A DNA stretch of 64,000 bases from NCBI GenBank assembly GCA_958450365.1, contig CAUEEP010000865.1:310001-374000 (forward strand). Direction: 5' to 3'. Numbering within the stretch: position 1 is the stretch's first letter; each line of letters opens with the position of its first letter. A model generated the notes under the pieces. It saw only the letters and a list, made by a program, of their open reading frames with translations. It ran no database searches and was not told where the DNA came from. This document shows, piece after piece, positions 1-64,000 of this stretch. The position numbers and the translations under genes were made by a program. The stretch is from Mesorhabditis belari. Its lineage: Eukaryota; Nematoda; Chromadorea; Rhabditida; Rhabditidae.

Positions 1-5
1 CAAAC

Positions 6-160
6 CCGAACCTAATTTCATCTTCGTTTTCTCGGCCGCTTCTTGGCCGATTCCTCTGAAATTTTGTCTACAGATAGAAATCGAAATTTTCAACTTGTAG
101 ACAAAATTTCAGAGCAATCGGTCAAGAAACGAAGAAAAACGAAGGGGGAATCAGGTTCGG
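6..160. repeat. Imperfect inverted repeat with ~66-bp arms
   Basis: Arms at 6-72 and 96-160 are reverse complements with a few mismatches around a 23-nt loop. Both outer ends carry CCGAACC/GGTTCGG and both inner ends carry TGTAGACA-type sequence. No coding frame belongs to it. It looks like a short fold-back MITE, but no target duplication can be judged because the left end is at the window edge. Confidence 0.75.
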
Positions 161-1059
161 ATTGAAATTTTCCCATACCTACTACTCACCTAGACGTTCT
201 CCTGCTCGGACTCTTGCTTCTTCTTCTCATCGAATGCGGATTCCCCGGCTCTTGTGGTTCCCAATTCGACAAATGCACAACCAACGGATTTCCAAGAAAC
301 GAGAAACCGTTGTGCACTCCGACCTGGAAATTCAAACCACATTTAAACATTGATTTTAACTATTCTTGATTGCAATTTTATCACCAAATCAACTTATTGT
401 CAGCTATTCTTGCAAAATTTTCACCGCACTCATCGAAATTGTTTGTAAGGTGGAAATTTCCGCCCTACAAACAATGATTTTATAAATTTTCAATTCAATT
501 AACAATTTTCAAAAGTTAGACAAAACAATTTCGCCTTTACGAAAGAATATTTACTTTTAGCAAAGATTTAAATTGTTTTAGGCGCCCAATCGAAAGTGTA
601 TGTTTCAATTTTTTTCGTGTCTGTCGAGCAAAGAAAAATCTAATCTTGCACAAGGCCTCTTCTCATCGACCAGTTCAAAAATGTGATTTCCTTTTTTCTT
701 TTTAAAATTCCACTCACTCGAAGCCGCCGCTCGAGCACGTGCATTTGTGGGATTGGCTCTTTGCCGGGCAGGAAATTCTCTCTGAAAGCTTTTGATTTTT
801 AAAACCATGCAATTATTTTCTAAACCTGTACAATCTATCAACATTAATCGAATCCAATAGCCCTTTCTCAATTGAATCTCCGTGTTGACCGAAAGAAATT
901 GTGACATCGTCGAGAAAAGTCGGAATCGGCGGCAGTAAATGAGGAGATGCGAGTTGAGGGGCTGAAAAGGCAAAAATTCGACGAATTGGGAACTTTTTAT
1001 GTTTCTTGTATTGATATTGATGACTTTGAGCCTTTTCGCAGACTTGGAATATTCGGTTC
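161..1059. other. No gene recognised
   Basis: AT-rich sequence with short chance ORFs only. A 122-codon minus-strand frame at 605-973 has low-complexity composition and no recognisable family. Confidence 0.5.
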
Positions 1060-1500
1060 TGATTCGAGAGCCGATTCGGACCGATTCTGATCGATTCGGA
1101 CCGACTCCGGTCGATCCGGGGCCAATTCTGACCGATTCAGACCCAATTCTGGCCGATTCAGACCGAATTCTACCGATTCGGACCCAATCCTGACCGAATC
1201 GGACCCAATTCTACCGATTCGGACCGACCCTGGTCGATCCGGGGCCAATTCTGACCGATTCAGACCCAATTCTGGCCGATTCAGACCCAATTCTACCGAT
1301 TCGGACCCAATCCTGACCGAATCGGACCCAATTCTACCGATTCGGACCCAATTCTGACCGATTCGGACCGACCCTGGTCGATCCGGGGCCAATTCTGACC
1401 GATTCAGACCCAATTCTGGCCTATTCAGACCCAATTCTGACCGATTCGGACCCAATTCTGGCCGATTCAGACCCAATTCTGGTCAATTCAGACCCAATTC
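1060..1500. repeat. Degenerate minisatellite (GACCGATTCGGACCCAATTC family)
   Basis: About 440 bp is built from variants of CCGATTCGGACC and CCAATTCTGACC, roughly a 17-18 bp period, with higher-order blocks such as one containing GGTCGATCCGGGGCC repeated at about 1,100, 1,230 and 1,380. Long frames on the minus strand read as SVRIG/ELGLNRP repeats and follow from the array; I do not regard them as a gene. Confidence 0.85.
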
Positions 1501-2284
1501 ATGATCTTCTAACTGTTGATCTCTTTTCTATAAGATTTCCTGAATCATTTGATTATTTAGTATATCAATAATCTGTTCTGAAATCTATGAAATTCTTCAT
1601 TTTGTTGATTTTCGCACCAATTTCGTTCACATATGCATTGATTTTGAAAACTCAAACTCAATAATTGACCAATACCAAACTGAAACTAGGCTCGTCAACG
1701 TTGAAGATCGTATTTTCATTTCCTATTCCTCACCATTCTCAAATTCATCCAAGCCAGGCACATCGTCCATACCACCGATTATCGCAAATTCCTCAATAAA
1801 ATCACTGCACGAGAGCAATTTCGAGTGCACAAGTAGAGTGCATTGAATGGCACCTGACACAGGGTTATTTCAAATAGTTAAAACCATAACCATTCAACAG
1901 CTAATAATCCAAAGACTTGACTTGACCTCTGGCTTAACCTCTGGGCAGGCTAGGCAAAAGTCAAGCGAAAATCAAAAATCTTTGACTCAAAAGTGCTAAG
2001 AGCTTACAATTAGCATTTCATTTTTAAATTAGAATATAATAGTCTCTATTTGTAGCTAATATTCAATCTTAATCTCAGGTAGATAAAGCTTTGAAAGTCT
2101 ATTTTGAGATTGAAGAGCAAATGGGGCTAAAGTAGTCAGTGATCACTAAATTATAAACCATAAAAGAATAAATAAAGCAAATCAATTACGGTGTTTTTGA
2201 GGCTTAAGCTTTTGTTTCAAATTTTTGACGCGTTTATTGAAAAAGACCATTTCTAATCAATGAGTTCATGGTCGGATTTATTTA
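1501..2284. other. No gene recognised
   Basis: AT-rich spacer between the minisatellite and the mariner-type MITE. No exon-like frame with splice sites was seen. Confidence 0.5.
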
Positions 2285-3008
2285 TTAGATTGTCTAGAAA
2301 GTCTTTTCGTTCCTTTTCGTACTTCCGTTTACCAATAAAAACCAATAAATGCACCAATTGAATTATGGTTTGTTTCATTAAAAAGGCCAATCATTTTTCT
2401 GCAAACTAACATTAAAACAGGTTCAAATTGTCTTATGGCTTGATTTTTTTATGGAAGCGTAAAGTCGAGTAGTCAAAAAGACAGCTGGGTAGTCGAAAAG
2501 ACAGCTCGATGATGCGTTTTAGATACTTTAGCTAAGGTAATCTATCTTCGGGCCATAAGATAAAAGTTAGAGCACAAAAAGTTTGATAAATAGCCTAATT
2601 TTCAGAGAAATTCATTCAGCCAATTTCTCTGTAGAGGTTTTTATAGATCTTTGCGAAAAACACGATTTTCCCTTTCGAATTTGTTTGAAAATGAACCCAA
2701 ATTGACTTAAAAAGATGGAAAATTCAACAATAAACACTTTTTATATAGAGGAAATCATAGGTTAATTTGGTAAATTTGTTATTTTACAACGAAAGTACGA
2801 AAAGGAAAAGAAAAAGACGCTCTGGACAGCGTAAAATTGGGTTCAAAGTATGAAATGGCGCCGACTTTCAAAGAAACTTCTATAACAACGAGTAATCTTT
2901 ATCAAACACTTTGAAATACTTTGAATTTGAGCAAACCATAAGTTAATTGAAGAATTTGTTATTTTAAAACGGAAGTACGAAAAGGAACAAAAAGACTTGG
3001 CAGCCTAA
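2285..3008. mobile_element. Mariner-type MITE, non-coding, same family as 62,424-62,945
   Basis: The ends are imperfect inverted repeats (TTAGATTGTC... and ...GGCAGCCTAA) flanked by TA at 2,283-2,284 and 3,009-3,010. The interior matches, in reverse orientation, the element at 62,424-62,945: shared blocks include the GAACCCAAATTGACTTAAAAAGATGG stretch, the AGAGCACAAAAAGTT stretch and the end CGGAAGTACGAAAA. This copy is longer (724 versus 522 bp) because its right end is present twice, at about 2,748-2,840 and 2,933-3,008, separated by a segment related to 58,700-58,830. No transposase frame is present, so it would have needed a mariner transposase in trans. Confidence 0.75.
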
Positions 3009-3326
3009 TACTTGAAAAGATTCTAATCTACTAAAATTCAATACAAAATTCAAAAATGCTGATTGAAAATGGATTTTAAGAAGTAATTGTAATATCTCGA
3101 AGAGTCTGAACAGTCTAGTATGTCACCTGTCATTGCCTGGGTTTCTTTTTCGATGTTACTCGTGTAGACCAATGCCTTTGGTGTGCCCGGGTAAAGCCGG
3201 AGTCTGTAATGGTGAAAATGTTGGAAAGCGTAAGGTTTATTTAATAATGTACTTATTTAATCAGTTGTTATTCTCCAAAAAAACCTTTAAATAAGACTGA
3301 CAAAGTTTGTGCCAAAAAAGAAAACT

Positions 3327-3490
3327 GTCAGTGCATTTAAAGTGTCAGTGCATTTAAAGTGTCAGTGCATTTAAAGTGTCAGTGCATTTAAAGTGTCAGT
3401 GCATTTAAAGTGTCAGTGCATTTAAAGTGTCAGTGCATTTAAAGTGTCAGTGCATTTAAAGTGTCAGTGCATTTAAAGTGTCAGTGCAAT
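3327..3490. repeat. 17-bp tandem repeat, 9 full copies
   Basis: GTCAGTGCATTTAAAGT is repeated nine times perfectly from 3,327 to 3,479, followed by a partial copy. The lack of any divergence between units suggests recent expansion. Confidence 0.95.
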
Positions 3491-4098
3491 CTTATAAAAG
3501 GATTTTTATGAACAAATTTCTAGACCAACTTTGATTTCTAGACCAATTTTGAATCAATTTGAATTTTCTGAATCAATATTCTGACTCTGAAATTGCTTAT
3601 TGATTACAAATTGAGTTGCCTTGAAGCTTCTATTTTTCAATTTCATTCAGCACAATTCTCTTTTTACAATTTAACCTTTCAATAGCCTTTTTTCACTGTT
3701 GCACCTGTTTTTCTGCAAATTTCGGCGATTTGTCGAGTATTCTTGCAAGGCTTGTTGATGTGAGTTAATTATTTGAATCGTCCATCCAACCGTCATCTGA
3801 TCACTCGGATCTTTCGGAGAAACCTGAGAAATCGAAATTCTTGGCTGTTTATCATTCTCAACAATCACTCACTTCGATCAACTCAAAAACCAGAAACACT
3901 TCTTCGCCGAGAATTGAACAATGGAAGAAGAGTTCCTGGAAAATCTTTATTTAGAATCTATATGATTTCTAACATCTTGTTTCAATTTTGTCTAACTTGC
4001 TAGAATTTTATGTGTAATTCGTTCTTGAAACTTTTTAAAAACAACCTAATCTTGCTAAAAAGCCACAAAGTCAAATTCTAGCTCGAGTACTCAGACCT

Positions 4099-4220
4099 AG
4101 CTCAGGCCAGAAGCAGGCCTAGCTCCAAAGAAACAAGCCTAGCTCTAAAGAAGCAGGTCTAGCTCCAAAGAAACAAGCCTAGCTCCAAAGAAACAGGTCT
4201 AGCTCCAAAGAAACAGGAGG
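4099..4220. repeat. 20-bp tandem repeat, about 5-6 copies
   Basis: Units of AGCTCCAAAGAAACAAGCCT with variants run from 4,121 to 4,220, preceded by a diverged unit. Confidence 0.85.
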
Positions 4221-4388
4221 TACCTATCTCTGTCATAGTTTGCCACCGTAATCTTTCTGATGCTAGGTCAGCTTAGCTCTTGGCACAAGTAGTTTTTGGC
4301 CAAGATAAGAGTCAGAGTCGGGGTTCAGCTTTGAAACTTTCTACCTCAGTAAGGCATAAAACCCATCCCCCTTGGCAATGGAATACGT

Positions 4389-4459
4389 GCCAGTGTAGCT
4401 CTTTGATAGAGCGTTTGCCGATAAACGAGAGGTTGCGGATTCGAATTTCGAGTTCGACC
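4389..4459 (+). repeat. tRNA-like sequence (SINE or decayed tRNA)
   Basis: The segment has a perfect 4-bp D-stem (GCTC...GAGC), an anticodon-like hairpin (CGTTT/AAACG) and a T-loop block GATTCGAAT resembling a pol III B box. The acceptor ends do not pair, and the T-stem has a G-U and a mismatch. It is therefore not a functional tRNA gene, but more likely a tRNA-derived SINE or pseudogene. Confidence 0.45.
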
Positions 4460-5328
4460 ATGTCTTCCCAGCAGACCCATAAAAAGAGTCGTTCAACTCC
4501 TCATCGCTCACCTCATTGAACCGTATGACTCCCTCAAACGCCGGCACAGCCCTCGTTCGATAGGGACGACCAAAAAATTGCCGAATTCTCGTATCAAAAA
4601 AGTACACTTGAAGATAATAAGGACAGCCTGGTTGAGCCTAAAATGAGCAATTAGCTTATTTTGGTGCGTTGTTGGCAAGACCGTAGCCAGGATTTCAGTA
4701 TTCTTGAGAGAAATCGCTAGAGCTTCTTCCAGAAGAGCTAGAGCTTCCCAAATGAATCAATTTACACCCAAGGAAGAAAATTTAGCAAAATCTTCAGCCT
4801 ACATCATGACTACAATGCAATTTCTCTAAAATAAAATGAAATGAAAATTTGGACGACTTTCTTTTTTGCGCCCCTGCCCAAGTTTGAGCCTTTCTAGCTA
4901 GCTTCACAGGCTTTAAATCGAATTTTTAGCTCACGTGTCCTATGTAAATCGATACGGAGAATCGATTGGCGACGGTTAGAAGTTTCCTGGATAACGGCTA
5001 AGGGTCTAGGATTGCAAGGTAGTCTAGGATCAAGGTTTTCCTTAATTTTTACATGGCTAGTTTTTGAATGATAGATTCTATGCATTCCAATGTGTGAGCT
5101 AAAAAGCATAGCATCAGAAAAGACATTTCGTCTTTAATACTATCTAAATAGGAAGAAAAGATGAAAAAAAACCTCTCTAAAACCCATAAAACATCATTTT
5201 CAAGACAACTTTGTTTTCTTTCCTTTTTTTTTGCTTAGTTTTAGTACTGGTTATGTGGTTTTTTAAAAGAATTCTTTGAAAGTGCATATTAAGCTTTGAA
5301 TTTGCTTGAATTTTAATCTAAAACTCAC

Positions 5329-5478
5329 TCCATTAAGCTGGATCTCGTCGAGAATCACGGCGAATCCCTCGGGTGTGCCCAATTCAAAATCGTGTGCTCT
5401 TCGCGGGGGAATTAAACGATTCTCGAGGAATTCCTGATACCATTCGTTGACCGAATGAATTTTTCCTTGATTTGACAT
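5329..5478 (-). pseudogene. Orphan 5' coding exon (50 codons), unknown gene
   Basis: An ATG at 5,478 follows an acceptor-like site (CTTTCCAG at about 5,491) and opens exactly 50 codons that end at a good donor (GGA followed by GTGAGT, 5,328). The peptide begins MSNQGKIHSV and includes a stretch rich in acidic and aromatic residues (EWYQEFLEN). It has the look of a real trans-spliced first exon, but I could not find convincing downstream exons on the minus strand; a frame at 4,341-4,607 is possible but overlaps the tRNA-like repeat. It may be a broken gene, or the rest may use exons I did not recognise. Confidence 0.35.
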
Positions 5479-5727
5479 CTTTTACATTGCCTGGAAAGAG
5501 TGAAATGATAGAATCTTAGAGTTTTTTTCAATATAATTTGTTAGAATAGGTGAAAAGTAGTTTAGTAAAAGATTGAGTTTTAAAACAGAGAAATAAGACG
5601 GTTCTATGTGGTATAATTATAATAAATGATATTAAATTGTTTGAAGAGGATTATCCCAAACAAATATAAGTGTAGAATCAGTTTCAAAATGAAACCATGG
5701 GTGCTTGGGAAAGACACCAATCGAGCG

Positions 5728-5823
5728 CACCCATATCTCCATGGAAACACTGGGGAAAAGAGGGAAAGAAAGAAAGGCAAAGAATTCCCTCTTTTCCCCC
5801 CTTTTTCCATGGAGATATGGGTG
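5728..5823. repeat. Short hairpin repeat
   Basis: CACCCATATCTCCATGGA at 5,728 and its complement ending at 5,823 flank purine-rich arms that also pair (GGGAAAAGAGGGAA with TTCCCTCTTTTCCC). Several overlapping short frames here are shadows of the palindrome. Confidence 0.7.
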
Positions 5824-6373
5824 TTCCACACGTTGATGATTGGGAAAAGAAGAAAAAAGAAGAGAAGAGATGGTTGAGAATAAGGATTAGCATAGAGGTT
5901 GGACTTTGAAATCAACTTACAACCAGCTGGTAATTGGAGAAAATTGATTTCATTATACAAAAGTTTCAAAGTCTCAACTTCTAGATGACTGCTAGATGAC
6001 TTCAAAGTCATCAATTACATGTTCAGCATCAATTACAAGTTTCTCAAGTCAATTAAACCAATTAAACCAATCTGACAAGGAAAGCCACCAAGTCAAACTG
6101 GTAAACGTGGGATAAATCATGGAAAATCACCTGAATTAAATTGAAGAATCACTTGAATTTCCATTGACATTGAAAATCACCTTGAATTTTGAGCTCCTTA
6201 TGAGGCTGTCACACGCTTCCTCAAAAACTGTTTTAATGGTCCAGTGGTTCGTCTGCTAGACTACTTTTACTGCTAGACTTTTTGCGGAGAGTGGACTCGA
6301 ACTTGAGACCGAAAAATGTAATAGGCTTGTTAGTCTAGCAAAAAATAGGCTTCGTAGTCTAGCAGCTTCTTAG

Positions 6374-9300
6374 ATCACTGAAGCAGTTGCTAGTAGTGAA
6401 GAAGAATGGATTAAGCGGATATACGAAGAAGTTTGCGCTTTCTCGCATCGACGCTCTGTTTTGGTGATTTGTGAGACGGTCGAGGGTGTGAACTTTGTCC
6501 AGAAGAGACTGACAGCGGAAGGATTGAATACTTTTGCATACAGGAGGGAACACGAGAAGTTCACCGTTGCAGATAAACCTCTATTGACTGGAAAAGTGAT
6601 TGTGGCTACAAATTTGGCTGGAAGGGGCACGGATATCAAGATTTCAGATGCTCTGAGAGATGTGGGTGGCTTGCACATCTGTCTAACATATCTACCATCA
6701 AATAAACGAGTTGAAGAACAAGCCTTTGGGAGGGCAGCCAGATCGGGTGACCCGAGAAGTGGGAGACTAGTGATCTTGAAAGATGACACCAATGTGCCCG
6801 CGACTCATCATCGAATGGTGGCAATCAAAGTGGAGAGGGACAGCGATGAGTTGAAACGGATCGTTGAAATCAAGGAGCACTACGAGAAGCGGATCCTTGC
6901 CCAGGAGTACTGCTTCGAGGAGTTCAACAAACTCTATCAGGCACAGGCTGGCAGGTTCCAAAAGGTTCCCGTCGATAAAGTGAACCTCTTGGAGAACCCA
7001 ATTGATCAATGGGCGTTGTGGTTGCACAAGTGGAAGCAGATCATTAACAACGATGGAAATGCGGAAGAATACAAGAAACAGTTAGCGCTTTTCGTGAAAC
7101 AAGCCAGGAAATTCCTGACGAAGAGAACATTCATCTTGATGCCGCACTTGGTCCGACTTGCAAGGAACCACATTGAGCAGAAGAGCTACGGCAATGCAAT
7201 CGGTGCTCTCAATCATGTGATTAACTTTGAGCCCCAATTCTCCGAGACAGCCCACTACTATAAAGCCTATGCAATTGGGAAGAGTTTCAATTGGGAATTC
7301 AATCGAAGCAAATCAAACAGAGTTGTTGAGGAATTGGAGATAGCCAAGAAAATGTTCGAAAAGCTTTCCGATTCCCAATTGCAATATTCAGCAATTGTGA
7401 CCAAGATGAAGGCGAACTTCGAGTCCGTCGGAATCATTCAGATCACTTCTTATGAAGAGCAAAAGCAGGGCATCGTTGACATCTATGGCCAGTTCATCTC
7501 AGCAATTGATGAGGCAATCGGATCAACTGCTAGTTCGGAGTCTTTCCACAAGGGAATCATAAACGAAGAGATGAGCTCAACGTTGTACGATTTGTTCTAT
7601 GGAAAGAAAGTTCTACTCCCAATGAAGACCTTAAGACCGGATGACCTAAAAGAGATTGAAAGAGTTGCTCGAGAATTCGGGATTCCCCTCGAAACGCTTA
7701 CAACATTTTTACAAAAGGGTTATCAAGGAGATGCAATTCAGATCGAGAAAGCTTTGCGTGAACACATTCCTCTGCCAAATCGAGACGATTTTTGGGATGA
7801 GCTGTTGAGTAACAGATGGTTGATAAAGCCGAAGACCTTTGTGGTGTTGGACAAGGAGAAATTCTTTCAAGAATACCCATTGCTCATTTCAGATAAAGAT
7901 TTTATTGGTAATTCACGGGAATTGAAGAAGTTCAAAGAAGAGATCAGTGGATCAGATCTCGTTTTGAAGACTCTAGAGCCATTGGATGAGATGCTCGAGA
8001 CCAGCAAGGTCTTCGAAAAAGAGGCCTTCATAAAATTGATTCGAGAGGTTCGCTATGAAACTTTCTTTCAAAAGGGATTGATTGTGGAGTTAGACGTGGC
8101 TGAAAGAGCAGAAAGTAGCAAAGACTTTACTTTCAAATCCTTCGATAAACTAAGAATTGAGGACTTCATTGGTGAACACATCAGAACAGAAATTGCTTTG
8201 GCTGTTCTTGAGGCACTTGTTGAATCGAAAGTTCTCGAGAAAAAGGGAACTCATTATCGCCTCCTAGTCGCTGATCTGAATGATTACAAGTTACCACTAA
8301 ATCTTCGTTTGTATTCTGACGCGGTTGATGCTTTGCTCGCAAAGAGTTTCGCATATCGACTGGCTTTCAACAGAATGACAGGGCAAAAAGATGGCTCAAT
8401 AAACATTCCAGTGCTCCATAAGCCGCATCAACAATTGCTCTGGGATCTGGTTGATGCTGAGGCTATTACTCCTGTAACTGTTGGATCAAAGGATTCCGTT
8501 TCAAGGATTCTCGAGGCCCAATACCCAGAATATTTCTCACAAGAAGCTCTGATTGAGATCATGAGACAAGAAGTGCCAGGCCTTACAGTTAATAAAGCCT
8601 GGAATCTACTCAAGGAGAAAGGCCATTTGACCAAGACAGTTTTCGACTCCACTTACACGATCACCGAGAAACAGGTGAAGATCTACGGAAGAGAGTATGA
8701 GACCACGAACAATCGACTTCAGAATTGTCTCAGAGGGCAAATGTTTCTCCGAAAGGAAACAACAAAACAAGAAATTGTTGGAATCATCGATCATCTAAAG
8801 GGGTTGATCATCACTTTGGATTGCCCAGAACTCTATTTACAAAAACTCTACGACGCTCTCGGATCGAAGGCGCCGGCAGCCATGGAAGAGATAAATATCT
8901 TCATGCTGAACGGATTGGAGGACATCATTCGCTTCCAAGAGCAGCCGTACACGTGGAAGATAATCTTCTATACGTTCTTGGTCGTCCCATTGATGGGACT
9001 CATTCAGATCGGAATAGCCATTCAATTGTTCACGGTCGGTCTGATGAGCCATGTTGGTCTCGGATTCATCAGCGAGGGCGTCAGTGATCTAATCTTTGCC
9101 GTTTCCGGGATGAGATCCGGCTACTTCAGTTGGTCGGCTTATTGGCAGCACAAGAAGGAGAGCATCATGTTTACAGTGATCACTTGCGGAATTAGAGCCT
9201 TTTTGGCTCGTGGAGCTCAAGTGTCGCGGTACGGGGCAAAGTTCGCACAACAAGGATTGAAATCGGCTTGGAAAGAAGTGGCAAATATGGCTGGAAAGGA

Positions 9301-9418
9301 ACTGATCGCTGAGGTCGGCTGGTCAACTGTGAGAAACACAGTGTGAAAAGATTTTGCTTCGCACGCGATCAAGGGAGTGCAAGTTGACCAGGAGCATTTC
9401 ACACTTTTACAACAAGGT
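6374..9418 (+). pseudogene. Truncated, inverted partial copy of the giant SecA-like gene
   Basis: From about 6,398 to 9,379 the sequence matches, in the opposite orientation, the 16.44-13.46 kb part of the large SecA-like ORF. It covers the second helicase-type lobe (ATNLAGRGTDI and QAFGRAARSGDP motifs), the TPR-like region and the hydrophobic segment; by eye the protein is roughly 90-95% identical. The 5' two thirds of the gene, including Walker A and DEVD, are absent, and there is no in-frame ATG at the left edge (a stop lies at 6,371). Relative to the full copy a TTA leucine codon is TGA at 9,344-9,346. After that stop the original frame continues to 9,379 and jumps to the QVDQEHF segment, so about 1 kb is deleted. 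The copy should be non-functional as a SecA, although 961 codons remain open. Confidence 0.85.
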
Positions 9419-11298
9419 ATTCAATACATTTTGCAAAATATATTTTTTAAAAAGCGCTAGAAAAAGCTAAAAAAAGTTTTTTAAGTTTTAAGTTCAATAG
9501 GTTTTGATAAACCCAGCATCATCTCTTGATCTATAAGTCAAAAACCTTGCGCCAAATTTCGTCGACCAGTTAGTGCCTTCTATTATGACATTTTTTATAA
9601 TAGAGATCATTTACCAATAAAAATCTCAAAAATGAAGCCTCCATCTTAATTGATAAAGGTTTTTATAATTAGATTTATGGAAATGAGAGGAGATGTCCTT
9701 GTTTGCAAACGGTTCTTTGCTCTTGCTCTCTTTCATCCATTTCTTCCTTGATATGCCTTAAAATCAGAACTTTATCTTGTTGCGACAATTATGGCACACC
9801 CTGTATATCCCTAGTTCAGGCAGGAAAATCATGTACACGTATCCGAAAGAGGGAAGAGCCAACAAGGAGGTGGCATGTCTCTGGTAGCACTCGAACTAAT
9901 ACGTGCGAGTCCAATTTTATAACGTTATCCAAAGCTTTTGAGATTTTTCGTGACACTTAGCACTTGATCTTTTGTATAATAGGTAAATTTTCAGAAAAGT
10001 TCTGATTCTCAAGCAATTTTTATAATCAAAACAAACAATCAAATGAAAACAAACAGAAAAAACAAAACAAACAAACAAAACAAAAAAAACTATGCTTATT
10101 CTAATGTTTTAACAGTTTATTGTGTAAAATTGAAATTAAAAGCAAATCAATACACTTCATACTGTACTTTATTTACTTTCAAGGCTGCTGCTTTCTTCCT
10201 CTCTCCATTCCGGAAAGAGAAAGAAATGCGGATGCTTGATTTGGATTAGCTGATAGTTGAACTAAATAAATGGTTTTAAAAAGTGCATCTCTTTTATGGT
10301 GATCGCGAAAATACGTGAAACTTCGTAAACAATCATTTTTTTTTTGACACGCCACGGACGTTTGATTTCTTCAAATTAACTTTAAATTCGGAAAATTCGC
10401 ACATTTTTACCCTAGGACATTTAGTTTTCTAAAACGAAATTAACTTTGAACAACTTTCCGATACGATTCTTTTAACGGTGTCACGGTTTTGCTCTGAGAT
10501 TTTGTCAATTTTAAACTCTGATTTCCCACCGTGAAATCGCTTGAAAAACTTTTGTTTTTTGAAGCTATTTCTTTGGTTTATGGCTTATTTTATAGAAAAA
10601 TCTTAACTCTCCAAAATACCATTCAAACTCTTTTCCAAAAAAAAACTTTTGTGAAAAATTTTCTGACTTCAACTATCAAAAGAGTCGACGACCAAACAGA
10701 AGCCTGCGAAATAAATGCTTGCCATGCAGAAAAGTAGCTCTTTTCTGTGAAATCTTATTTGATGCTTTGATTTTGAATATCTCTGATTCTCTTGTCCTTC
10801 CCCTAGAAATCGTTTGTGTGAGAAAAAGAGACGGAGCTCACTTTGTATTGCTTTTCTTTGGCTTTGAAACGCTGAACCAATGATTGATTCTATTTATTGT
10901 ATTTTCTCGCTAGATTAGTGATTGTGCTAGATTCGGAATAAAATATCTAAATAATCATTGCCCCATCGGCACCAAGCATCAGTTTTCTCGATAATATTAT
11001 TAAGTTTAGACAAAGACAACGGCTTTCTGCAGGATTCGATTTTCTTCGACATTTTTCCGATTGTTTACGCGGCCTTTTTATTGTACCTGTTTACAGATGT
11101 TTTTTCGTTGAATTACTTTCATGAAACTATTTTTTCTGAAACTAACAAAATAAAAATTAAAAAATCAAACTAAAAACAAAAGTTGAATCGATACATAAGT
11201 ACCACAAAAGAAAGAGTCAAATTTAGAGAGTTGCAAGTTGCGAAGCAGTGAGCAAACGTGATCTGAAAGTTGCAAGTTATTTGGTGACTTTAGGAAAA
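9419..11298. other. Spacer between the inverted SecA copies, no gene
   Basis: AT-rich sequence with A- and T-runs (for example an AAACAAAC-rich tract at about 10,040-10,090). No exon with convincing codon structure was seen. It holds the dispersed repeat at 9,754-9,806. Confidence 0.55.
9754..9806. repeat. Dispersed 53-bp repeat (second copy at 53,331-53,383)
   Basis: The two copies match over TGCCTTAAAA, CTTTATCTTGT, GCGACAATTATGGC and CTGTAT with only a few differences. The outer edge (CCCTGTA then TA) resembles a transposon terminus. No partner end was found nearby. Confidence 0.7.
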
Positions 11299-11309
11299 TT
11301 TATTTATTT
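11299..11309 (-). terminator. Polyadenylation signal candidate for the SecA-like gene
   Basis: AATAAA occurs on the minus strand (TTTATT on the given strand) about 115 nt beyond the SecA-like stop codon, a reasonable distance for a nematode 3' UTR. Confidence 0.4.
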
Positions 11310-11421
11310 ACTTTTATAAAGAAAGCTTGAAACAAAAAGTACGTTGATCTCACAGGTTCACTGACGTCGAGGCTGAAATTTCTCTTGAGTTGTCGAAGCT
11401 TGCCAAAGATGTTACCAAAAT

Positions 11422-14400
11422 TCAAACAAATGAGTTCCTTCTCGGCGGCCCATCTTTCCTCGTCGGCTTCACATTTCCGGTCTTTGTCCAATCTGCATCC
11501 AAGACTCGAGCTTGCGTTGGCACATTCTCATAGCTTTTCATGCCGAATCTCTGTCTTCCCTGGAGATTCAAGTTATTATCGAATATGATATGACCGGTGA
11601 TGTTTCTGAATTGTGCCGGTCCATTCGTCACGCTGCATGTGTACCCGATGTGTGGGTGTGGTGGTCCATTGTCTGGCACAGTCGGATTGTCCACGTTGTA
11701 CTCAAGCTTCAGTCGCATCTCACAGGTCTCTGTCCCCGATCTGTTAAGTTTTGGTCGAATCGTGATCCCACGTTGACCCTCGGCTTCATAATATTCAAAT
11801 TGAACCGGCACCCACACGCTTTCCTTCCCTTCTTGCTTTTTTTCGACATACTTTGTCGCCTTGAATTTTGTCTCATCGAGTTGGATCGGTGTCTTGAGAC
11901 CGGGATCGTTCATCGCTCTAATGACGGAGTCTCTCACATTGTTCACATTTATCTCTCCATTTCCGGAAGTTCCTCTCAACTCATTATCATCCGTGTAACA
12001 ATTCACCAAACGTTCCAGACGTTTCACGGCCTCTACATGTCCGTCTTTCACTTGTTTTTTCTTCTCTTGCACTTGTTCTTTAGTGGTTCTCATCGTTGTA
12101 CCCTTATTACGTAAATCGACGTCTACTTTCTCATTGAACTCCCATTTTCTTGTTCCCTCGATCTCGTTTGTCCCTCCACTATTTTTTCGGTTTCGTAGCC
12201 CGCCGTAGAGCCCTTTTCGGATCCCGAGCGCGTGTTGTCCGCTTCGGATCGTTTCCCCGATTTCGAGATCCGTCTCAACACGACGAGCAATTTGTTCTCT
12301 CAGCGTCCGATTGTCCATGTCCAGCTCACTGATCTGATTCTTCAAAGCATTCAGAAGACAATCGTAATCACCACCGGACGATTCATTCATTTGAGTGCCC
12401 TGTTGTAAAGGTGTGAAATGCTCCTGGTCAACTTGCAGCTCTACTTTGGTAACGTTTCCTGGATCGCCACATTGTAGCGTGAAACTCGTTCCATCATTCC
12501 CTTTCACTTCTATCAGATATCCCTTGTTTGACCCATTGGCTTTCAAATGTGCATCGAGAACTCCAGCATATCCCTGCAGACTTTGCATATCCATGTGACC
12601 GCCCTCTCGTAGAATCTCTGCATAAAGTTTTGGATCTCGAACTCGTTTCTTCAAATCATTTAATGTGTTGTGATATTTTTGATCGATCGATTTCCGGATC
12701 TCTTCGTTGGCTCCAGACTCAATAGCTTCTTTCCTCTTCGCCTCATATTCTTTCTTCGTCTTTGCAAACTCTTGAACGTGCTCGTAATTCTTGTACGACC
12801 GGTACTGCCTCTTGATTTGCCTTCCCAAATAATTGACAAGATAGTTGGCCCCTGTTTGCAAGAGGGGCTCCACAAATTTCTTGGCAATTATCGTCCCAAT
12901 CTGTTCGTTCATCTGTTCGTTCATGAAATCCAACGACGATTTGCTGAAATTCTCTCTTTCTTCACGATCATCGTTGACCGGTTGACTGTTCAGCATTTCC
13001 GAGCATCCGAGAAGACTATTGTTGACCCGATCGAGCAACTGATCCACCAGTGTTCCCAGTTCAAAGAGATTCTTGGCCACTACTGATACGTGATCTGCCA
13101 ACTTTAAAACCAAAGTGGCAATGTAGGAGAGACTATACGGAGTAGAACTTTGCCTGTTCATCGATCCGAGACCATCGCCGATTTGCCTCGATACATGGAC
13201 TCCGTATCTGAGAAATGCTTCCGAAGTGGTTTCATTGAATGCTCTCTCTAATAGTGCACTCCTCAAATGGCGCTCGAACAGTTCCTTTCCCTTTTTCGCC
13301 CCCAGATGAGCATACAATTTGTCGATTGTTTGTGACATTTTGTAATTCTTTGCCGATTCCCTGATTTGTTGGTAGAATGACGCGGCCAGACGGACACAAA
13401 GCCCACTCAAGTGATTGTCGACCAGAGCCGCCACTGCTTGGCTCGTCATCCCCAATGCCACTCCCTTGATCGCGTGCGAAGCAAAATCTTTTAACACTGT
13501 GTTTCTCACAGTTGACCAGCCGACCTCAGCGATCAGTTCCTTTCCAGCCATATTTGCCACTTCTTTCCCAGCCGATTTCAATCCTTGTTGTGCGAACTTT
13601 GCCCCGTACCGCGACACTTGAGCTCCACGAGCTAAAAAGGCTCCAATTCCGCAAGTGACCACTGTAAACATGATGCTCTCCTTCTTGTGCTGCCAATAAG
13701 CCGACCAACTGAAGTAGCCGGATCTCATCGCGGAAACGGCAAAGATTAGATCACCGACGCCCTCGCTGATGAACCCGAGACCAACGTGGCTCATCAGACC
13801 GACCGTGAACAATTGAATGGCTATTCCGATGGCTATCTGAATGAGTCCCATCACGACGACCAATGTCGTGAAGAAGATCATCTTGCACGTGTACGGCTGC
13901 TCTTTGAAGCGAATGATGTCCTCCAATCCGTTCAACATGAAGATATTTATCTCTTCCATGACTGCCGGCGCCCTCGATTCGAGAGCGTCGTAGAGTTTTT
14001 GTAAGTAGGGTTCTGGGCAATCCAAAGCGATGATCAACCCCATTAGATGATCGATGATTCCAACAATTTCTTGTTTTGTTGTTTCCTTTCGGAGAAGCAT
14101 TTGTCCTCTGAGACAATTCTGAAGTCGATTGTTCGTGGTCTCATACTCCCTTCCGTAGATGTTCACCTGTTTCTCGGTGATCGTGTAAGTGGAACTGAAA
14201 ACTGCCTTGGTCAAATGGCCCTTCTCCTTGAGTAGATTCCAGGCTCTATCAACTGTAAGACCTGGCACTTCTTGTCTCATGATCTCAATCAGAGCTTCTT
14301 GTGAGAAATATTCTGGGTATTGGGTCTCGAGAATCCTTGAAACGGAATCCCTTGATCCAACAGTTACAGGAGTAATAGCCTCAGCACTAACCAAATCCCA

Positions 14401-17400
14401 GAGCAATTGTTGATGTGGCTTATGAAGCACTGGAATGTTTATTGAGCCATCTTTTTGCCCTGTCATTCTGTTGAAAGCCAGTCGATATGCGAAACTCTTT
14501 GCGAGCAAAGCATCAACCGCGTCAGAATACAAACGAAGATTTAGTGGTAACTTGTAATCATTCAGATCAGCGACTAGGAGGCGATAATGAGTTCCCTTTT
14601 TCTCAAGAACTTTCGATTCAACAAGTGCCTCAAGAACAGCCAAAGCAATTTCTGTTCTGATGTGTTCACCAATGAAGTCCTCAATTCTTAGTTTATCGAA
14701 GGATTTGAAAGTAAAGTCTTTGCTACTTTCTGCTCTTTCAGCCACGTCTAACTCCACAATCAATCCCTTTTGAAAGAAAGTTTCATAGCGAACCTTTTGA
14801 ATCAATTTTATGAAAGACTCTTTTTCGAAGACTTTGCTCGCCTCGAGCATCTCATTCAATGGCTCTAGAGTCTTCAAAACGAGACCACTGATCTCTTCTT
14901 TGAACTTCTTCAATTCCCGTGAATTACCAATAAAATCTTCATCTGAAATGAGCAATGGGTATTCTCGGAAGAATCTCTCCTTGTCCACCACCACAAAGGT
15001 TTTCGGCTTTATCAACCATCTGTTACTCAACAGCTCATCCCAAAAATCGTCTCGATTTGGCAGAGGAATGCATTCACGCAAAGTTTTCTCGATCTGAATT
15101 GCATCTCCTTGATAACCCTTTTGTAAAAATGTCGCAAGCATTTCGAGGGGAATCCCGAATTCTCGAGCAACTCTTTCAATCTCTTTTAGGTCATCCGGTC
15201 TTAAGGTCTTCATTGGGAGTAGAACTTTCTTTCCATAGAACAAATCGTACAACGTTGAGCTCATCTCTTCGTTTATCATTCCCTCATAGAAAGACTCCGA
15301 ACTTACAGCCGAACCGATTGCCTCCTCAATCGCCGAGATGAACTGGCCATAGATGCCAACGATGTCTTGCTTTTGCTCTTCATAAGAAGTGATCTGGATG
15401 ATTCCGACAGACTCGAAGTTCTCCTTCATCTTGGTCACAATTGCTGAATATTGCAATTGGGAATCGGAAAGCTTTTCGAACATTTTCTTGGCTATCTCCA
15501 ATTCCTCAACAACTCTGTTTGATTTGCTTCGATCGAATTCCCAATTGATACTCTTCCCAATTGCATAGGCTTTATAGTAGTGGGCTGCCTCGGAGAATTG
15601 GGGCTCAAAGTTAATCACACGATTCAGAGCATCGATTGCATCACCGTAGCTCTTCTGCTCAATGTGGTTCCTTGCAAGTCGGACCAAGTGCGGCATCAAG
15701 ATGAATGTTCTCTTCGTCGGGAATTTGTTGGCTTCTTTCAAAAAAAGCGCTAATTGTCTCTTGTATTCTTCTGCATTTCCATCGTTGTTAATGATCTGCT
15801 TCCACTTGTCCAACCACAACGCCCATTGATCAATGAGGTTCTCTAAAAGGTTCACTTTACCGAAGGGATCCCTTTGGAGCTTGCCAGCCTGTGCCTGATA
15901 GAGTTTGTTGAACTCCTCGAAGCAGTACTCCTCGGCAAGAATCCGCTTCTCGTAGTGCTCCTTGATTTCAGTGATCCGTTTCAACTCATCGCTGTCCCTC
16001 TCCATTTTGATTTCGACCATTTGATGATGAGTCGAGGGCACTTTGGTGTCATCTTTCAAGATTACTAGTCTCCCACTTCCCGGGTCACCCGATCTGGCTG
16101 CCCTCCCAAAGGCTTGCTCTTCAACTCGTTTATTTGATGGTAGATATGTTAGACAGATGTGCAAACCACCCGCATCTCTCAGAGCATCTGAAATCTTGAT
16201 ATCCGTACCCCTTCCAGCCAAATTTGTAGCCACAATAACTTCTCCAGTCAATAGAGGCTTATCTGCAACGGTGAACTTCTCGTGTTCCCTCCTGTATGCA
16301 AAAATATTCAATCCTTCCGCTGTCAGTCTCTTCTGGACAAAGTTCACACCCTCGACCGTCTCACAAATCACCAAAACAGAGCGTCGATGCGAGAAAGCGC
16401 AAACTTCTTCGTATATCCGCTTAATCCATTCTTCTTCATTCTCACATATTATCGGCGTCTCCTCATAGAATTTCTTACCACAAGCCGTTGGAATGGTCAC
16501 ATAGTCAACGTCGTGGATCTGTTGCAAGAGATCCATTTCATGCACAGAGCCAAGAGTACCGGTCAGTCCAAAGAGGTTCTTATACCTCTTGAAATAACTG
16601 ACATTTGAGATGAAAATCGCTTTCAGACTCATCAGCGACATTCGACAACCGTGTTTCAGCTGCAAGAATTGGTGCAAACACTCCTCCCATTGAGAACTCG
16701 CCTGATCGGTGCCCGTGTCTCGATCGAGTATTGTGATGTTTGCATGCAAATCGTGCTTCACTCCGGTTCTGTCAACATCTACAACATAATCATTTCCAGC
16801 CATCATATAGAGAGCCGTTTTTGCGTTCTCAATCCATTTAGACAAGTGAAACTCAACGAAATCGATTAAGAAATTGGGTACAACGGCCATACATTGCTTT
16901 CTGATTGTCTCGTTTAACAAAAAAACCAAACGAATCCTGGTGGCCTGATCGATTGACTTGATCTTGTTGATCTCTTGGTCAATTCTCTCTTCAATCAAAA
17001 GACGACCCTTTTCATTGATGATCTTCTTTTGTAGCATCTCATTCCATAGTTGATAACAGTTAACGCTCATTTCTTGTGTTGACAACCGTTTTAGATCATC
17101 TCTCGTAACCCGTTTATACATATTATCAATGACATTCTGTCGTAAATGCTCTGTATCCATTGCCGAGTCGTAATCCTTCTGATTCTTCACTGGTCGGTTC
17201 ACTAGCTGCCAAATGTAAAGCAAAACCGATTCGAGTTTGTCGAAGCCGGCGATTTGATGGCTCAAGTACAGCACATTGTTGCCCTTATCCAACAGCATAC
17301 TGTCAACTTCATCCACGATGATGCTCTCGAATTGACGAGCTCCCAGAATGTTCTTCCCATAGAAGCGATCAAGCAGGAGGTCTCTTTGGAAGTTCGTGAT

Positions 17401-20400
17401 CTCTCCATAAACGATAGTCCTCGTCTGATAGACATCCGTTCGTTCTTGCAATGATTCGCTACAATTGTGGCCGACAGTCAGATTGAACATCTCGTACAGC
17501 TCACGATTCATTTCAGCATCTCTTCTCGCGAGAACCGATGAACTCGTGATCACGTCAACCTTTTCACCACGAAGTGCCCTAATGATGGCCAATGAGGCGA
17601 CGATCAGAGACTTCCCTTCACCCGTTGACACTTGTTCGAGTACCCGAGATTTCCCCTCTGATAAGCAGAACAAGAGGATTGCGATCTTTTGCGTATCTCG
17701 TAGCAGAAAGCCCTCTTTGAGGTGAATCGCTTGAATCACAACAGCTAACAGTTCGGCTATCGACGAATTCGTTAAATCCGAGTAGAGACTCGAGAAGAAA
17801 CCACGACTCTGATGCTTCCTTGTCCACTCTTGGATCTCCTCTTTCGAATTGGGCATCTCTTTCTTGAAAGAATCGACTTTCCGAGTGATTTTTTTCAGCG
17901 TTGGTAAGAGTGTGGCTATTGATTTCGATGTTCTGTTGTTGTTCTCAATGATCTCAATCAATCTGTCCAAGTTTCGAAGACTCTGACTATCAATATCAAG
18001 CACTTTTGACCATCGATCAACCGATTGAGCACTTAAAATCTTCAGAAATTTCTCGGTTAGAAACACTTTCTCACTGTAAAGTGCCTCGAAAATTTGTACA
18101 GCAATTTCAGAGGTGATTTGGTCTTTCTTCTCTGCAAATACCTTTAATAATTTATTAATCGAGTCTTCTTTGTAAAGAATTTCAATCGATGTCAAGTAAT
18201 GGAGAGTTCTTTGGAAGAGGTCGCCGCTTTGATTCCATTTTGTAATCTCCTGTAGCTTCATCGCCCAGTGATCAATTTTCAGGACAAGGGGCCATTGCTT
18301 AAGCTCTAAACCAATTAGATTGATTGATGGGGTTTTTATTTGTAAGAGATGAACCAAGTTCTCAAAATCCTCAAAAGAAAAAGCTTTTGGTGCCAGAGAA
18401 GACAATTGCTCTAATAAATGAAAGATGATTCGTTTGTCGCTCAAGCTCCGGAGCTTCGAAACAATTCTCGAATGCATCGAACGCTCAAAATAGTTCTCAA
18501 TCTTTATAACTCCACATTCAACTACCCATAATTTTTGGCTTGATGCAACAATTATCCATAGAAAGAGATCGACAAAGTTTCTTGAGGTATGACTCATTTC
18601 CAGAATGGTGTTAATGAATAGACTCATCTCTTCTTCTGATAGTAGACAACCCTCACATTGGAAGCGATCGGCAAGAGCGTTGAGAATTCGATTTGTTCCA
18701 ATATATGGCTCGGTGATGAAGTTGAGTCGTTTCCAAATCGAGGTATTATTATTCAAACAGCTCTTGATCCGTGCCAAAGCTTTTTCTGGATTCTCGAGCT
18801 TCTCAAAAGGCTTTGGATTCTCGGTTTCAAGTTGGAGAAAATGCTTTCTCTTGAAATATTGATTCACTTCGACCGTTGTTGTGAAACGGAGAAGAGAACC
18901 GAGAATCGAGTCGTAGATGATTGACTTTTGAAGTCTTTCTTGCTCCAGTTTTAGCAAGGAAGCATTAACTTTCAGCTCATATAATTCTTCGTCTCTCCCG
19001 ATAGTCACCTTTAGAACCTTCTTGGCCTTTGGATTGAAAATATCAGTCAAAACCATCTTATCATTTTCATCTTTGACAAAAAACTGAACTTGAACCTCTT
19101 GTGACTGTGCTACTAGCTCAATATGACATGTCGAGGTTAAAGAAGGCTTCTCTTGTAAATGTTTTCCAAGTTTTTCCATCAATTCTTTATTGACCAGAGC
19201 TGTTTCATCGAGTTTCTCGAATGACTCTTCGAATACAATCAAATCCCCCTTCTTCTTAGAATACCAAAAATTGTAGCCATCTTTCAGGTCGGAGATGGTT
19301 GTTTCTGGCTTCTCCTCATTGCCTCCCCAGAACTTTTTTATCAAGTTTTGGTACCATATCGTGTCAGCTTTCTTGATCTCCAAGATCTCGAAACAGAACT
19401 CTCGAAGAACTCTTCGGGCCCTAGACTCTGAATTTTTCTGCAATTCCTGGAAAGCCTTCGGTAGATCCAATCCCTTATTAAAGAAGGAGAAAAACCATTG
19501 CATATTACTGGCTTCTTTGTCCGCATTGAAGACGGCGATGAAATGCTGGAAATCCTCAGACCACGACTCTTTTGGGCACTTTTGAAGAAAATAATCCTCA
19601 TCTTTGATTGAACATTGTGTCTCATGGCAAACTTTTTGCATAACCTCTTGACTCAACTCCAACTTTTCGGTCATCTTGTACAGCACAATTAGAAAAAAGT
19701 TTCTATTCTCTAAAGATCGGTATGAGCTCCCGATCTCGTGAAGAACAATATCTTGGCGCTTCTTTGTCGGCTCATGAAACTCGATTTGTCTGGTGATACT
19801 CATCGAGGCTTTCACTTGGTTCTTGTGCTGCTCTAGACTCGATTCAATCAGTTCAGAGTTTTCTTTGTGACTCTTCTGGAGGGCATTCATAAGGTTTTGA
19901 GTCGTGGCAAATACATCACTCTCGTGTCTTTGAAGCTCATTGATGTGCACATTTGTCTTCCTCACAGCCATCACCTGATTCCCGACGTTGGCTCCTCTCT
20001 CTTGACCCCGACTCGTCTCCCGTTCAATCGGATTCGGCAACTGAGTCGCCTGTATCTCCACCCAATATGCTAAATTTTGGCTTCGACGATACGGACACAC
20101 GTGTCTCCAATTTTTTCTCTCGGAAAATGGGGCTATCTCCAGTTTCATATCATGTTTCTCTCCTACATAGGCTGGCTCTGCACCTGTCGAGTCCTCCGTC
20201 CATCCAACATCCCAGCCATTCTTCTGTGGCTGCCCATTTTTGCCTCGTTTCCCGTTTTCACCGTTCTTCCCAGGCAACCCACTATCCTCTTGTCCGTTGA
20301 TCACAATCGAACCCGGGAATCCACCCTGACCACCCATTCCACCCAATCCCCCGTCTTTTTCTGGGGTTGCCTCAGTGCCCCTCACCAACAGGTAACTTTG

Positions 20401-21873
20401 ACAATTGATCAATTTTGTGTGACCACCACATTCCCAAGCAAATGTAACCACCATTCCATCCTTCAACCTGGCTTTCACGTAGATGCACACACCACCGTAG
20501 ATGAACACATCTTCTAAAGGGAAAAACCCGAAAAATCTTTTGACCTTCTTGACTCGGCGGTTCAATATGTCCTGCCAAATCTGTTCATGGGATTCGCCCG
20601 TCCCACCGCTCCACCACACCTCGAGCAACTCAGATAGATTAGCCGCTATATAGCAAAGAATCTTGCTGACACGTGGGCCACGGTTTGTTAAGAGGAACGC
20701 TGCCGCACCGGGCATTTCCTCTTTGAGATCCGAAATTGTCATGGCTTCTCCCTTCACTCCATCAATACCGGTTCCCCCGTCTTGGCCCCGGCTCCCGTCA
20801 CCACCATTTGCCACGATCTCCAAATTCTCTCTGCAATTGATCCGATCAACTTCAATATAGACGTTCCCAGCACTTTCCCCCGGTTCTCCATCATTTCCGT
20901 TGTTTCCGTTTCCAAGCGAGTCCCTCCCAGCATCGGATTTGTACTTGTTGGTCTTTGACTGACCAGTGGTGTTTATCTGAACTTTTCCAGGAACCAAGAG
21001 TCTTGGTGTCTTAATCAGAATATTAACTCCTGGCAACACGATGTCTCGGTCCAACTTGATAGAGAGTTGACTGATCAAATGGATCTCTTGCCACTTTGAT
21101 TGTGCCAAATCGAGCTCACTAATCGAAAAAGCACTCCCAGTCACTTCCAATATGCTCACTCCATCCTTTACATTAACTGATTTTGAAAGCGGCTTGAAAA
21201 ACAATCCAACAATCTCAAAGAACTTCCCAGGGAAATAGAATTCTTTCTCGTTGATGAGCGCTTGGGCCATGGCCTTCAATGAAGCGGTCCCATTCTCCAG
21301 CACGCAGACAAGCAACAACCCGAATCTTCGGTTAACCTCAAGATCTGACCCAACGACTTCGCGGAATGGCTGCAAGAACTCCTCGTCTGCTTCCTCCCTG
21401 ATGACCCTAAGAAATTCATCGAAAAACTTCAACTCTCTCGCGATCCCAATATTCTGATGCTTTAAATGGGCGTAACAACGTTTCTGGAAAGACTCGAGAG
21501 CGCTGCTGAGCGCTGTGCTATCGAAAAAGCTCTTATGATGACTGATCACCTTTTGTATAGAATGATTGTTGAGAATTTTAACTTCCCAGAAACCGCCTCT
21601 ATTCACTTCTGCCAATTTTTCGACGACCATTTTTAAGTCACGCTTTTGGGAGCTCTTCTCGAATCCCTCCACAGCCTCAACCACCCAACGATCGAGAATC
21701 TTTGAGGTCCAAATTTCGGTGATGATTTTATTATCCAATTCAGATAACGCTCCACCGTCGCTCTTGTTCTTCAAGCTTCTCTTGATTGTCATCAGCTGAA
21801 GTCTCTCTTCACATCTTACTGTTGAGGCAAACTCGTCGATTTCTTGCTTTACAAAGTCATCCACATCACCCAC
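11422..21873 (-). CDS. Giant SecA-like protein (about 3,483 aa, single exon)
   Basis: An uninterrupted 10.4-kb frame ends at TGA 11,422-11,424. Landmarks by approximate residue: two collagen/glycine-rich blocks (315-378 and 503-552); SecA NBD1 with Walker A STGEGKS (1,414-1,420), an SSSVLARRDAE motif equivalent to SecA YLAQRDAE, and VDEVDS (1,519-1,524); LTGTLGS (about 1,766); NBD2 with ATNLAGRGTDI (1,879-1,890) and QAFGRAARSGDP (about 1,920); a TPR-like hairpin (about 2,075-2,105); a hydrophobic stretch (2,660-2,712); and an OTU-like Cys motif (about 3,167). SecA is the bacterial and plastid preprotein-translocation ATPase and is normally about 800-900 aa, so this protein is far longer. The frame opens without an ATG: the listed start is GTG and the first in-frame ATG is residue 28. 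Upstream the frame stays open to about 21,908, with an acceptor-like TTTAG/ACAG, so a short 5' exon is likely. Neighbouring host genes have many introns. No signal peptide was identified. The cellular role is unknown; translocase activity is not implied. Confidence 0.88.
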   Translation of the reverse strand: MGDVDDFVKQEIDEFASTVRCEERLQLMTIKRSLKNKSDGGALSELDNKIITEIWTSKILDRWVVEAVEGFEKSSQKRDLKMVVEKLAEVNRGGFWEVKILNNHSIQKVISHHKSFFDSTALSSALESFQKRCYAHLKHQNIGIARELKFFDEFLRVIREEADEEFLQPFREVVGSDLEVNRRFGLLLVCVLENGTASLKAMAQALINEKEFYFPGKFFEIVGLFFKPLSKSVNVKDGVSILEVTGSAFSISELDLAQSKWQEIHLISQLSIKLDRDIVLPGVNILIKTPRLLVPGKVQINTTGQSKTNKYKSDAGRDSLGNGNNGNDGEPGESAGNVYIEVDRINCRENLEIVANGGDGSRGQDGGTGIDGVKGEAMTISDLKEEMPGAAAFLLTNRGPRVSKILCYIAANLSELLEVWWSGGTGESHEQIWQDILNRRVKKVKRFFGFFPLEDVFIYGGVCIYVKARLKDGMVVTFAWECGGHTKLINCQSYLLVRGTEATPEKDGGLGGMGGQGGFPGSIVINGQEDSGLPGKNGENGKRGKNGQPQKNGWDVGWTEDSTGAEPAYVGEKHDMKLEIAPFSERKNWRHVCPYRRSQNLAYWVEIQATQLPNPIERETSRGQERGANVGNQVMAVRKTNVHINELQRHESDVFATTQNLMNALQKSHKENSELIESSLEQHKNQVKASMSITRQIEFHEPTKKRQDIVLHEIGSSYRSLENRNFFLIVLYKMTEKLELSQEVMQKVCHETQCSIKDEDYFLQKCPKESWSEDFQHFIAVFNADKEASNMQWFFSFFNKGLDLPKAFQELQKNSESRARRVLREFCFEILEIKKADTIWYQNLIKKFWGGNEEKPETTISDLKDGYNFWYSKKKGDLIVFEESFEKLDETALVNKELMEKLGKHLQEKPSLTSTCHIELVAQSQEVQVQFFVKDENDKMVLTDIFNPKAKKVLKVTIGRDEELYELKVNASLLKLEQERLQKSIIYDSILGSLLRFTTTVEVNQYFKRKHFLQLETENPKPFEKLENPEKALARIKSCLNNNTSIWKRLNFITEPYIGTNRILNALADRFQCEGCLLSEEEMSLFINTILEMSHTSRNFVDLFLWIIVASSQKLWVVECGVIKIENYFERSMHSRIVSKLRSLSDKRIIFHLLEQLSSLAPKAFSFEDFENLVHLLQIKTPSINLIGLELKQWPLVLKIDHWAMKLQEITKWNQSGDLFQRTLHYLTSIEILYKEDSINKLLKVFAEKKDQITSEIAVQIFEALYSEKVFLTEKFLKILSAQSVDRWSKVLDIDSQSLRNLDRLIEIIENNNRTSKSIATLLPTLKKITRKVDSFKKEMPNSKEEIQEWTRKHQSRGFFSSLYSDLTNSSIAELLAVVIQAIHLKEGFLLRDTQKIAILLFCLSEGKSRVLEQVSTGEGKSLIVASLAIIRALRGEKVDVITSSSVLARRDAEMNRELYEMFNLTVGHNCSESLQERTDVYQTRTIVYGEITNFQRDLLLDRFYGKNILGARQFESIIVDEVDSMLLDKGNNVLYLSHQIAGFDKLESVLLYIWQLVNRPVKNQKDYDSAMDTEHLRQNVIDNMYKRVTRDDLKRLSTQEMSVNCYQLWNEMLQKKIINEKGRLLIEERIDQEINKIKSIDQATRIRLVFLLNETIRKQCMAVVPNFLIDFVEFHLSKWIENAKTALYMMAGNDYVVDVDRTGVKHDLHANITILDRDTGTDQASSQWEECLHQFLQLKHGCRMSLMSLKAIFISNVSYFKRYKNLFGLTGTLGSVHEMDLLQQIHDVDYVTIPTACGKKFYEETPIICENEEEWIKRIYEEVCAFSHRRSVLVICETVEGVNFVQKRLTAEGLNIFAYRREHEKFTVADKPLLTGEVIVATNLAGRGTDIKISDALRDAGGLHICLTYLPSNKRVEEQAFGRAARSGDPGSGRLVILKDDTKVPSTHHQMVEIKMERDSDELKRITEIKEHYEKRILAEEYCFEEFNKLYQAQAGKLQRDPFGKVNLLENLIDQWALWLDKWKQIINNDGNAEEYKRQLALFLKEANKFPTKRTFILMPHLVRLARNHIEQKSYGDAIDALNRVINFEPQFSEAAHYYKAYAIGKSINWEFDRSKSNRVVEELEIAKKMFEKLSDSQLQYSAIVTKMKENFESVGIIQITSYEEQKQDIVGIYGQFISAIEEAIGSAVSSESFYEGMINEEMSSTLYDLFYGKKVLLPMKTLRPDDLKEIERVAREFGIPLEMLATFLQKGYQGDAIQIEKTLRECIPLPNRDDFWDELLSNRWLIKPKTFVVVDKERFFREYPLLISDEDFIGNSRELKKFKEEISGLVLKTLEPLNEMLEASKVFEKESFIKLIQKVRYETFFQKGLIVELDVAERAESSKDFTFKSFDKLRIEDFIGEHIRTEIALAVLEALVESKVLEKKGTHYRLLVADLNDYKLPLNLRLYSDAVDALLAKSFAYRLAFNRMTGQKDGSINIPVLHKPHQQLLWDLVSAEAITPVTVGSRDSVSRILETQYPEYFSQEALIEIMRQEVPGLTVDRAWNLLKEKGHLTKAVFSSTYTITEKQVNIYGREYETTNNRLQNCLRGQMLLRKETTKQEIVGIIDHLMGLIIALDCPEPYLQKLYDALESRAPAVMEEINIFMLNGLEDIIRFKEQPYTCKMIFFTTLVVVMGLIQIAIGIAIQLFTVGLMSHVGLGFISEGVGDLIFAVSAMRSGYFSWSAYWQHKKESIMFTVVTCGIGAFLARGAQVSRYGAKFAQQGLKSAGKEVANMAGKELIAEVGWSTVRNTVLKDFASHAIKGVALGMTSQAVAALVDNHLSGLCVRLAASFYQQIRESAKNYKMSQTIDKLYAHLGAKKGKELFERHLRSALLERAFNETTSEAFLRYGVHVSRQIGDGLGSMNRQSSTPYSLSYIATLVLKLADHVSVVAKNLFELGTLVDQLLDRVNNSLLGCSEMLNSQPVNDDREERENFSKSSLDFMNEQMNEQIGTIIAKKFVEPLLQTGANYLVNYLGRQIKRQYRSYKNYEHVQEFAKTKKEYEAKRKEAIESGANEEIRKSIDQKYHNTLNDLKKRVRDPKLYAEILREGGHMDMQSLQGYAGVLDAHLKANGSNKGYLIEVKGNDGTSFTLQCGDPGNVTKVELQVDQEHFTPLQQGTQMNESSGGDYDCLLNALKNQISELDMDNRTLREQIARRVETDLEIGETIRSGQHALGIRKGLYGGLRNRKNSGGTNEIEGTRKWEFNEKVDVDLRNKGTTMRTTKEQVQEKKKQVKDGHVEAVKRLERLVNCYTDDNELRGTSGNGEINVNNVRDSVIRAMNDPGLKTPIQLDETKFKATKYVEKKQEGKESVWVPVQFEYYEAEGQRGITIRPKLNRSGTETCEMRLKLEYNVDNPTVPDNGPPHPHIGYTCSVTNGPAQFRNITGHIIFDNNLNLQGRQRFGMKSYENVPTQARVLDADWTKTGNVKPTRKDGPPRRNSFV

Positions 21874-21909
21874 GTCGAAAGATCCATTTGGATTTAGCGG
21901 CTCTGTCTA

Positions 21910-22377
21910 AAGTTTTTGGGTTTTACAGTTTTGTTGTTTCTTTTTCAATATCCCGTTATTCCTTCACATAAACCTCGATCTTAATTGTGCCTTCACGACC
22001 CAGTTTGCACGTGTTGTATTAGGCATGAAAAAAAGGCATGTTACCATGCAAGGCCTTAATTGTACTATTACGCTGGCCGATAAGTTCGTAGAATTATCAA
22101 CTTTTAAAGTTTAATTTCTCAAAAACCCCACTATCAATTTTTCTAAAAATTTCTCAGCAAATAAAATCTATCATTGAAAAAGTTTTTGCCAAAATATGAG
22201 AGCAATCTAGAAGCAATTTCGAAGATTTCATTAGTTGATTAGTTGATTAGACGGCTTTTGAGAGAACTTTCTTCAATCAAACTTTTCATAGTCCAATTTT
22301 CAGATGAAAAGATGAACCCAAAAAAAAGAAAACCAAGTAAACAAGACTGGAAACTTTTCTAGTTTAACCGGAATTGA
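21910..22377. promoter_or_regulatory. 5' flank of the SecA-like gene, possible upstream exon
   Basis: On the minus strand a short open stretch at about 21,965-22,020 reads as a beta-strand-like peptide (CKLGREGTIKIEVYVKE), followed about 60 nt later by an acceptor-like TTTAG before the large frame. I could not join it in frame with a canonical donor. No other feature is visible. Confidence 0.2.
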
Positions 22378-22631
22378 TACAGTCATGGACAAAAGTCTTT
22401 ACCCCTACCGAGGTCAGCTTTTAAAATGAAAAATTTTTCAACTTTTTAACAAGTTTTAAAAATTGTTTTCAAAGTATTTTGTAGCATTTTTACTCTAGTT
22501 TTTATATCCCATAACCAAAAGAAACAACAATTTATTTTAGGCAACAAAGAACGACGTTAACAAAAAAAACCCTCAAAACAGGTGGACAAAAGTCTTTACC
22601 CCTCGAACAAAAAGTGAGAAAAAACCGAGTA

Positions 22632-24833
22632 CAGTCGAACCTCTCTATAACGAACCTCGATATAACGTAAACCTCTCTATAACGTAAGGCGTGACCGGTC
22701 CCGGCCAAATGTAATACAAAATGTCTATAAAAAAACCTCGATATAACGTAACTCTGTATAACGTAAACCTCTATACAACAAAAAATTTTGCCTGAAAATA
22801 TGCAATTTTTTGTTCCATATAACGGATTTTATGCTAAAACGTGGATATTTCTTCCAACTACCATGCTCTTTGGATGGACTATTCTAATCTGTGGCCTTTT
22901 TGCCACAATTTGAAAGAAGAAAAAGAATCACTTACATAGATTCTTAATAAGTTTTTTGCGTTCATATATCGTTCACTTATTCTTTTTACGTGCTTATTTT
23001 CTGTATTAAATGATATTTATCATTTTTCAGGCGATGGAGCGAAAGAAGGCGACCCGGAAAAGGATCGATCTAGCTGAAAAAAAAGCGAATTCTTGATGCT
23101 TCAACTTCGAAAGGAGTAACGGATTTAGCAAGGGAATTCAAGCGGCCAATTTCGACCATTTCTTCGATTTTGGGCCAAAAGCAAACGATTTCTAATGCGA
23201 TCAATGACGGTTCTCAGGGCAAGCGAGCACGAGTGAAGAATAGCAAACACGAGGACCTGGAAGGTGCGGTTATTTCTTGGTTGAAAGAGATTCGAAGCAA
23301 CAATGAATGTGTGGACGGAAATTTGCTTCAAACAAAAGCTCTGGAACTTGCAAAGTTGATGGGTATTACCGATTTCCGAGCTAGCAATGGATGGCTAGAA
23401 AAGCTGAAGCATAGGCATGGCATTGTTTTTCGTTCCCTACAAGGAGAAATCGACCTGAACAATGTTGAGCAGTGGAAAGATGAAGTATTGAAGGGACTCT
23501 TGAAAGAATTTGAGCCAAAGAATGTTTTTAACTTGGATGAAACAGCTCTTTTTTACAAGTTCACGCCGAATAAAACGTTGTCTTTCAAAGGCGATAGATG
23601 CACAAGTGGAAAGAAGAGCAAGGATAGAGTCACTGTTCTCGTCGGATCAAATACGGATGGAAGCGAAAGATGCCCTTTATTCGTGATTGGTAAATCGAAG
23701 CATCCGCGTTGCTTTAAGGATGTCAAAAAAACTTCCTGTTTTGTACGAAGCAAATTCAAGAGCGTGGATGACCAGCGAATTATTTGAGAGCTATCTCAAG
23801 AAATGGAATTCAAATTTGATCAAATTTAATCGGGAAATTTTGTTGTTTATTGATAACTGTCCAGCACATCCGAAGCTCAATTTATCAAACATTCAGATTA
23901 AATTCTTTTTGCCGAATGCAACTGCGGCAATCCAACCAATGGATATGGGAATAATTAAAAATCTGAAGGTCAGATACCGAACAGAATTGTTGAAACAAAG
24001 AATTGCAGCTGTCGATGCAAAGGCCAAATTCGAATTTAATCTTTTGGATGCACTATAGTTACTCGAAGAATCCTGGAATGACGTTAAAGTGGAGACGCTT
24101 TCAAATTGTTTTCGTAAGGCCGGATTCAAGAGATGTATGCAAGATGAGCCGCCATTTATCAAAAATAATAACGACGACGATAACTCGCTACAATCATTGC
24201 AGGCTATCTGGAATCAACTTATTGATAGTGAAGACGTTGATCGATCAATCAATCCTTTGGAATTTGCTTGCGCCGACAAAAATGTTGTGACTACAGGGTT
24301 AAGATCGCTAGAGGAAATTGCACTAGCTGCTAAAGGTACAGATTATATCGTTTAAAGTAATGCTAATTTAAGGAAAAGATCAATTATGTTTCCTTAGGTT
24401 CGCAACTACAGTCGATTTCTTCTGATAGCGAGGATGATGAGCCAATCGTTGAAGACGTGGAAGAGCCGATAGTGACACGATCCGATATCTACATCTTCAA
24501 AAGCTCAAGATATTTGTGAGGAAAAACCCTAATTCCGAAATTGTTATGGCTTTAGCAACTTTTGATAATTTTTTCTTTGATCAGGCTTTTTTTTCTCCTA
24601 AACAATCCCGTTTGACTAACTTTTTTGTTAAACTTTGATGCTTTTTGATAATTTGTTTACCTTTTTTGTTGAGTTTTTGCAATAAATATGTTCCAATACC
24701 TTTACATAACGTAATGGTTGCAATAAACCCTGCGTTTTTGATTCTATATAACAAAACCTCGATATAACGTAAACCTCTATATAACGTAAACTATAGCCGG
24801 TCCCGTGAGTTACGTTGTAGAGAGGTTCGGCTG
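22632..24833 (+). mobile_element. Tigger/pogo-type element nested in the Tc1 element
   Basis: Inverted ends CAGTCGAACCTCTCTATAACG and its complement (GAGAGGTTCGGCTG) are flanked by TA at 22,630-22,631 and 24,834-24,835. Subterminal copies of CCTCGATATAACGTAAACCT lie inside both ends. The element is 2.2 kb and carries a degraded pogo-family transposase gene. The same terminal consensus recurs at 32,200-33,940. Confidence 0.9.
23034..24519 (+). pseudogene. Tigger/pogo transposase, disrupted
   Basis: The gene opens at ATG 23,034 after a TTTTCAG acceptor and shows a CENP-B/psq-type helix-turn-helix region (ATRKRIDLAEK, then TDLAREFKRP), a second DNA-binding HTH (TKALELAKLMGI, WLEKLKHRHGI) and a DDE/D domain with NLDETALFYK, FIDNCPAH and QPMDMGIIKNL. 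The last two acidic residues are about 30 apart, as in pogo DD29-30D transposases. Breaks: a +1 shift in the A-run at about 23,077, a +1 shift in the A-run at about 23,727, and a TAG at 24,056-24,058. A last exon after an intron starting at about 24,335 gives an acidic tail (SDSEDDEPIVED) ending at 24,519. As written it cannot make a full transposase. Confidence 0.85.
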
Positions 24834-24837
24834 TATT

Positions 24838-26011
24838 TTAATATTTGGTAGGGCCTCCTTTTGATGAAATTATTGCTTGAATCCTTCTCGGCATCGAGAC
24901 GACCAAATCCTGTAAAATTTGAGGACCGATCTTTGTCCAGACGTGTCGAATGAAGTACCATAGCTCAATCTTAGTATTGAAGCGCTTTCCCTTCAATTTC
25001 AGCTTCAAAAACGCCCACAAATGTTCGATAACGTTCAAATCCGGACTGTAGGGAGGAGCAGATACGAGCTGAACTCCATTCGATCGGAACCATTCGGGTA
25101 GACGAGCTCTACCACCGTTGGCAAGGCGAACAACTCGTCCCATTAGCAGTTGCGACTTGTGGCATGGAGCGTTGTCCTGGTACAGCAACCATCCTTGTCC
25201 AATTTTTGTGGTCGCAAATGGAAGAAGATCGTTCTCCAAAATCGCCTTGTATCGTTGAGCGTCCAAAGTTGAATTGAGAAGAACGAGCGGACCTGGTGAA
25301 CTTCTAGTCATCGCTCCTGAAAAAAAAAGTCAATAGGCATAAAGATAAAAGTTTCTTACCCCACAACATGATTGATCCGCCACCAAATTTGACTGTCGCA
25401 CGAAGGTATTTGGTGCTATATCGTTGTCCGACAGGTCTCCGGATCAAATTATTGCCGTCGGGATTGAAAAAATTGATCTTCGATTCATCGGTGAAGATGA
25501 CATTGGCCCAGTCGTTGCTTGTCCAACTTTCATACTTCTCGGCAAAGTCGAGTCGAATCTTCCGGTGTTTGGCGACCATCAGGGGCTTTTTGGCAGGTCT
25601 TCTAGTCATCAATCCTGCATGAATCAAACGTCTGCTTACTGTCTTTCGATTGATGCCCTTGTTAAATTGATGCTTGATTAATCTGACTCTATCGGAAGCA
25701 TTAAGATTTGGATCCTTTTTGTGGGCCAAAATTAGAACCTTGTCTTTTCTTGGTGTTGTGACGGGTGAACGACCTTTTTTGAATGCTCGGTGAAGAATTC
25801 CAATCGTTTTCTCTTTCATGCAAAGCTTTTTCACCGTTTCGGGGCTGCATTTGAATACGCTCGCAACATCTTTTACTTTGTCGCCTCGTTTCCTTGTTTC
25901 CACAATCTTTTCTTTGTCGGGAGTGGATAGGCTATCAGATAGGCTCCAGGCATCACTAGAATTAAAAAATAATAAATCATTGTTACGTGAAAAATAACGA
26001 AACAACAGCAA
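24838..26011 (-). CDS. Tc1-family transposase (two visible exons)
   Basis: The exon ending at 25,362 reads an HTH region (KVKDVASVFKCSPETVKKLC), a second HTH (GINRKTVSRRLIHAGL) and the first catalytic Asp (VIFTDESKINFF), ending at a GTAAGA donor; a 44-nt intron (25,318-25,361) leads to the C-terminal exon with the second Asp (LYQDNAPCHKS) and the Glu (SPDLNVIEHLW). The frame is intact across the splice. The 5' end is uncertain: an acceptor-like TTCTAG at about 25,960 suggests another small upstream exon. Unlike classic Tc1 (DD34E), 49 residues separate the second Asp and the Glu because of an extra segment (RLANGGRARLPEWF). The gene lies inside the 22,380-27,412 element, just beyond the nested Tigger element, which inserted near its stop codon. 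Confidence 0.85.
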
Positions 26012-26159
26012 GAAAATAAAAAGTTGAAAAGTGGTAAAGACTTTTGTCCACCTGTTTTAAGGGTTTTTTTTTGTTAACGTCGTTCTTTGTTGCCTAAAAT
26101 AAATCGTTGTTTCTTTTGGTTATGAGATATAAAAACTAGAGTAAAAATGCTACGAAATA

Positions 26160-27315
26160 CCCTAAAGTCGCGAGTATAAGTTCATCCGAGTATAAGTTCT
26201 GAATTTACATTTAAAGGGCATTTAAAGGGATGGAAAATTTTCTTCTTTCTTTAATTTTTATTGTTTTTTGTTTTTTTTTAATTTTTTATGGTTTTTTTTG
26301 TTTTTTTTTTTATTTTTTATTTTACTAACGTTTTTTCATTTTAGATACGATGAGGAGAACGTACACCGCCGAAACGCCGAAATCGCCGGTGTGATCATCA
26401 AAGCTAATCCGACAGGGTGGATGAATTCGGACTTGATGAAGGAGTGGATCGATGAAATTTGGTTGCGAAGAGCAAATCCGGTGGCGAAATCCGAAGAATC
26501 AGTGCTCGTGTTGGACTCAGCTCGCTGTTACTTAACCGATAATGTCAAGGCTGAAATTCAGCAACACTCGAAGCTGGCTGTGATACCAGGAGGGCTAACT
26601 CGATTTCTACAACCGCTTGACATCAGCGTCAATAAGCCATACAATCTAAAGGCTCACTGGGAAGAATGGATGTCCGATAGCCGAAACGACCAATTTACCC
26701 TGTCGGGACGAAAAAAGAGAGCGAGCTACGAGACAGTTGCGGAATGGGTAAGTTTCGATGCGGTCCCCTTTCTTGCATTATCAATGGATTTCGAAGAGCT
26801 TTGACGGATGAAACAGTTTCGAAGCTAAGCACAGAATTCTTTTTTATGTCGCTTTAATTGCTTTGAATTTCTTTTTGTTGGGTTTTCAACATTTTTATTG
26901 TTATATAAACTTTTATTATTGTTCTTGGAGCGCGGGATACTACAGGGTGACAGCCTATCACCATTGCTATTTGTTATGTGCATGGATACATCCAGACGAC
27001 CATAGTGTTGAAGAAGAAGCTGGAAAGCATCTCTTTCGACCGTCGACGTGGACTTTGGCTGGATGAAGAGGCCAGGGAGGGATCCACAAGACTGAGCACC
27101 GGAGAGGAGCAGGGCGGACGCGCCGAACCACGCCCGGAGCAACAAATAACAGCATAAAATTGCTATAACCCTCAATAAATTTACTTCTATTGTTCTTAAA
27201 AAGCAAAAAAGTTATGCTGCAGCGGGGTTCGAACCCTCGACACACCGTCAATTTGCATGACAGCCGTCAATTTGCATGCGAAAACCAGACAGAACTTATA
27301 CTCGCGACTTTAGGG
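26160..27315 (+). mobile_element. Second pogo-like element, inserted in the right terminus of the Tc1 element
   Basis: Perfect 24-bp inverted ends begin CCCTAAAGTCGCGAGTATAA and are flanked by TA. Removing 26,160-27,315 and one TA restores the right inverted repeat of the surrounding Tc1 element, judged against its left arm. The 1.16-kb element keeps only the C-terminal half of a transposase. Confidence 0.88.
26345..26804 (+). pseudogene. DDE-superfamily (pogo/jerky-type) transposase fragment
   Basis: After a TTTTAG acceptor the frame reads RYDEENVHRRN..., then VLDSARCYLTDNVKAEI (second catalytic Asp region) and GGLTRFLQPLDISVNKPYN, the third-Asp motif typical of pogo/jerky DDE_1 proteins. 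The N-terminal DNA-binding half and first Asp are missing. A GTAAGT donor at about 26,749 suggests that a further exon existed. The element is non-autonomous. Confidence 0.8.
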
Positions 27316-27604
27316 TACTTTGAAAACAATTTTTAAAACTTGTTAAAAAGTTGAAAAATTTTGCGTGTTAAAAGCTGACCTCGGTAGGGGTAAAGACTTT
27401 TGTCCATGACTGTATAAAGCTTTAGTTTTTAAAAAAAAAAACGAACTTTTCTTTTGAATTGTAAAACTCAAAAAAAGCCAAATCTTTAAATGAGCTTCTT
27501 TATCGAAAGTATGTGGCTGAAAATAATTATAATAAAATTCTGATATGGGTTTTTCGTCACCGATTTATTTGATATGTTGGTGAAAACTGCCGGCTATTGT
27601 CATG

Positions 27605-28751
27605 CTATTTTTCAAGGAATAAATTTAGCTGAACAGTGTGGACGTCTTGTTGGAATACATCGAGAATGGAGAGGCGGAAACGTTTTGTAAAACGCTTTCA
27701 GAGGAGGAAAGAGTGGTGAAGGAGTGGTTCGAGAAGCTGAATGTAAGAGAATCTTTTTGAGACGCTCTACCTTATCTAAGCAATAAAATAATGCCAAAAA
27801 GTGACTGATGACAAAATATATACCGTAAAATCTGTAATAGTAGCCCAACCCAGAGGGTCAACGAAAAAATAGTGACCCCTCTAATAATACCCCCAAATTT
27901 GCATCTGCTTTTGGCTAAATATTTTGTACCTCTCTTTGAAATATTCAGCCAAAAGGAGTCATTCATTCACTTTACGCAGTGTAAAGTGTAGCGCCTAACA
28001 AATTGCTTTTGCTAAGAAACTATGTTCGCTTTTAGTAAAAAACGTTTTGTACTCGTGCGCTCAAAAGCTCAAAAGCAGTGTATCTCGAAGAAATGGTAGG
28101 GCAACAAAAAATGAGGGCCAAATAAGGATAAGAGCTTAAGTTCAAGGTAAAATTGATGGCTATATTGGGTTGGTGAATTGAAAATTGCCGGCTATTGTCA
28201 TATGTGACAGTTTGAGCACTTTCTTCAAAAGAAACCCATTTTCGTGTCAATGGAAATGAAATGAATGAATTGATTTTAAGTTACTGTTGAAAATAAATTT
28301 TTATAAAAAGTAATACGGGAAAGAAAACCTCATCTTTTGGCAAAAAAACCCCATTTACTTTTATTAAAAGTTATTATAAAATTCTCACAAAGATTGATAA
28401 TGGGGTTTTTTTTGAGAAACTACACTTTAAAAGTTAATAAAAAATCCTACGGACTAGTCAGCGAGCCTAATCGAATCGTATTTGAATTATGTTACTGGAG
28501 ATCATTACGGAAATGCTTGCGGGGGTTTACGGTATATATTTTGTCATCAGTCACTTTTTGGCATTATTTTATTGCTTAGATAAGGTAGAGCATCTCAAAA
28601 AGATTCTCTTACATTCAGCTTCTCGAGTCACTCCTTCACCACTCTTTCCTCCTCTGAAAGCGTTTTACAAAACGTTTCCGCCTCTCCATTCTCGATGTAT
28701 TCCAACAAGATGTCCACACTGTTCAGCTAAATTTATTCCTCGAAAAATAGC
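27605..28751. mobile_element. Fold-back element with ~225-bp exon-like arms
   Basis: The left arm 27,605-27,828 and right arm 28,527-28,751 are near-identical reverse complements. Read outward-in on the left arm, the sequence contains an apparently coding block (VDVLLEYIENGEAETF, then SEEERVVKEWFEKLN) ending at a GTAAGA donor, so each arm seems to carry a captured exon. A CCGGCTATTGTCAT motif occurs both outside the left arm (about 27,589) and inside the element (about 28,186). The interior (27,829-28,526) is non-coding. Confidence 0.75.
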
Positions 28752-28779
28752 TATGGAAAACTCACCGCTTTAATTTTTT

Positions 28780-31700
28780 TATTTATCTCGGTTTGTAGGT
28801 CGAGTTTTGGTGGATTGATCTAAAACAATACGAGTTGATAATTGATCTAAAACAATTCAAGGAAAATTAACAAACTCACATCACCCGGCATGATTACACC
28901 AAAAGATTTGAGAAAGATCTGCAAATTAGATCTGCAAATTCCTCTTTCTAAAATTATTAGGTTATAAAAAAAACAGAAATTGATTGCTTGTCCTCAAAAA
29001 GAATCACAAGTGAATTTTGTAGCAAAATCAAAAAAGTAGCAAAGAGAGAAGCAGAAGAAAGCACAGAAGAAGAAGAAAAAGATTTTCATTCGATGTGATT
29101 GATTGGGCTTGATTGATTTTTCGAATATACAGCAAGGATTTTATGCTTTCATGACAGATGATTTCATTTTATTATAGAGTGCCATAAAATGATGCGTTTA
29201 CTGTGTTACCCTACACAAAATTGCTCAACTCATTGGAGATTTCTCATAGATTTGTTGAGTCTCATGATTTTAAAACAAACAATTCTTTCAAACAACGCTT
29301 TAATTCAAGAACAAAATGTCAGGTCTATCAGCTGTTTTTTTCTGTTTGATCGGTTTAAGAGTTTAAAAGTGAAAATTCCCAGTTTTCAATCATTTAGTGT
29401 GCCTGTTTTTTCATCGACTTTGCATTTTAAACATCATTTTGCCGAGTATAATGACGAGTCCTAAGCCAGTCTGAGCTAGAAATTCACTTTCCTATCAACC
29501 CGTTTTTGTACTAACTCAAAAAAAGATTTTGTCACTTCGTAACTGTTCAATTTTGGAAATGTCCTCTGCCCAGCTACAAATGCTCAAAAAGTTTTACAAT
29601 CGATAATTCTATGATGGAGTACAAAAATACTTGAAAACGTTTCAATGTCTCTTTGTTGTTACTGTTCATTTTGCCCTCCATTGTTTACTGTGTTTTCCCC
29701 CGGCAAAAAAATTTTCTTTGTGTAAAGCTTTTCGCTTTTTTTGTGCGCTCACAGCACTCTTATCATGGATTGAGAATTTGAGAATTGAGCCGAACAAAAA
29801 ATTCTCCTGTAATTGCACAAAGCAGGGACTAAGAATAAATGATCCTGATAGGCTCTGATTTATATATCATTCTTTATTCAAGACAAAGTGCCAGAACACA
29901 ACCAAATGCTCAGAAGATAATTTGCAGATAAGAAAATAAGAAGCATGATGATCAAAAATTCATGACAAGCAGATGAATGAGAATTAACTTGAACAAGATA
30001 GCAAATGTTTAAAAACTAAAATATCGGATTCTTAAAGTGAATAGCATTATGAATGGCTCTAATTTTGCCCGGTAGAGTTCCAGAGTCTCGTAGTTCGAAC
30101 GGGGAAAGGAACTTATTGGAATTGTCTAGCGACTGCAGAACGGAAGGGTTTCTTGACTTAGACTTGACCTATTGATGCGTTTGAAAGATTGTTTAAAGTT
30201 TCCAAGTTGTTTAAAGGATCCAAGTTGAATACACCTCAAGCATTTGAAACATTCAACTACCATTTCCAAAATCATTTCCAAAAATCATTCTCTGAACCTT
30301 GACATAACGAACTTAATCCATGAAAGAAACAGATGAAACTCTATAAAAAAAAAGTATTATATTTAGCATATTTAGCAAGAATTCCTTGCCTTGTATTGAC
30401 AATCACTTATTTAACATGTTAATCATGCCTGAGCCTAGAAACTAAACTTTTGTAGTTCATCATCTCTGCAAAAGAATGCTGAGAAGTTGAGAGCTGAGAA
30501 GAAATTTCCTGAAACAAAATTCCTTTCCCAAGAATCGCTAGATAGTTGTGTGCCAATTAATGCGGCATTGTGGGTTCTTTTTTGCTGATTGTCTTATCTA
30601 GGCAATAAACTCTTGCCAAGCTTCTCAAGCGCTGATCGGCAAAAAAATGGGAACGAAAATCGTTTTATTATATTTCAAAGTGTTGCTGAGGGATCGATAA
30701 ATGTGAAAAAATAGGCTCAAGTTTAAAAATCCAGCATTTAAAAGGTTGGGTACATTTGAAAATGTTTATTTTTCAATATAAGGAACTGTGCAACTCGCAA
30801 GAGATCAAGATTTTGAAAAGATTTGTGTGAAGTCAATGAGCACTTAATGTTTTTTTTTCCTATACATATTTGAAACGTTTCTATGAAATAATTTTGATTT
30901 TTTGTGCATTCTTTGACATAAGATTGACTTGTTCCCCATTATGGTAAAGAATAAACCCTTATGTGCAAGCTTTCAACCTAATGGATGAAGTCTCACGACA
31001 GGAAGAGCTTACTAGGGAAAGGCTTCCAGTCAGCTTTCGTTTCCGGAACACATACATCTTACTAAATACTAAATCGAGTATGAAGATTCATAATCTGAAA
31101 TCGAAATCTGTCAAATAAACATGCAACTGCGCAAAAATTGAATTGAAATTTCGAAAAGAAGTTATAAAGGGCGATTTTCAATCACACTCTAATATTTTGA
31201 TATAATCTAGTTCAGAATATCATTATCGATCGTTTTCTTATCATTCTTTATCGTTTCTCATTTTGCAATTTTCAATCTAGTCAACTTTTTGTCTCATTGT
31301 AGTTTAAAAATTCATTCCGTTTTTCAGAGAACAATTCAGAAAATGCTCATTTTCAAACTCCTCATTTTCAATGTTTCAATTTAGTCAACGCTTTTGCACA
31401 TTCTTGTAAAGTAATTACGTGAATTTCAGGACTGGACGGGAAATTGAAAAACTTTATTCCAAACCCAATGAAACTCTTTCTTGTTCTTGAGTTCTTGAGC
31501 AGCCCCCATATCATTTTCAAACAAAATCTTACATCTTTACGCATCTAGCATGACAAAAAAGCGTCAGATTGTTTTTTTCGCTTTTTCTCCAAAGCCTTGT
31601 CATCTTTATGTGTACTAGTGTGTCTCTTGGGGTTTTCTCCCGCAAAGCGCTTTTTATAAAGGCGCAAAATTTTCTCCGCGTACACACAAAACGCACAAAG

Positions 31701-32197
31701 GTGAAAGAAAATGTGTGTACACATCTCTAAAAAAAAATTCACGTGTATAAATATAAAATGTATTTGTTTCAAGATTTTCGCTCAATGATAATCCTTGGCT
31801 GTCTCAAGATACAGTCATTCTTCAGCTTTAAGCGTTGGAGTGATGTTTTTTTGCTTCATGAAGTCAATACTCTTGTATAGCTTGTGATTCTCTAACTATA
31901 AGTTCTACTTTTCTCCGGATTTGAATTTACCAGCTGGTAATTTAGGCATTTAGCATTTGACTTTGAATTATAAAGTTGCAAAATATTTAGCATACAGGCA
32001 TTTTCTGGATTAATTATGTTAACGTTTTACCTGTCATTTGTTAGCTATTGAATTTTTGGGTTTCAATTTGGCATCTTGTTTTAAAGTTTCAAAATATACA
32101 GTGTCATTTCGAAATTTTCTGAACTAATTTGGCATGGACAAAGTGTATTTTAGCTTGCTATTTGCTAAACTCTTCTATTTTTGTCTGGATTTGAATG
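28780..32197. other. 3.4-kb stretch with no recognisable gene
   Basis: AT-rich sequence with only short frames. I looked for exon-like frames bounded by acceptor and donor sites and for tRNA or rRNA patterns on both strands and found nothing I can support. Confidence 0.5.
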
Positions 32198-32388
32198 TAC
32201 AGTCAATAACTCTCTATAACGACTCATCTGCAATAACGTCACCCTCTAAATAACGTCAATTTTTTTTTGATTTGGTTAGCCACCACACAAAATGGTAAGA
32301 AAAAGACCTCTATACAACGATACACTTATAACGTCAACCTCTATATAACGTCACTTTTCGTACCTTTTTAAAGATTTGTTTGCTAAAA

Positions 32389-32812
32389 TGCTACTACCAC
32401 CAAGATCTGCACCGATGGAAGCTCCAGCTGGACCTGGCAAAGGAGCTGGCAAAGCCTTCAACGCAAACCACCGCGACCCTCTTACTCATTGCGACCAGGC
32501 GGGCATCGCGCTCAAGTCGGCAATGGTCGGGTATAAGTGGTCCGCTCAAGCGCCATCCATTTTCAGGGCTAGTTGATTCGGCAGGTGAGTTGTTACACGC
32601 TTCTTAGCGGGTACCGACTCCCATCGTCACCGTCTTGTTGTCTATATCAACTAACCCCTTTCATGGGGCCTCATGAGTGGACACTTAAGCACTTTAACCC
32701 GACGTTTGGTTCATCCCACAGCGCCAGTTCTGCTTACCAAAAATGACCCACTAGGAGCTCTCGTTCAGGGTCACAGCACTTAAGAAACTGCAACATCATA
32801 CCTACCATGCTT
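32389..32812 (-). pseudogene. 28S rRNA gene fragment (antisense to the given strand)
   Basis: The reverse complement matches conserved large-subunit rRNA blocks in the correct order: CATTTTTGGTAAGCAGAACT, GCGCTGTGGGATGAACCAAA, GGTTGATATAGACA-type, GTGTAACAACTCACCTGCCG, AATCAACTAGCCCTGAAAAT, GGTGCAGATCTTGGTGGTAG. Recognition is from memory of eukaryotic 28S. The low edge is sharp at about 32,389 (after GTAGTAGCA). The high edge is estimated, because nematode 28S continuation beyond AGCTCCTAGTGGG is not certain. Several conserved positions differ, so this is a decaying fragment. It sits inside a Tigger-like transposon. Confidence 0.85.
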
Positions 32813-33544
32813 TTAGCTTTACAAAATGGGATTTTATCCAAAATTTGTGCCAAAAGTGGCATTTTTATAGTTTTGTTTGCTAATTACAGCAATCGATCAA
32901 AAAAACCATTCGAGCTTGATCTTTTGGACTCGTTTCAGCTGCTTGACCAATCATGGTCCGAAGTGAAAGCTGCGACGTTGGCACATTGTTGCAAGGCAGT
33001 TTTTAGAAAAATATGATGATGACAACATCATCAACAACAATGATGAAGATGAAAATGTGAAAAGATTTTTGGAGGATTTCTTGAAGAAGTTGATCATCAC
33101 GGCATTGGGGATTCTATGAATGCCATGGATTTTGCTTTGGTTGATTAAAACGTTGTCATATCAAGTATAAAAACATTGAAAAAAAATTACAGCCGATAAC
33201 AAAGTTAATGATTGCTCGGAAGTGTCTTCGGAAAGCGATATCGACGAATTCCTTGAAGTGGAAGAGCCAATTTCACGGATCGAGGCTCAAGGATCGAGCC
33301 TATCAATATTTTCAAATGTTTTGAAATTATGGAAGAGAAGATTCGAACAAAGAATTTCTGCCAGCTAAATATACCATTGATTTTTTGATACCGAGTCTGT
33401 TGTTAGCAGTAAACAGACAAATTTAACTGCTTTTTTCTCGAAACTTTAAAAATTATTAATTTGTCTGTTTTGATTGTTAATTTTTTTTCAATAAATTACT
33501 TGAAAAACCTCTACATAACTCAATCGGTTAAAAACCTAACGTTG

Positions 33545-33905
33545 CTTGTTTCTCTACGACACCTCTATCTAACAACACCTCTATCTAACAACACCTCTAT
33601 ATAAGGACACCTCTATTTAACGGCACCTCTATATAACGAAACCTCTATATAATGTCACCTCTATATAAAGACACCTCTATATAATGTCACCTCTATATAA
33701 TGTCACCTCTATATAATGTCACCTCTATATAATGTCACCTCTATATAACGACATCTCTATAGAATGTCACCTCTATCTAACAACACCTCTATATAAGAAC
33801 ACCTCTACTTAACGGCACCTCTATATAACGAAACCTCTATATAAAGACACCTCTATATAATGTCACCTCTATATAACGACACCTCTATATAACGTCACTC
33901 TGCTC
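33545..33905. repeat. 16-bp satellite made of element subterminal repeats
   Basis: About 22 variants of ACCTCTATATAATGTC follow one another. The same motif occurs once or twice beside the termini of this and the 22,632 element, so the array is a local expansion of a transposase-proximal subterminal repeat. Confidence 0.9.
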
Positions 33906-34356
33906 TCGGTCCTGAAGGGTGTCGTAGAGAGGTTTGACTGTATTGGTAAAAAGTATGTTTCAAAGTATTCCAGTAATTAAACTCTAATGAACTCTAAACT
34001 CTAATGAGCCAAAAACTAGTCCACTTTCATTTACAATTCAGATATAATTAACAAATACTAACATTTTTTTGGCATATCCAACTTTTTGATAACACGATAA
34101 TTTCTTAACTACGATATTTCAATCCTCTATTTAAAAATGCATCTATCTCCTTGTTATCAAAAGTAACTTATCCCCAATGGATAAGTCTCTTTAAAAAAGT
34201 GTCAACCCATGCTGTTTTGCAGTTTTTCGTTTTTTTTCTTTTTTTTGTGCACACTGAATTATCAATAGCCCAATTGACTAAATAAATCTTGTAAAAGCAA
34301 ATCGTTCGTAAACTCGTAAAGAATTTAATTTAGACAGCTATCATAATCATTAGACA

Positions 34357-34575
34357 TTTGCATTTTCAGTCCGTTCGTCAATAGGTGTAAAACGGAAATT
34401 CACGTCTTAAGCCCCTTAAAAATCGACTTTTTCAAAAGTTTTTCCACTATTAGATAGAGCCATTAGATAGTAAAATGCTATCCAAAGCTAAAAAACGTTT
34501 GAAAGGGTTGATTTTAAAGCGCTTAAGACGTGAATTTCCGTTGCACACCTATAAACGAGCGGACCGAAAATGCAT
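34357..34575. mobile_element. Palindromic MITE (~215 bp)
   Basis: The left arm (TGCATTTTCAGTCCG, then AACGGAAATTCACGTCTTAAG) is mirrored in reverse complement on the right, ending in CGGACCGAAAATGCA. The arms span most of the element. No coding content. Confidence 0.8.
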
Positions 34576-35594
34576 TTTTCCAATTTTTGCCTTAATATCA
34601 AAATTTGCATGCTTAAATTAAATGAGTGAGTGAATCGGAGGTAGAAAGGCGTATTTCAACTCTTTTCCACTTCAAATGCTATCCCGAAACTCTGACAGTC
34701 ACTCAAAGATACAATATCTCGGTCTCTTGTCACATTATCCTAGTCATTCCTGATTTTTTTGTGTTTATTCAAAAGTTTAATGTATTCAGCAGATACCAAA
34801 ATAGATGGGGGCAGGGTGCGAAAATTTTGAATTTACAACCATCCCACAACCCGATGGTTTATGAGGCTGGGTGAACAAAGGATTGGGGGAACGATTGGAA
34901 CGATTGGAAAAGGGATGGGAACAGATGAGTGACGCACAGAGATTCACCCAGAAAATCACCCAGAAAATCACCATTTCCACAAACTTCTCACTTTAAATCC
35001 TATTTTCTATTACTATTCACAGATCATGTGCGATTGTGCCCTTCTCCCTTTTGTTTTCCCTTCGAATAACTAGAAATTTAGGTTAGGAAGCCTAAAGTAC
35101 GCGTTGCGAAAGGAAACTCATCTTTTGTTTTTCCTTAGAATCCTTAGCAGCTATAGTTTTTGATTTCAAATCGAGATTCTACAAAAACACTAAACGATTC
35201 CATATTGTTCCGGTGTGAGGATAATGAGAATCTCTAGCCAATTCAATTTTCTAAAACGTTTCCTTTCTCTTTCAACCTTCTTGTCTCTAATTTTTATCCA
35301 ATCTATCCACTTTTTGGATCTTTCAATATCGGTTAGTCTCTGGTTCGAATCCATGAGATTAGCCAGGGGTCTCTTCCCTGATCCGAGTACTGTAGGCTTC
35401 GTCCGATTTTGATTAGATGGGTAGACTAGTCAACTTAATTTAATATAGCCTAGTATTGTGTGTGTTGTGAAACGTGAATGGTGTATTTCCTGTATGCAAT
35501 AAACCCCCCCCCCACTGGTAACCCCAGTTGGTATATATGTTACGTCCGAATCTGAGGAGACGTCCATCTCCGATCCGGATGTCCGAATCTGAGG

Positions 35595-35694
35595 AGATTC
35601 ATTCTCCTCTGAAACGGACGTCCGACTCTGAGTCCGACTCTGAGTCGGACGTCCATCTCTGAGTCGGACGTCCGTTTCAGAGGAGAATGAATCT
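35595..35694. repeat. Inverted repeat with 38-bp arms (one mismatch)
   Basis: Arms at 35,595-35,632 and 35,657-35,694, built around GGACGTCCGACTCTGAG units that are themselves repeated in the loop and the 60 bp upstream. It could form a strong hairpin. No gene context. Confidence 0.8.
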
Positions 35695-36601
35695 GGTCGC
35701 CAATGTGTTAAATTGAAACTCAGGATTTTAAAGCCGCCTAATAGTCAATTCCATTCCGGATTCCGGATCAATTCCCCACACCAATAATACTAAAGCAATT
35801 GCCCTATCTGTTGCCAGAAATGTGTCCGGCTAGTGGAAATCCCGTTATTGGTTTCCGGTCTTTAGCGTGTGACTCTTCCCATTGCCCTCATCTCCCTTCC
35901 AGTCACTCCCCCAATCCTTCATCCATTCTTGGTCCTCCCCTTTTCCTCAATTCTTCTTTTTGTTATGTTCTGCCCTTTCTATTGGCACCCAATTTCCGCT
36001 AATCCTTTTTTGTCGTTGTTCCCATCTTTTTCCTTTTTTCCTTTTTTCATGTAGACATCCCAATACACCCCCGAGGAGACCTTTATGTCATTTCTCCGTT
36101 TTTTTCTTTTTTCTCCAGCTTCAGTTTTTTAAGTGCTAATCCGCCCAAATGCTAAACATTGACATTTTTGAAAAATTAAAAATTTAGGTTTCAAGTTCTT
36201 TCGTTTGACCAAAGCATTTACCTCTTTAATTTATTTTGCGTTTTTTGTTTGAAGAATTTCCTTTGAAGAATTTTCAAATAGAATTTCCGTTCTGAATTAA
36301 ATCAATAAAGCTATTGTAAGTCTATTATAAATCTTTTGTAAGTCTTTTTATAGTGCACATCTGGTAAAGCTACTACAGTATTCCGGTCATTGTTTAGAAG
36401 TTACCGTAGCTGAGTGAGCCGGACAAACGTTTACTCTAATAAAAATTTGCTTTTTATCAAAAGTCAGCTGGATTACGGTAGATCTTTTAGAGTGTAGCTG
36501 GTTTTCCAAAAAAAGGGCAACCTGATTACGGTAGCTTTTAGTTATTCTCGGGTTTTTTACAGTAATCCATCTCCTATTCTGCACTAACTTTAGCCAATAA
36601 G

Positions 36602-36650
36602 CAAGTCTACTATCGAAGCAAGTCTACTATCGAAGCAAGTCTACTATCGA
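36602..36650. repeat. 17-bp tandem repeat, 3 copies
   Basis: AGTCTACTATCGAAGCA occurs three times in a row with no change. Confidence 0.85.
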
Positions 36651-36866
36651 ATGCTAATTGTGGTAATTCTTGTAAGCTACTTCCTAGCCCGTTAGTTAAA
36701 ATCTTTCGTTTCCCCCACAGCTTTTTCTTTCTAGTAAAAGCTAATCTCTTCATATTTTATGCATGTTTTCCCATGAGATGTCCACATTTTCTCAGAAAAA
36801 AAGCTCTGACCAATGCCAAAAATTTCAGAACAACAAAAAAATCATCTAAATGCAAAACTTTTCATG

Positions 36867-37545
36867 ATGGAAACCTCGACAAGTCGACACCAGTTGGAGC
36901 ATTTTCTGCAAACACTTCAGCCAAAGGTATTGCAACCGGAGATTTTGTTTCGGGAATATAAGTTGCACGAAATTGTTTTCTAAACCGTGTCCTTTTTATC
37001 TCGGTATACTGTAGCTGAATTGTTTCAGAAAAAGAATTACTTGAAAGGAACTTGTATGGGCGCTGTTTTGAACGGCGCTATTTTTGTACGGGCGCTGTTT
37101 TGAATGGCGCTGTTTTGGCGCTATTTTGACTAGGTCCCAGACTTTGACTTTGACTCGGCTATAATCATCAATCACAAATTTTCAGCAAGAAAACCTCGAC
37201 TCGGCCTCGTTAATGCAATCGTTTCACGAGGATTTAAGGTAAGTTTTATAAAAATCAAGTACAAAAAAAGCAACAGGATCCAAATCAAATGTTTAACGTA
37301 ACTTTCTCTACCGTAATACCTGTACTGGTTTGTCGCTTTGCATAAAATCTGTACAAAAGAGGTCGATATTACAGGGATTACGGTACTTATATCGATGATC
37401 GATACATTTTTCAACTTTCAGTGGCACTTTCAACGAGTTTGAGTCAACTTTCCAAGATGTGATGACCCAATCGATGATTGACGACAATAAACCCACTGAA
37501 AAGGTCAAAGGAAAGAACTCAACGTGTACAAATAGCAAGCTTTAA
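36867..37545 (+). CDS. Small unknown protein (78 aa, three exons)
   Basis: Proposed exons are 36,867-36,926, 37,186-37,238 and 37,422-37,545. All junctions follow GT...TTTTCAG/TTTCAG rules, the phases join without a stop (79 codons including TAA), and AATAAA overlaps the stop region. The peptide starts METSTSRHQLEHFLQ and ends in KNSTCTNSKL. It is acidic and glutamine-rich in the middle (SLMQSFHEDLSGTFNEFE) and helix-prone. I recognise no family. An overlapping frame in exon 1 also gives a long read (to GDFVSGI) but does not join the later exons. It could be a real small gene or a chance chain of plausible splice sites. Confidence 0.45.
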
Positions 37546-37800
37546 TAAAAGTTATATCTTCTGCTCAACATTTTTGAAACACAGTTAGCTCTTGAAGCTT
37601 TTTCGCAGTTTGTTTTAAAATTTCTTAAAAAGTTTGTTAAAATAAAATGGCTTAATTTAATTAACATATTTTATTTCAAATTTTAAGATATTCGATCGAT
37701 TACTTGAATATTTTACTTGCTTTTAAGACTAAAAGTATTTTCACAAGTTTTTCAGCCGTTTTTAGGCAAAGTTTTACACTTGTGGCTAGAGCGTGCTCCT

Positions 37801-37921
37801 CTCAAGTAATAGCTTTCTATAACGCGCCCTTTAAAGGCAACAATTAAAGATATTCAGTTTACGATATTGAATATTTTGAATTTCGCCTTTGGAGGGCGCG
37901 TTATAAAAGCAATTACTTGAG
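37801..37921. mobile_element. Palindromic MITE (121 bp)
   Basis: Termini CTCAAGTAAT and ATTACTTGAG begin arms that include CTATAACGCGCCCT and AGGGCGCGTTATA. Arms cover about 40 bp each around an AT-rich centre. Confidence 0.8.
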
Positions 37922-38276
37922 CGGATGAAATACTCTACTTCTGGCTCTTTGTTCGTTCCTTGTAGCTAAAATTCGCATCCCGCGCTCTTTCTACCGTAGT
38001 TCTGTTCTTTGCAAAGGGTAATTTTGCGTCAGAGAACTGGTCGCCTTTTTAAACCCCAGCTCGATAAGCTTAAGCCTTTCCAAAATGTTTGCTTTCTTAA
38101 TTTCTTTGATTCACTTTAGAGTTAAGATGTTATTGGTAGTGCGCAAAGTTTATTGAACACATCTGTGACACGCGCTTGCTTTTGCATTTTCTCTCTTTTC
38201 CATGATCGATGATGACTCATCTTGGTGATTAACGTGTAGTTGTTTCATGTTTCGTTTCAGCGTGACCGAATCGATC

Positions 38277-39446
38277 ATGTACACCGGCTATGATAGCATC
38301 GTCGATTTGTGTGTGCAAAGTGTGATGGCATCCGCGAGGAATATGACCACCGATCAGCTGAAGGCCCTTCTCGAAGATGACGCTCAAATGGAGGCGATGA
38401 TCGACGGACTTTCACAGGTTTGTTATATTTTTCTGAATTTTTTATTTGCTTTGGAGTGAGATAAACTTTTGATGGGCAACTAACAAACACATTTGTTGTT
38501 GTGACTACCGAAATAAGTGAAAATGTCAAAGTATCTAGAATTTTGTTACTACCTAGGCTCGTAAGAAACGGTATGCTTTTAACGTCGTAAAACTTTGGTA
38601 TTGAACTCTTGTACTTCTGATCCGTTTTCAGATCCGAAACGTTCCCCAAGACAAAAAGACGGAGCTTGCGCAAAACAAATCATTGGCTGAATGGAATTTG
38701 GCACAGGTACTAATTTGTTTGTCACGTTTGAAGTACACATTGCTTTTAGGAGCCTCGAATCAATCAATTGAAGGCGCAAGTGAAAGTAACACATGCAAAT
38801 GCACAACAATTGAAGCAAGAAGTCGAAGGGTTAAAGAGCCAATTAGGTAAATTATTTTTCCTTACTTCGTTTTGCATGAACGAGTGAATACAGAGCAAGT
38901 TGTGTGACATAAAATGTCGTCTGTTTTAGATAAAACATCCACTGATCGATCCCTGGAAACGACAAGTGCTTTACTGCAAGTGGAAGTTCAAAAAGCTGAT
39001 GAAGAAGCTGAGGTAACTTCTTATATGCGAGACTAGGCTTATTGAAACTCTTAATTTTTGGTTTATGAAAACATTTTTAGGAACTCGCTCGGCAATTCGA
39101 GGATGGAGCGCTAAGCGCTGATGTCTTTATTAAAGGATTTCTCGAAAAGAAAAAGCTCGCACACACAAGGTAAAAAAAAAGTTTTTAATTATGTTAGGGG
39201 TGTTAAACTAGGTCATTACGCTTTTTCTGGTCTACGAAACGGTTAGCCATTTTATGTATTCAAAGCTATTTATCTAGGAAATTGTTATTTAGAAAAATCA
39301 AGTCAGAGAAGCTGGCAAACTTACTACAAGATCAATTGTTCAATACACCAATGGGCGGTCGATCTACTTCAATGGTTCAACCTCCCTATCCAACCGCATA
39401 CCCAGATATTCCGCAGCCAAATGTGAATCGGCATTCCTTGTGGTAA
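38277..39446 (+). CDS. vps-37: VPS37 homologue, ESCRT-I subunit
   Basis: Exons: 38,277-38,417; 38,632-38,706; 38,750-38,846; 38,930-39,012; 39,081-39,169; 39,293-39,446. All junctions are GT-AG and in phase. The ATG lies 17 nt after a TTTCAG at 38,260, consistent with spliced-leader addition. The protein matches the Mod(r)/VPS37 family along its length: MTTDQLKALLEDDAQMEAMI, then AQNKSLAEWNLAQEPRINQL, a coiled coil, then VQKADEEAEELARQFEDG and IKGFLEKKKLAHTRKIKSEKL, ending in a proline-rich tail. Members of this family pair with TSG101, VPS28 and MVB12 in ESCRT-I to sort ubiquitinated cargo at endosomes. The frame is intact. The metazoan subtype (A-D) cannot be assigned. Confidence 0.88.
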
Positions 39447-39520
39447 TTTCTTAACGGTTTTGAGGACCCAGGTATTTCCTTTCTTTTCCCTTATCTTTCC
39501 TTCTTTATCTTGGCAAGTTA

Positions 39521-39597
39521 AGATACCTAATAGCCCCGTGGTTATAGCAATTGCCCGGAAAACAAAAGGTCGAGGGTTCAACCCCCTCTCCGGAAAT
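39521..39597 (+). repeat. tRNA-like sequence, probable SINE
   Basis: A box-like TAGCCCCGTGG (39,528) and B box-like GGTTCAACCCC lie about 50 nt apart, and a perfect 5-bp T-stem (GAGGG/CCCTC) surrounds a 7-nt loop. No acceptor stem can be paired, so this is a pol III-type repeat and not a tRNA gene. It lies just 3' of the VPS37 stop. Confidence 0.5.
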
Positions 39598-40128
39598 CTA
39601 CTTTTTCACTCCTTTATTAACCTTAAAAATTGTAAGCTTATTATATTTTTCGTTAACACTCAGCAAAACTCTCAAATAATTTATTGTTTCAGTTTCGCGT
39701 GATTTTTGAAAATGCTTCTGTACATTTTTTTTCTTTTCTGATTTGCTCAAAAACGTCCAGTTCTTTTTTGGTGTTTTCTTTCTACTTCCTCGACTTTGTT
39801 TCCCAGTTGTTGCCAAGATTCTTTTGACGGGGTATGTGATTATTTCTTCAACGAAAAAGTATTTACTTCTTTGCTAGTCTGAGTCCTATTGAAAGTATCG
39901 CGTCCTTATCTTTATGTTTACTCGGCAAATTACGGTTCAATAAAGATATTTCATTTGTGCGGGAATTTTTGATATTGGTTATTACCAAAATTAGAAATTG
40001 CCTCGATTTTTTGTGACTCTCTTTTAAATGGTCTAACTTTCAAAAGCCAGTATTTCTCACAAGCTATTTAGAAACTTTGATAAGATTTTCAAACTTCAGG
40101 TAAACCGGGTCCCGTTGAATCAGTAGAA

Positions 40129-40769
40129 ATGAGCGCCACGCTGGCACCCTACCTGGATGCTGTCAAGTCGACTCTTCAGGCAGCTCTCTGTCTCGAGCAG
40201 TTTAGCTCACAGGTTGTCGAGCGACACGACAAACCCGGAAGTCGAGGTGCAAACATCGAAGGAATTGCTGATGACTCCCGTCGTAGTTGCACGCAACAAG
40301 CTCGAACGAGTGCTCATCGAGCCTTCCGTCAACTCGGTTCGCATCTCATTGGCCATCAAACAATCCGGACGACATTGAACGCATTCTAGCGCACAAGTTC
40401 ACGGTGCGTATTGTTTATTATATTAAGAACGTTATAATTTTAAGGATTATATACAAGTATATTAAGGATATATGCACAACTATCACTGTCTGTTTATTGT
40501 GTATTTACTTTTTACTAATAGATAAAATTTAGCGTTTCATGTGTCAACGAGCCGACAACTTTGTGATTTTGAGAAGGAAACCGATAGAGGGATACGACAT
40601 CTCGTTTCTCATCACAAACGTGCACACCTCGTCGATGTACAAGCACAAGCTGGTCGATTTCCTAATTCATTTTATGCAAGAAATCGACAAGGAGATCAGC
40701 GATATGAAGTTGGCTTTGAATGCCAGAGCGCGTGTGAGTGCCGAAGAGTTCCTCAAACGATTCAATTGA
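40129..40769 (+). CDS. arx-6: ARPC4, Arp2/3 complex 20-kDa subunit (two +1 breaks as written)
   Basis: Exon 1 (40,129-40,403) and exon 2 (40,533-40,769) together give a full-length ARPC4. It starts [20 protein letters not shown], continues with [20 protein letters not shown] and [20 protein letters not shown], and ends with [20 protein letters not shown] and [20 protein letters not shown]. Family similarity is very high. ARPC4 forms the core dimer with ARPC2 in the actin-nucleating Arp2/3 complex. The frame needs +1 corrections at two places in exon 1: near 40,230 (AAA CCC then an extra base before GAA GTC) and near 40,365 (CAA TCC then an extra base before GAC GAC). Because the rest is perfectly conserved I favour a functional gene with sequence errors. 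A trans-splice acceptor-like AACTTCAG lies 29 nt upstream. Confidence 0.88.
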
Positions 40770-41043
40770 AAGAGTACAACTGATGAAGTGAATAATGTTG
40801 CAACTCAGGCCGATCAAAAAAAATGTCAATTTTGCCCACCTGTTTCTTTTTCCATTTTGTGTGCTTGGATGCTCATTTCTTCTATGTGTCTTATTCATGT
40901 CGTTGTGACCAATGAGTGATTTTTCGATGTTTCTTGGCTTTACGATTTGCTTGTGTATTTTGTAATCTCATCATTTATTGATTGTGTGCTTATTTATTTA
41001 TTTTTTTTTTTAAATTATGCGGTTTATATAAATGGCTTAAGGA

Positions 41044-41916
41044 ATGTTATCAGCGTTGGCCCGTGGACGAGTCGGATTGGCGGCGACAAGGAGACTTGCA
41101 ACACTTCGGGAAAAAGGTTGGGGTTTTGTCATAGATAAAGAAATGTACGAAAGTCCATGCGAGTAATTAAACTATTTTTTTTTATTTTAGCTGGCCAAAA
41201 GGATCCGCTGGAACGATACGAACCAAAATTTGAGGATCCACGAGAATATCCAGAGTAAGTAACGCTTTTGGTTCATAACAAAATTCCTTTTTAGATTTCC
41301 AGTTCTCAATGTCAGACTTCAAGGATACGATTTTGTGCCACTCGAAAAATATCAATCATTTGTGGACAAGATAGCACGAAGGTTCAACTTTCCTATTGTT
41401 GAAAGGTTTGTTTACAATAATACCACTATGCTTTTTTAAGCCTTCAGTTTACAACCAATCTTCATTGATTTCTAGTTACGCTGTTGCGGCTCAAACATGT
41501 CGTGCGCTCACTTACAAGCCTCAATCAACGATAGTCGCTGATGAAATCGAATTGGCTGTGTATGATCGAGTAGTAAGTTTTAAAATGTCAATATTATTTT
41601 TTTCACAGTAATGCACTTTTTGTTTCAGGTGCGAATAGGTCCAGTACCAGCGCCGAAACTTCAACTTTTCACGCAAATGATTAGAGCACATTGTCCTGTT
41701 GGAGTAACGGTAAGTTTCATAGAATTTCCACCAAACATTGTTTTTTAGATTACGATAAAAGAAGCAACGCGAGAAGACGAACAATACCGATACATCCCCG
41801 ACTTGATGTTGAAAGAAAAGCAAGAAGAATTAAAAAAGTTTGGACAATCCGATCGTTCGAAAAAAATCTTGGATGGGAATAGTTTAGAATGTTGTAAGAT
41901 TTTTTCTTTGTTATAG
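41044..41916 (+). CDS. mrpl-48: Mitochondrial ribosomal protein mL48
   Basis: Six exons (41,044-41,116; 41,191-41,254; 41,295-41,405; 41,476-41,572; 41,629-41,709; 41,749-41,916) join in phase. The N-terminus MLSALARGRVGLAATRRLAT is rich in Arg/Ala and lacks acidic residues, as a mitochondrial presequence should be. The core FPVLNVRLQGYDFVPLEKYQ, SYAVAAQTCRALTYKP and IRAHCPVGVTITIKEATRED has the uS10-like fold sequence pattern and aligns best, from memory, with MRPL48, including the conserved HxxEDxxxR-like region near the C-terminus. uS10m (MRPS10) is the alternative. The gene starts 275 bp after ARPC4 and ends 170 bp before the Josephin gene on the same strand. Confidence 0.8.
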
Positions 41917-42085
41917 GTATTTTTAGTTTTATGTACATTTCTAGACGATTGTTATTGCTGGTTCATTTTATTGTTGCATGGATAAAGCTGATCTCATCAA
42001 AAGTGAAATTATGAAAAGAATATCGTATGTCAAAAATTTCTGTACAAGCCTTGGCCATATTTTTAATATTTGTTTTCAGATTTCG

Positions 42086-43055
42086 ATGAACTCGCTCTAT
42101 CACGAAAAGCAAAGCCGACAATTTTGTCTCGTTCATTGCCTGAATGCACTCCTTCAAAAGAAAGCGTTCTCAGCGGAAAGTGCTGATGAGATTTGCTATC
42201 AATTGAATGAGAGTCGACTGCGTGATGGCAGCGATGGCAGCCTATCGGTGGGGGCTTTATTTTTCAGACGAGCACATGCACAAACTCCGCCTGTCTGTTA
42301 TACCTCTAGCTCTATGTTTGTCCGTGATTTACTCATCTAACGTTATCAACGTTAACGTTACCGTTATTAACAAATAAATTTTAGCCTGGAACGCTGTCGT
42401 GGCACCTAGGTCGATGGTTTAATCCACACAGGTAATTGTATTTTTGCTTTTCTTAAAAATCTTTTATTAACGGTTAAGAAAACCCGGATCCAAACGTCGA
42501 AAAATTAACCATGCAATTTGGATACCTTTTTCCAGTATTATAGATCATGGATCGGTCTCGGAAATTACGATGTAAATGTCCTGATGGCGGCCTTGGAGTT
42601 GCACGATATGGAGGCTACATGGTTCGATCGGCGGAAAGCAGCTGATGAAATTCCATTCAACGAGGTGACTTTTTCATTTGTTTTCTCCAACGAATTACCC
42701 GTTACAGATACACGGTTTGATATTCAACATACCATCTACTTCGTTTATCCCATTTTGGAATGGCCGACATTGGTTTACGATTTTACGGTATTATTCTGAT
42801 TTTAGTAGTTACATTTTGTTTTTTAGATAAGCCAATAAAAAGATTTTCAGCGTTGTTTTACTTTTTTTCAGAGCAGTTTTATATTTAGCTTAACTTGTAA
42901 AATTTAAATTTAGACTTGATGACGGCTCTTTCGTGAATTTGGATTCAAAGCTAAAGAAACCCGAGCCAATCGCCGACATTTTGGAGTTCTCGAGAAATAT
43001 TCTGCAAAACGAGAAGAACCAATTGATATTGGTGCGAAAACAGAATGTACATTGA
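42086..43055 (+). CDS. Josephin-domain deubiquitinase (JOSD1/2-like)
   Basis: Exons: 42,086-42,247; 42,385-42,431; 42,544-42,664; 42,708-42,787; 42,914-43,055. The ATG is seven nt after a TTTTCAG. The protein is a compact Josephin domain with the catalytic Cys14 in SRQFCLVHCLNALL, NYDVNVLMAALE and WFDRR in the middle, the catalytic His in GRHWFTI and the Asn/Asp in VNLDSKL. Josephins are cysteine proteases that cleave ubiquitin; the short architecture without UIMs resembles JOSD1/2 and not ataxin-3. The frame is intact with all three catalytic positions present. An AATAAA is at about 43,145. The close spacing to mL48 suggests an operon. Confidence 0.88.
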
Positions 43056-43201
43056 ATTTGCGTATCGCTGTGATCACTTTGACTCGTGTATTGGTCATTA
43101 CCCTGTGAAATTGCTGTAGATATTATGCTTGAAGTTTTCTTGGAATAAATTTAATAGCAGTTATGAAGAAATTTGCGAGATAAATTACGATCGATCGATA
43201 T

Positions 43202-45792
43202 TTAGTAGCCGCCATTGAGGCCGTTGTAGGAGTTGACCTGAATCTGGATAGTCGATTCTTTAATCGAAACTTGGAATCACTTTGATCCCAAATCGAGACG
43301 TATCCTTTTTAGTTTTGGACCTGTCTTTAATCGGCTACTGTAATCCTTTTGGGCCTAGTAAGCTACTTGCTAGCCAACGTGTAGCCGAAGAGGATTGGGG
43401 TAGCTTATTATGGTCCATTTCCCACTCACCCCCGAGCTCCTGGCCGGACATGGGCAATAAGCAGCATCTCCTCCCGGTGCTCCATCTCTGCCCGGCTCTC
43501 CGTCTTTTCCATCCAAACCCGGCTCTCCATCATTACCCGGGCTACCGGCTGGACCTGGTGGACCATCGAATCCTGGCTAAAATTGTAATTTATATTTGCA
43601 ATCTTTTTTAACAAACCTCTCCAGGTAATCCATTTTCTCCTTTGTTCCCGCGGGCTCCTTGTCGACCAGGACGGCCCGGACGACCCGGTTTACCGATTGA
43701 CTGAAGCTGGTATATTTTTATGCTTGCATAATTTTGTCAGCTTCCGTTCAACGGTAGTATAACTATGCCGAAAAAGAATTCTGCGTCAATATCAGTACCT
43801 ATCAAAAAGCAAGGTGCAAGATATTCAGTCTGGCATACTGTACTGTAAGATAAAGAAATTGATCTGAATATCTTTTACATCTTAAGTACCGCGGTATCTT
43901 TCCTTTCACTCACCCGTCTCCCATTGAGTCCAGGGGCCCCTGGGCTTCCTGGGACTCCAGGTGCTCCGGGTAGTCCTTCGTCTCCTGGGTCTCCTCGATC
44001 TCCTATAGTGAATTATATTTATGGTTAAATATCTACTAACTAAGCAATATTGTTACTAGACCCAAAACATAATTCTTCTACCTCTTTTTTTTCTTACCTC
44101 TTTCTCCTCGTTTTCCTGGATGTCCCTTGACTCCCGGTCGGCCATCGTAGCCAGGTCGTCCCGCGGGGCCCTCTGGTCCCTGGAAAAGATAATTTTAGTT
44201 CTAGGTTACTTTATTTTTTAGTATAATTATCAAAATTTAATACTTTCCATATTTCTTAAACAAACCGGTGGTCCTGGTGGTCCTTGTGGACACTGAATGC
44301 ACTCTCCTTCGCTGACAATATTCGAGTAACCACTTCGACCCTTCTGCCCGGGTTCTCCCGGAGTACCATCATCGCCTGGTTCTCCTAAAGATAGATTTTA
44401 TAAAAAATATAAAAAATATAATATAATTACTTTGTGGGCAAATTTTTCGATTAAAAAATAGCAAGTCGTAGGGCCTAGTTACTTTTTTTAGGCATACTGT
44501 GGTGAGAAAGGATACTGGCATCAGAGGAGTTTACAGTAAGACCCGTGGAGGCCTAACCTATTACATTGGGCTACGGTAATTGGTTACAGTTGCAGTTACA
44601 GTAATTTGAAAGTAAATAATTTTCTGTACTCTTTGAAAGTTTCGAGTTTCAACTGAAACGACTCGTAACTCTGATTCTACAAAACATCGTTTTGTGTCGC
44701 CAAAATGAAGCAAGTTTATATTCCTATGCGTTGAAAATTTTCAAATCCATTGCCAATCGGCAGGGCTATCCAAAAAATCAAAAGCCATGACTAGCCAAGC
44801 AAAAAGCTTTCAATTGACCTTGGTCTGGATTTTCAACCTTACTGTTGCTTTTGGCCTAAAGCTTAAAGCTTGGCCTGACGAGAAATTGAGCAACAAATTG
44901 GCTTGTCTTGGCTTTGTCTGGCCTGAAAAATCGACCCTAGGAATGAGTCATTGTCTTTCTCAATCTTACAGCTTCATCGGCCAGGCTTTTCCCCAAAAAC
45001 TCACCCGATTCCCCTTTTGGTCCGGGTGGTCCAACAGGACATCCATGATCGTGATGTTCTCCGCAATTGCAATTCTCTAATTTCTTCTCGGCGCCTCTTT
45101 TGGATCTCTAAGAGTGTAGAAAAATTTGTTATTTGAAAGCTATCTTAAAGAATAGATTTCATAAAGGCATTGTTTAAAGCTAGAAATGATATCATTCGAT
45201 AAATTTTATTTAGAGTATGGGTTTAAAGATGAATTGAATAAAGTAGTAGTCAGAAAAATGCTAGTTTTAATTCTAGTCGGCCTTTGGCTGTGATTGAGTC
45301 AATTAGTTTTGTTCTTGTTTAAAACGATAGAATTTTGATATTGAAATTCCACCGAAAAGCCGGAAAGGAGCTCACTTTGAAACTTGAAAAATAGTTGCAA
45401 GTAAAGATTTGTGAAACAGTGGTTTGATCGCGTAAAATCGTTTTAATTTATAGAAATTGTATTCTGTAAAGTTTCAATGCCAAACCTGGCTAGGCGTGCT
45501 CATCGAGATCTGCGTCAACATGTTCCCCCACGCCTCGTTTGCGTAATTCTAAAGAAGGCTCATTTTGAGATTTGTCGGTTTCAAAATTGCCCCCTCCTAT
45601 CTGTATGAACTAACTCTAATAAACGACCAATCATAAACACTTATTACCTGAAACTCTCCCATATTCTCCTTTGTTTCCTCATGAAAATTGTTGATATCCC
45701 AGGCGAGATGTGCGCAAAGGATCAACACAACAATCATGCATAAACCGCTTCCCATTGTGGCCACACTTGCCACCAGGTTCGTCGTTGAGCCC
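43202..45792 (-). CDS. Cuticle collagen
   Basis: Eight exons (45,792-45,648; 45,107-45,005; 44,384-44,266; 44,179-44,098; 44,002-43,914; 43,700-43,617; 43,576-43,430; 43,237-43,202) join in phase. The N-terminus has the single membrane segment of nematode cuticle collagens ([16 protein letters not shown]), then a basic cleavage site (RSKR) typical of subtilisin-like processing, a Cys-x-Cys cluster ([12 protein letters not shown]), several Gly-X-Y blocks and the C-terminal motif AYCPCPARS ahead of [11 protein letters not shown]. Such collagens are secreted by the epidermis and cross-linked in the cuticle. The ATG lies 11 nt after TTTCTAG (trans-splice candidate). Introns 1 and 2 are long (540 and 620 bp); the others are short. 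The number of exons is high for a cuticle collagen. I cannot name the orthologue. Confidence 0.9.
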
Positions 45793-45819
45793 ATCGTTGG
45801 TTTGTCTAGAAACACGGGT

Positions 45820-46845
45820 CATGGAAAACCCCAAGAACCAGAAAGCTTGGCAAATAATAAGTTAAGAAATGAAGGATTTATAAGCTAATAAAATTGATTT
45901 GTTTAAATAGAAGAAGGAAAAGTTGAAACTACAAATTGAGCGATCTCAAAGTTTGAGTTTCAAATGGCTCAGTAACAAAGTTCGATTCGATTTCCGATTA
46001 TGATAGTGTCATAAGCTGTTTTGCCAAAATGACAACTCGTCAAAATCTCGGTTTCAGGTTTTAAAAATAGATTTTTTAAAGCAAATTTTCAAACAACTGA
46101 ACAAAATGTATCGTAGAAAAAAGAATCCCGATTTTTCAACATAAAAAAAATGTTAAACTTGAACACAGCAAATATTCTAATAGTGGTTCATGAAAAAGTG
46201 GCTCACTTTGCGTACCATTAGCAGGCGCCGGTCGCTGAGAACGGCTTATAATGGTTTGAAGCAAAAATCGGATTTTGCTGAGGGCTGGAATACTCCTTTA
46301 ATGCAAAAATCACGTTTCAAGTTTTTTTTTTTACTTTGGAGATAAAACTAAACCCTAATCAAACTGATATGGTGAAATGGAAATGGTTTGACTTTTAGTT
46401 AAAGAAAATTTTAAGCAACTCTTCCGGCTGCACTAAAAATTCGAAATAATAGACAGAGCGCATTTAAACGAAACGAATAAAAACGTGTTTCAACTTTAAC
46501 GGCGACAAGCAAACATTTTGACAAGTTTAGTTTGCTTGATTCCTTATATATTCCCCTCACCGAAAACCCATTCACGGTCATAACACCATTCGGGAAAGGG
46601 GAATGAGGAAAAAGAACCCTTTTCATTACCCATTTTTCCCCCATCCTTATGGTTTTATGTGTAGCCGATCCTCTCCCTTCATTCATCCATTCAGACATTC
46701 GGTCCGTGTTTATGAATTTCGATTTTATTTATGTTTCTGGGATAATGACACTAGTAATTTTGGATTATTGCCTGGAAACTAATGACGCTAAAGATTTTCC
46801 AGCAAAAATTTTCATTTTTTATCAGATTCTAATCAAATCAATATA
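45820..46845. promoter_or_regulatory. 5' flank of the collagen gene; no gene seen
   Basis: About 1 kb between the collagen start and the mariner element. It presumably includes the collagen promoter, but no motif can be assigned with confidence. Confidence 0.3.
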
Positions 46846-48091
46846 GTAGGTTGAGGAAAAAGTAATGTCGCTTTTTGTCACAAAATTGTTTAGTGCTAAA
46901 AACATAAACAAACGCACATCAATCAATGAGATATTCTCCATTATTATTGATGACTTGTTCCCATCTTCGTCGCAAGTCCCTGATCCCATCCTCAAAAAAA
47001 TGGCGAGTTTTCGAGCCAAAAATAAGTGTCGACTGCTTTTTTGATCTGTGCATGATTCTCGAACTTTTCTCCCATAAGAAAACTCTTCAACGACCGAAAC
47101 AAAAAATAATCTGAAGGGGCCAGGTCCGGACTATAAGGTGCGTGGGGCAGAAGTTTCCAACCAAGCTCGTCGATTTTTTGGTGAGTGATTTTTGCAGTGT
47201 GAGGTTTTGCATTATCATGCAAAAATAGCACTTTTGATGTTTCAACACCCAATTTCTTTAAAGCCTCGTTAACTCTCATCAACCGTTTTGAATAAAGATC
47301 AGCGGTGACAGTTTCTCCCGAATTCAACAACTCATAATACACCAAACCTTTTGTATTCAACCAACAGCAACGCATAAGTTTCTTTCCATGAATACCGAGT
47401 TTTGAAGTTTGTTGTGGGGGTTGACCTAGAGAAAGCCACTGATTCTTGTGCTTCACATTCTCATATTGAATCCATGTTTCATCAGATGTTAAAATTCTTC
47501 CTCAAAAATCATGAGATTTGCCTTTTTGAAGCAAAGTAGAGCTAACGATAACACGAGTTGTTTTGTTGCCTTGAGTCAGTTCACGAGGAACCCATCTTCC
47601 GCAGTGAATTGTTTTTCCTAATTGATGTAAGTGATTGTCGATTGTTTTTTGGTCGATCCCAAATTTGTCCGCTAACTCACGAGTGGTAAGGGTTGGATTG
47701 AGTTCAATGGCATCAAGCCCTGATCTGAAATCTCTTGGGGTCGTCCTCGTCTTGGAAACTTTCATCTCCATCTTTGAAGCGCTGAAACCATCTTTGGCAT
47801 TGTCTTTCGCTAATGCTGTTTTCCCCAAAAACTTCAATGATTGTCCGATGCGATTCAGCCGCGGATTTCCCTTGTTTAAAATCATACCACAAAGCGGCTC
47901 GAAGTCGAAACTTTTCGTCTTGCATTTTGTACCTGAAAATATTATTAAATTTGTAAAAATTTGTAAAAGTCAAATATATGAAAGTATAGAGCGTCTAGCT
48001 GATATCTATTTGAAAAAATCGCATAAGCAAAGAACTGGAAAATTGCCAACAACGGGAATTCAAAACCGACATTACTTTTTCCTCAACCTAA
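46846..48091 (-). mobile_element. Mariner element (degenerate)
   Basis: The ends (TAGGTTGAGGAAAAAGTAAT at the left and its complement at the right) are imperfect inverted repeats flanked by TA. The length of 1,246 bp is typical for mariner. The transposase on the minus strand is broken. Confidence 0.9.
46992..47925 (-). pseudogene. Mariner transposase, disrupted
   Basis: It starts MQDEKFRLRAALWYDFKQGK and includes the mariner HTH (SERQCQRWFQRFKDGD; TTRELADKFGIDQKTIDNHL), the first Asp (TSDETWIQYE), FLHDNAKPHTA and YSPDLAPSDYFLF, with 34 residues between the last two Asp (DD34D). A +1 shift near 47,745 and an in-frame TGA at about 47,502 interrupt it, so it is dead as written. Confidence 0.88.
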
Positions 48092-49087
48092 TAGAAACAA
48101 ACACCAACAGGCTTTTTCCATGGAGAGTCAACACGTAAAATTGATAAAGTTGCTCGGGAGAGAAGTTTTCCTTTTGGTGGACATCTTCATTTAACTCGTC
48201 ATCGAAGTAAACATAATCAATCTAAAAACAAAACTGTAGTAGTTTCAATTGGTTTTCAAAACAAAAATTATCCTCAAAATATGTATGTAAAACATTCGGC
48301 TTTCAAATTACGTCAAATTCGTTGTGTTGTGCTAAAATAAGGAAAAGTAATTTTTTACATCATTGTTTCAAACTGTCACCGATTTATTCTTTCTTTCCGC
48401 TAGGAAAGCCCTTGGAAAAGCAAGAGTTAAATTCTAAAGTTAACGTTAAAGCTTTTACTTGAGAAAATCTCTCCCTTTTTTGAGATCCCAATCTCGCGAG
48501 TTTTCACTGTTAAGTCATCAGCGGAAAGTGGAGGGGTTTCTCGATGAAGAAGACTCGTTGAAGCTATGCTTATTGTAACCATTCCATACGTGAAATGACT
48601 GTCTCGTTTATTGGACTAGACCCTATGTTGAGATCTGAATTTTGTAATTGTTGTTACCTTTATTTAACGGAGTTGCGGAGTTGATGATTTCGGCCATTCC
48701 TGCGCCGACTTTGTGGAGTCCGACCAGTTGCAGCGGCTGAATTTTTGAATTGTTGTCTTGTTGGTTTATTTGAGTAATTCAATTGTAGTAATTCAACAAT
48801 TCAACACAAATGCTTTAAGGTAGATTTTTCCAGCTAATTTTCTGTTTTTGTAGAAATTTCTAGAGGGCGTACTTTTAGTCCTTGGCTTGATAAATTGATA
48901 TACCATTAATCTCGACTGCTTAGTGATTACTATTTGTTATTGGAGTGAAAAAAGCACAAATCAACTTAGTATTTAATATTCCTTAATATAAAAAAAGTGA
49001 GAGACATTAAATATGCACCAAAAACGACGAAAGCACTCACTATTCTTATTACTCACAAAGTAGGTTATTTCTTTACAATTCAAATTG
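48092..49087. other. No gene recognised
   Basis: Spacer between the mariner element and the 3' end of the TBC gene. No exon-like frames were found. Confidence 0.5.
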
Positions 49088-51645
49088 CTAAGAAACGCTA
49101 GTAGTATTACAATTAGCTCGACTAGATCGACTCCGCAATTCCGACACTTGATCTTGGATTTCCTTCAGTGAACGAGCCAGCACTGGACCAAAAGCCTTTG
49201 TCGGTATCTAAAATAATACATGTTAAGAGTGAAACAATAAAACAAAAGTTTGTTCAGGTTTATCTTTCGTTCAAACATGATAGCTGCGATAACCAAAACA
49301 AACCTCGGGTAATGCTTCGGGACCTGGTGGTGGAGGGTGTTGTGTACGATCACTCTAAAATTACTCATAAAACAGTAATCACATATAAGGCTCACAATCA
49401 ATTTGGTCAAAACTTCTCGCAGCGATTTCATCACCTCATCATCTGGAAATTGAAAATCCTCGGCCAGCGTTGATTGAATAAACTTCATAAACGTTTCCAA
49501 AGTTAACTTCCGTATTGATCCTAAAACAAAATATGTAATTAATATAATTTTTGAACAAACTTTCATGCATTTTCATAATGTTAATAGCCATAGCCATCAG
49601 TATCGTGTCACCCTCATAAAGAAAAACGTCCCAAAGTCTCAGAGCAAGCGGAAAAGGTACCCGATCCTGCATTAACCCAATGATCGTTACAAAAAAAATA
49701 AACTTGCCAAGAAACACCCGAACCACCATTTTGTTAAGTAGCTGTAGGGAATCCCCTCCTTTTCCTAAGCACTCATTACCATTACCAGTTTGCAAACTGG
49801 AAGCTCACAACTCGGTTAGTAAAAAAAACTCACAAGCTGTTTGTGCACTTTTGGTTTATACTTTTTGAGAATTTTCTGAAAGTACTCTTCAAATCGTTGC
49901 CATTTTGGAAAACCGAGCACAAAGAAACCTGTAAAAAGTATATTAAACACTACTATTAAACAAACAAATATATAGCTCACCATGCATTGAATGCCTTTCA
50001 GAAACCATCAAAGCGTGAAGACACCAGAAAGCCTCTTCTTCATCAAGAAACATCAGAAAAAGAGCGGTGATTTGAGACATTCCCCGAATAAGAAAAGTTG
50101 ATGACTAATAAATAAATCGTTTACCTGGCAATAGCCGACCTCCGTGTTGTACATCGAATAAGCAGCAAGCACGTTTAACAAAGACCTTTGCCTGAAATGA
50201 TATTATTGTTTTTGTTTTTTTAACTGAATTGCTATTCAGTCGTTAAGTGTTAACACTACTTCAAAAATTGTTACTTGATACTTCAAAATTAAAATCGTTA
50301 CTTGATACCATATCGTCGGCGAAACATCTGATTGTCTCGATATGTTCGATTGATGTCTAGGTCAATTTGTTTGATGTCCTTTGATATTAATCGGGCTCTG
50401 TCCACTAGTTTGACATAAATCTATATAACGAGTTCAGTTGTAATAAAATGAAATTTTTACATCGTCTCCTTTGCTCTGGGCTTTCAGCTCCTCGATTCCA
50501 AGCAACTTAGGCCATACCTTAAGTGGTTCAGTTTTAAACATAGAGCACCACGTGACAAAAATAATTTTTAGGCTTAAAGTTTTAAGTAAATCCTACTCGT
50601 ATCCGTAGCTTGAGAGGCACTCCTTTCCATACTCGTTCATCTAACTTTTTCACCGGCCGTTTCGCATTGTGATAACATTGAGAGCCATTTTTTCTCGCGT
50701 CTAATCTAAAAGCTCAATATTTGAAAGCTGTGTATTGCAATTGGCTAAGCTTTTGACATTTAAAAAATTGCAGTTAAGCCTCTGTGAAAAAACAAAATTC
50801 CAGGAAATCTTTTGAAAGATAGACAGATAGTTAAAAACGGCTAATCACACCAAAATTGGAGTTTGCTTTTTTCTTTGTACCAACAAACGGGATCAAATTT
50901 CGTTAGTTAAAATAGTTATTATGGTTCGTCAATTAAATCTTACTTCTGTTTCTATTCGTTCTTTTTCACTTTGAACACGTTCAGCTTCCGATAGGCCTTC
51001 TTTGCTAAATTTATATTTGTCGTTAAAAACACATGAACCAAACTGTATGAAACCGTGACGATCTGTCTTTCTGTACACATCCCAATCGAGGTTCTCCCAG
51101 TCATCGATCCACGGATCCTCAGGTCCCTAAATAAACTCGTAAAACGTAATATTTTTTTACTCTTTTAATATTAATCTGATACCATTCCTAATGCTTTACC
51201 TTTTCATACATTTCGATAATTCTTTCTCGTTCGATTTGCTCCAACACTTCCGGATCATCGCTTTTTGCCTCTTCACTCGATGACGCGACAACATCATCAG
51301 AAACTAACATAAACAAATTGCAAAAATAATATTCATATTTCTCACTTAAACTTCTGACGCTATTGTTCGGAAATGCTGGAACATTAAGTTTAGCCGAGAA
51401 TAGCTCAACCTTTTTCTTACTCTCGCGTAACGCCTAATTTTGCGTGCTTTAGAGTATCACTGAATGTTTTGCACTTGTTTTCGAAACGTAAGCTCATTGT
51501 TCGTAATTTAGGGGTCACTTGAGTTATCGTATAGTCTATCCCCTTCAATAAAACGATCTTTAAGTTGGCTGATATCGACTCGGAGATGCATGGATTTTTG
51601 GGGTGATTACTTGAGAGAAACAATAAATTTTTTGTTTGAGTCCAT
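49088..51645 (-). CDS. TBC-domain Rab GTPase-activating protein, USP6NL/RN-tre-like
   Basis: A 14-exon model: 51,645-51,611; 51,568-51,200; 51,126-50,944; 50,705-50,597; 50,517-50,461; 50,420-50,302; 50,191-50,125; about 50,084-49,981; 49,928-49,834; 49,764-49,708; 49,666-49,561; 49,520-49,396; 49,354-49,304; 49,207-49,088. After a coiled-coil N-terminus, the RN-tre-like lead-in ([11 protein letters not shown]) precedes the TBC domain: [20 protein letters not shown] (Arg finger region), [17 protein letters not shown] (Gln finger YCQ), [27 protein letters not shown], and [23 protein letters not shown] proteins accelerate GTP hydrolysis by Rabs; RN-tre acts on Rab5-class Rabs. Problems: +1 shifts near 51,511, 51,433 and 50,648, one GC-AG intron (donor at 49,707), and no AG before GMSQ (about 50,084). 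The start lies about 40 bp after ASF1, so the pair may be an operon. Confidence 0.8.
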
Positions 51646-51687
51646 TCTCGACTTCCATGTCCAAAAGTTAAACTACGTTTTTATAAT

Positions 51688-52614
51688 TTAACTATGCAAA
51701 AAGATGACCAATTGAAACAAACTCTGTTGTTCATCGATGGCATTGCCATCACCGTCACCGTCTTCAATTTCTTCAGCACCAAGATCGATGGCAATGTCTT
51801 CGCCATCAATCTGAATACGCAGTAAAATGTGTCAACAATATAAAAACTTGTCAGTTCCTCGACAACTGGTTCATCGACGATTAAATCATCCCTTTTAATT
51901 GGATAGTTCGTAACGCGAACACCGTCGACCATCACTTGACGAACTAGCTAAATCAAATTTTTTAGTCAAAAAATTACTTTGCTAACTAAATACCTTGCTT
52001 TCATCGGTTTTGGTTGGTGGATTTTCGTTGAACTCCGGCTCATTGTATTGCACTTGCACATTCCAGCCGAGACAAATAAATTCCTGTCTATCGTATTTCG
52101 CCTTGAGCAAGAGCCCGGCTACACCAAGGGAGGGCATCTTTTGGAATTTTCGATACATCAGCCGGATCAGTCAAAAAAAATTGGGCATACAAAAGCACCA
52201 AAATATCAAAACCTGAAACACAAATTGATGCCGTCCTTCGGGTGTAGGCCAAATGAAAACAGAGTCGAGAAGCTGGTCATGTTCACTGCTTGCACCAGAG
52301 CCGACGTAGATGAGCTGCCATTCAATATCTGAAACAAGAATGATTTTGAAACTGGAATAACACTACGCTGTGCTTCTAGCAGTACACAAATAGGTATTTA
52401 AATCAACGCTAAAAACAATTGAGTAATTATTGCCAATAAAACTTGTGGCTATCGCACTTACTATTAGCCTTATTAATTCCATTTACCAATCACAAATAAA
52501 TTTACCTTTCTCAAGATGAGAAAACGCCTCAAAGGTGACCTCGAGCTTGAACGGCTGCTTGAAGGAGCACGGATTGTCGACGAAGTTCACACTCACGATG
52601 TTTATTCTGGTCAT
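51688..52614 (-). CDS. ASF1 histone chaperone (frame interrupted as written)
   Basis: Exons: 52,614-52,506; 52,328-52,213; about 52,171-51,994; 51,947-51,848; 51,810-51,688. The beta-sandwich core is clear: MTRINIVSVNFVDNPCSFKQ, DIEWQLIYVGSGASSEHDQL, TPEGRHQFVFQ, GVAGLLLKAKYDRQEFICLG, YNEPEFNENPP and VRVTNYPIKR, followed by an acidic tail (IEDGDGDGNAIDEQ). ASF1 binds H3-H4 dimers for CAF-1 and HIRA and acts in the nucleus; C. elegans has two (unc-85 and asfl-1), and I cannot say which this is. Irregularities: a +1 base near 52,127-52,130 (CTC C CTT), no AG at the expected acceptor near 52,172, and a +1 discrepancy at the exon 4/5 joint. One core Gly is Trp (FIWPTPEG). It could be a decaying paralogue or contain sequencing errors. 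Confidence 0.8.
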
Positions 52615-52976
52615 TTCCTAAAAAAGAAAAATTAAAATCGAAGAATCCAGAAGGAAAATTGTTAAATCGAACATAAAAACGAAGCCAGGCCAGGTGGTTT
52701 TAAAAAAGTGCGATTCAAAAGTGTCGCACCACGAGACGAAACACGGAATGACCGAAAACAGTAGCTAATGAACAAGTTTCGCCGACTTTTTGCCCCTTCA
52801 CACATAAGAGAAAAAAAAACGATGAGCAACAAGTGGTTTATGTTATAGCTATTATGTATTATGTACTAAAAATCAATACCAACTTGATTAGAAATTTTAT
52901 CGAAAAAAGTTTAGAAAATAGGTACAACTGCCCCATTGTTGTACTGTTTAGATGTTTAGATGTTGTGTAGCGGGTA

Positions 52977-53055
52977 ACAAGTATGAGCGAACTTGATTGT
53001 TCTGGTAATATATTTCAACAAACAAGTATGAGCTAACTTGATTGTTCTGGTAATG
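52977..53055. repeat. Direct repeat, two ~33-bp copies
   Basis: ACAAGTATGAGC(G/T)AACTTGA followed by TTGTTCTGGTAAT appears at 52,977 and 53,023. The rest of 52,620-53,976 shows no gene. Confidence 0.75.
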
Positions 53056-53330
53056 GTAAAACCTCACAAATCCACAGACTTCAGATGGAATCAGTAGCAA
53101 ATACTTCCCAGTAGAGAATCAAATATTAAATTAACTGTAGTGAAAAAGATAAAGCCTGCAGTTGTCAGATTGAATTCAATAGTTTGAATTTACTTTAAAT
53201 ACAATAAAAGTTATCAAATTTAAAATTTCTATTTTTTAATGCTGACCGATCCGAATTTGATAATTGATTCATAATTGTTAATGTACAATAAATGTTATCA
53301 GTTAAAAATTTGTCTTTTTTTGCTCTTGTC

Positions 53331-53383
53331 TGCCTTAAAACCAAAACTTTATCTTGTCGCGACAATTATGGCGCACTCTGTAT
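53331..53383. repeat. Dispersed 53-bp repeat (copy of 9,754-9,806)
   Basis: Same order and orientation of the blocks CTTTATCTTGT, GCGACAATTATGGC and CTGTAT as at 9,754, with a handful of substitutions. Confidence 0.7.
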
Positions 53384-53976
53384 GAATGGAACACTGAAAT
53401 ATGGGCTCGCAGTTCGAATAAAGCATACATTGCTCAAGATAATTTGAAAAGACTATACAAAGAGATCTAATAACAATGTCAGAACTGTAAAGCTGAAATC
53501 AAAACATTTTTTAAAGTCTTTGCCGGACTTTTCAAAAACCCGTTGTTCGAGGCCATGTCTGTACTCATGTCTACTTACTACTGTAGTTAAAGTATGTAAG
53601 CTACATTTGATTTCACAAGAATTGCAATATTTAAACATCAACACAAACCTTCAAAAAAGATGTGCTGTCAACACAGGTATGTGTTGAAAGTTATGGTTTC
53701 AAATAAAAAATCCAAAACATAAAATGTTTCAATTAATTCATCGTCTTCATCTCAAATGTACATCTTTATTCAATTTCAATTTCAATTTAAAGAAGTTTAA
53801 AAAAGATACAATCGATCAGATTTCAGCATTGACAAAAGAGCACCCGACTCAACAAAAAAAAGAGAGGTTCGACGAATTTTTGGGGAAAGCATTTGCGATA
53901 TTTGAGATTCATTGGGCATTTTTTTAGAGTAATAAACAGTTTGAGACAGAAAATTTACAAATTTTTACACAAAATT

Positions 53977-56514
53977 TCAATTTCCATTATTTTCAACGAT
54001 ATCTTCTTCGTCGGAGTCGGAGTGCTAAAAAAAATTAGGTTAAAATCATTGTGTCTCATCTTTTTCGGCACCTTTATTACAATCCATACATTAATGAAGT
54101 TAAAACTTTTCTTTTTTCAATCCGTTTCGATTATATTTTTGTGCATGTAAACTGCAATTGTAGTCTCATTTTAAGAATTAAAAAAAATAAAATTCTGTAG
54201 TGAACAAAGAAAAATGTTTTCTTTTAGTCAATAAAGAATTTCCTTGTTAACTTTGCGATTCAAAAAGAAATGTTTCAATTTATCACGATTCAACTCTAAA
54301 TTTTTCAGTTTAATATATTTTCTTTAACGTAACGTAAACATTAGCAGTTGTTCAATTTTTAAGGGAATTGATTTAGGTTAAAACCTCACCTGATCCCAGC
54401 ATAATTTTCGCTTCCCAGTGCTCGTTGTCGTGCCGAGATTTCCGACTTGTTGTATCGGTTTGTTCGTTTCGTTTTGAGCCGCCAAAATTTGAATGAGTCG
54501 AACGCCGAGCTCGGCTGTCATTTGGCGTTGTTGGAGAACCTGGAAAACGGTGGTTTGCCTTGAAAAGTTGAGTTTCAACGAAAACGATTCGTAGTTGACT
54601 TTTGTGGGGATATAGTCGGCTCTCGATATAACGATTTTTGATATAACCATTTTCGATATAATGATTTCATTTCGCGATCCCGACAGAATCCTCATTTGGA
54701 GAGTCGATTGTAATTCCATTGACAATTTGAGGACAAAGATTTCAATTTTTTAGTGTGTGTGTGTGTGTTGACTACTTCATAGGCGCACCCGTGTTTACAC
54801 CCGCATTTACTGTCGTGTAAAAGTTTTCCTTTTCTTGTGCATATTTTATTATTAAATTATAAGTTTTGTTAATTTCCAGGTGAATGGCACACGGAAAAGC
54901 TGCTCACGGATCATGATAAAGGCCAGATTGATGCGCGTTTTAAAATTCGCGGAGAAGCAAACTCAATAAGAGAAATCGCAAAAGATTTGGGCAAAAGATC
55001 CGACTGTGCCGTGCGAAATTGTATCAAGTTGAAGGCCGTTTTTTTCACCAACGAAGAAGCCAGGACCAAAGCCAAAGCTTACACCACGAGCTAGACGCCA
55101 TATTGGGAACAGCATTCACGGAAAAACAATCAATGAAGTGAAAACGGAACTGAAAATCGACGCTTCGAAGTCGACATTTTGGCGAACCATCAAGGAAAAC
55201 CCACATATCGATCGACAATTATTGAACATCTCATTGTTGAATTATTGAACAATTATTGAACAACCGGTCGTGAAGCTTTTGCACAAGAAAGCCCGATTGG
55301 CGTTCGCCAAGGCTCATATGAATCGCGATTGGTCTATGGTTAGAAAGCCGCTTATGTTTTATTATTTTTTTTTGCTTTTAGGTGATCTTTTCCGATGAGA
55401 AGAAATGGAATTAGGATGGTCCCAATGGCGTTGAAAATTTGGGCCGATCCGACTCTGCCGTGCGAAATTATAGAAAGTCCGAGTTCGTTTCTGCACCAAA
55501 GAAGAAGCCAGGACCAAAACCAAAGCTTACACCACGAGCTAGACCCCATATTGGGAACAACATTCACGGAAAAAACGATCAATGAAGTGAAAACGGAACT
55601 GAAAATCGACGCTTCAACCTTTTCGACCAGTGTGTTTACTTTTTCTTCAGCACAAAGTACCCTCATACCTCATTTAGCAAAAGCAAATTGATCTGCTGAG
55701 CGTTTGTCGGAGTGACGTTGGCGGTGACTGAAAATTTGAATTTTTAAGTTCAGTTTAAGTTATTCATTTTTACCCAAATGCTCGTTGCTTTCTTTTGAGG
55801 TTGATGGGTTTTGGGGGAAAGTGTCGAAATTCTCCTCCCCTTCAAAGCCATTTTCACCGCCATTCTTCAAACGATCCTGTTCCTCGAAGAGCTCGTGGAT
55901 GAAATCCTGAAAATGACTTGAGACTTTGAAACATTTTCACCTCGGAGCACTGGATTCGGTTTCGACGTATGAGTTTTGACAGTAATGTAAAGCCCCAGTC
56001 CCCTGGATTACGGTAGTTTGTATAAAAATAGGTGCTTTTTAGAAAACGTATTGGTGAAAAGGAAAACAGGACGAATGGTGTATGATTTACCGTTTCTTTG
56101 AAAAAAGTAAAGTTTCAATTTCGTTGGAGTCAAACGGCGAAAAGCTGCATCAATGAAAAAAATGGGCTTTTTTTCTCCTCGATTAATGAAATTTTAGTGT
56201 TTTACAGTATTTTAGCAAAATCCTATCGACATCCTATCAAAATCCTATCATTTCCCCCTCCTCACTCACATGCACATCTTTCGCCACTCCATTCACTGGA
56301 TCGTCGCGGCTTTGGTGCAAATCGAAAGCATTCTCGCAAATCGATCGAATCTGGAATTTGAAAAAATAAGTTTTTCAAAGTTCAATCTCAAAGTCATTTT
56401 TGCATTAACAAATTTGTGGTAAGGTTAAAATTTTCCCAAAAACAAAACCTCATGCAACAGTTCGATAGCCGATGAATATGGTCGTTGTCGGAACGTTTGA
56501 AAGGCACGATCCAT
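53977..56514 (-). CDS. Unrecognised 178-aa protein, six exons
   Basis: Exons 56,514-56,449; 56,350-56,270; 55,906-55,774; 55,727-55,669; 54,539-54,390; 54,024-53,977 have GT-AG borders and sum to 537 nt, exactly 179 codons with the stop. The ATG is 10 nt after ATTTCAG. The protein begins MDRAFQTFRQRPYSSAIELL, has a helical first half (ICENAFDLHQSR, DFIHELFEEQDRL), a Ser/Asn-rich acidic middle, a second helical block (INLLLLNEVLQQRQMTAELG and LIQILAAQNE) and ends KRKLCWDQHSDSDEEDIVEN. Leucine-rich helices followed by an acidic tail suggest a nuclear adaptor or dimerising protein, but I recognise no family and assign no function. Intron 4 (1.1 kb) contains a Tc3-like relic on the opposite strand. 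Confidence 0.6.
54610..55660 (+). mobile_element. Tc3-like transposase relic with internal duplication
   Basis: On the plus strand, pieces of a Tc1/Tc3-type transposase are legible: DKGQIDARFKIRGEANSIRE and AKDLGKRSDCAVRN (HTH), KTINEVKTELKID, and LAFAKAHMNRDWSMVIFSDE (first catalytic Asp), with several stops. The block at about 55,015-55,168 is repeated at 55,465-55,617. A run of GATATAACGATTT-type repeats at 54,620-54,665 probably marks one terminus. The relic is antisense to the host gene and inside its intron. Confidence 0.75.
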
Positions 56515-56519
56515 GCAAT

Positions 56520-57800
56520 GAAGCCTGAAATTTTCAAGTCTCGAATAAATTCAATTACTTATTGGTAAAAAGTTAATAAACAAGAAAAAAAAATCAAGTT
56601 AGACGGTACCGTAAGAATAAGAGAACATTAATAGTTTAAGAGGTTTTATAGTTTACGATCGAGCAAATGAAAAGAAAAATTGAAACAAGAAAATCTCAAT
56701 TTTCCGCTAAAATTTTAACTTTTCAAGTTCCCAAGCTACTTCTTTCTTTAAAATCACCAAAATATTTCTAAAGAAATTGTTTTGTACAGAATAATGTCCC
56801 GTTAATAAATAAAAGAAATGTAAATAAATACCGTATTTTCTCTAATAGTAGTGCAACCAGCCGAGCCGAGTTGGTGACTATTTTATGGTTTCCAAGCTTT
56901 TCCAGAAGCTGAACACTCAAATCCCCCACTAGAGCTCATCGTCAGCTACATTTTCCGACCCCAGATCGATAGGTTCTGATAAGCGCTTTTCGAGATTTCG
57001 AGAAATTTAGGCAACGCTCTGGGTGCACTCTATTGGAGAGAATACGGTATATGCATATGTCCGCTATTATTAACCCAATGAACTGAAATTGAAATTGAAA
57101 TTGAAAAACTTGAAACTTATACATTCACAATGCAAAAAAAAACCAATTTCCCAGTGCTTTCTTTGCTTCAATAATTCACAGTACTTGTTTTGTCCAAAAC
57201 GAAAAAAAGTGTGGGCGTTTTTTCCACGAAAAATCTACTCCTCGAGTTTTCAAAGACTGAAAATCGAAAGGGAAAAAGGAAATTTGATGTGGAATCGTAA
57301 TTACCAGCCTAATTATCGAAATTGATCACGTGTTATTATTGAAAGGAAATTTTTTGGTACATGTGATTTTTGCGGAAACGACAAAGAAAACTTTTTGCTT
57401 CAAAAAGAAACGAAAAAAAAACTTGAAATGAACTTTTGCCGAATTTTCGGATTAGCATTTGCAGAGTTCGGTGGAGAAATTCGAAAAACACGCAACTCAT
57501 TTGTGGTTTCGAAATTTGGCACCAACTTTAGCGATAAGCATTTCTCATTTTTTTTTTGGAAATAGGAAATGGGAAATAGATTTTCTTCCGTTCTAAATGT
57601 GTTAGTTTCAAGTTTTTCAATTTAAATAGCAATTTTAATGAATCGTAATAAAATCATAGTAATGAATAGTGATGAAAATTGTAGAATAGAGTGCTGGTTT
57701 CAATTTATTCAGATCCTTATCTTGAATTGCGATCATTGAATTGCGCAAAACAGTTTTAACCTTTCATAACTTGCAACCAATGTTTTTGGAAAGCTGAAAC
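56520..57800. other. No gene recognised
   Basis: AT-rich. A short ACCGTATTTTCTCTAATAGTAG motif at 56,831 and GAGAATACGGTA at about 57,040 are inverted ends of a possible ~225-bp MITE, similar to ends seen at 27,823 and 59,954. Confidence 0.45.
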
Positions 57801-57802
57801 CA

Positions 57803-58107
57803 AGCTCCAAACAACTCCAAACAACTCCAAACAGCTCCAAACAGCTCTAAACAACTCCAAACAGCTCCAAACAACTCCAAACAGCTCCAAACAGCTCCAA
57901 ACAGCTCTAAACAACTCCAAACAGCTCTAAACAGCTCTAAACAGCTCTAAACAGCTCTAAACAACTCAAAACAGCTCTAAACAGATCTAAACAACTCCAA
58001 ACAGCTCCAAACAACTCCAAACAACTCAAAACAGCTCTAAACAGATCTAAACAACTCCAAACAGCTCCAAACAACTCCAAACAGCTCCAAACAGCTCCAA
58101 ACAGCTA
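57803..58107. repeat. 10-bp minisatellite (ACAGCTCCAA)
   Basis: About 30 units of ACAGCTCCAA with C/T and G/A variants (ACAGCTCTAA, ACAACTCCAA), including longer duplicated blocks. Confidence 0.92.
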
Positions 58108-58499
58108 CCAAAACCCAGAATCCAGTGATTTTTTTTGGATATTTTTCAGTTTCAACGAGCATAATGCTGCCAAAAATTGTGGTTTTTACAAAAATTTCGC
58201 TTACTTTAACGTATCCTAACTATTGGGTTGAAGAGTGTGAACTTTAACATATCTTAACTATTGGCGTCGACTTTCAATTTTTCTGGAATGCATAAAACCT
58301 CTATATAATTGATATAATTTGTATAATCAAAAAAGGTCTATCATTGCTCTAAAAAATGGCTCTAAAAGATGGCTGGAGATTCCGAGAAGCTTTGTGTTTT
58401 GTGAATTTTATGGGCTCCTAAACGAAATCAGTTAAAATGAAGTCCGATTCGTCGTTTGACTCGTTTTCTTACAGATAAACTTAACTTGATGTAAAAACA

Positions 58500-58830
58500 A
58501 GAAAAAAAAGAGCAAAAGCAAGAGCATAAGTTAGAGCACAATTACATAAGTAGCCTAATTTTTGTAGTGATTTTCAAATTTTCGTCAGTCATTTTCTCTA
58601 AATGACAATTTATAGATTTTCTGAAAAAAATGTTCTTTTATTGGAGCGGTTTTTGAGTTTGTTTAATTATGCTTTCAAATATGATTTTGTAGAGAAATCA
58701 ATGAGCTTTCTAATGATGCTAGATAAAGTCATTTGATAAAGACAGTTCGATGCTATAGAAGTTTCTTTGAAAGTCGGCGCCTTTCATACTCTCCAATCCA
58801 ATGTTGAAGTAGAGGTTACAGCGGGCTTTA
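58500..58830. mobile_element. Decayed relative of the 2,285 and 62,424 MITEs
   Basis: AGAGCACAATTACATAAGTAGCC matches AGAGCACAAAAAGTTTGATAAATAGCC at 2,570, and the end region (GAAGTTTCTTTGAAAGTCGG, CGCCTTTCATACT) matches in reverse complement the 2,850-2,890 block. Clear termini are not visible. Confidence 0.5.
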
Positions 58831-58890
58831 CAGATGCATCCTTTAGAAAAGAACCTCAAAGCTTACTATGATCGGTCAGCTATCGTACCC

Positions 58891-59002
58891 TAACTATTTA
58901 CGGATTACTGTAGTGATCCGGTTACAATAAGCTAGGCTACCGTAAACTAACTATTTACGGATTACTGTAGTGATCCGGTTACAATAAGCTAGGCTACCTA
59001 AC
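58891..59002. repeat. 57-bp direct repeat, two copies
   Basis: TAACTATTTACGGATTACTG and the following TAGTGATCCGGTTACAATAAGCTAGGCTACC recur 57 bp apart almost unchanged. Confidence 0.85.
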
Positions 59003-59122
59003 TACCGTACTGCTCGTTTGTTATGAGGCTGTAGCTGTTTAAAACGACTGTAGGACTACTGTAGTGGTCCGATTACAGTAAGCTAGATGTAAAAGCTAAG
59101 CTTTTACGCTAAAAGCTAAGCT

Positions 59123-59196
59123 AGAAAGAAAAAGAAAGAAAGAAAGAAAGAAAGAGAAAGGAAGAAAGAGAAAGGAAGAAAGAAAGAAAGAAAGAA
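59123..59196. repeat. GAAA microsatellite
   Basis: Interrupted (GAAA)n purine tract. Confidence 0.9.
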
Positions 59197-59953
59197 GTTC
59201 GAAGAAAGAATAAAGAAAAAGTTCGAATCATTACAGTAGAGTCTAAAAGTTTGACAAAAATCTGAAAACATCAGAAATTTTGCGGGTTTTAAAGAAGAAA
59301 AATTCTGGAACTAAAATCTTTATATGAAAGATCAATCAGCTGAGCGAAAAGTATGAGAAAAAAATGAGGAAAGGATGAGCTCAAAAAGTCCGATTTCTGG
59401 CCTAAAGAACAGGCAAAAAAATCATAAAAGAGAGAATTTTCCCACCCAAATTTCTGCTACACTCTATTGGGTGTTTTTCGGATTTTCTCGAGTTTTTCTT
59501 TTGTCTTTTTTACTGATGACTAATCCATGTGACTTGGCCTTTAATGAAGAAGTCGTAGTTTTTATTTTGTCACGGAATTAATTTCGCATTGAACTTTCTG
59601 CGAGAGTAGATTGAAACAAGATTTTTCTCTTTTTACAGATTCTTAATCTATTTCCCTTTTCTTTTCTTTTCTTTTCTTTTCTCATTCATTTGGATTATCC
59701 CCACTGACATCAAATGAGCGATTGCGTCGTGTTTTGCTGGATTATCTTTTTCCCTCAAATTTTTGGAAATGTTTTGTTTTTTTGTGTAAAAATTATTGAA
59801 TCCCCAGGGACTAATCACGCATTTTGCGGCCGATTATACGAAAATTTTGAAACACTTATTTTTTTTCTTTTTTTCTTGATCACTTTTGGTGAAAGGAAGT
59901 CTCAAAATGCTGAACACCTCGTCATAATAATGGCTGATAATGAAGATTTCCTT

Positions 59954-60221
59954 ACTGTAAATACTGTAATAGTACCCCACCGCCCTCGTACAGTCGCGTA
60001 GTCGCAAAAGTTTTTTAGTATTTCATTTTTTGCAAAGCACCCGTACTTTCAAAAAATGCGTCTTTGGTATCAAAAAATAGCCCTGAATTTCAGCTATTTT
60101 TTGATATTTAAACGAGAATTGTAGCATAAACCAGTGTCGAGAAAAACGCCTTCAAAGCTAGACTACGCAACACTCCGCCCCGTCATTATGGGGGTGGGGT
60201 ACTATTACAGTATTTACGGTA
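59954..60221. mobile_element. MITE with 30-bp inverted ends
   Basis: ACTGTAAATACTGTAATAGT followed by ACCCCACCGCCC at the left is mirrored by GGGGGTGGGGTACTATTACAGTATTTACGGT at the right. Interior inverted pieces (TAGTCGCAA, TAGACTACGC) are also present. It is 268 bp and non-coding. Confidence 0.85.
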
Positions 60222-61025
60222 AGCTTTGAATATTTTATATATAAATTAACTGAATATTTTTTTAAGTTGAAAGTACGATAGCTTTTGAAAGCACTTTTTA
60301 GCAAACGCTTAACTGATTTTGAGCAAGGTGAGTGGATTCGGATGCGGAAGAATACAAAGAACAGCGGCTACACGACACTACTAAACGCATACACAACGGT
60401 ACTATGAGATGGCTATTGGAGAATCGCGTCCATAACGTTCTTTGGATTCTTGTGTAGAGATCCGCCTAGCTTTGGTTTTGAGAGGTAAAAATTTCAAAAT
60501 TCCGGTCGTCTTGTCAAAGCCTTGAACATTAGTTATACAGATTGAAGTAAAGGTAAAGTATAGAGATTGAAGTAACTTCGAAATTAACCTCATATCATTT
60601 ATTGATTGCCTTTTCATTTACAAATACAATAGATTTAGTCCTAGCTACATAGGAATAAACAATTTTTTAGCAAACGGAGAGGTAGAAGTTTGAAAATTCT
60701 CGAGCTGTGAAAGCTTACGAAAATAATTGCACTAATTGGACTAATAATTGTACTAAATAATTGCAAGTTAACGAAACGAAACGATTTCAAAGATGAAAGT
60801 ACTCAATCGAACGAATGTACAATAGCTTTTTAGTGGAAGGAAGCTTTTTAGCTGGAAGTTTCAAAATTGTTAAAGTAATGGCCAGTAATGAGCTTTTAAC
60901 GCAGATTGGTTGAATTAACTGAATATCTTTCAATTGGAAGTACGGTAGCTTTTTCTTGAGCAAAACTAGAGCCTTTTAGAAAACGCTTAACTAATTGTGA
61001 AATAAAAGTTTCAAAATTCTCAGAG

Positions 61026-61403
61026 TCCGGGGGTGGGTGGGACAAATGCGACCTTTTTTTTTTGTTGGAAAAGGCCTTAGGCAAGGCCGTAGAGCTTCGA
61101 AAATGTTTTCATAGAAGGGAATCGTATGCGTAGATTCTGAATTTCGACAAATCAGACCTCGCTGACACGTCAAATTTGGGCTAAAAGGCAAAAACTGCGG
61201 AAAAGCGTTAAGTTGCGTAGTTTTTGCCTTTTATCCCAAATTTGATGTGTCAGCGAGGTCTGATTTGTCGAAATTCGGAATCTACGCATACGATTCCCTT
61301 TTATGAAAACATTTTTGAAGCTCTACGACCTTTCCTAAGGCCTTTTCCAGCAAAAAAAAAGGTGCGCAAATGTCCAGGTGCGCATTTGTCCCACCCCCCC
61401 AGA
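61026..61403. mobile_element. Large near-perfect palindrome (fold-back MITE, ~378 bp)
   Basis: The left arm (about 61,026-61,197) and right arm (about 61,216-61,403) are near-identical reverse complements around a loop of fewer than 20 nt (AAAAGCGTTAAGTTG). Matching blocks include GGGTGGGACAAATGCG, GACAAATCAGACCTCGCTGA and GGCAAAAACT. The repeated reading frames on the two strands (NLTCQRGLICRNSESTHTIP) arise because both arms are the same sequence and are not a gene. Confidence 0.9.
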
Positions 61404-61756
61404 GTCCTGCTAATGTCTTTTGGAGTAAATCCATACGTCCAGCCCAAAAAAGCTCACAAGTCTTCAAAGAATATTAATGTTAACGAAATATCTAGCTTTT
61501 GCGATATTCAATGGGTTTTTTTAAAGATCTTGAATCAATTTTTAAATCGATCTAATTGACTGATTCACAAGTTGTGACACTTTGTGCTTTCTAAAGTTCA
61601 TTTGAAAAAGATTTGAGCTGATCACAAAACATCAGAAAATCATGAGAATTTTTTTAAATGTACCCCGTAAAAGAAAAAGCAAATATCGTGTAAAAAAAAT
61701 GAGATGGAAATTCGTGTTAATCCCTTGGAAACGATCAATATTTGTTTTGAAAGAAC

Positions 61757-61800
61757 AAAACAAAACAAAACAAAACAAAACAAAACAAAACAAAACAAAA
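61757..61800. repeat. AAAAC pentanucleotide microsatellite
   Basis: ACAAAACAAA repeated about nine times. It is followed at 61,815-61,910 by two copies of AAGTCCGAAAATCGGTA-TTATTGAT in direct orientation. Confidence 0.9.
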
Positions 61801-62019
61801 TGAAAGAACAGTTATATAACTGTTAAGTCCGAAAATCGGTATTTATTGATATATAACAGTTACGAACAGTTTAATAACTGCCAAGTCCGAAAATCGGTAC
61901 TTATTGATTACACAATCCCTTTTCCTAAATTAGCATACGAAAAATGTTCATAAATTATGTTGATTACACGGCTTGTTTTTAAGGAAACGACTTGACTTTC
62001 ACTCTGGAGCAAGTCGAAG

Positions 62020-62325
62020 AGGGTTTGGACGTATAGTAACGTATAGCGTATAGACGTATAGCGACGAAGAGATGTATAGTGACGTAAAGCGTATAGACGT
62101 ATAGCGACGTATGGCGTATAGACGTATAGCGACGTATAGCATATAGACGTATAGCGATGTATAGCGACTAAGAGACGTATAGCGACGAAGAGACGTATAG
62201 CGACGTATAGCATATAGACGTATAGCGACGTATAGCGTATAGACGTATAGCGACTAAGAGACGTATAGCGACGAAGAGACGTATAGCGACGTATAGCATA
62301 TAGATGTATAGCGAATAGCGTTTGG
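62020..62325. repeat. Minisatellite of GACGTATAGC units
   Basis: About 300 bp of GACGTATAGC and TATAGCGTATA variants with interspersed GAAGAGACGTATAG blocks. The minus-strand frame (YTSLYVYTPYVAIRLY) is a product of the repeat. Confidence 0.9.
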
Positions 62326-62423
62326 AATAATATAAAATCTAGTGTATTGCTATTGCTTTCAATTTTAGATTTCTACATGCAAATTTTACAAAGGCAAATT
62401 GAGAGGACGAGCCGTGTAATCTA

Positions 62424-62945
62424 TTAGGTTGATGCAAAAGTCTTTTTCATTTTTTTCGTACTTCTTTTGAAAAATAACAAAGTCATCAATTAACCTATGG
62501 TTTGCTTTAAATGAAAAGTGTTTATTGTTCAATTTCCCATCTTTTTAAGTCAATTTGGGTTCACTTTCAAGCAAATTCGAGAGTGAAAACGGGTTTTTCA
62601 TAAAAATCTATAAAAACCTCTATAAAGAAATTGGCTGAATCAATTTCTCTGAAAATCTGAAAAAACATCTAACTTTTTGTGCTCTATCTTTTATTTATTA
62701 ACATCAAGATTGGTTTCCTTAGCTAAAGCGTCTAAAATGCATCATCGAGCCGTCGCCTTTTTTGACTACCCGACTTCAGGCTCTCAAAAAAAATCTAGAC
62801 ATAAGACATTTTAAACTCGTTTTAATGTCATTTTGCAGAAAAATAATTGGCCTTTCGAATGCAATAAACCGTTGTTCAATTGGTGCATTTGTTACTTTTT
62901 AACGGAAGTACGAAAAAAATGAAAAAGACTTTTGCATCAACCTAA
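62424..62945. mobile_element. Mariner-type MITE, 522 bp
   Basis: The terminal inverted repeat TTAGGTTGATGCAAAAGTC (left) has its complement at the right end, flanked by TA at 62,422-62,423 and 62,946-62,947. The terminus resembles irritans/MADE1-type mariner ends. It is non-coding and belongs to the same family as 2,285-3,008. Confidence 0.88.
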
Positions 62946-62949
62946 TATA

Positions 62950-64000
62950 TTAGGTTGTCCAGTTATGAATGCGCGCCTGCTCTTGAACAGCGTACCTTAG
63001 GGCTATCCAATTTTATCAAACCCTATTCTCTATATGCTGTTCAAGATTTCTTATTTATTACAACTTTTCGTGTTTTTGACGTTAAACTAATTCATTTTTG
63101 CTTTAATTTCCGTGTTTAGATGACCGAGACGAAGTTTCGTCTTCGTGCCAGTCTTTGGTATGACTTCAAATTGGGCAAAAATGCTGTTGAATCCCATCGA
63201 GATTTCTGCAAAGTATTTGGCAAAGATGCTATTTCGGAAAGCCAGTGTCGCCGATGGTTTCAACGATTTCGAGAAGGAAATGAATCTTTGGAAGACGAAA
63301 ACCACCAACGACGACCTACTGCGATCGATAATGCAGTACTGAAGCAGGCGATAGAAATGGATCCTCGACAAACTACACGTGAACTTGCAGAAATATTTAG
63401 GGTAAACCCTCAAACAATTTCCGAGCATTTAAATCAATTGGGGAAAACAAGCCGTCAAGGGAAATGGTTTCCTCATCTTCTCAGCAATGCCAATAAAGCT
63501 ACTCGTGTCACTATGGCGGGTATTCTTCTTCGTTTGGCAAAAAATACTGGGTTTTACGATGAAATCCTTACTTGCGATGAAAAATGGATTCAATATGATA
63601 ATTCTACACGAAAACGGCAATGGCTAGAACCTGGTGAGGAACCAATACCAACACCAAAACTCGACTTCCATGGCAAGAAAGTAATGCTTACGGTCTGGTG
63701 GAATTCCCAAGGCATTGTTTATTTTGAGCTGCTTAAACCTGGACAAACAATCACGGGTGAAACGTATGCACAACAATTGGAACGAGTGAACAATGTATTG
63801 CTCCAAAAAGGCCTTGATCCTTCGAACATAAAGTTCATTCAAGATAACGCCCGTCCACACGTTGCAAAGATTGTTCAGGAAAAACTCGAAGAGTTGGGCT
63901 GGGAAACTCTCCCGCATCCGCCATATTCTCCGGATATTTCTCCTTCGGATTACCATTTATTTCGCTCAATGCGAAACCATTTGACCGAAAACAAGTTCAA
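62950..64000 (+). mobile_element. Mariner element, apparently intact, cut by the window end
   Basis: It begins TTAGGTTGTCCAGTTATGAA preceded by TA at 62,948-62,949, directly beside the MITE that ends at 62,945. The right end lies outside the window. Confidence 0.85.
63120..64000 (+). CDS. Mariner transposase (DD34D), partial at the window edge
   Basis: From ATG 63,120 the frame is open for all 293 codons to the end of the window. It starts MTETKFRLRASLWYDFKLGK and contains the first HTH (SESQCRRWFQRFREGNESLE), the second HTH (TTRELAEIFRVNPQTISEHL), the linker/clamp region, and catalytic Asp in ILTCDEKWIQYD, IQDNARPHVA and YSPDISPSDYHLF; the last two are 34 residues apart as in mariner. Only about 50 C-terminal residues should be missing. 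Mariner transposases cut and paste the element at TA sites. With the frame intact, this is the best candidate in the window for a recently active transposon. It differs from the dead mariner at 46,846. Confidence 0.92.
   Translation, partial: MTETKFRLRASLWYDFKLGKNAVESHRDFCKVFGKDAISESQCRRWFQRFREGNESLEDENHQRRPTAIDNAVLKQAIEMDPRQTTRELAEIFRVNPQTISEHLNQLGKTSRQGKWFPHLLSNANKATRVTMAGILLRLAKNTGFYDEILTCDEKWIQYDNSTRKRQWLEPGEEPIPTPKLDFHGKKVMLTVWWNSQGIVYFELLKPGQTITGETYAQQLERVNNVLLQKGLDPSNIKFIQDNARPHVAKIVQEKLEELGWETLPHPPYSPDISPSDYHLFRSMRNHLTENKF

Follow-up and report, generated by a model that had tools for sequence, protein, structure and literature searches.

We report that a 64,000-nucleotide stretch of the genome of the nematode Mesorhabditis belari (contig CAUEEP010000865.1, positions 310,001 to 374,000; hereafter the window) carries a giant SecA-like gene on its minus strand (11422..21906), an uninterrupted frame of 3,494 codons plus stop when read from stop to stop. 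The gene is real and unusual; judged from its sequence, it almost certainly belongs to a giant eukaryotic-like SecA family, which is known and whose mechanism is unexplained in the literature found. On balance it appears to be an intact, apparently host-integrated member of this family, and the reading that we favour, with some reserve, is that of an ATP-driven polypeptide-threading machine which came out of conflict between animals and intracellular bacteria and is now a host gene.

The 3,483-codon SecA-like frame described in the initial annotation is real. In the program-made list of open reading frames it appears as a GTG-started ORF of 3,483 aa (11422-21873, minus strand). The open frame is not due to chance, since residues 926-3460 align with a Plectus sambesii protein (34.5% over 2,685 columns). 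The frame start lacks an ATG, the first in-frame ATG being residue 39 (base 21792). The TAG directly before the frame is a possible splice acceptor (...CTTTAG, with ACAGAG following), and a speculative 5' coding exon of 10 codons, from ATG to a GTAAGT donor in phase 0, lies at 22936..22965 on the minus strand, which implies an intron at 21907-22935. This candidate is the one among 15 upstream ATG-to-GT frames to end in a GTAAG, GTGAG or GTATG donor; to call it the first exon of the gene is a guess. A possible poly(A) signal, AATAAA, was located 114 bases past the stop (11303..11308, minus strand) and is overlapped by a second AATAAA (11299-11304); given the AT-rich surroundings, it is a weak candidate.

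The motor occupies residues 1332-2066 (15709..17913, minus strand) and consists of two NTPase domains, a clamp-like insert and a 53-residue scaffold-type helix. All six motifs of the initial annotation were found in this one frame and in the order claimed: Walker A TGEGKS at residue 1428 (17608..17625), LARRDAE at residue 1459, Walker B VDEVDS at residue 1531 (17299..17316), motif III LTGT at residue 1781 (16555..16566), motif V ATNLAGRGTDI at residue 1893 (16198..16230) and motif VI GRAARSGDP at residue 1934 (16081..16107), all on the minus strand and with residues counted from the codon at 21906. K1432, D1532, E1533, T1784, R1899, D1902, R1935 and R1938 were each identical in 16/16 aligned proteins. 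The long flanks of the motor are also present; their lengths, put earlier at about 1,400 residues upstream and 1,500 downstream, are 1,331 and 1,428.

Similarity to SecA, as read from the motifs, was borne out by Pfam searches, in which SecA_DEAD (1.7e-34; residues 1321-1775 in the numbering of the 3,483-aa ORF) and P-loop_SecA (2.6e-12) scored over their gathering thresholds. The Pfam models SecA_PP_bind (PF01043) and SecA_SW (PF07516) had no match in the window protein; PF01043 was over its cut-off in five bacterial relatives, and SecA_SW was found in none of the family members scanned. At E values up to 0.001 the core matched 24 distinct PDB sequences, every one named SecA (best E 2.8e-42). 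The predicted motor fold superposes 610 residues on B. subtilis SecA at 3.2 A and includes the parts of the SecA tertiary fold beyond the two RecA domains; the fold predicted for the core resembles that of SecA when bound to SecY and substrate. The sequence probably encodes a working ATPase motor, and a polypeptide would be its likelier substrate than a nucleic acid.

Outside the motor, three regions are shown by sequence comparison to be kept in the animal clade of the window gene. The first (residues 216-650; 19957..21261, minus strand) is rich in glycine with GxxG repeats, and was aligned to 15 relatives with 23-37% identity in P0001 and P0003-P0011 and 14-28% in the remaining five. The second is a helical region behind the motor (residues 2067-2640; 13987..15708, minus strand) of putative TPR-like character. 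No TPR match was obtained with Pfam in the window protein; weak TPR matches below Pfam cut-offs follow the motor in L002 and L011 and occur in a neighbouring ORF of L008, and TPR domains are present in the precomputed annotation of relatives P0013 and P0025. The third is a hydrophobic module, recognised by hydropathy and alignment (residues 2641-2860; 13327..13986, minus strand), which holds the one strongly hydrophobic segment behind the motor (residues 2682-2700, bases 13807-13863). By hydropathy, such a segment stands behind the motor in 18/18 hand-picked members, the window gene among them, and is absent after the motor of E. coli SecA.

A fourth region (residues 3111-3260; 12127..12576, minus strand) may, at low confidence, be a permuted OTU/papain-like Cys-His module with H3163 and C3183. 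These positions are His and Cys, each in 8/15 aligned relatives. A pattern of His-aromatic followed by [DNS]-Cys was present in 10/54 proteins with a length of at least 1,900 aa, compared with 2/1,080 shuffles; seven of the ten carriers sat in the alignment that suggested the pattern, and P0012, P0028 and L011 are independent of it. The C-terminal structure model is weak (pLDDT 58 overall) and its 3111-3260 part found no PDB match under E 0.001, so the OTU-like module is treated as a lead only.

A protein search, in which a length rule shows large proteins only, returned 36 giant relatives of 2,229-4,604 aa. Twenty come from named animals of nine genera: three from Plectus, one each from Apolygus, Chironomus, Bradysia and Hydra, four from Daphnia and nine from bdelloid rotifers. 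Seven of the twenty sit on megabase-scale contigs (66 Mb in Apolygus, 64 Mb in Hydra, 4.7 Mb in Chironomus, 3.8 Mb in Bradysia and 8-13 Mb for three Daphnia members) and hence do not belong to loose contaminant contigs. In two Plectus relatives other domains stand ahead of the family's own N-terminus, namely HSP70 in P0004 and MSP (2e-20) in P0001; these are either real fusions or gene-model errors.

In bacteria, one genome per prokaryote species was scanned with two giant-type peptide patterns as query, a choice that excludes canonical SecA by design. Of the 20 confirmed loci, going by record titles, 8 are from Rickettsiales, 4 from Legionellales (with Tatlockia counted among them) and 1 from Amoebophilaceae, and 7 bear less clear taxonomic labels; the pairs L004/L012 and L009/L020 each come from a single MAG. 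These relatives uphold the link to intracellular symbionts that had been suggested. Plasmid-borne members were found in Ca. Megaera polyxenophila (5,225 aa), Ca. Bandiella woodruffii (2,966 aa) and Legionella geestiana (2,947 aa). The L. geestiana gene (L025:4499-13342) fills most of a 13.8-kb plasmid, and on the Ca. Megaera plasmid (L024) the 15.7-kb SecA-like gene (347-16024) is followed by a second gene of that name (16046-17716).

A phylogeny of SecA cores was constructed from 53 cores and 570 columns. Sixteen of 69 cores were left out: eight fragments and near-duplicates that were already missing from a first tree (L012, L014, L023, P0036, P0002, P0030, P0032 and L022), and a further eight long branches or near-duplicates (P0035, L018, L026, L025, P0023, P0026, P0013 and P0027). 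A program warning for the 53-core tree was that L019, on its long branch, meets the outgroup. The window gene was placed as sister to Plectus P0001 (100/94), apart from the six canonical SecA/SecA2 proteins that served as outgroup, all taken from plasmid records, which formed one separate clade (100/100). It therefore has what we use to define the family, a central SecA domain in a giant protein outside the canonical clade. With a family HMM, complete cores of the giants scored 352-864 bits against 198-250 bits for canonical SecA, a separation that is partly circular since 26 family rows went into the HMM.

In the tree, animal members are interspersed with bacterial ones and the label "animal" needs nine changes; a single grouping of 16 animal rows against 25 bacterial plus canonical rows was rejected (AU p 6.8e-59; the choice of this test followed inspection of the tree, and the remaining rows were left free). 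The gene of the Ca. Megaera plasmid nests among Hydra and rotifers (99/94 and 100/98); some rotifer proteins may derive from symbiont contigs in the assemblies. An acquired history, as first proposed, is thus upheld in the sense of exchange. The further proposal, that a canonical SecA was acquired and then rebuilt by this nematode as a new giant ATPase, is unsupported, because the giant layout is shared across the family (2.2-4.6k aa in the protein search, up to 5,225 aa in bacteria) and the window gene lies in an 11-row clade (100/99) that contains 7 animal rows and none from the bacterial set.

In the favoured reading, the threading machine would work as follows. With each ATP cycle the SecA clamp would open and shut around an unfolded polypeptide and so thread it; the helical region would recruit partners. 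The hydrophobic segment might anchor the protein in, or insert it into, a host or symbiont-vacuole membrane, and the C-terminal OTU/papain-like module, if it is one, might act on ubiquitin or on the threaded chain. Such a protein could be a weapon or counter-weapon against intracellular bacteria that the host has retained. The role in conflict is put forward tentatively, with somewhat more doubt than confidence; what the initial annotation called an immune, symbiont-related or selfish role is something that we infer. Several points weigh against the favoured reading: neither the window protein nor several of the relatives scanned show a recognised effector or toxin domain, the C-terminal structure model is weak, the His/Cys pattern occurs in a minority of the proteins, SecA_PP_bind and SecA_SW go unmatched in the window protein, the frame opens without an ATG, and animals possess Sec61 in place of SecYEG.

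The same motor could instead serve the host in housekeeping or under stress, as an unfoldase/disaggregase of the cytosol or as a remodelling ATPase, with no part in conflict. This explanation gains from conservation well past the motor, which extends across the 15 aligned relatives and is strongest within the animal clade (identity to Plectus P0001 is 37% at 216-650, 52% in the motor, 40% at 2641-2860 and 36% at 3111-3260), and from the lack of a toxin domain in the window copy. We nevertheless consider it unlikely, in view of the patchy distribution over nine animal genera in the protein search, the exchange with intracellular bacteria and the broken duplicate alongside the gene.

Rather less probable is a selfish, polymorphic-toxin-like element, whose motor would drive its own C-terminal payload over a membrane and of which the animal copies would be former symbiont or phage toxins. 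The plasmid location of several members agrees with this, as does an IMG/VR contig (L021) on which a 3,555-aa SecA giant with a C-terminal WHH nuclease (3399-14063) lies next to a large phage terminase, so that the family seems to ride on a phage. Bacterial members also carry a USP domain (L008), an OTU domain (L011) and a weak ART-like match (L013). Further effector-type domains in the family are ankyrin repeats (L020) and, in the precomputed annotation of rotifer P0015, Ulp1, RickCE and PF13930. Against such an element, the window protein gave no match to a known effector or toxin domain with Pfam and NCBIfam models, and domain scans found no effector-type domain in P0001, P0003, L005, L007, L015 or L016. 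Since the recognised extra domains vary among relatives and several relatives have none, no payload can be assigned to the window protein.

That the gene is a decaying pseudogene is very unlikely. Its frame start without ATG and its clearly truncated neighbour would fit decay. This neighbour is an inverted, 5'-truncated copy with an internal deletion (6397..9424, plus strand), situated about 2 kb from the gene and retaining a 990-codon remnant frame without the first NTPase domain; it shares three long blocks of 95-98% identity with the window gene, matches it from the late motor through the hydrophobic module before skipping about 1 kb, and is itself probably a pseudogene. The window gene, in contrast, keeps 3,494 codons open and all eight of the motor residues checked, and pN/pS between the two copies is 0.52 (987 codons), a value in line with constraint on one copy and none on the other.

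A misjoin of contaminant DNA from a bacterium or symbiont into a worm contig is unlikely, indeed still a little harder to credit. Relatives in Rickettsiales and Legionellales could suggest it, and it was given slightly more weight because the gene is richer in G+C than its surroundings: 0.44 (third positions 0.50), compared with 0.38 for the whole window and 0.37-0.42 (third positions 0.37-0.45) for five coding stretches nearby, of which three are remnants of transposases. On the other side, the sister of the gene is from Plectus and not from any bacterium in the set, the inverted degenerate copy lies within the same window, Tc1/Tc5-type transposases lie at 23-27 kb, and the 5' flank (22374-22603) shares repeats with 26.0-27.4 kb. 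The original account of an authentic SecA-type motor set in a giant, seemingly host-resident gene is supported. The neighbours seen are transposases and host exons: remnants of Tc5/pogo-, Tc1/Tc3- and mariner-type transposases at 23074-23787 (+), 26226-26804 (+), 24838-26056 (-) and 46992-47501 (-), and probable host exons with a Josephin match (3.6e-8; 41945-42340, plus strand) and a TBC match just below the cut-off (2.1e-5; 49439-49804, minus strand). Together with the Plectus sister gene, these transposases and exons lend the nematode assignment indirect support.

Elsewhere in the window, an isolated piece of eukaryotic 28S rRNA, probably a pseudogene, was identified at 32410-32871 (-) with Rfam RF02543 (269.6 bits, model positions 957-1444 of 3401), and tandem repeat arrays with units of 10-123 bases occur at 1070-1500, 33556-33898, 57803-58112 and 62040-62321. 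A stretch of rotifer giant P0027 (residues 176-314) is Tc1-transposase-like and 31% identical to the Tc1-like element in the window.

Finally, an extended canonical bacterial or organellar SecA, with which the gene shares fold and motifs, deserves hardly any credence, given 122-186 bits against the curated cut-offs of 725-1493 of eight NCBIfam SecA/SecA2 models and the separate canonical clade in a tree whose rows include no plastid (chloroplast) SecA.

Since 2013 the family has figured in the literature as an oddity of horizontal transfer. In PMC3639933 (2013), two unusually long secA genes are described in Wolbachia wBol1-b, one of 11,829 nt (wBol1_1092), which has full-length matches among ant proteins and a near-full-length one in Daphnia pulex. 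The paper also reports a eukaryotic clade distinct from bacterial secA, with little sign of true introns and with purifying selection, and proposes that eukaryotes were the donors and Wolbachia and Amoebophilus the recipients. Both that account and the 20 named animal proteins found here contradict the premise of a gene absent from animals. Other excerpts place SecA among phage WO domains closer to invertebrates (PMC5062602, 2016), mention the eukaryotic-like secA of WOHa2 (PMC9203015), and list a Legionella SecA DEAD-like protein under horizontal transfers from eukaryotes (PMC4256840). A SecA DEAD-like transcript appears in an excerpt of a Daphnia similoides transcriptome comparison (PMC5037449), which suggests that some family member is transcribed in an animal. 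Among the literature matches listed, which covered titles and abstract openings and had subscription papers and preprints outside their range, none dealt with a member from a nematode or with how the giants work.

What the window gene adds is a well-kept nematode copy. Its relatives keep the SecA fold well beyond a bare ATPase, in some bacteria joined to effector-type enzymes, and the question whether animals use SecA-style protein threading, and against whom, becomes testable. The broadest form of the idea, in which animals own working, self-contained SecA-type threading giants that fuse motor, membrane and effector modules, are repeatedly exchanged with intracellular bacteria and their phages and plasmids, and are used on both sides of the conflict, is a speculation that we rate as distinctly improbable. 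Were it true, the nematode copy would be a translocase owned by the host, and the membrane across or out of which it threads proteins would face a symbiont or pathogen. The rule that animals have no SecA-driven transport would then break.

Among known systems, the eukaryotic-like secA genes of Wolbachia wBol1-b and wHa, with their homologs in insects and Daphnia, and the SecA of the phage WO EAM differ from the window gene in host phylum; the tie to wBol1_1092 rests on shared taxa (Daphnia, Amoebophilaceae) and on the description shared with PMC3639933. The closest relative, Plectus P0001 (35% identity over 73% of the protein), has the same order of modules and differs in its N-terminal MSP domain, its first 260 residues having no match when searched against the window; P0001 and P0002, both from Plectus sambesii, bear the UniRef name "Chloroplast protein-transporting ATPase". 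The reversed order of His-aromatic and Cys recalls the permuted OTU deubiquitinase EschOTU, as presented in an excerpt of PMC7396840, a likeness of motif alone, since the window module matched no sequence in the PDB even at E values as high as 10.

Canonical SecA/SecA2 proteins resemble the window protein in motor fold, Walker and helicase motifs, clamp-like insert and scaffold-type helix. They differ in identity (about 20-30% in aligned parts), in the SecA_SW domain, which is not matched here, and in length (800-900 aa against 3,494 aa); where four aligned canonical proteins read LHQAVEAKEG, LHQALEAKEG or LHQAIEAKED, the window protein reads LHQFLQLKHG. For comparison with Amoebophilus effectors and polymorphic toxins, PMC3482391 lists SecA-like domains beside Otu, Ulp1-like and other peptidases among the effector domains of an intracellular bacterium, whereas the window protein carries no recognised payload. 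Taken as analogies, SecA would be the closest in working and the multi-domain effectors of intracellular bacteria the closest in ecology.
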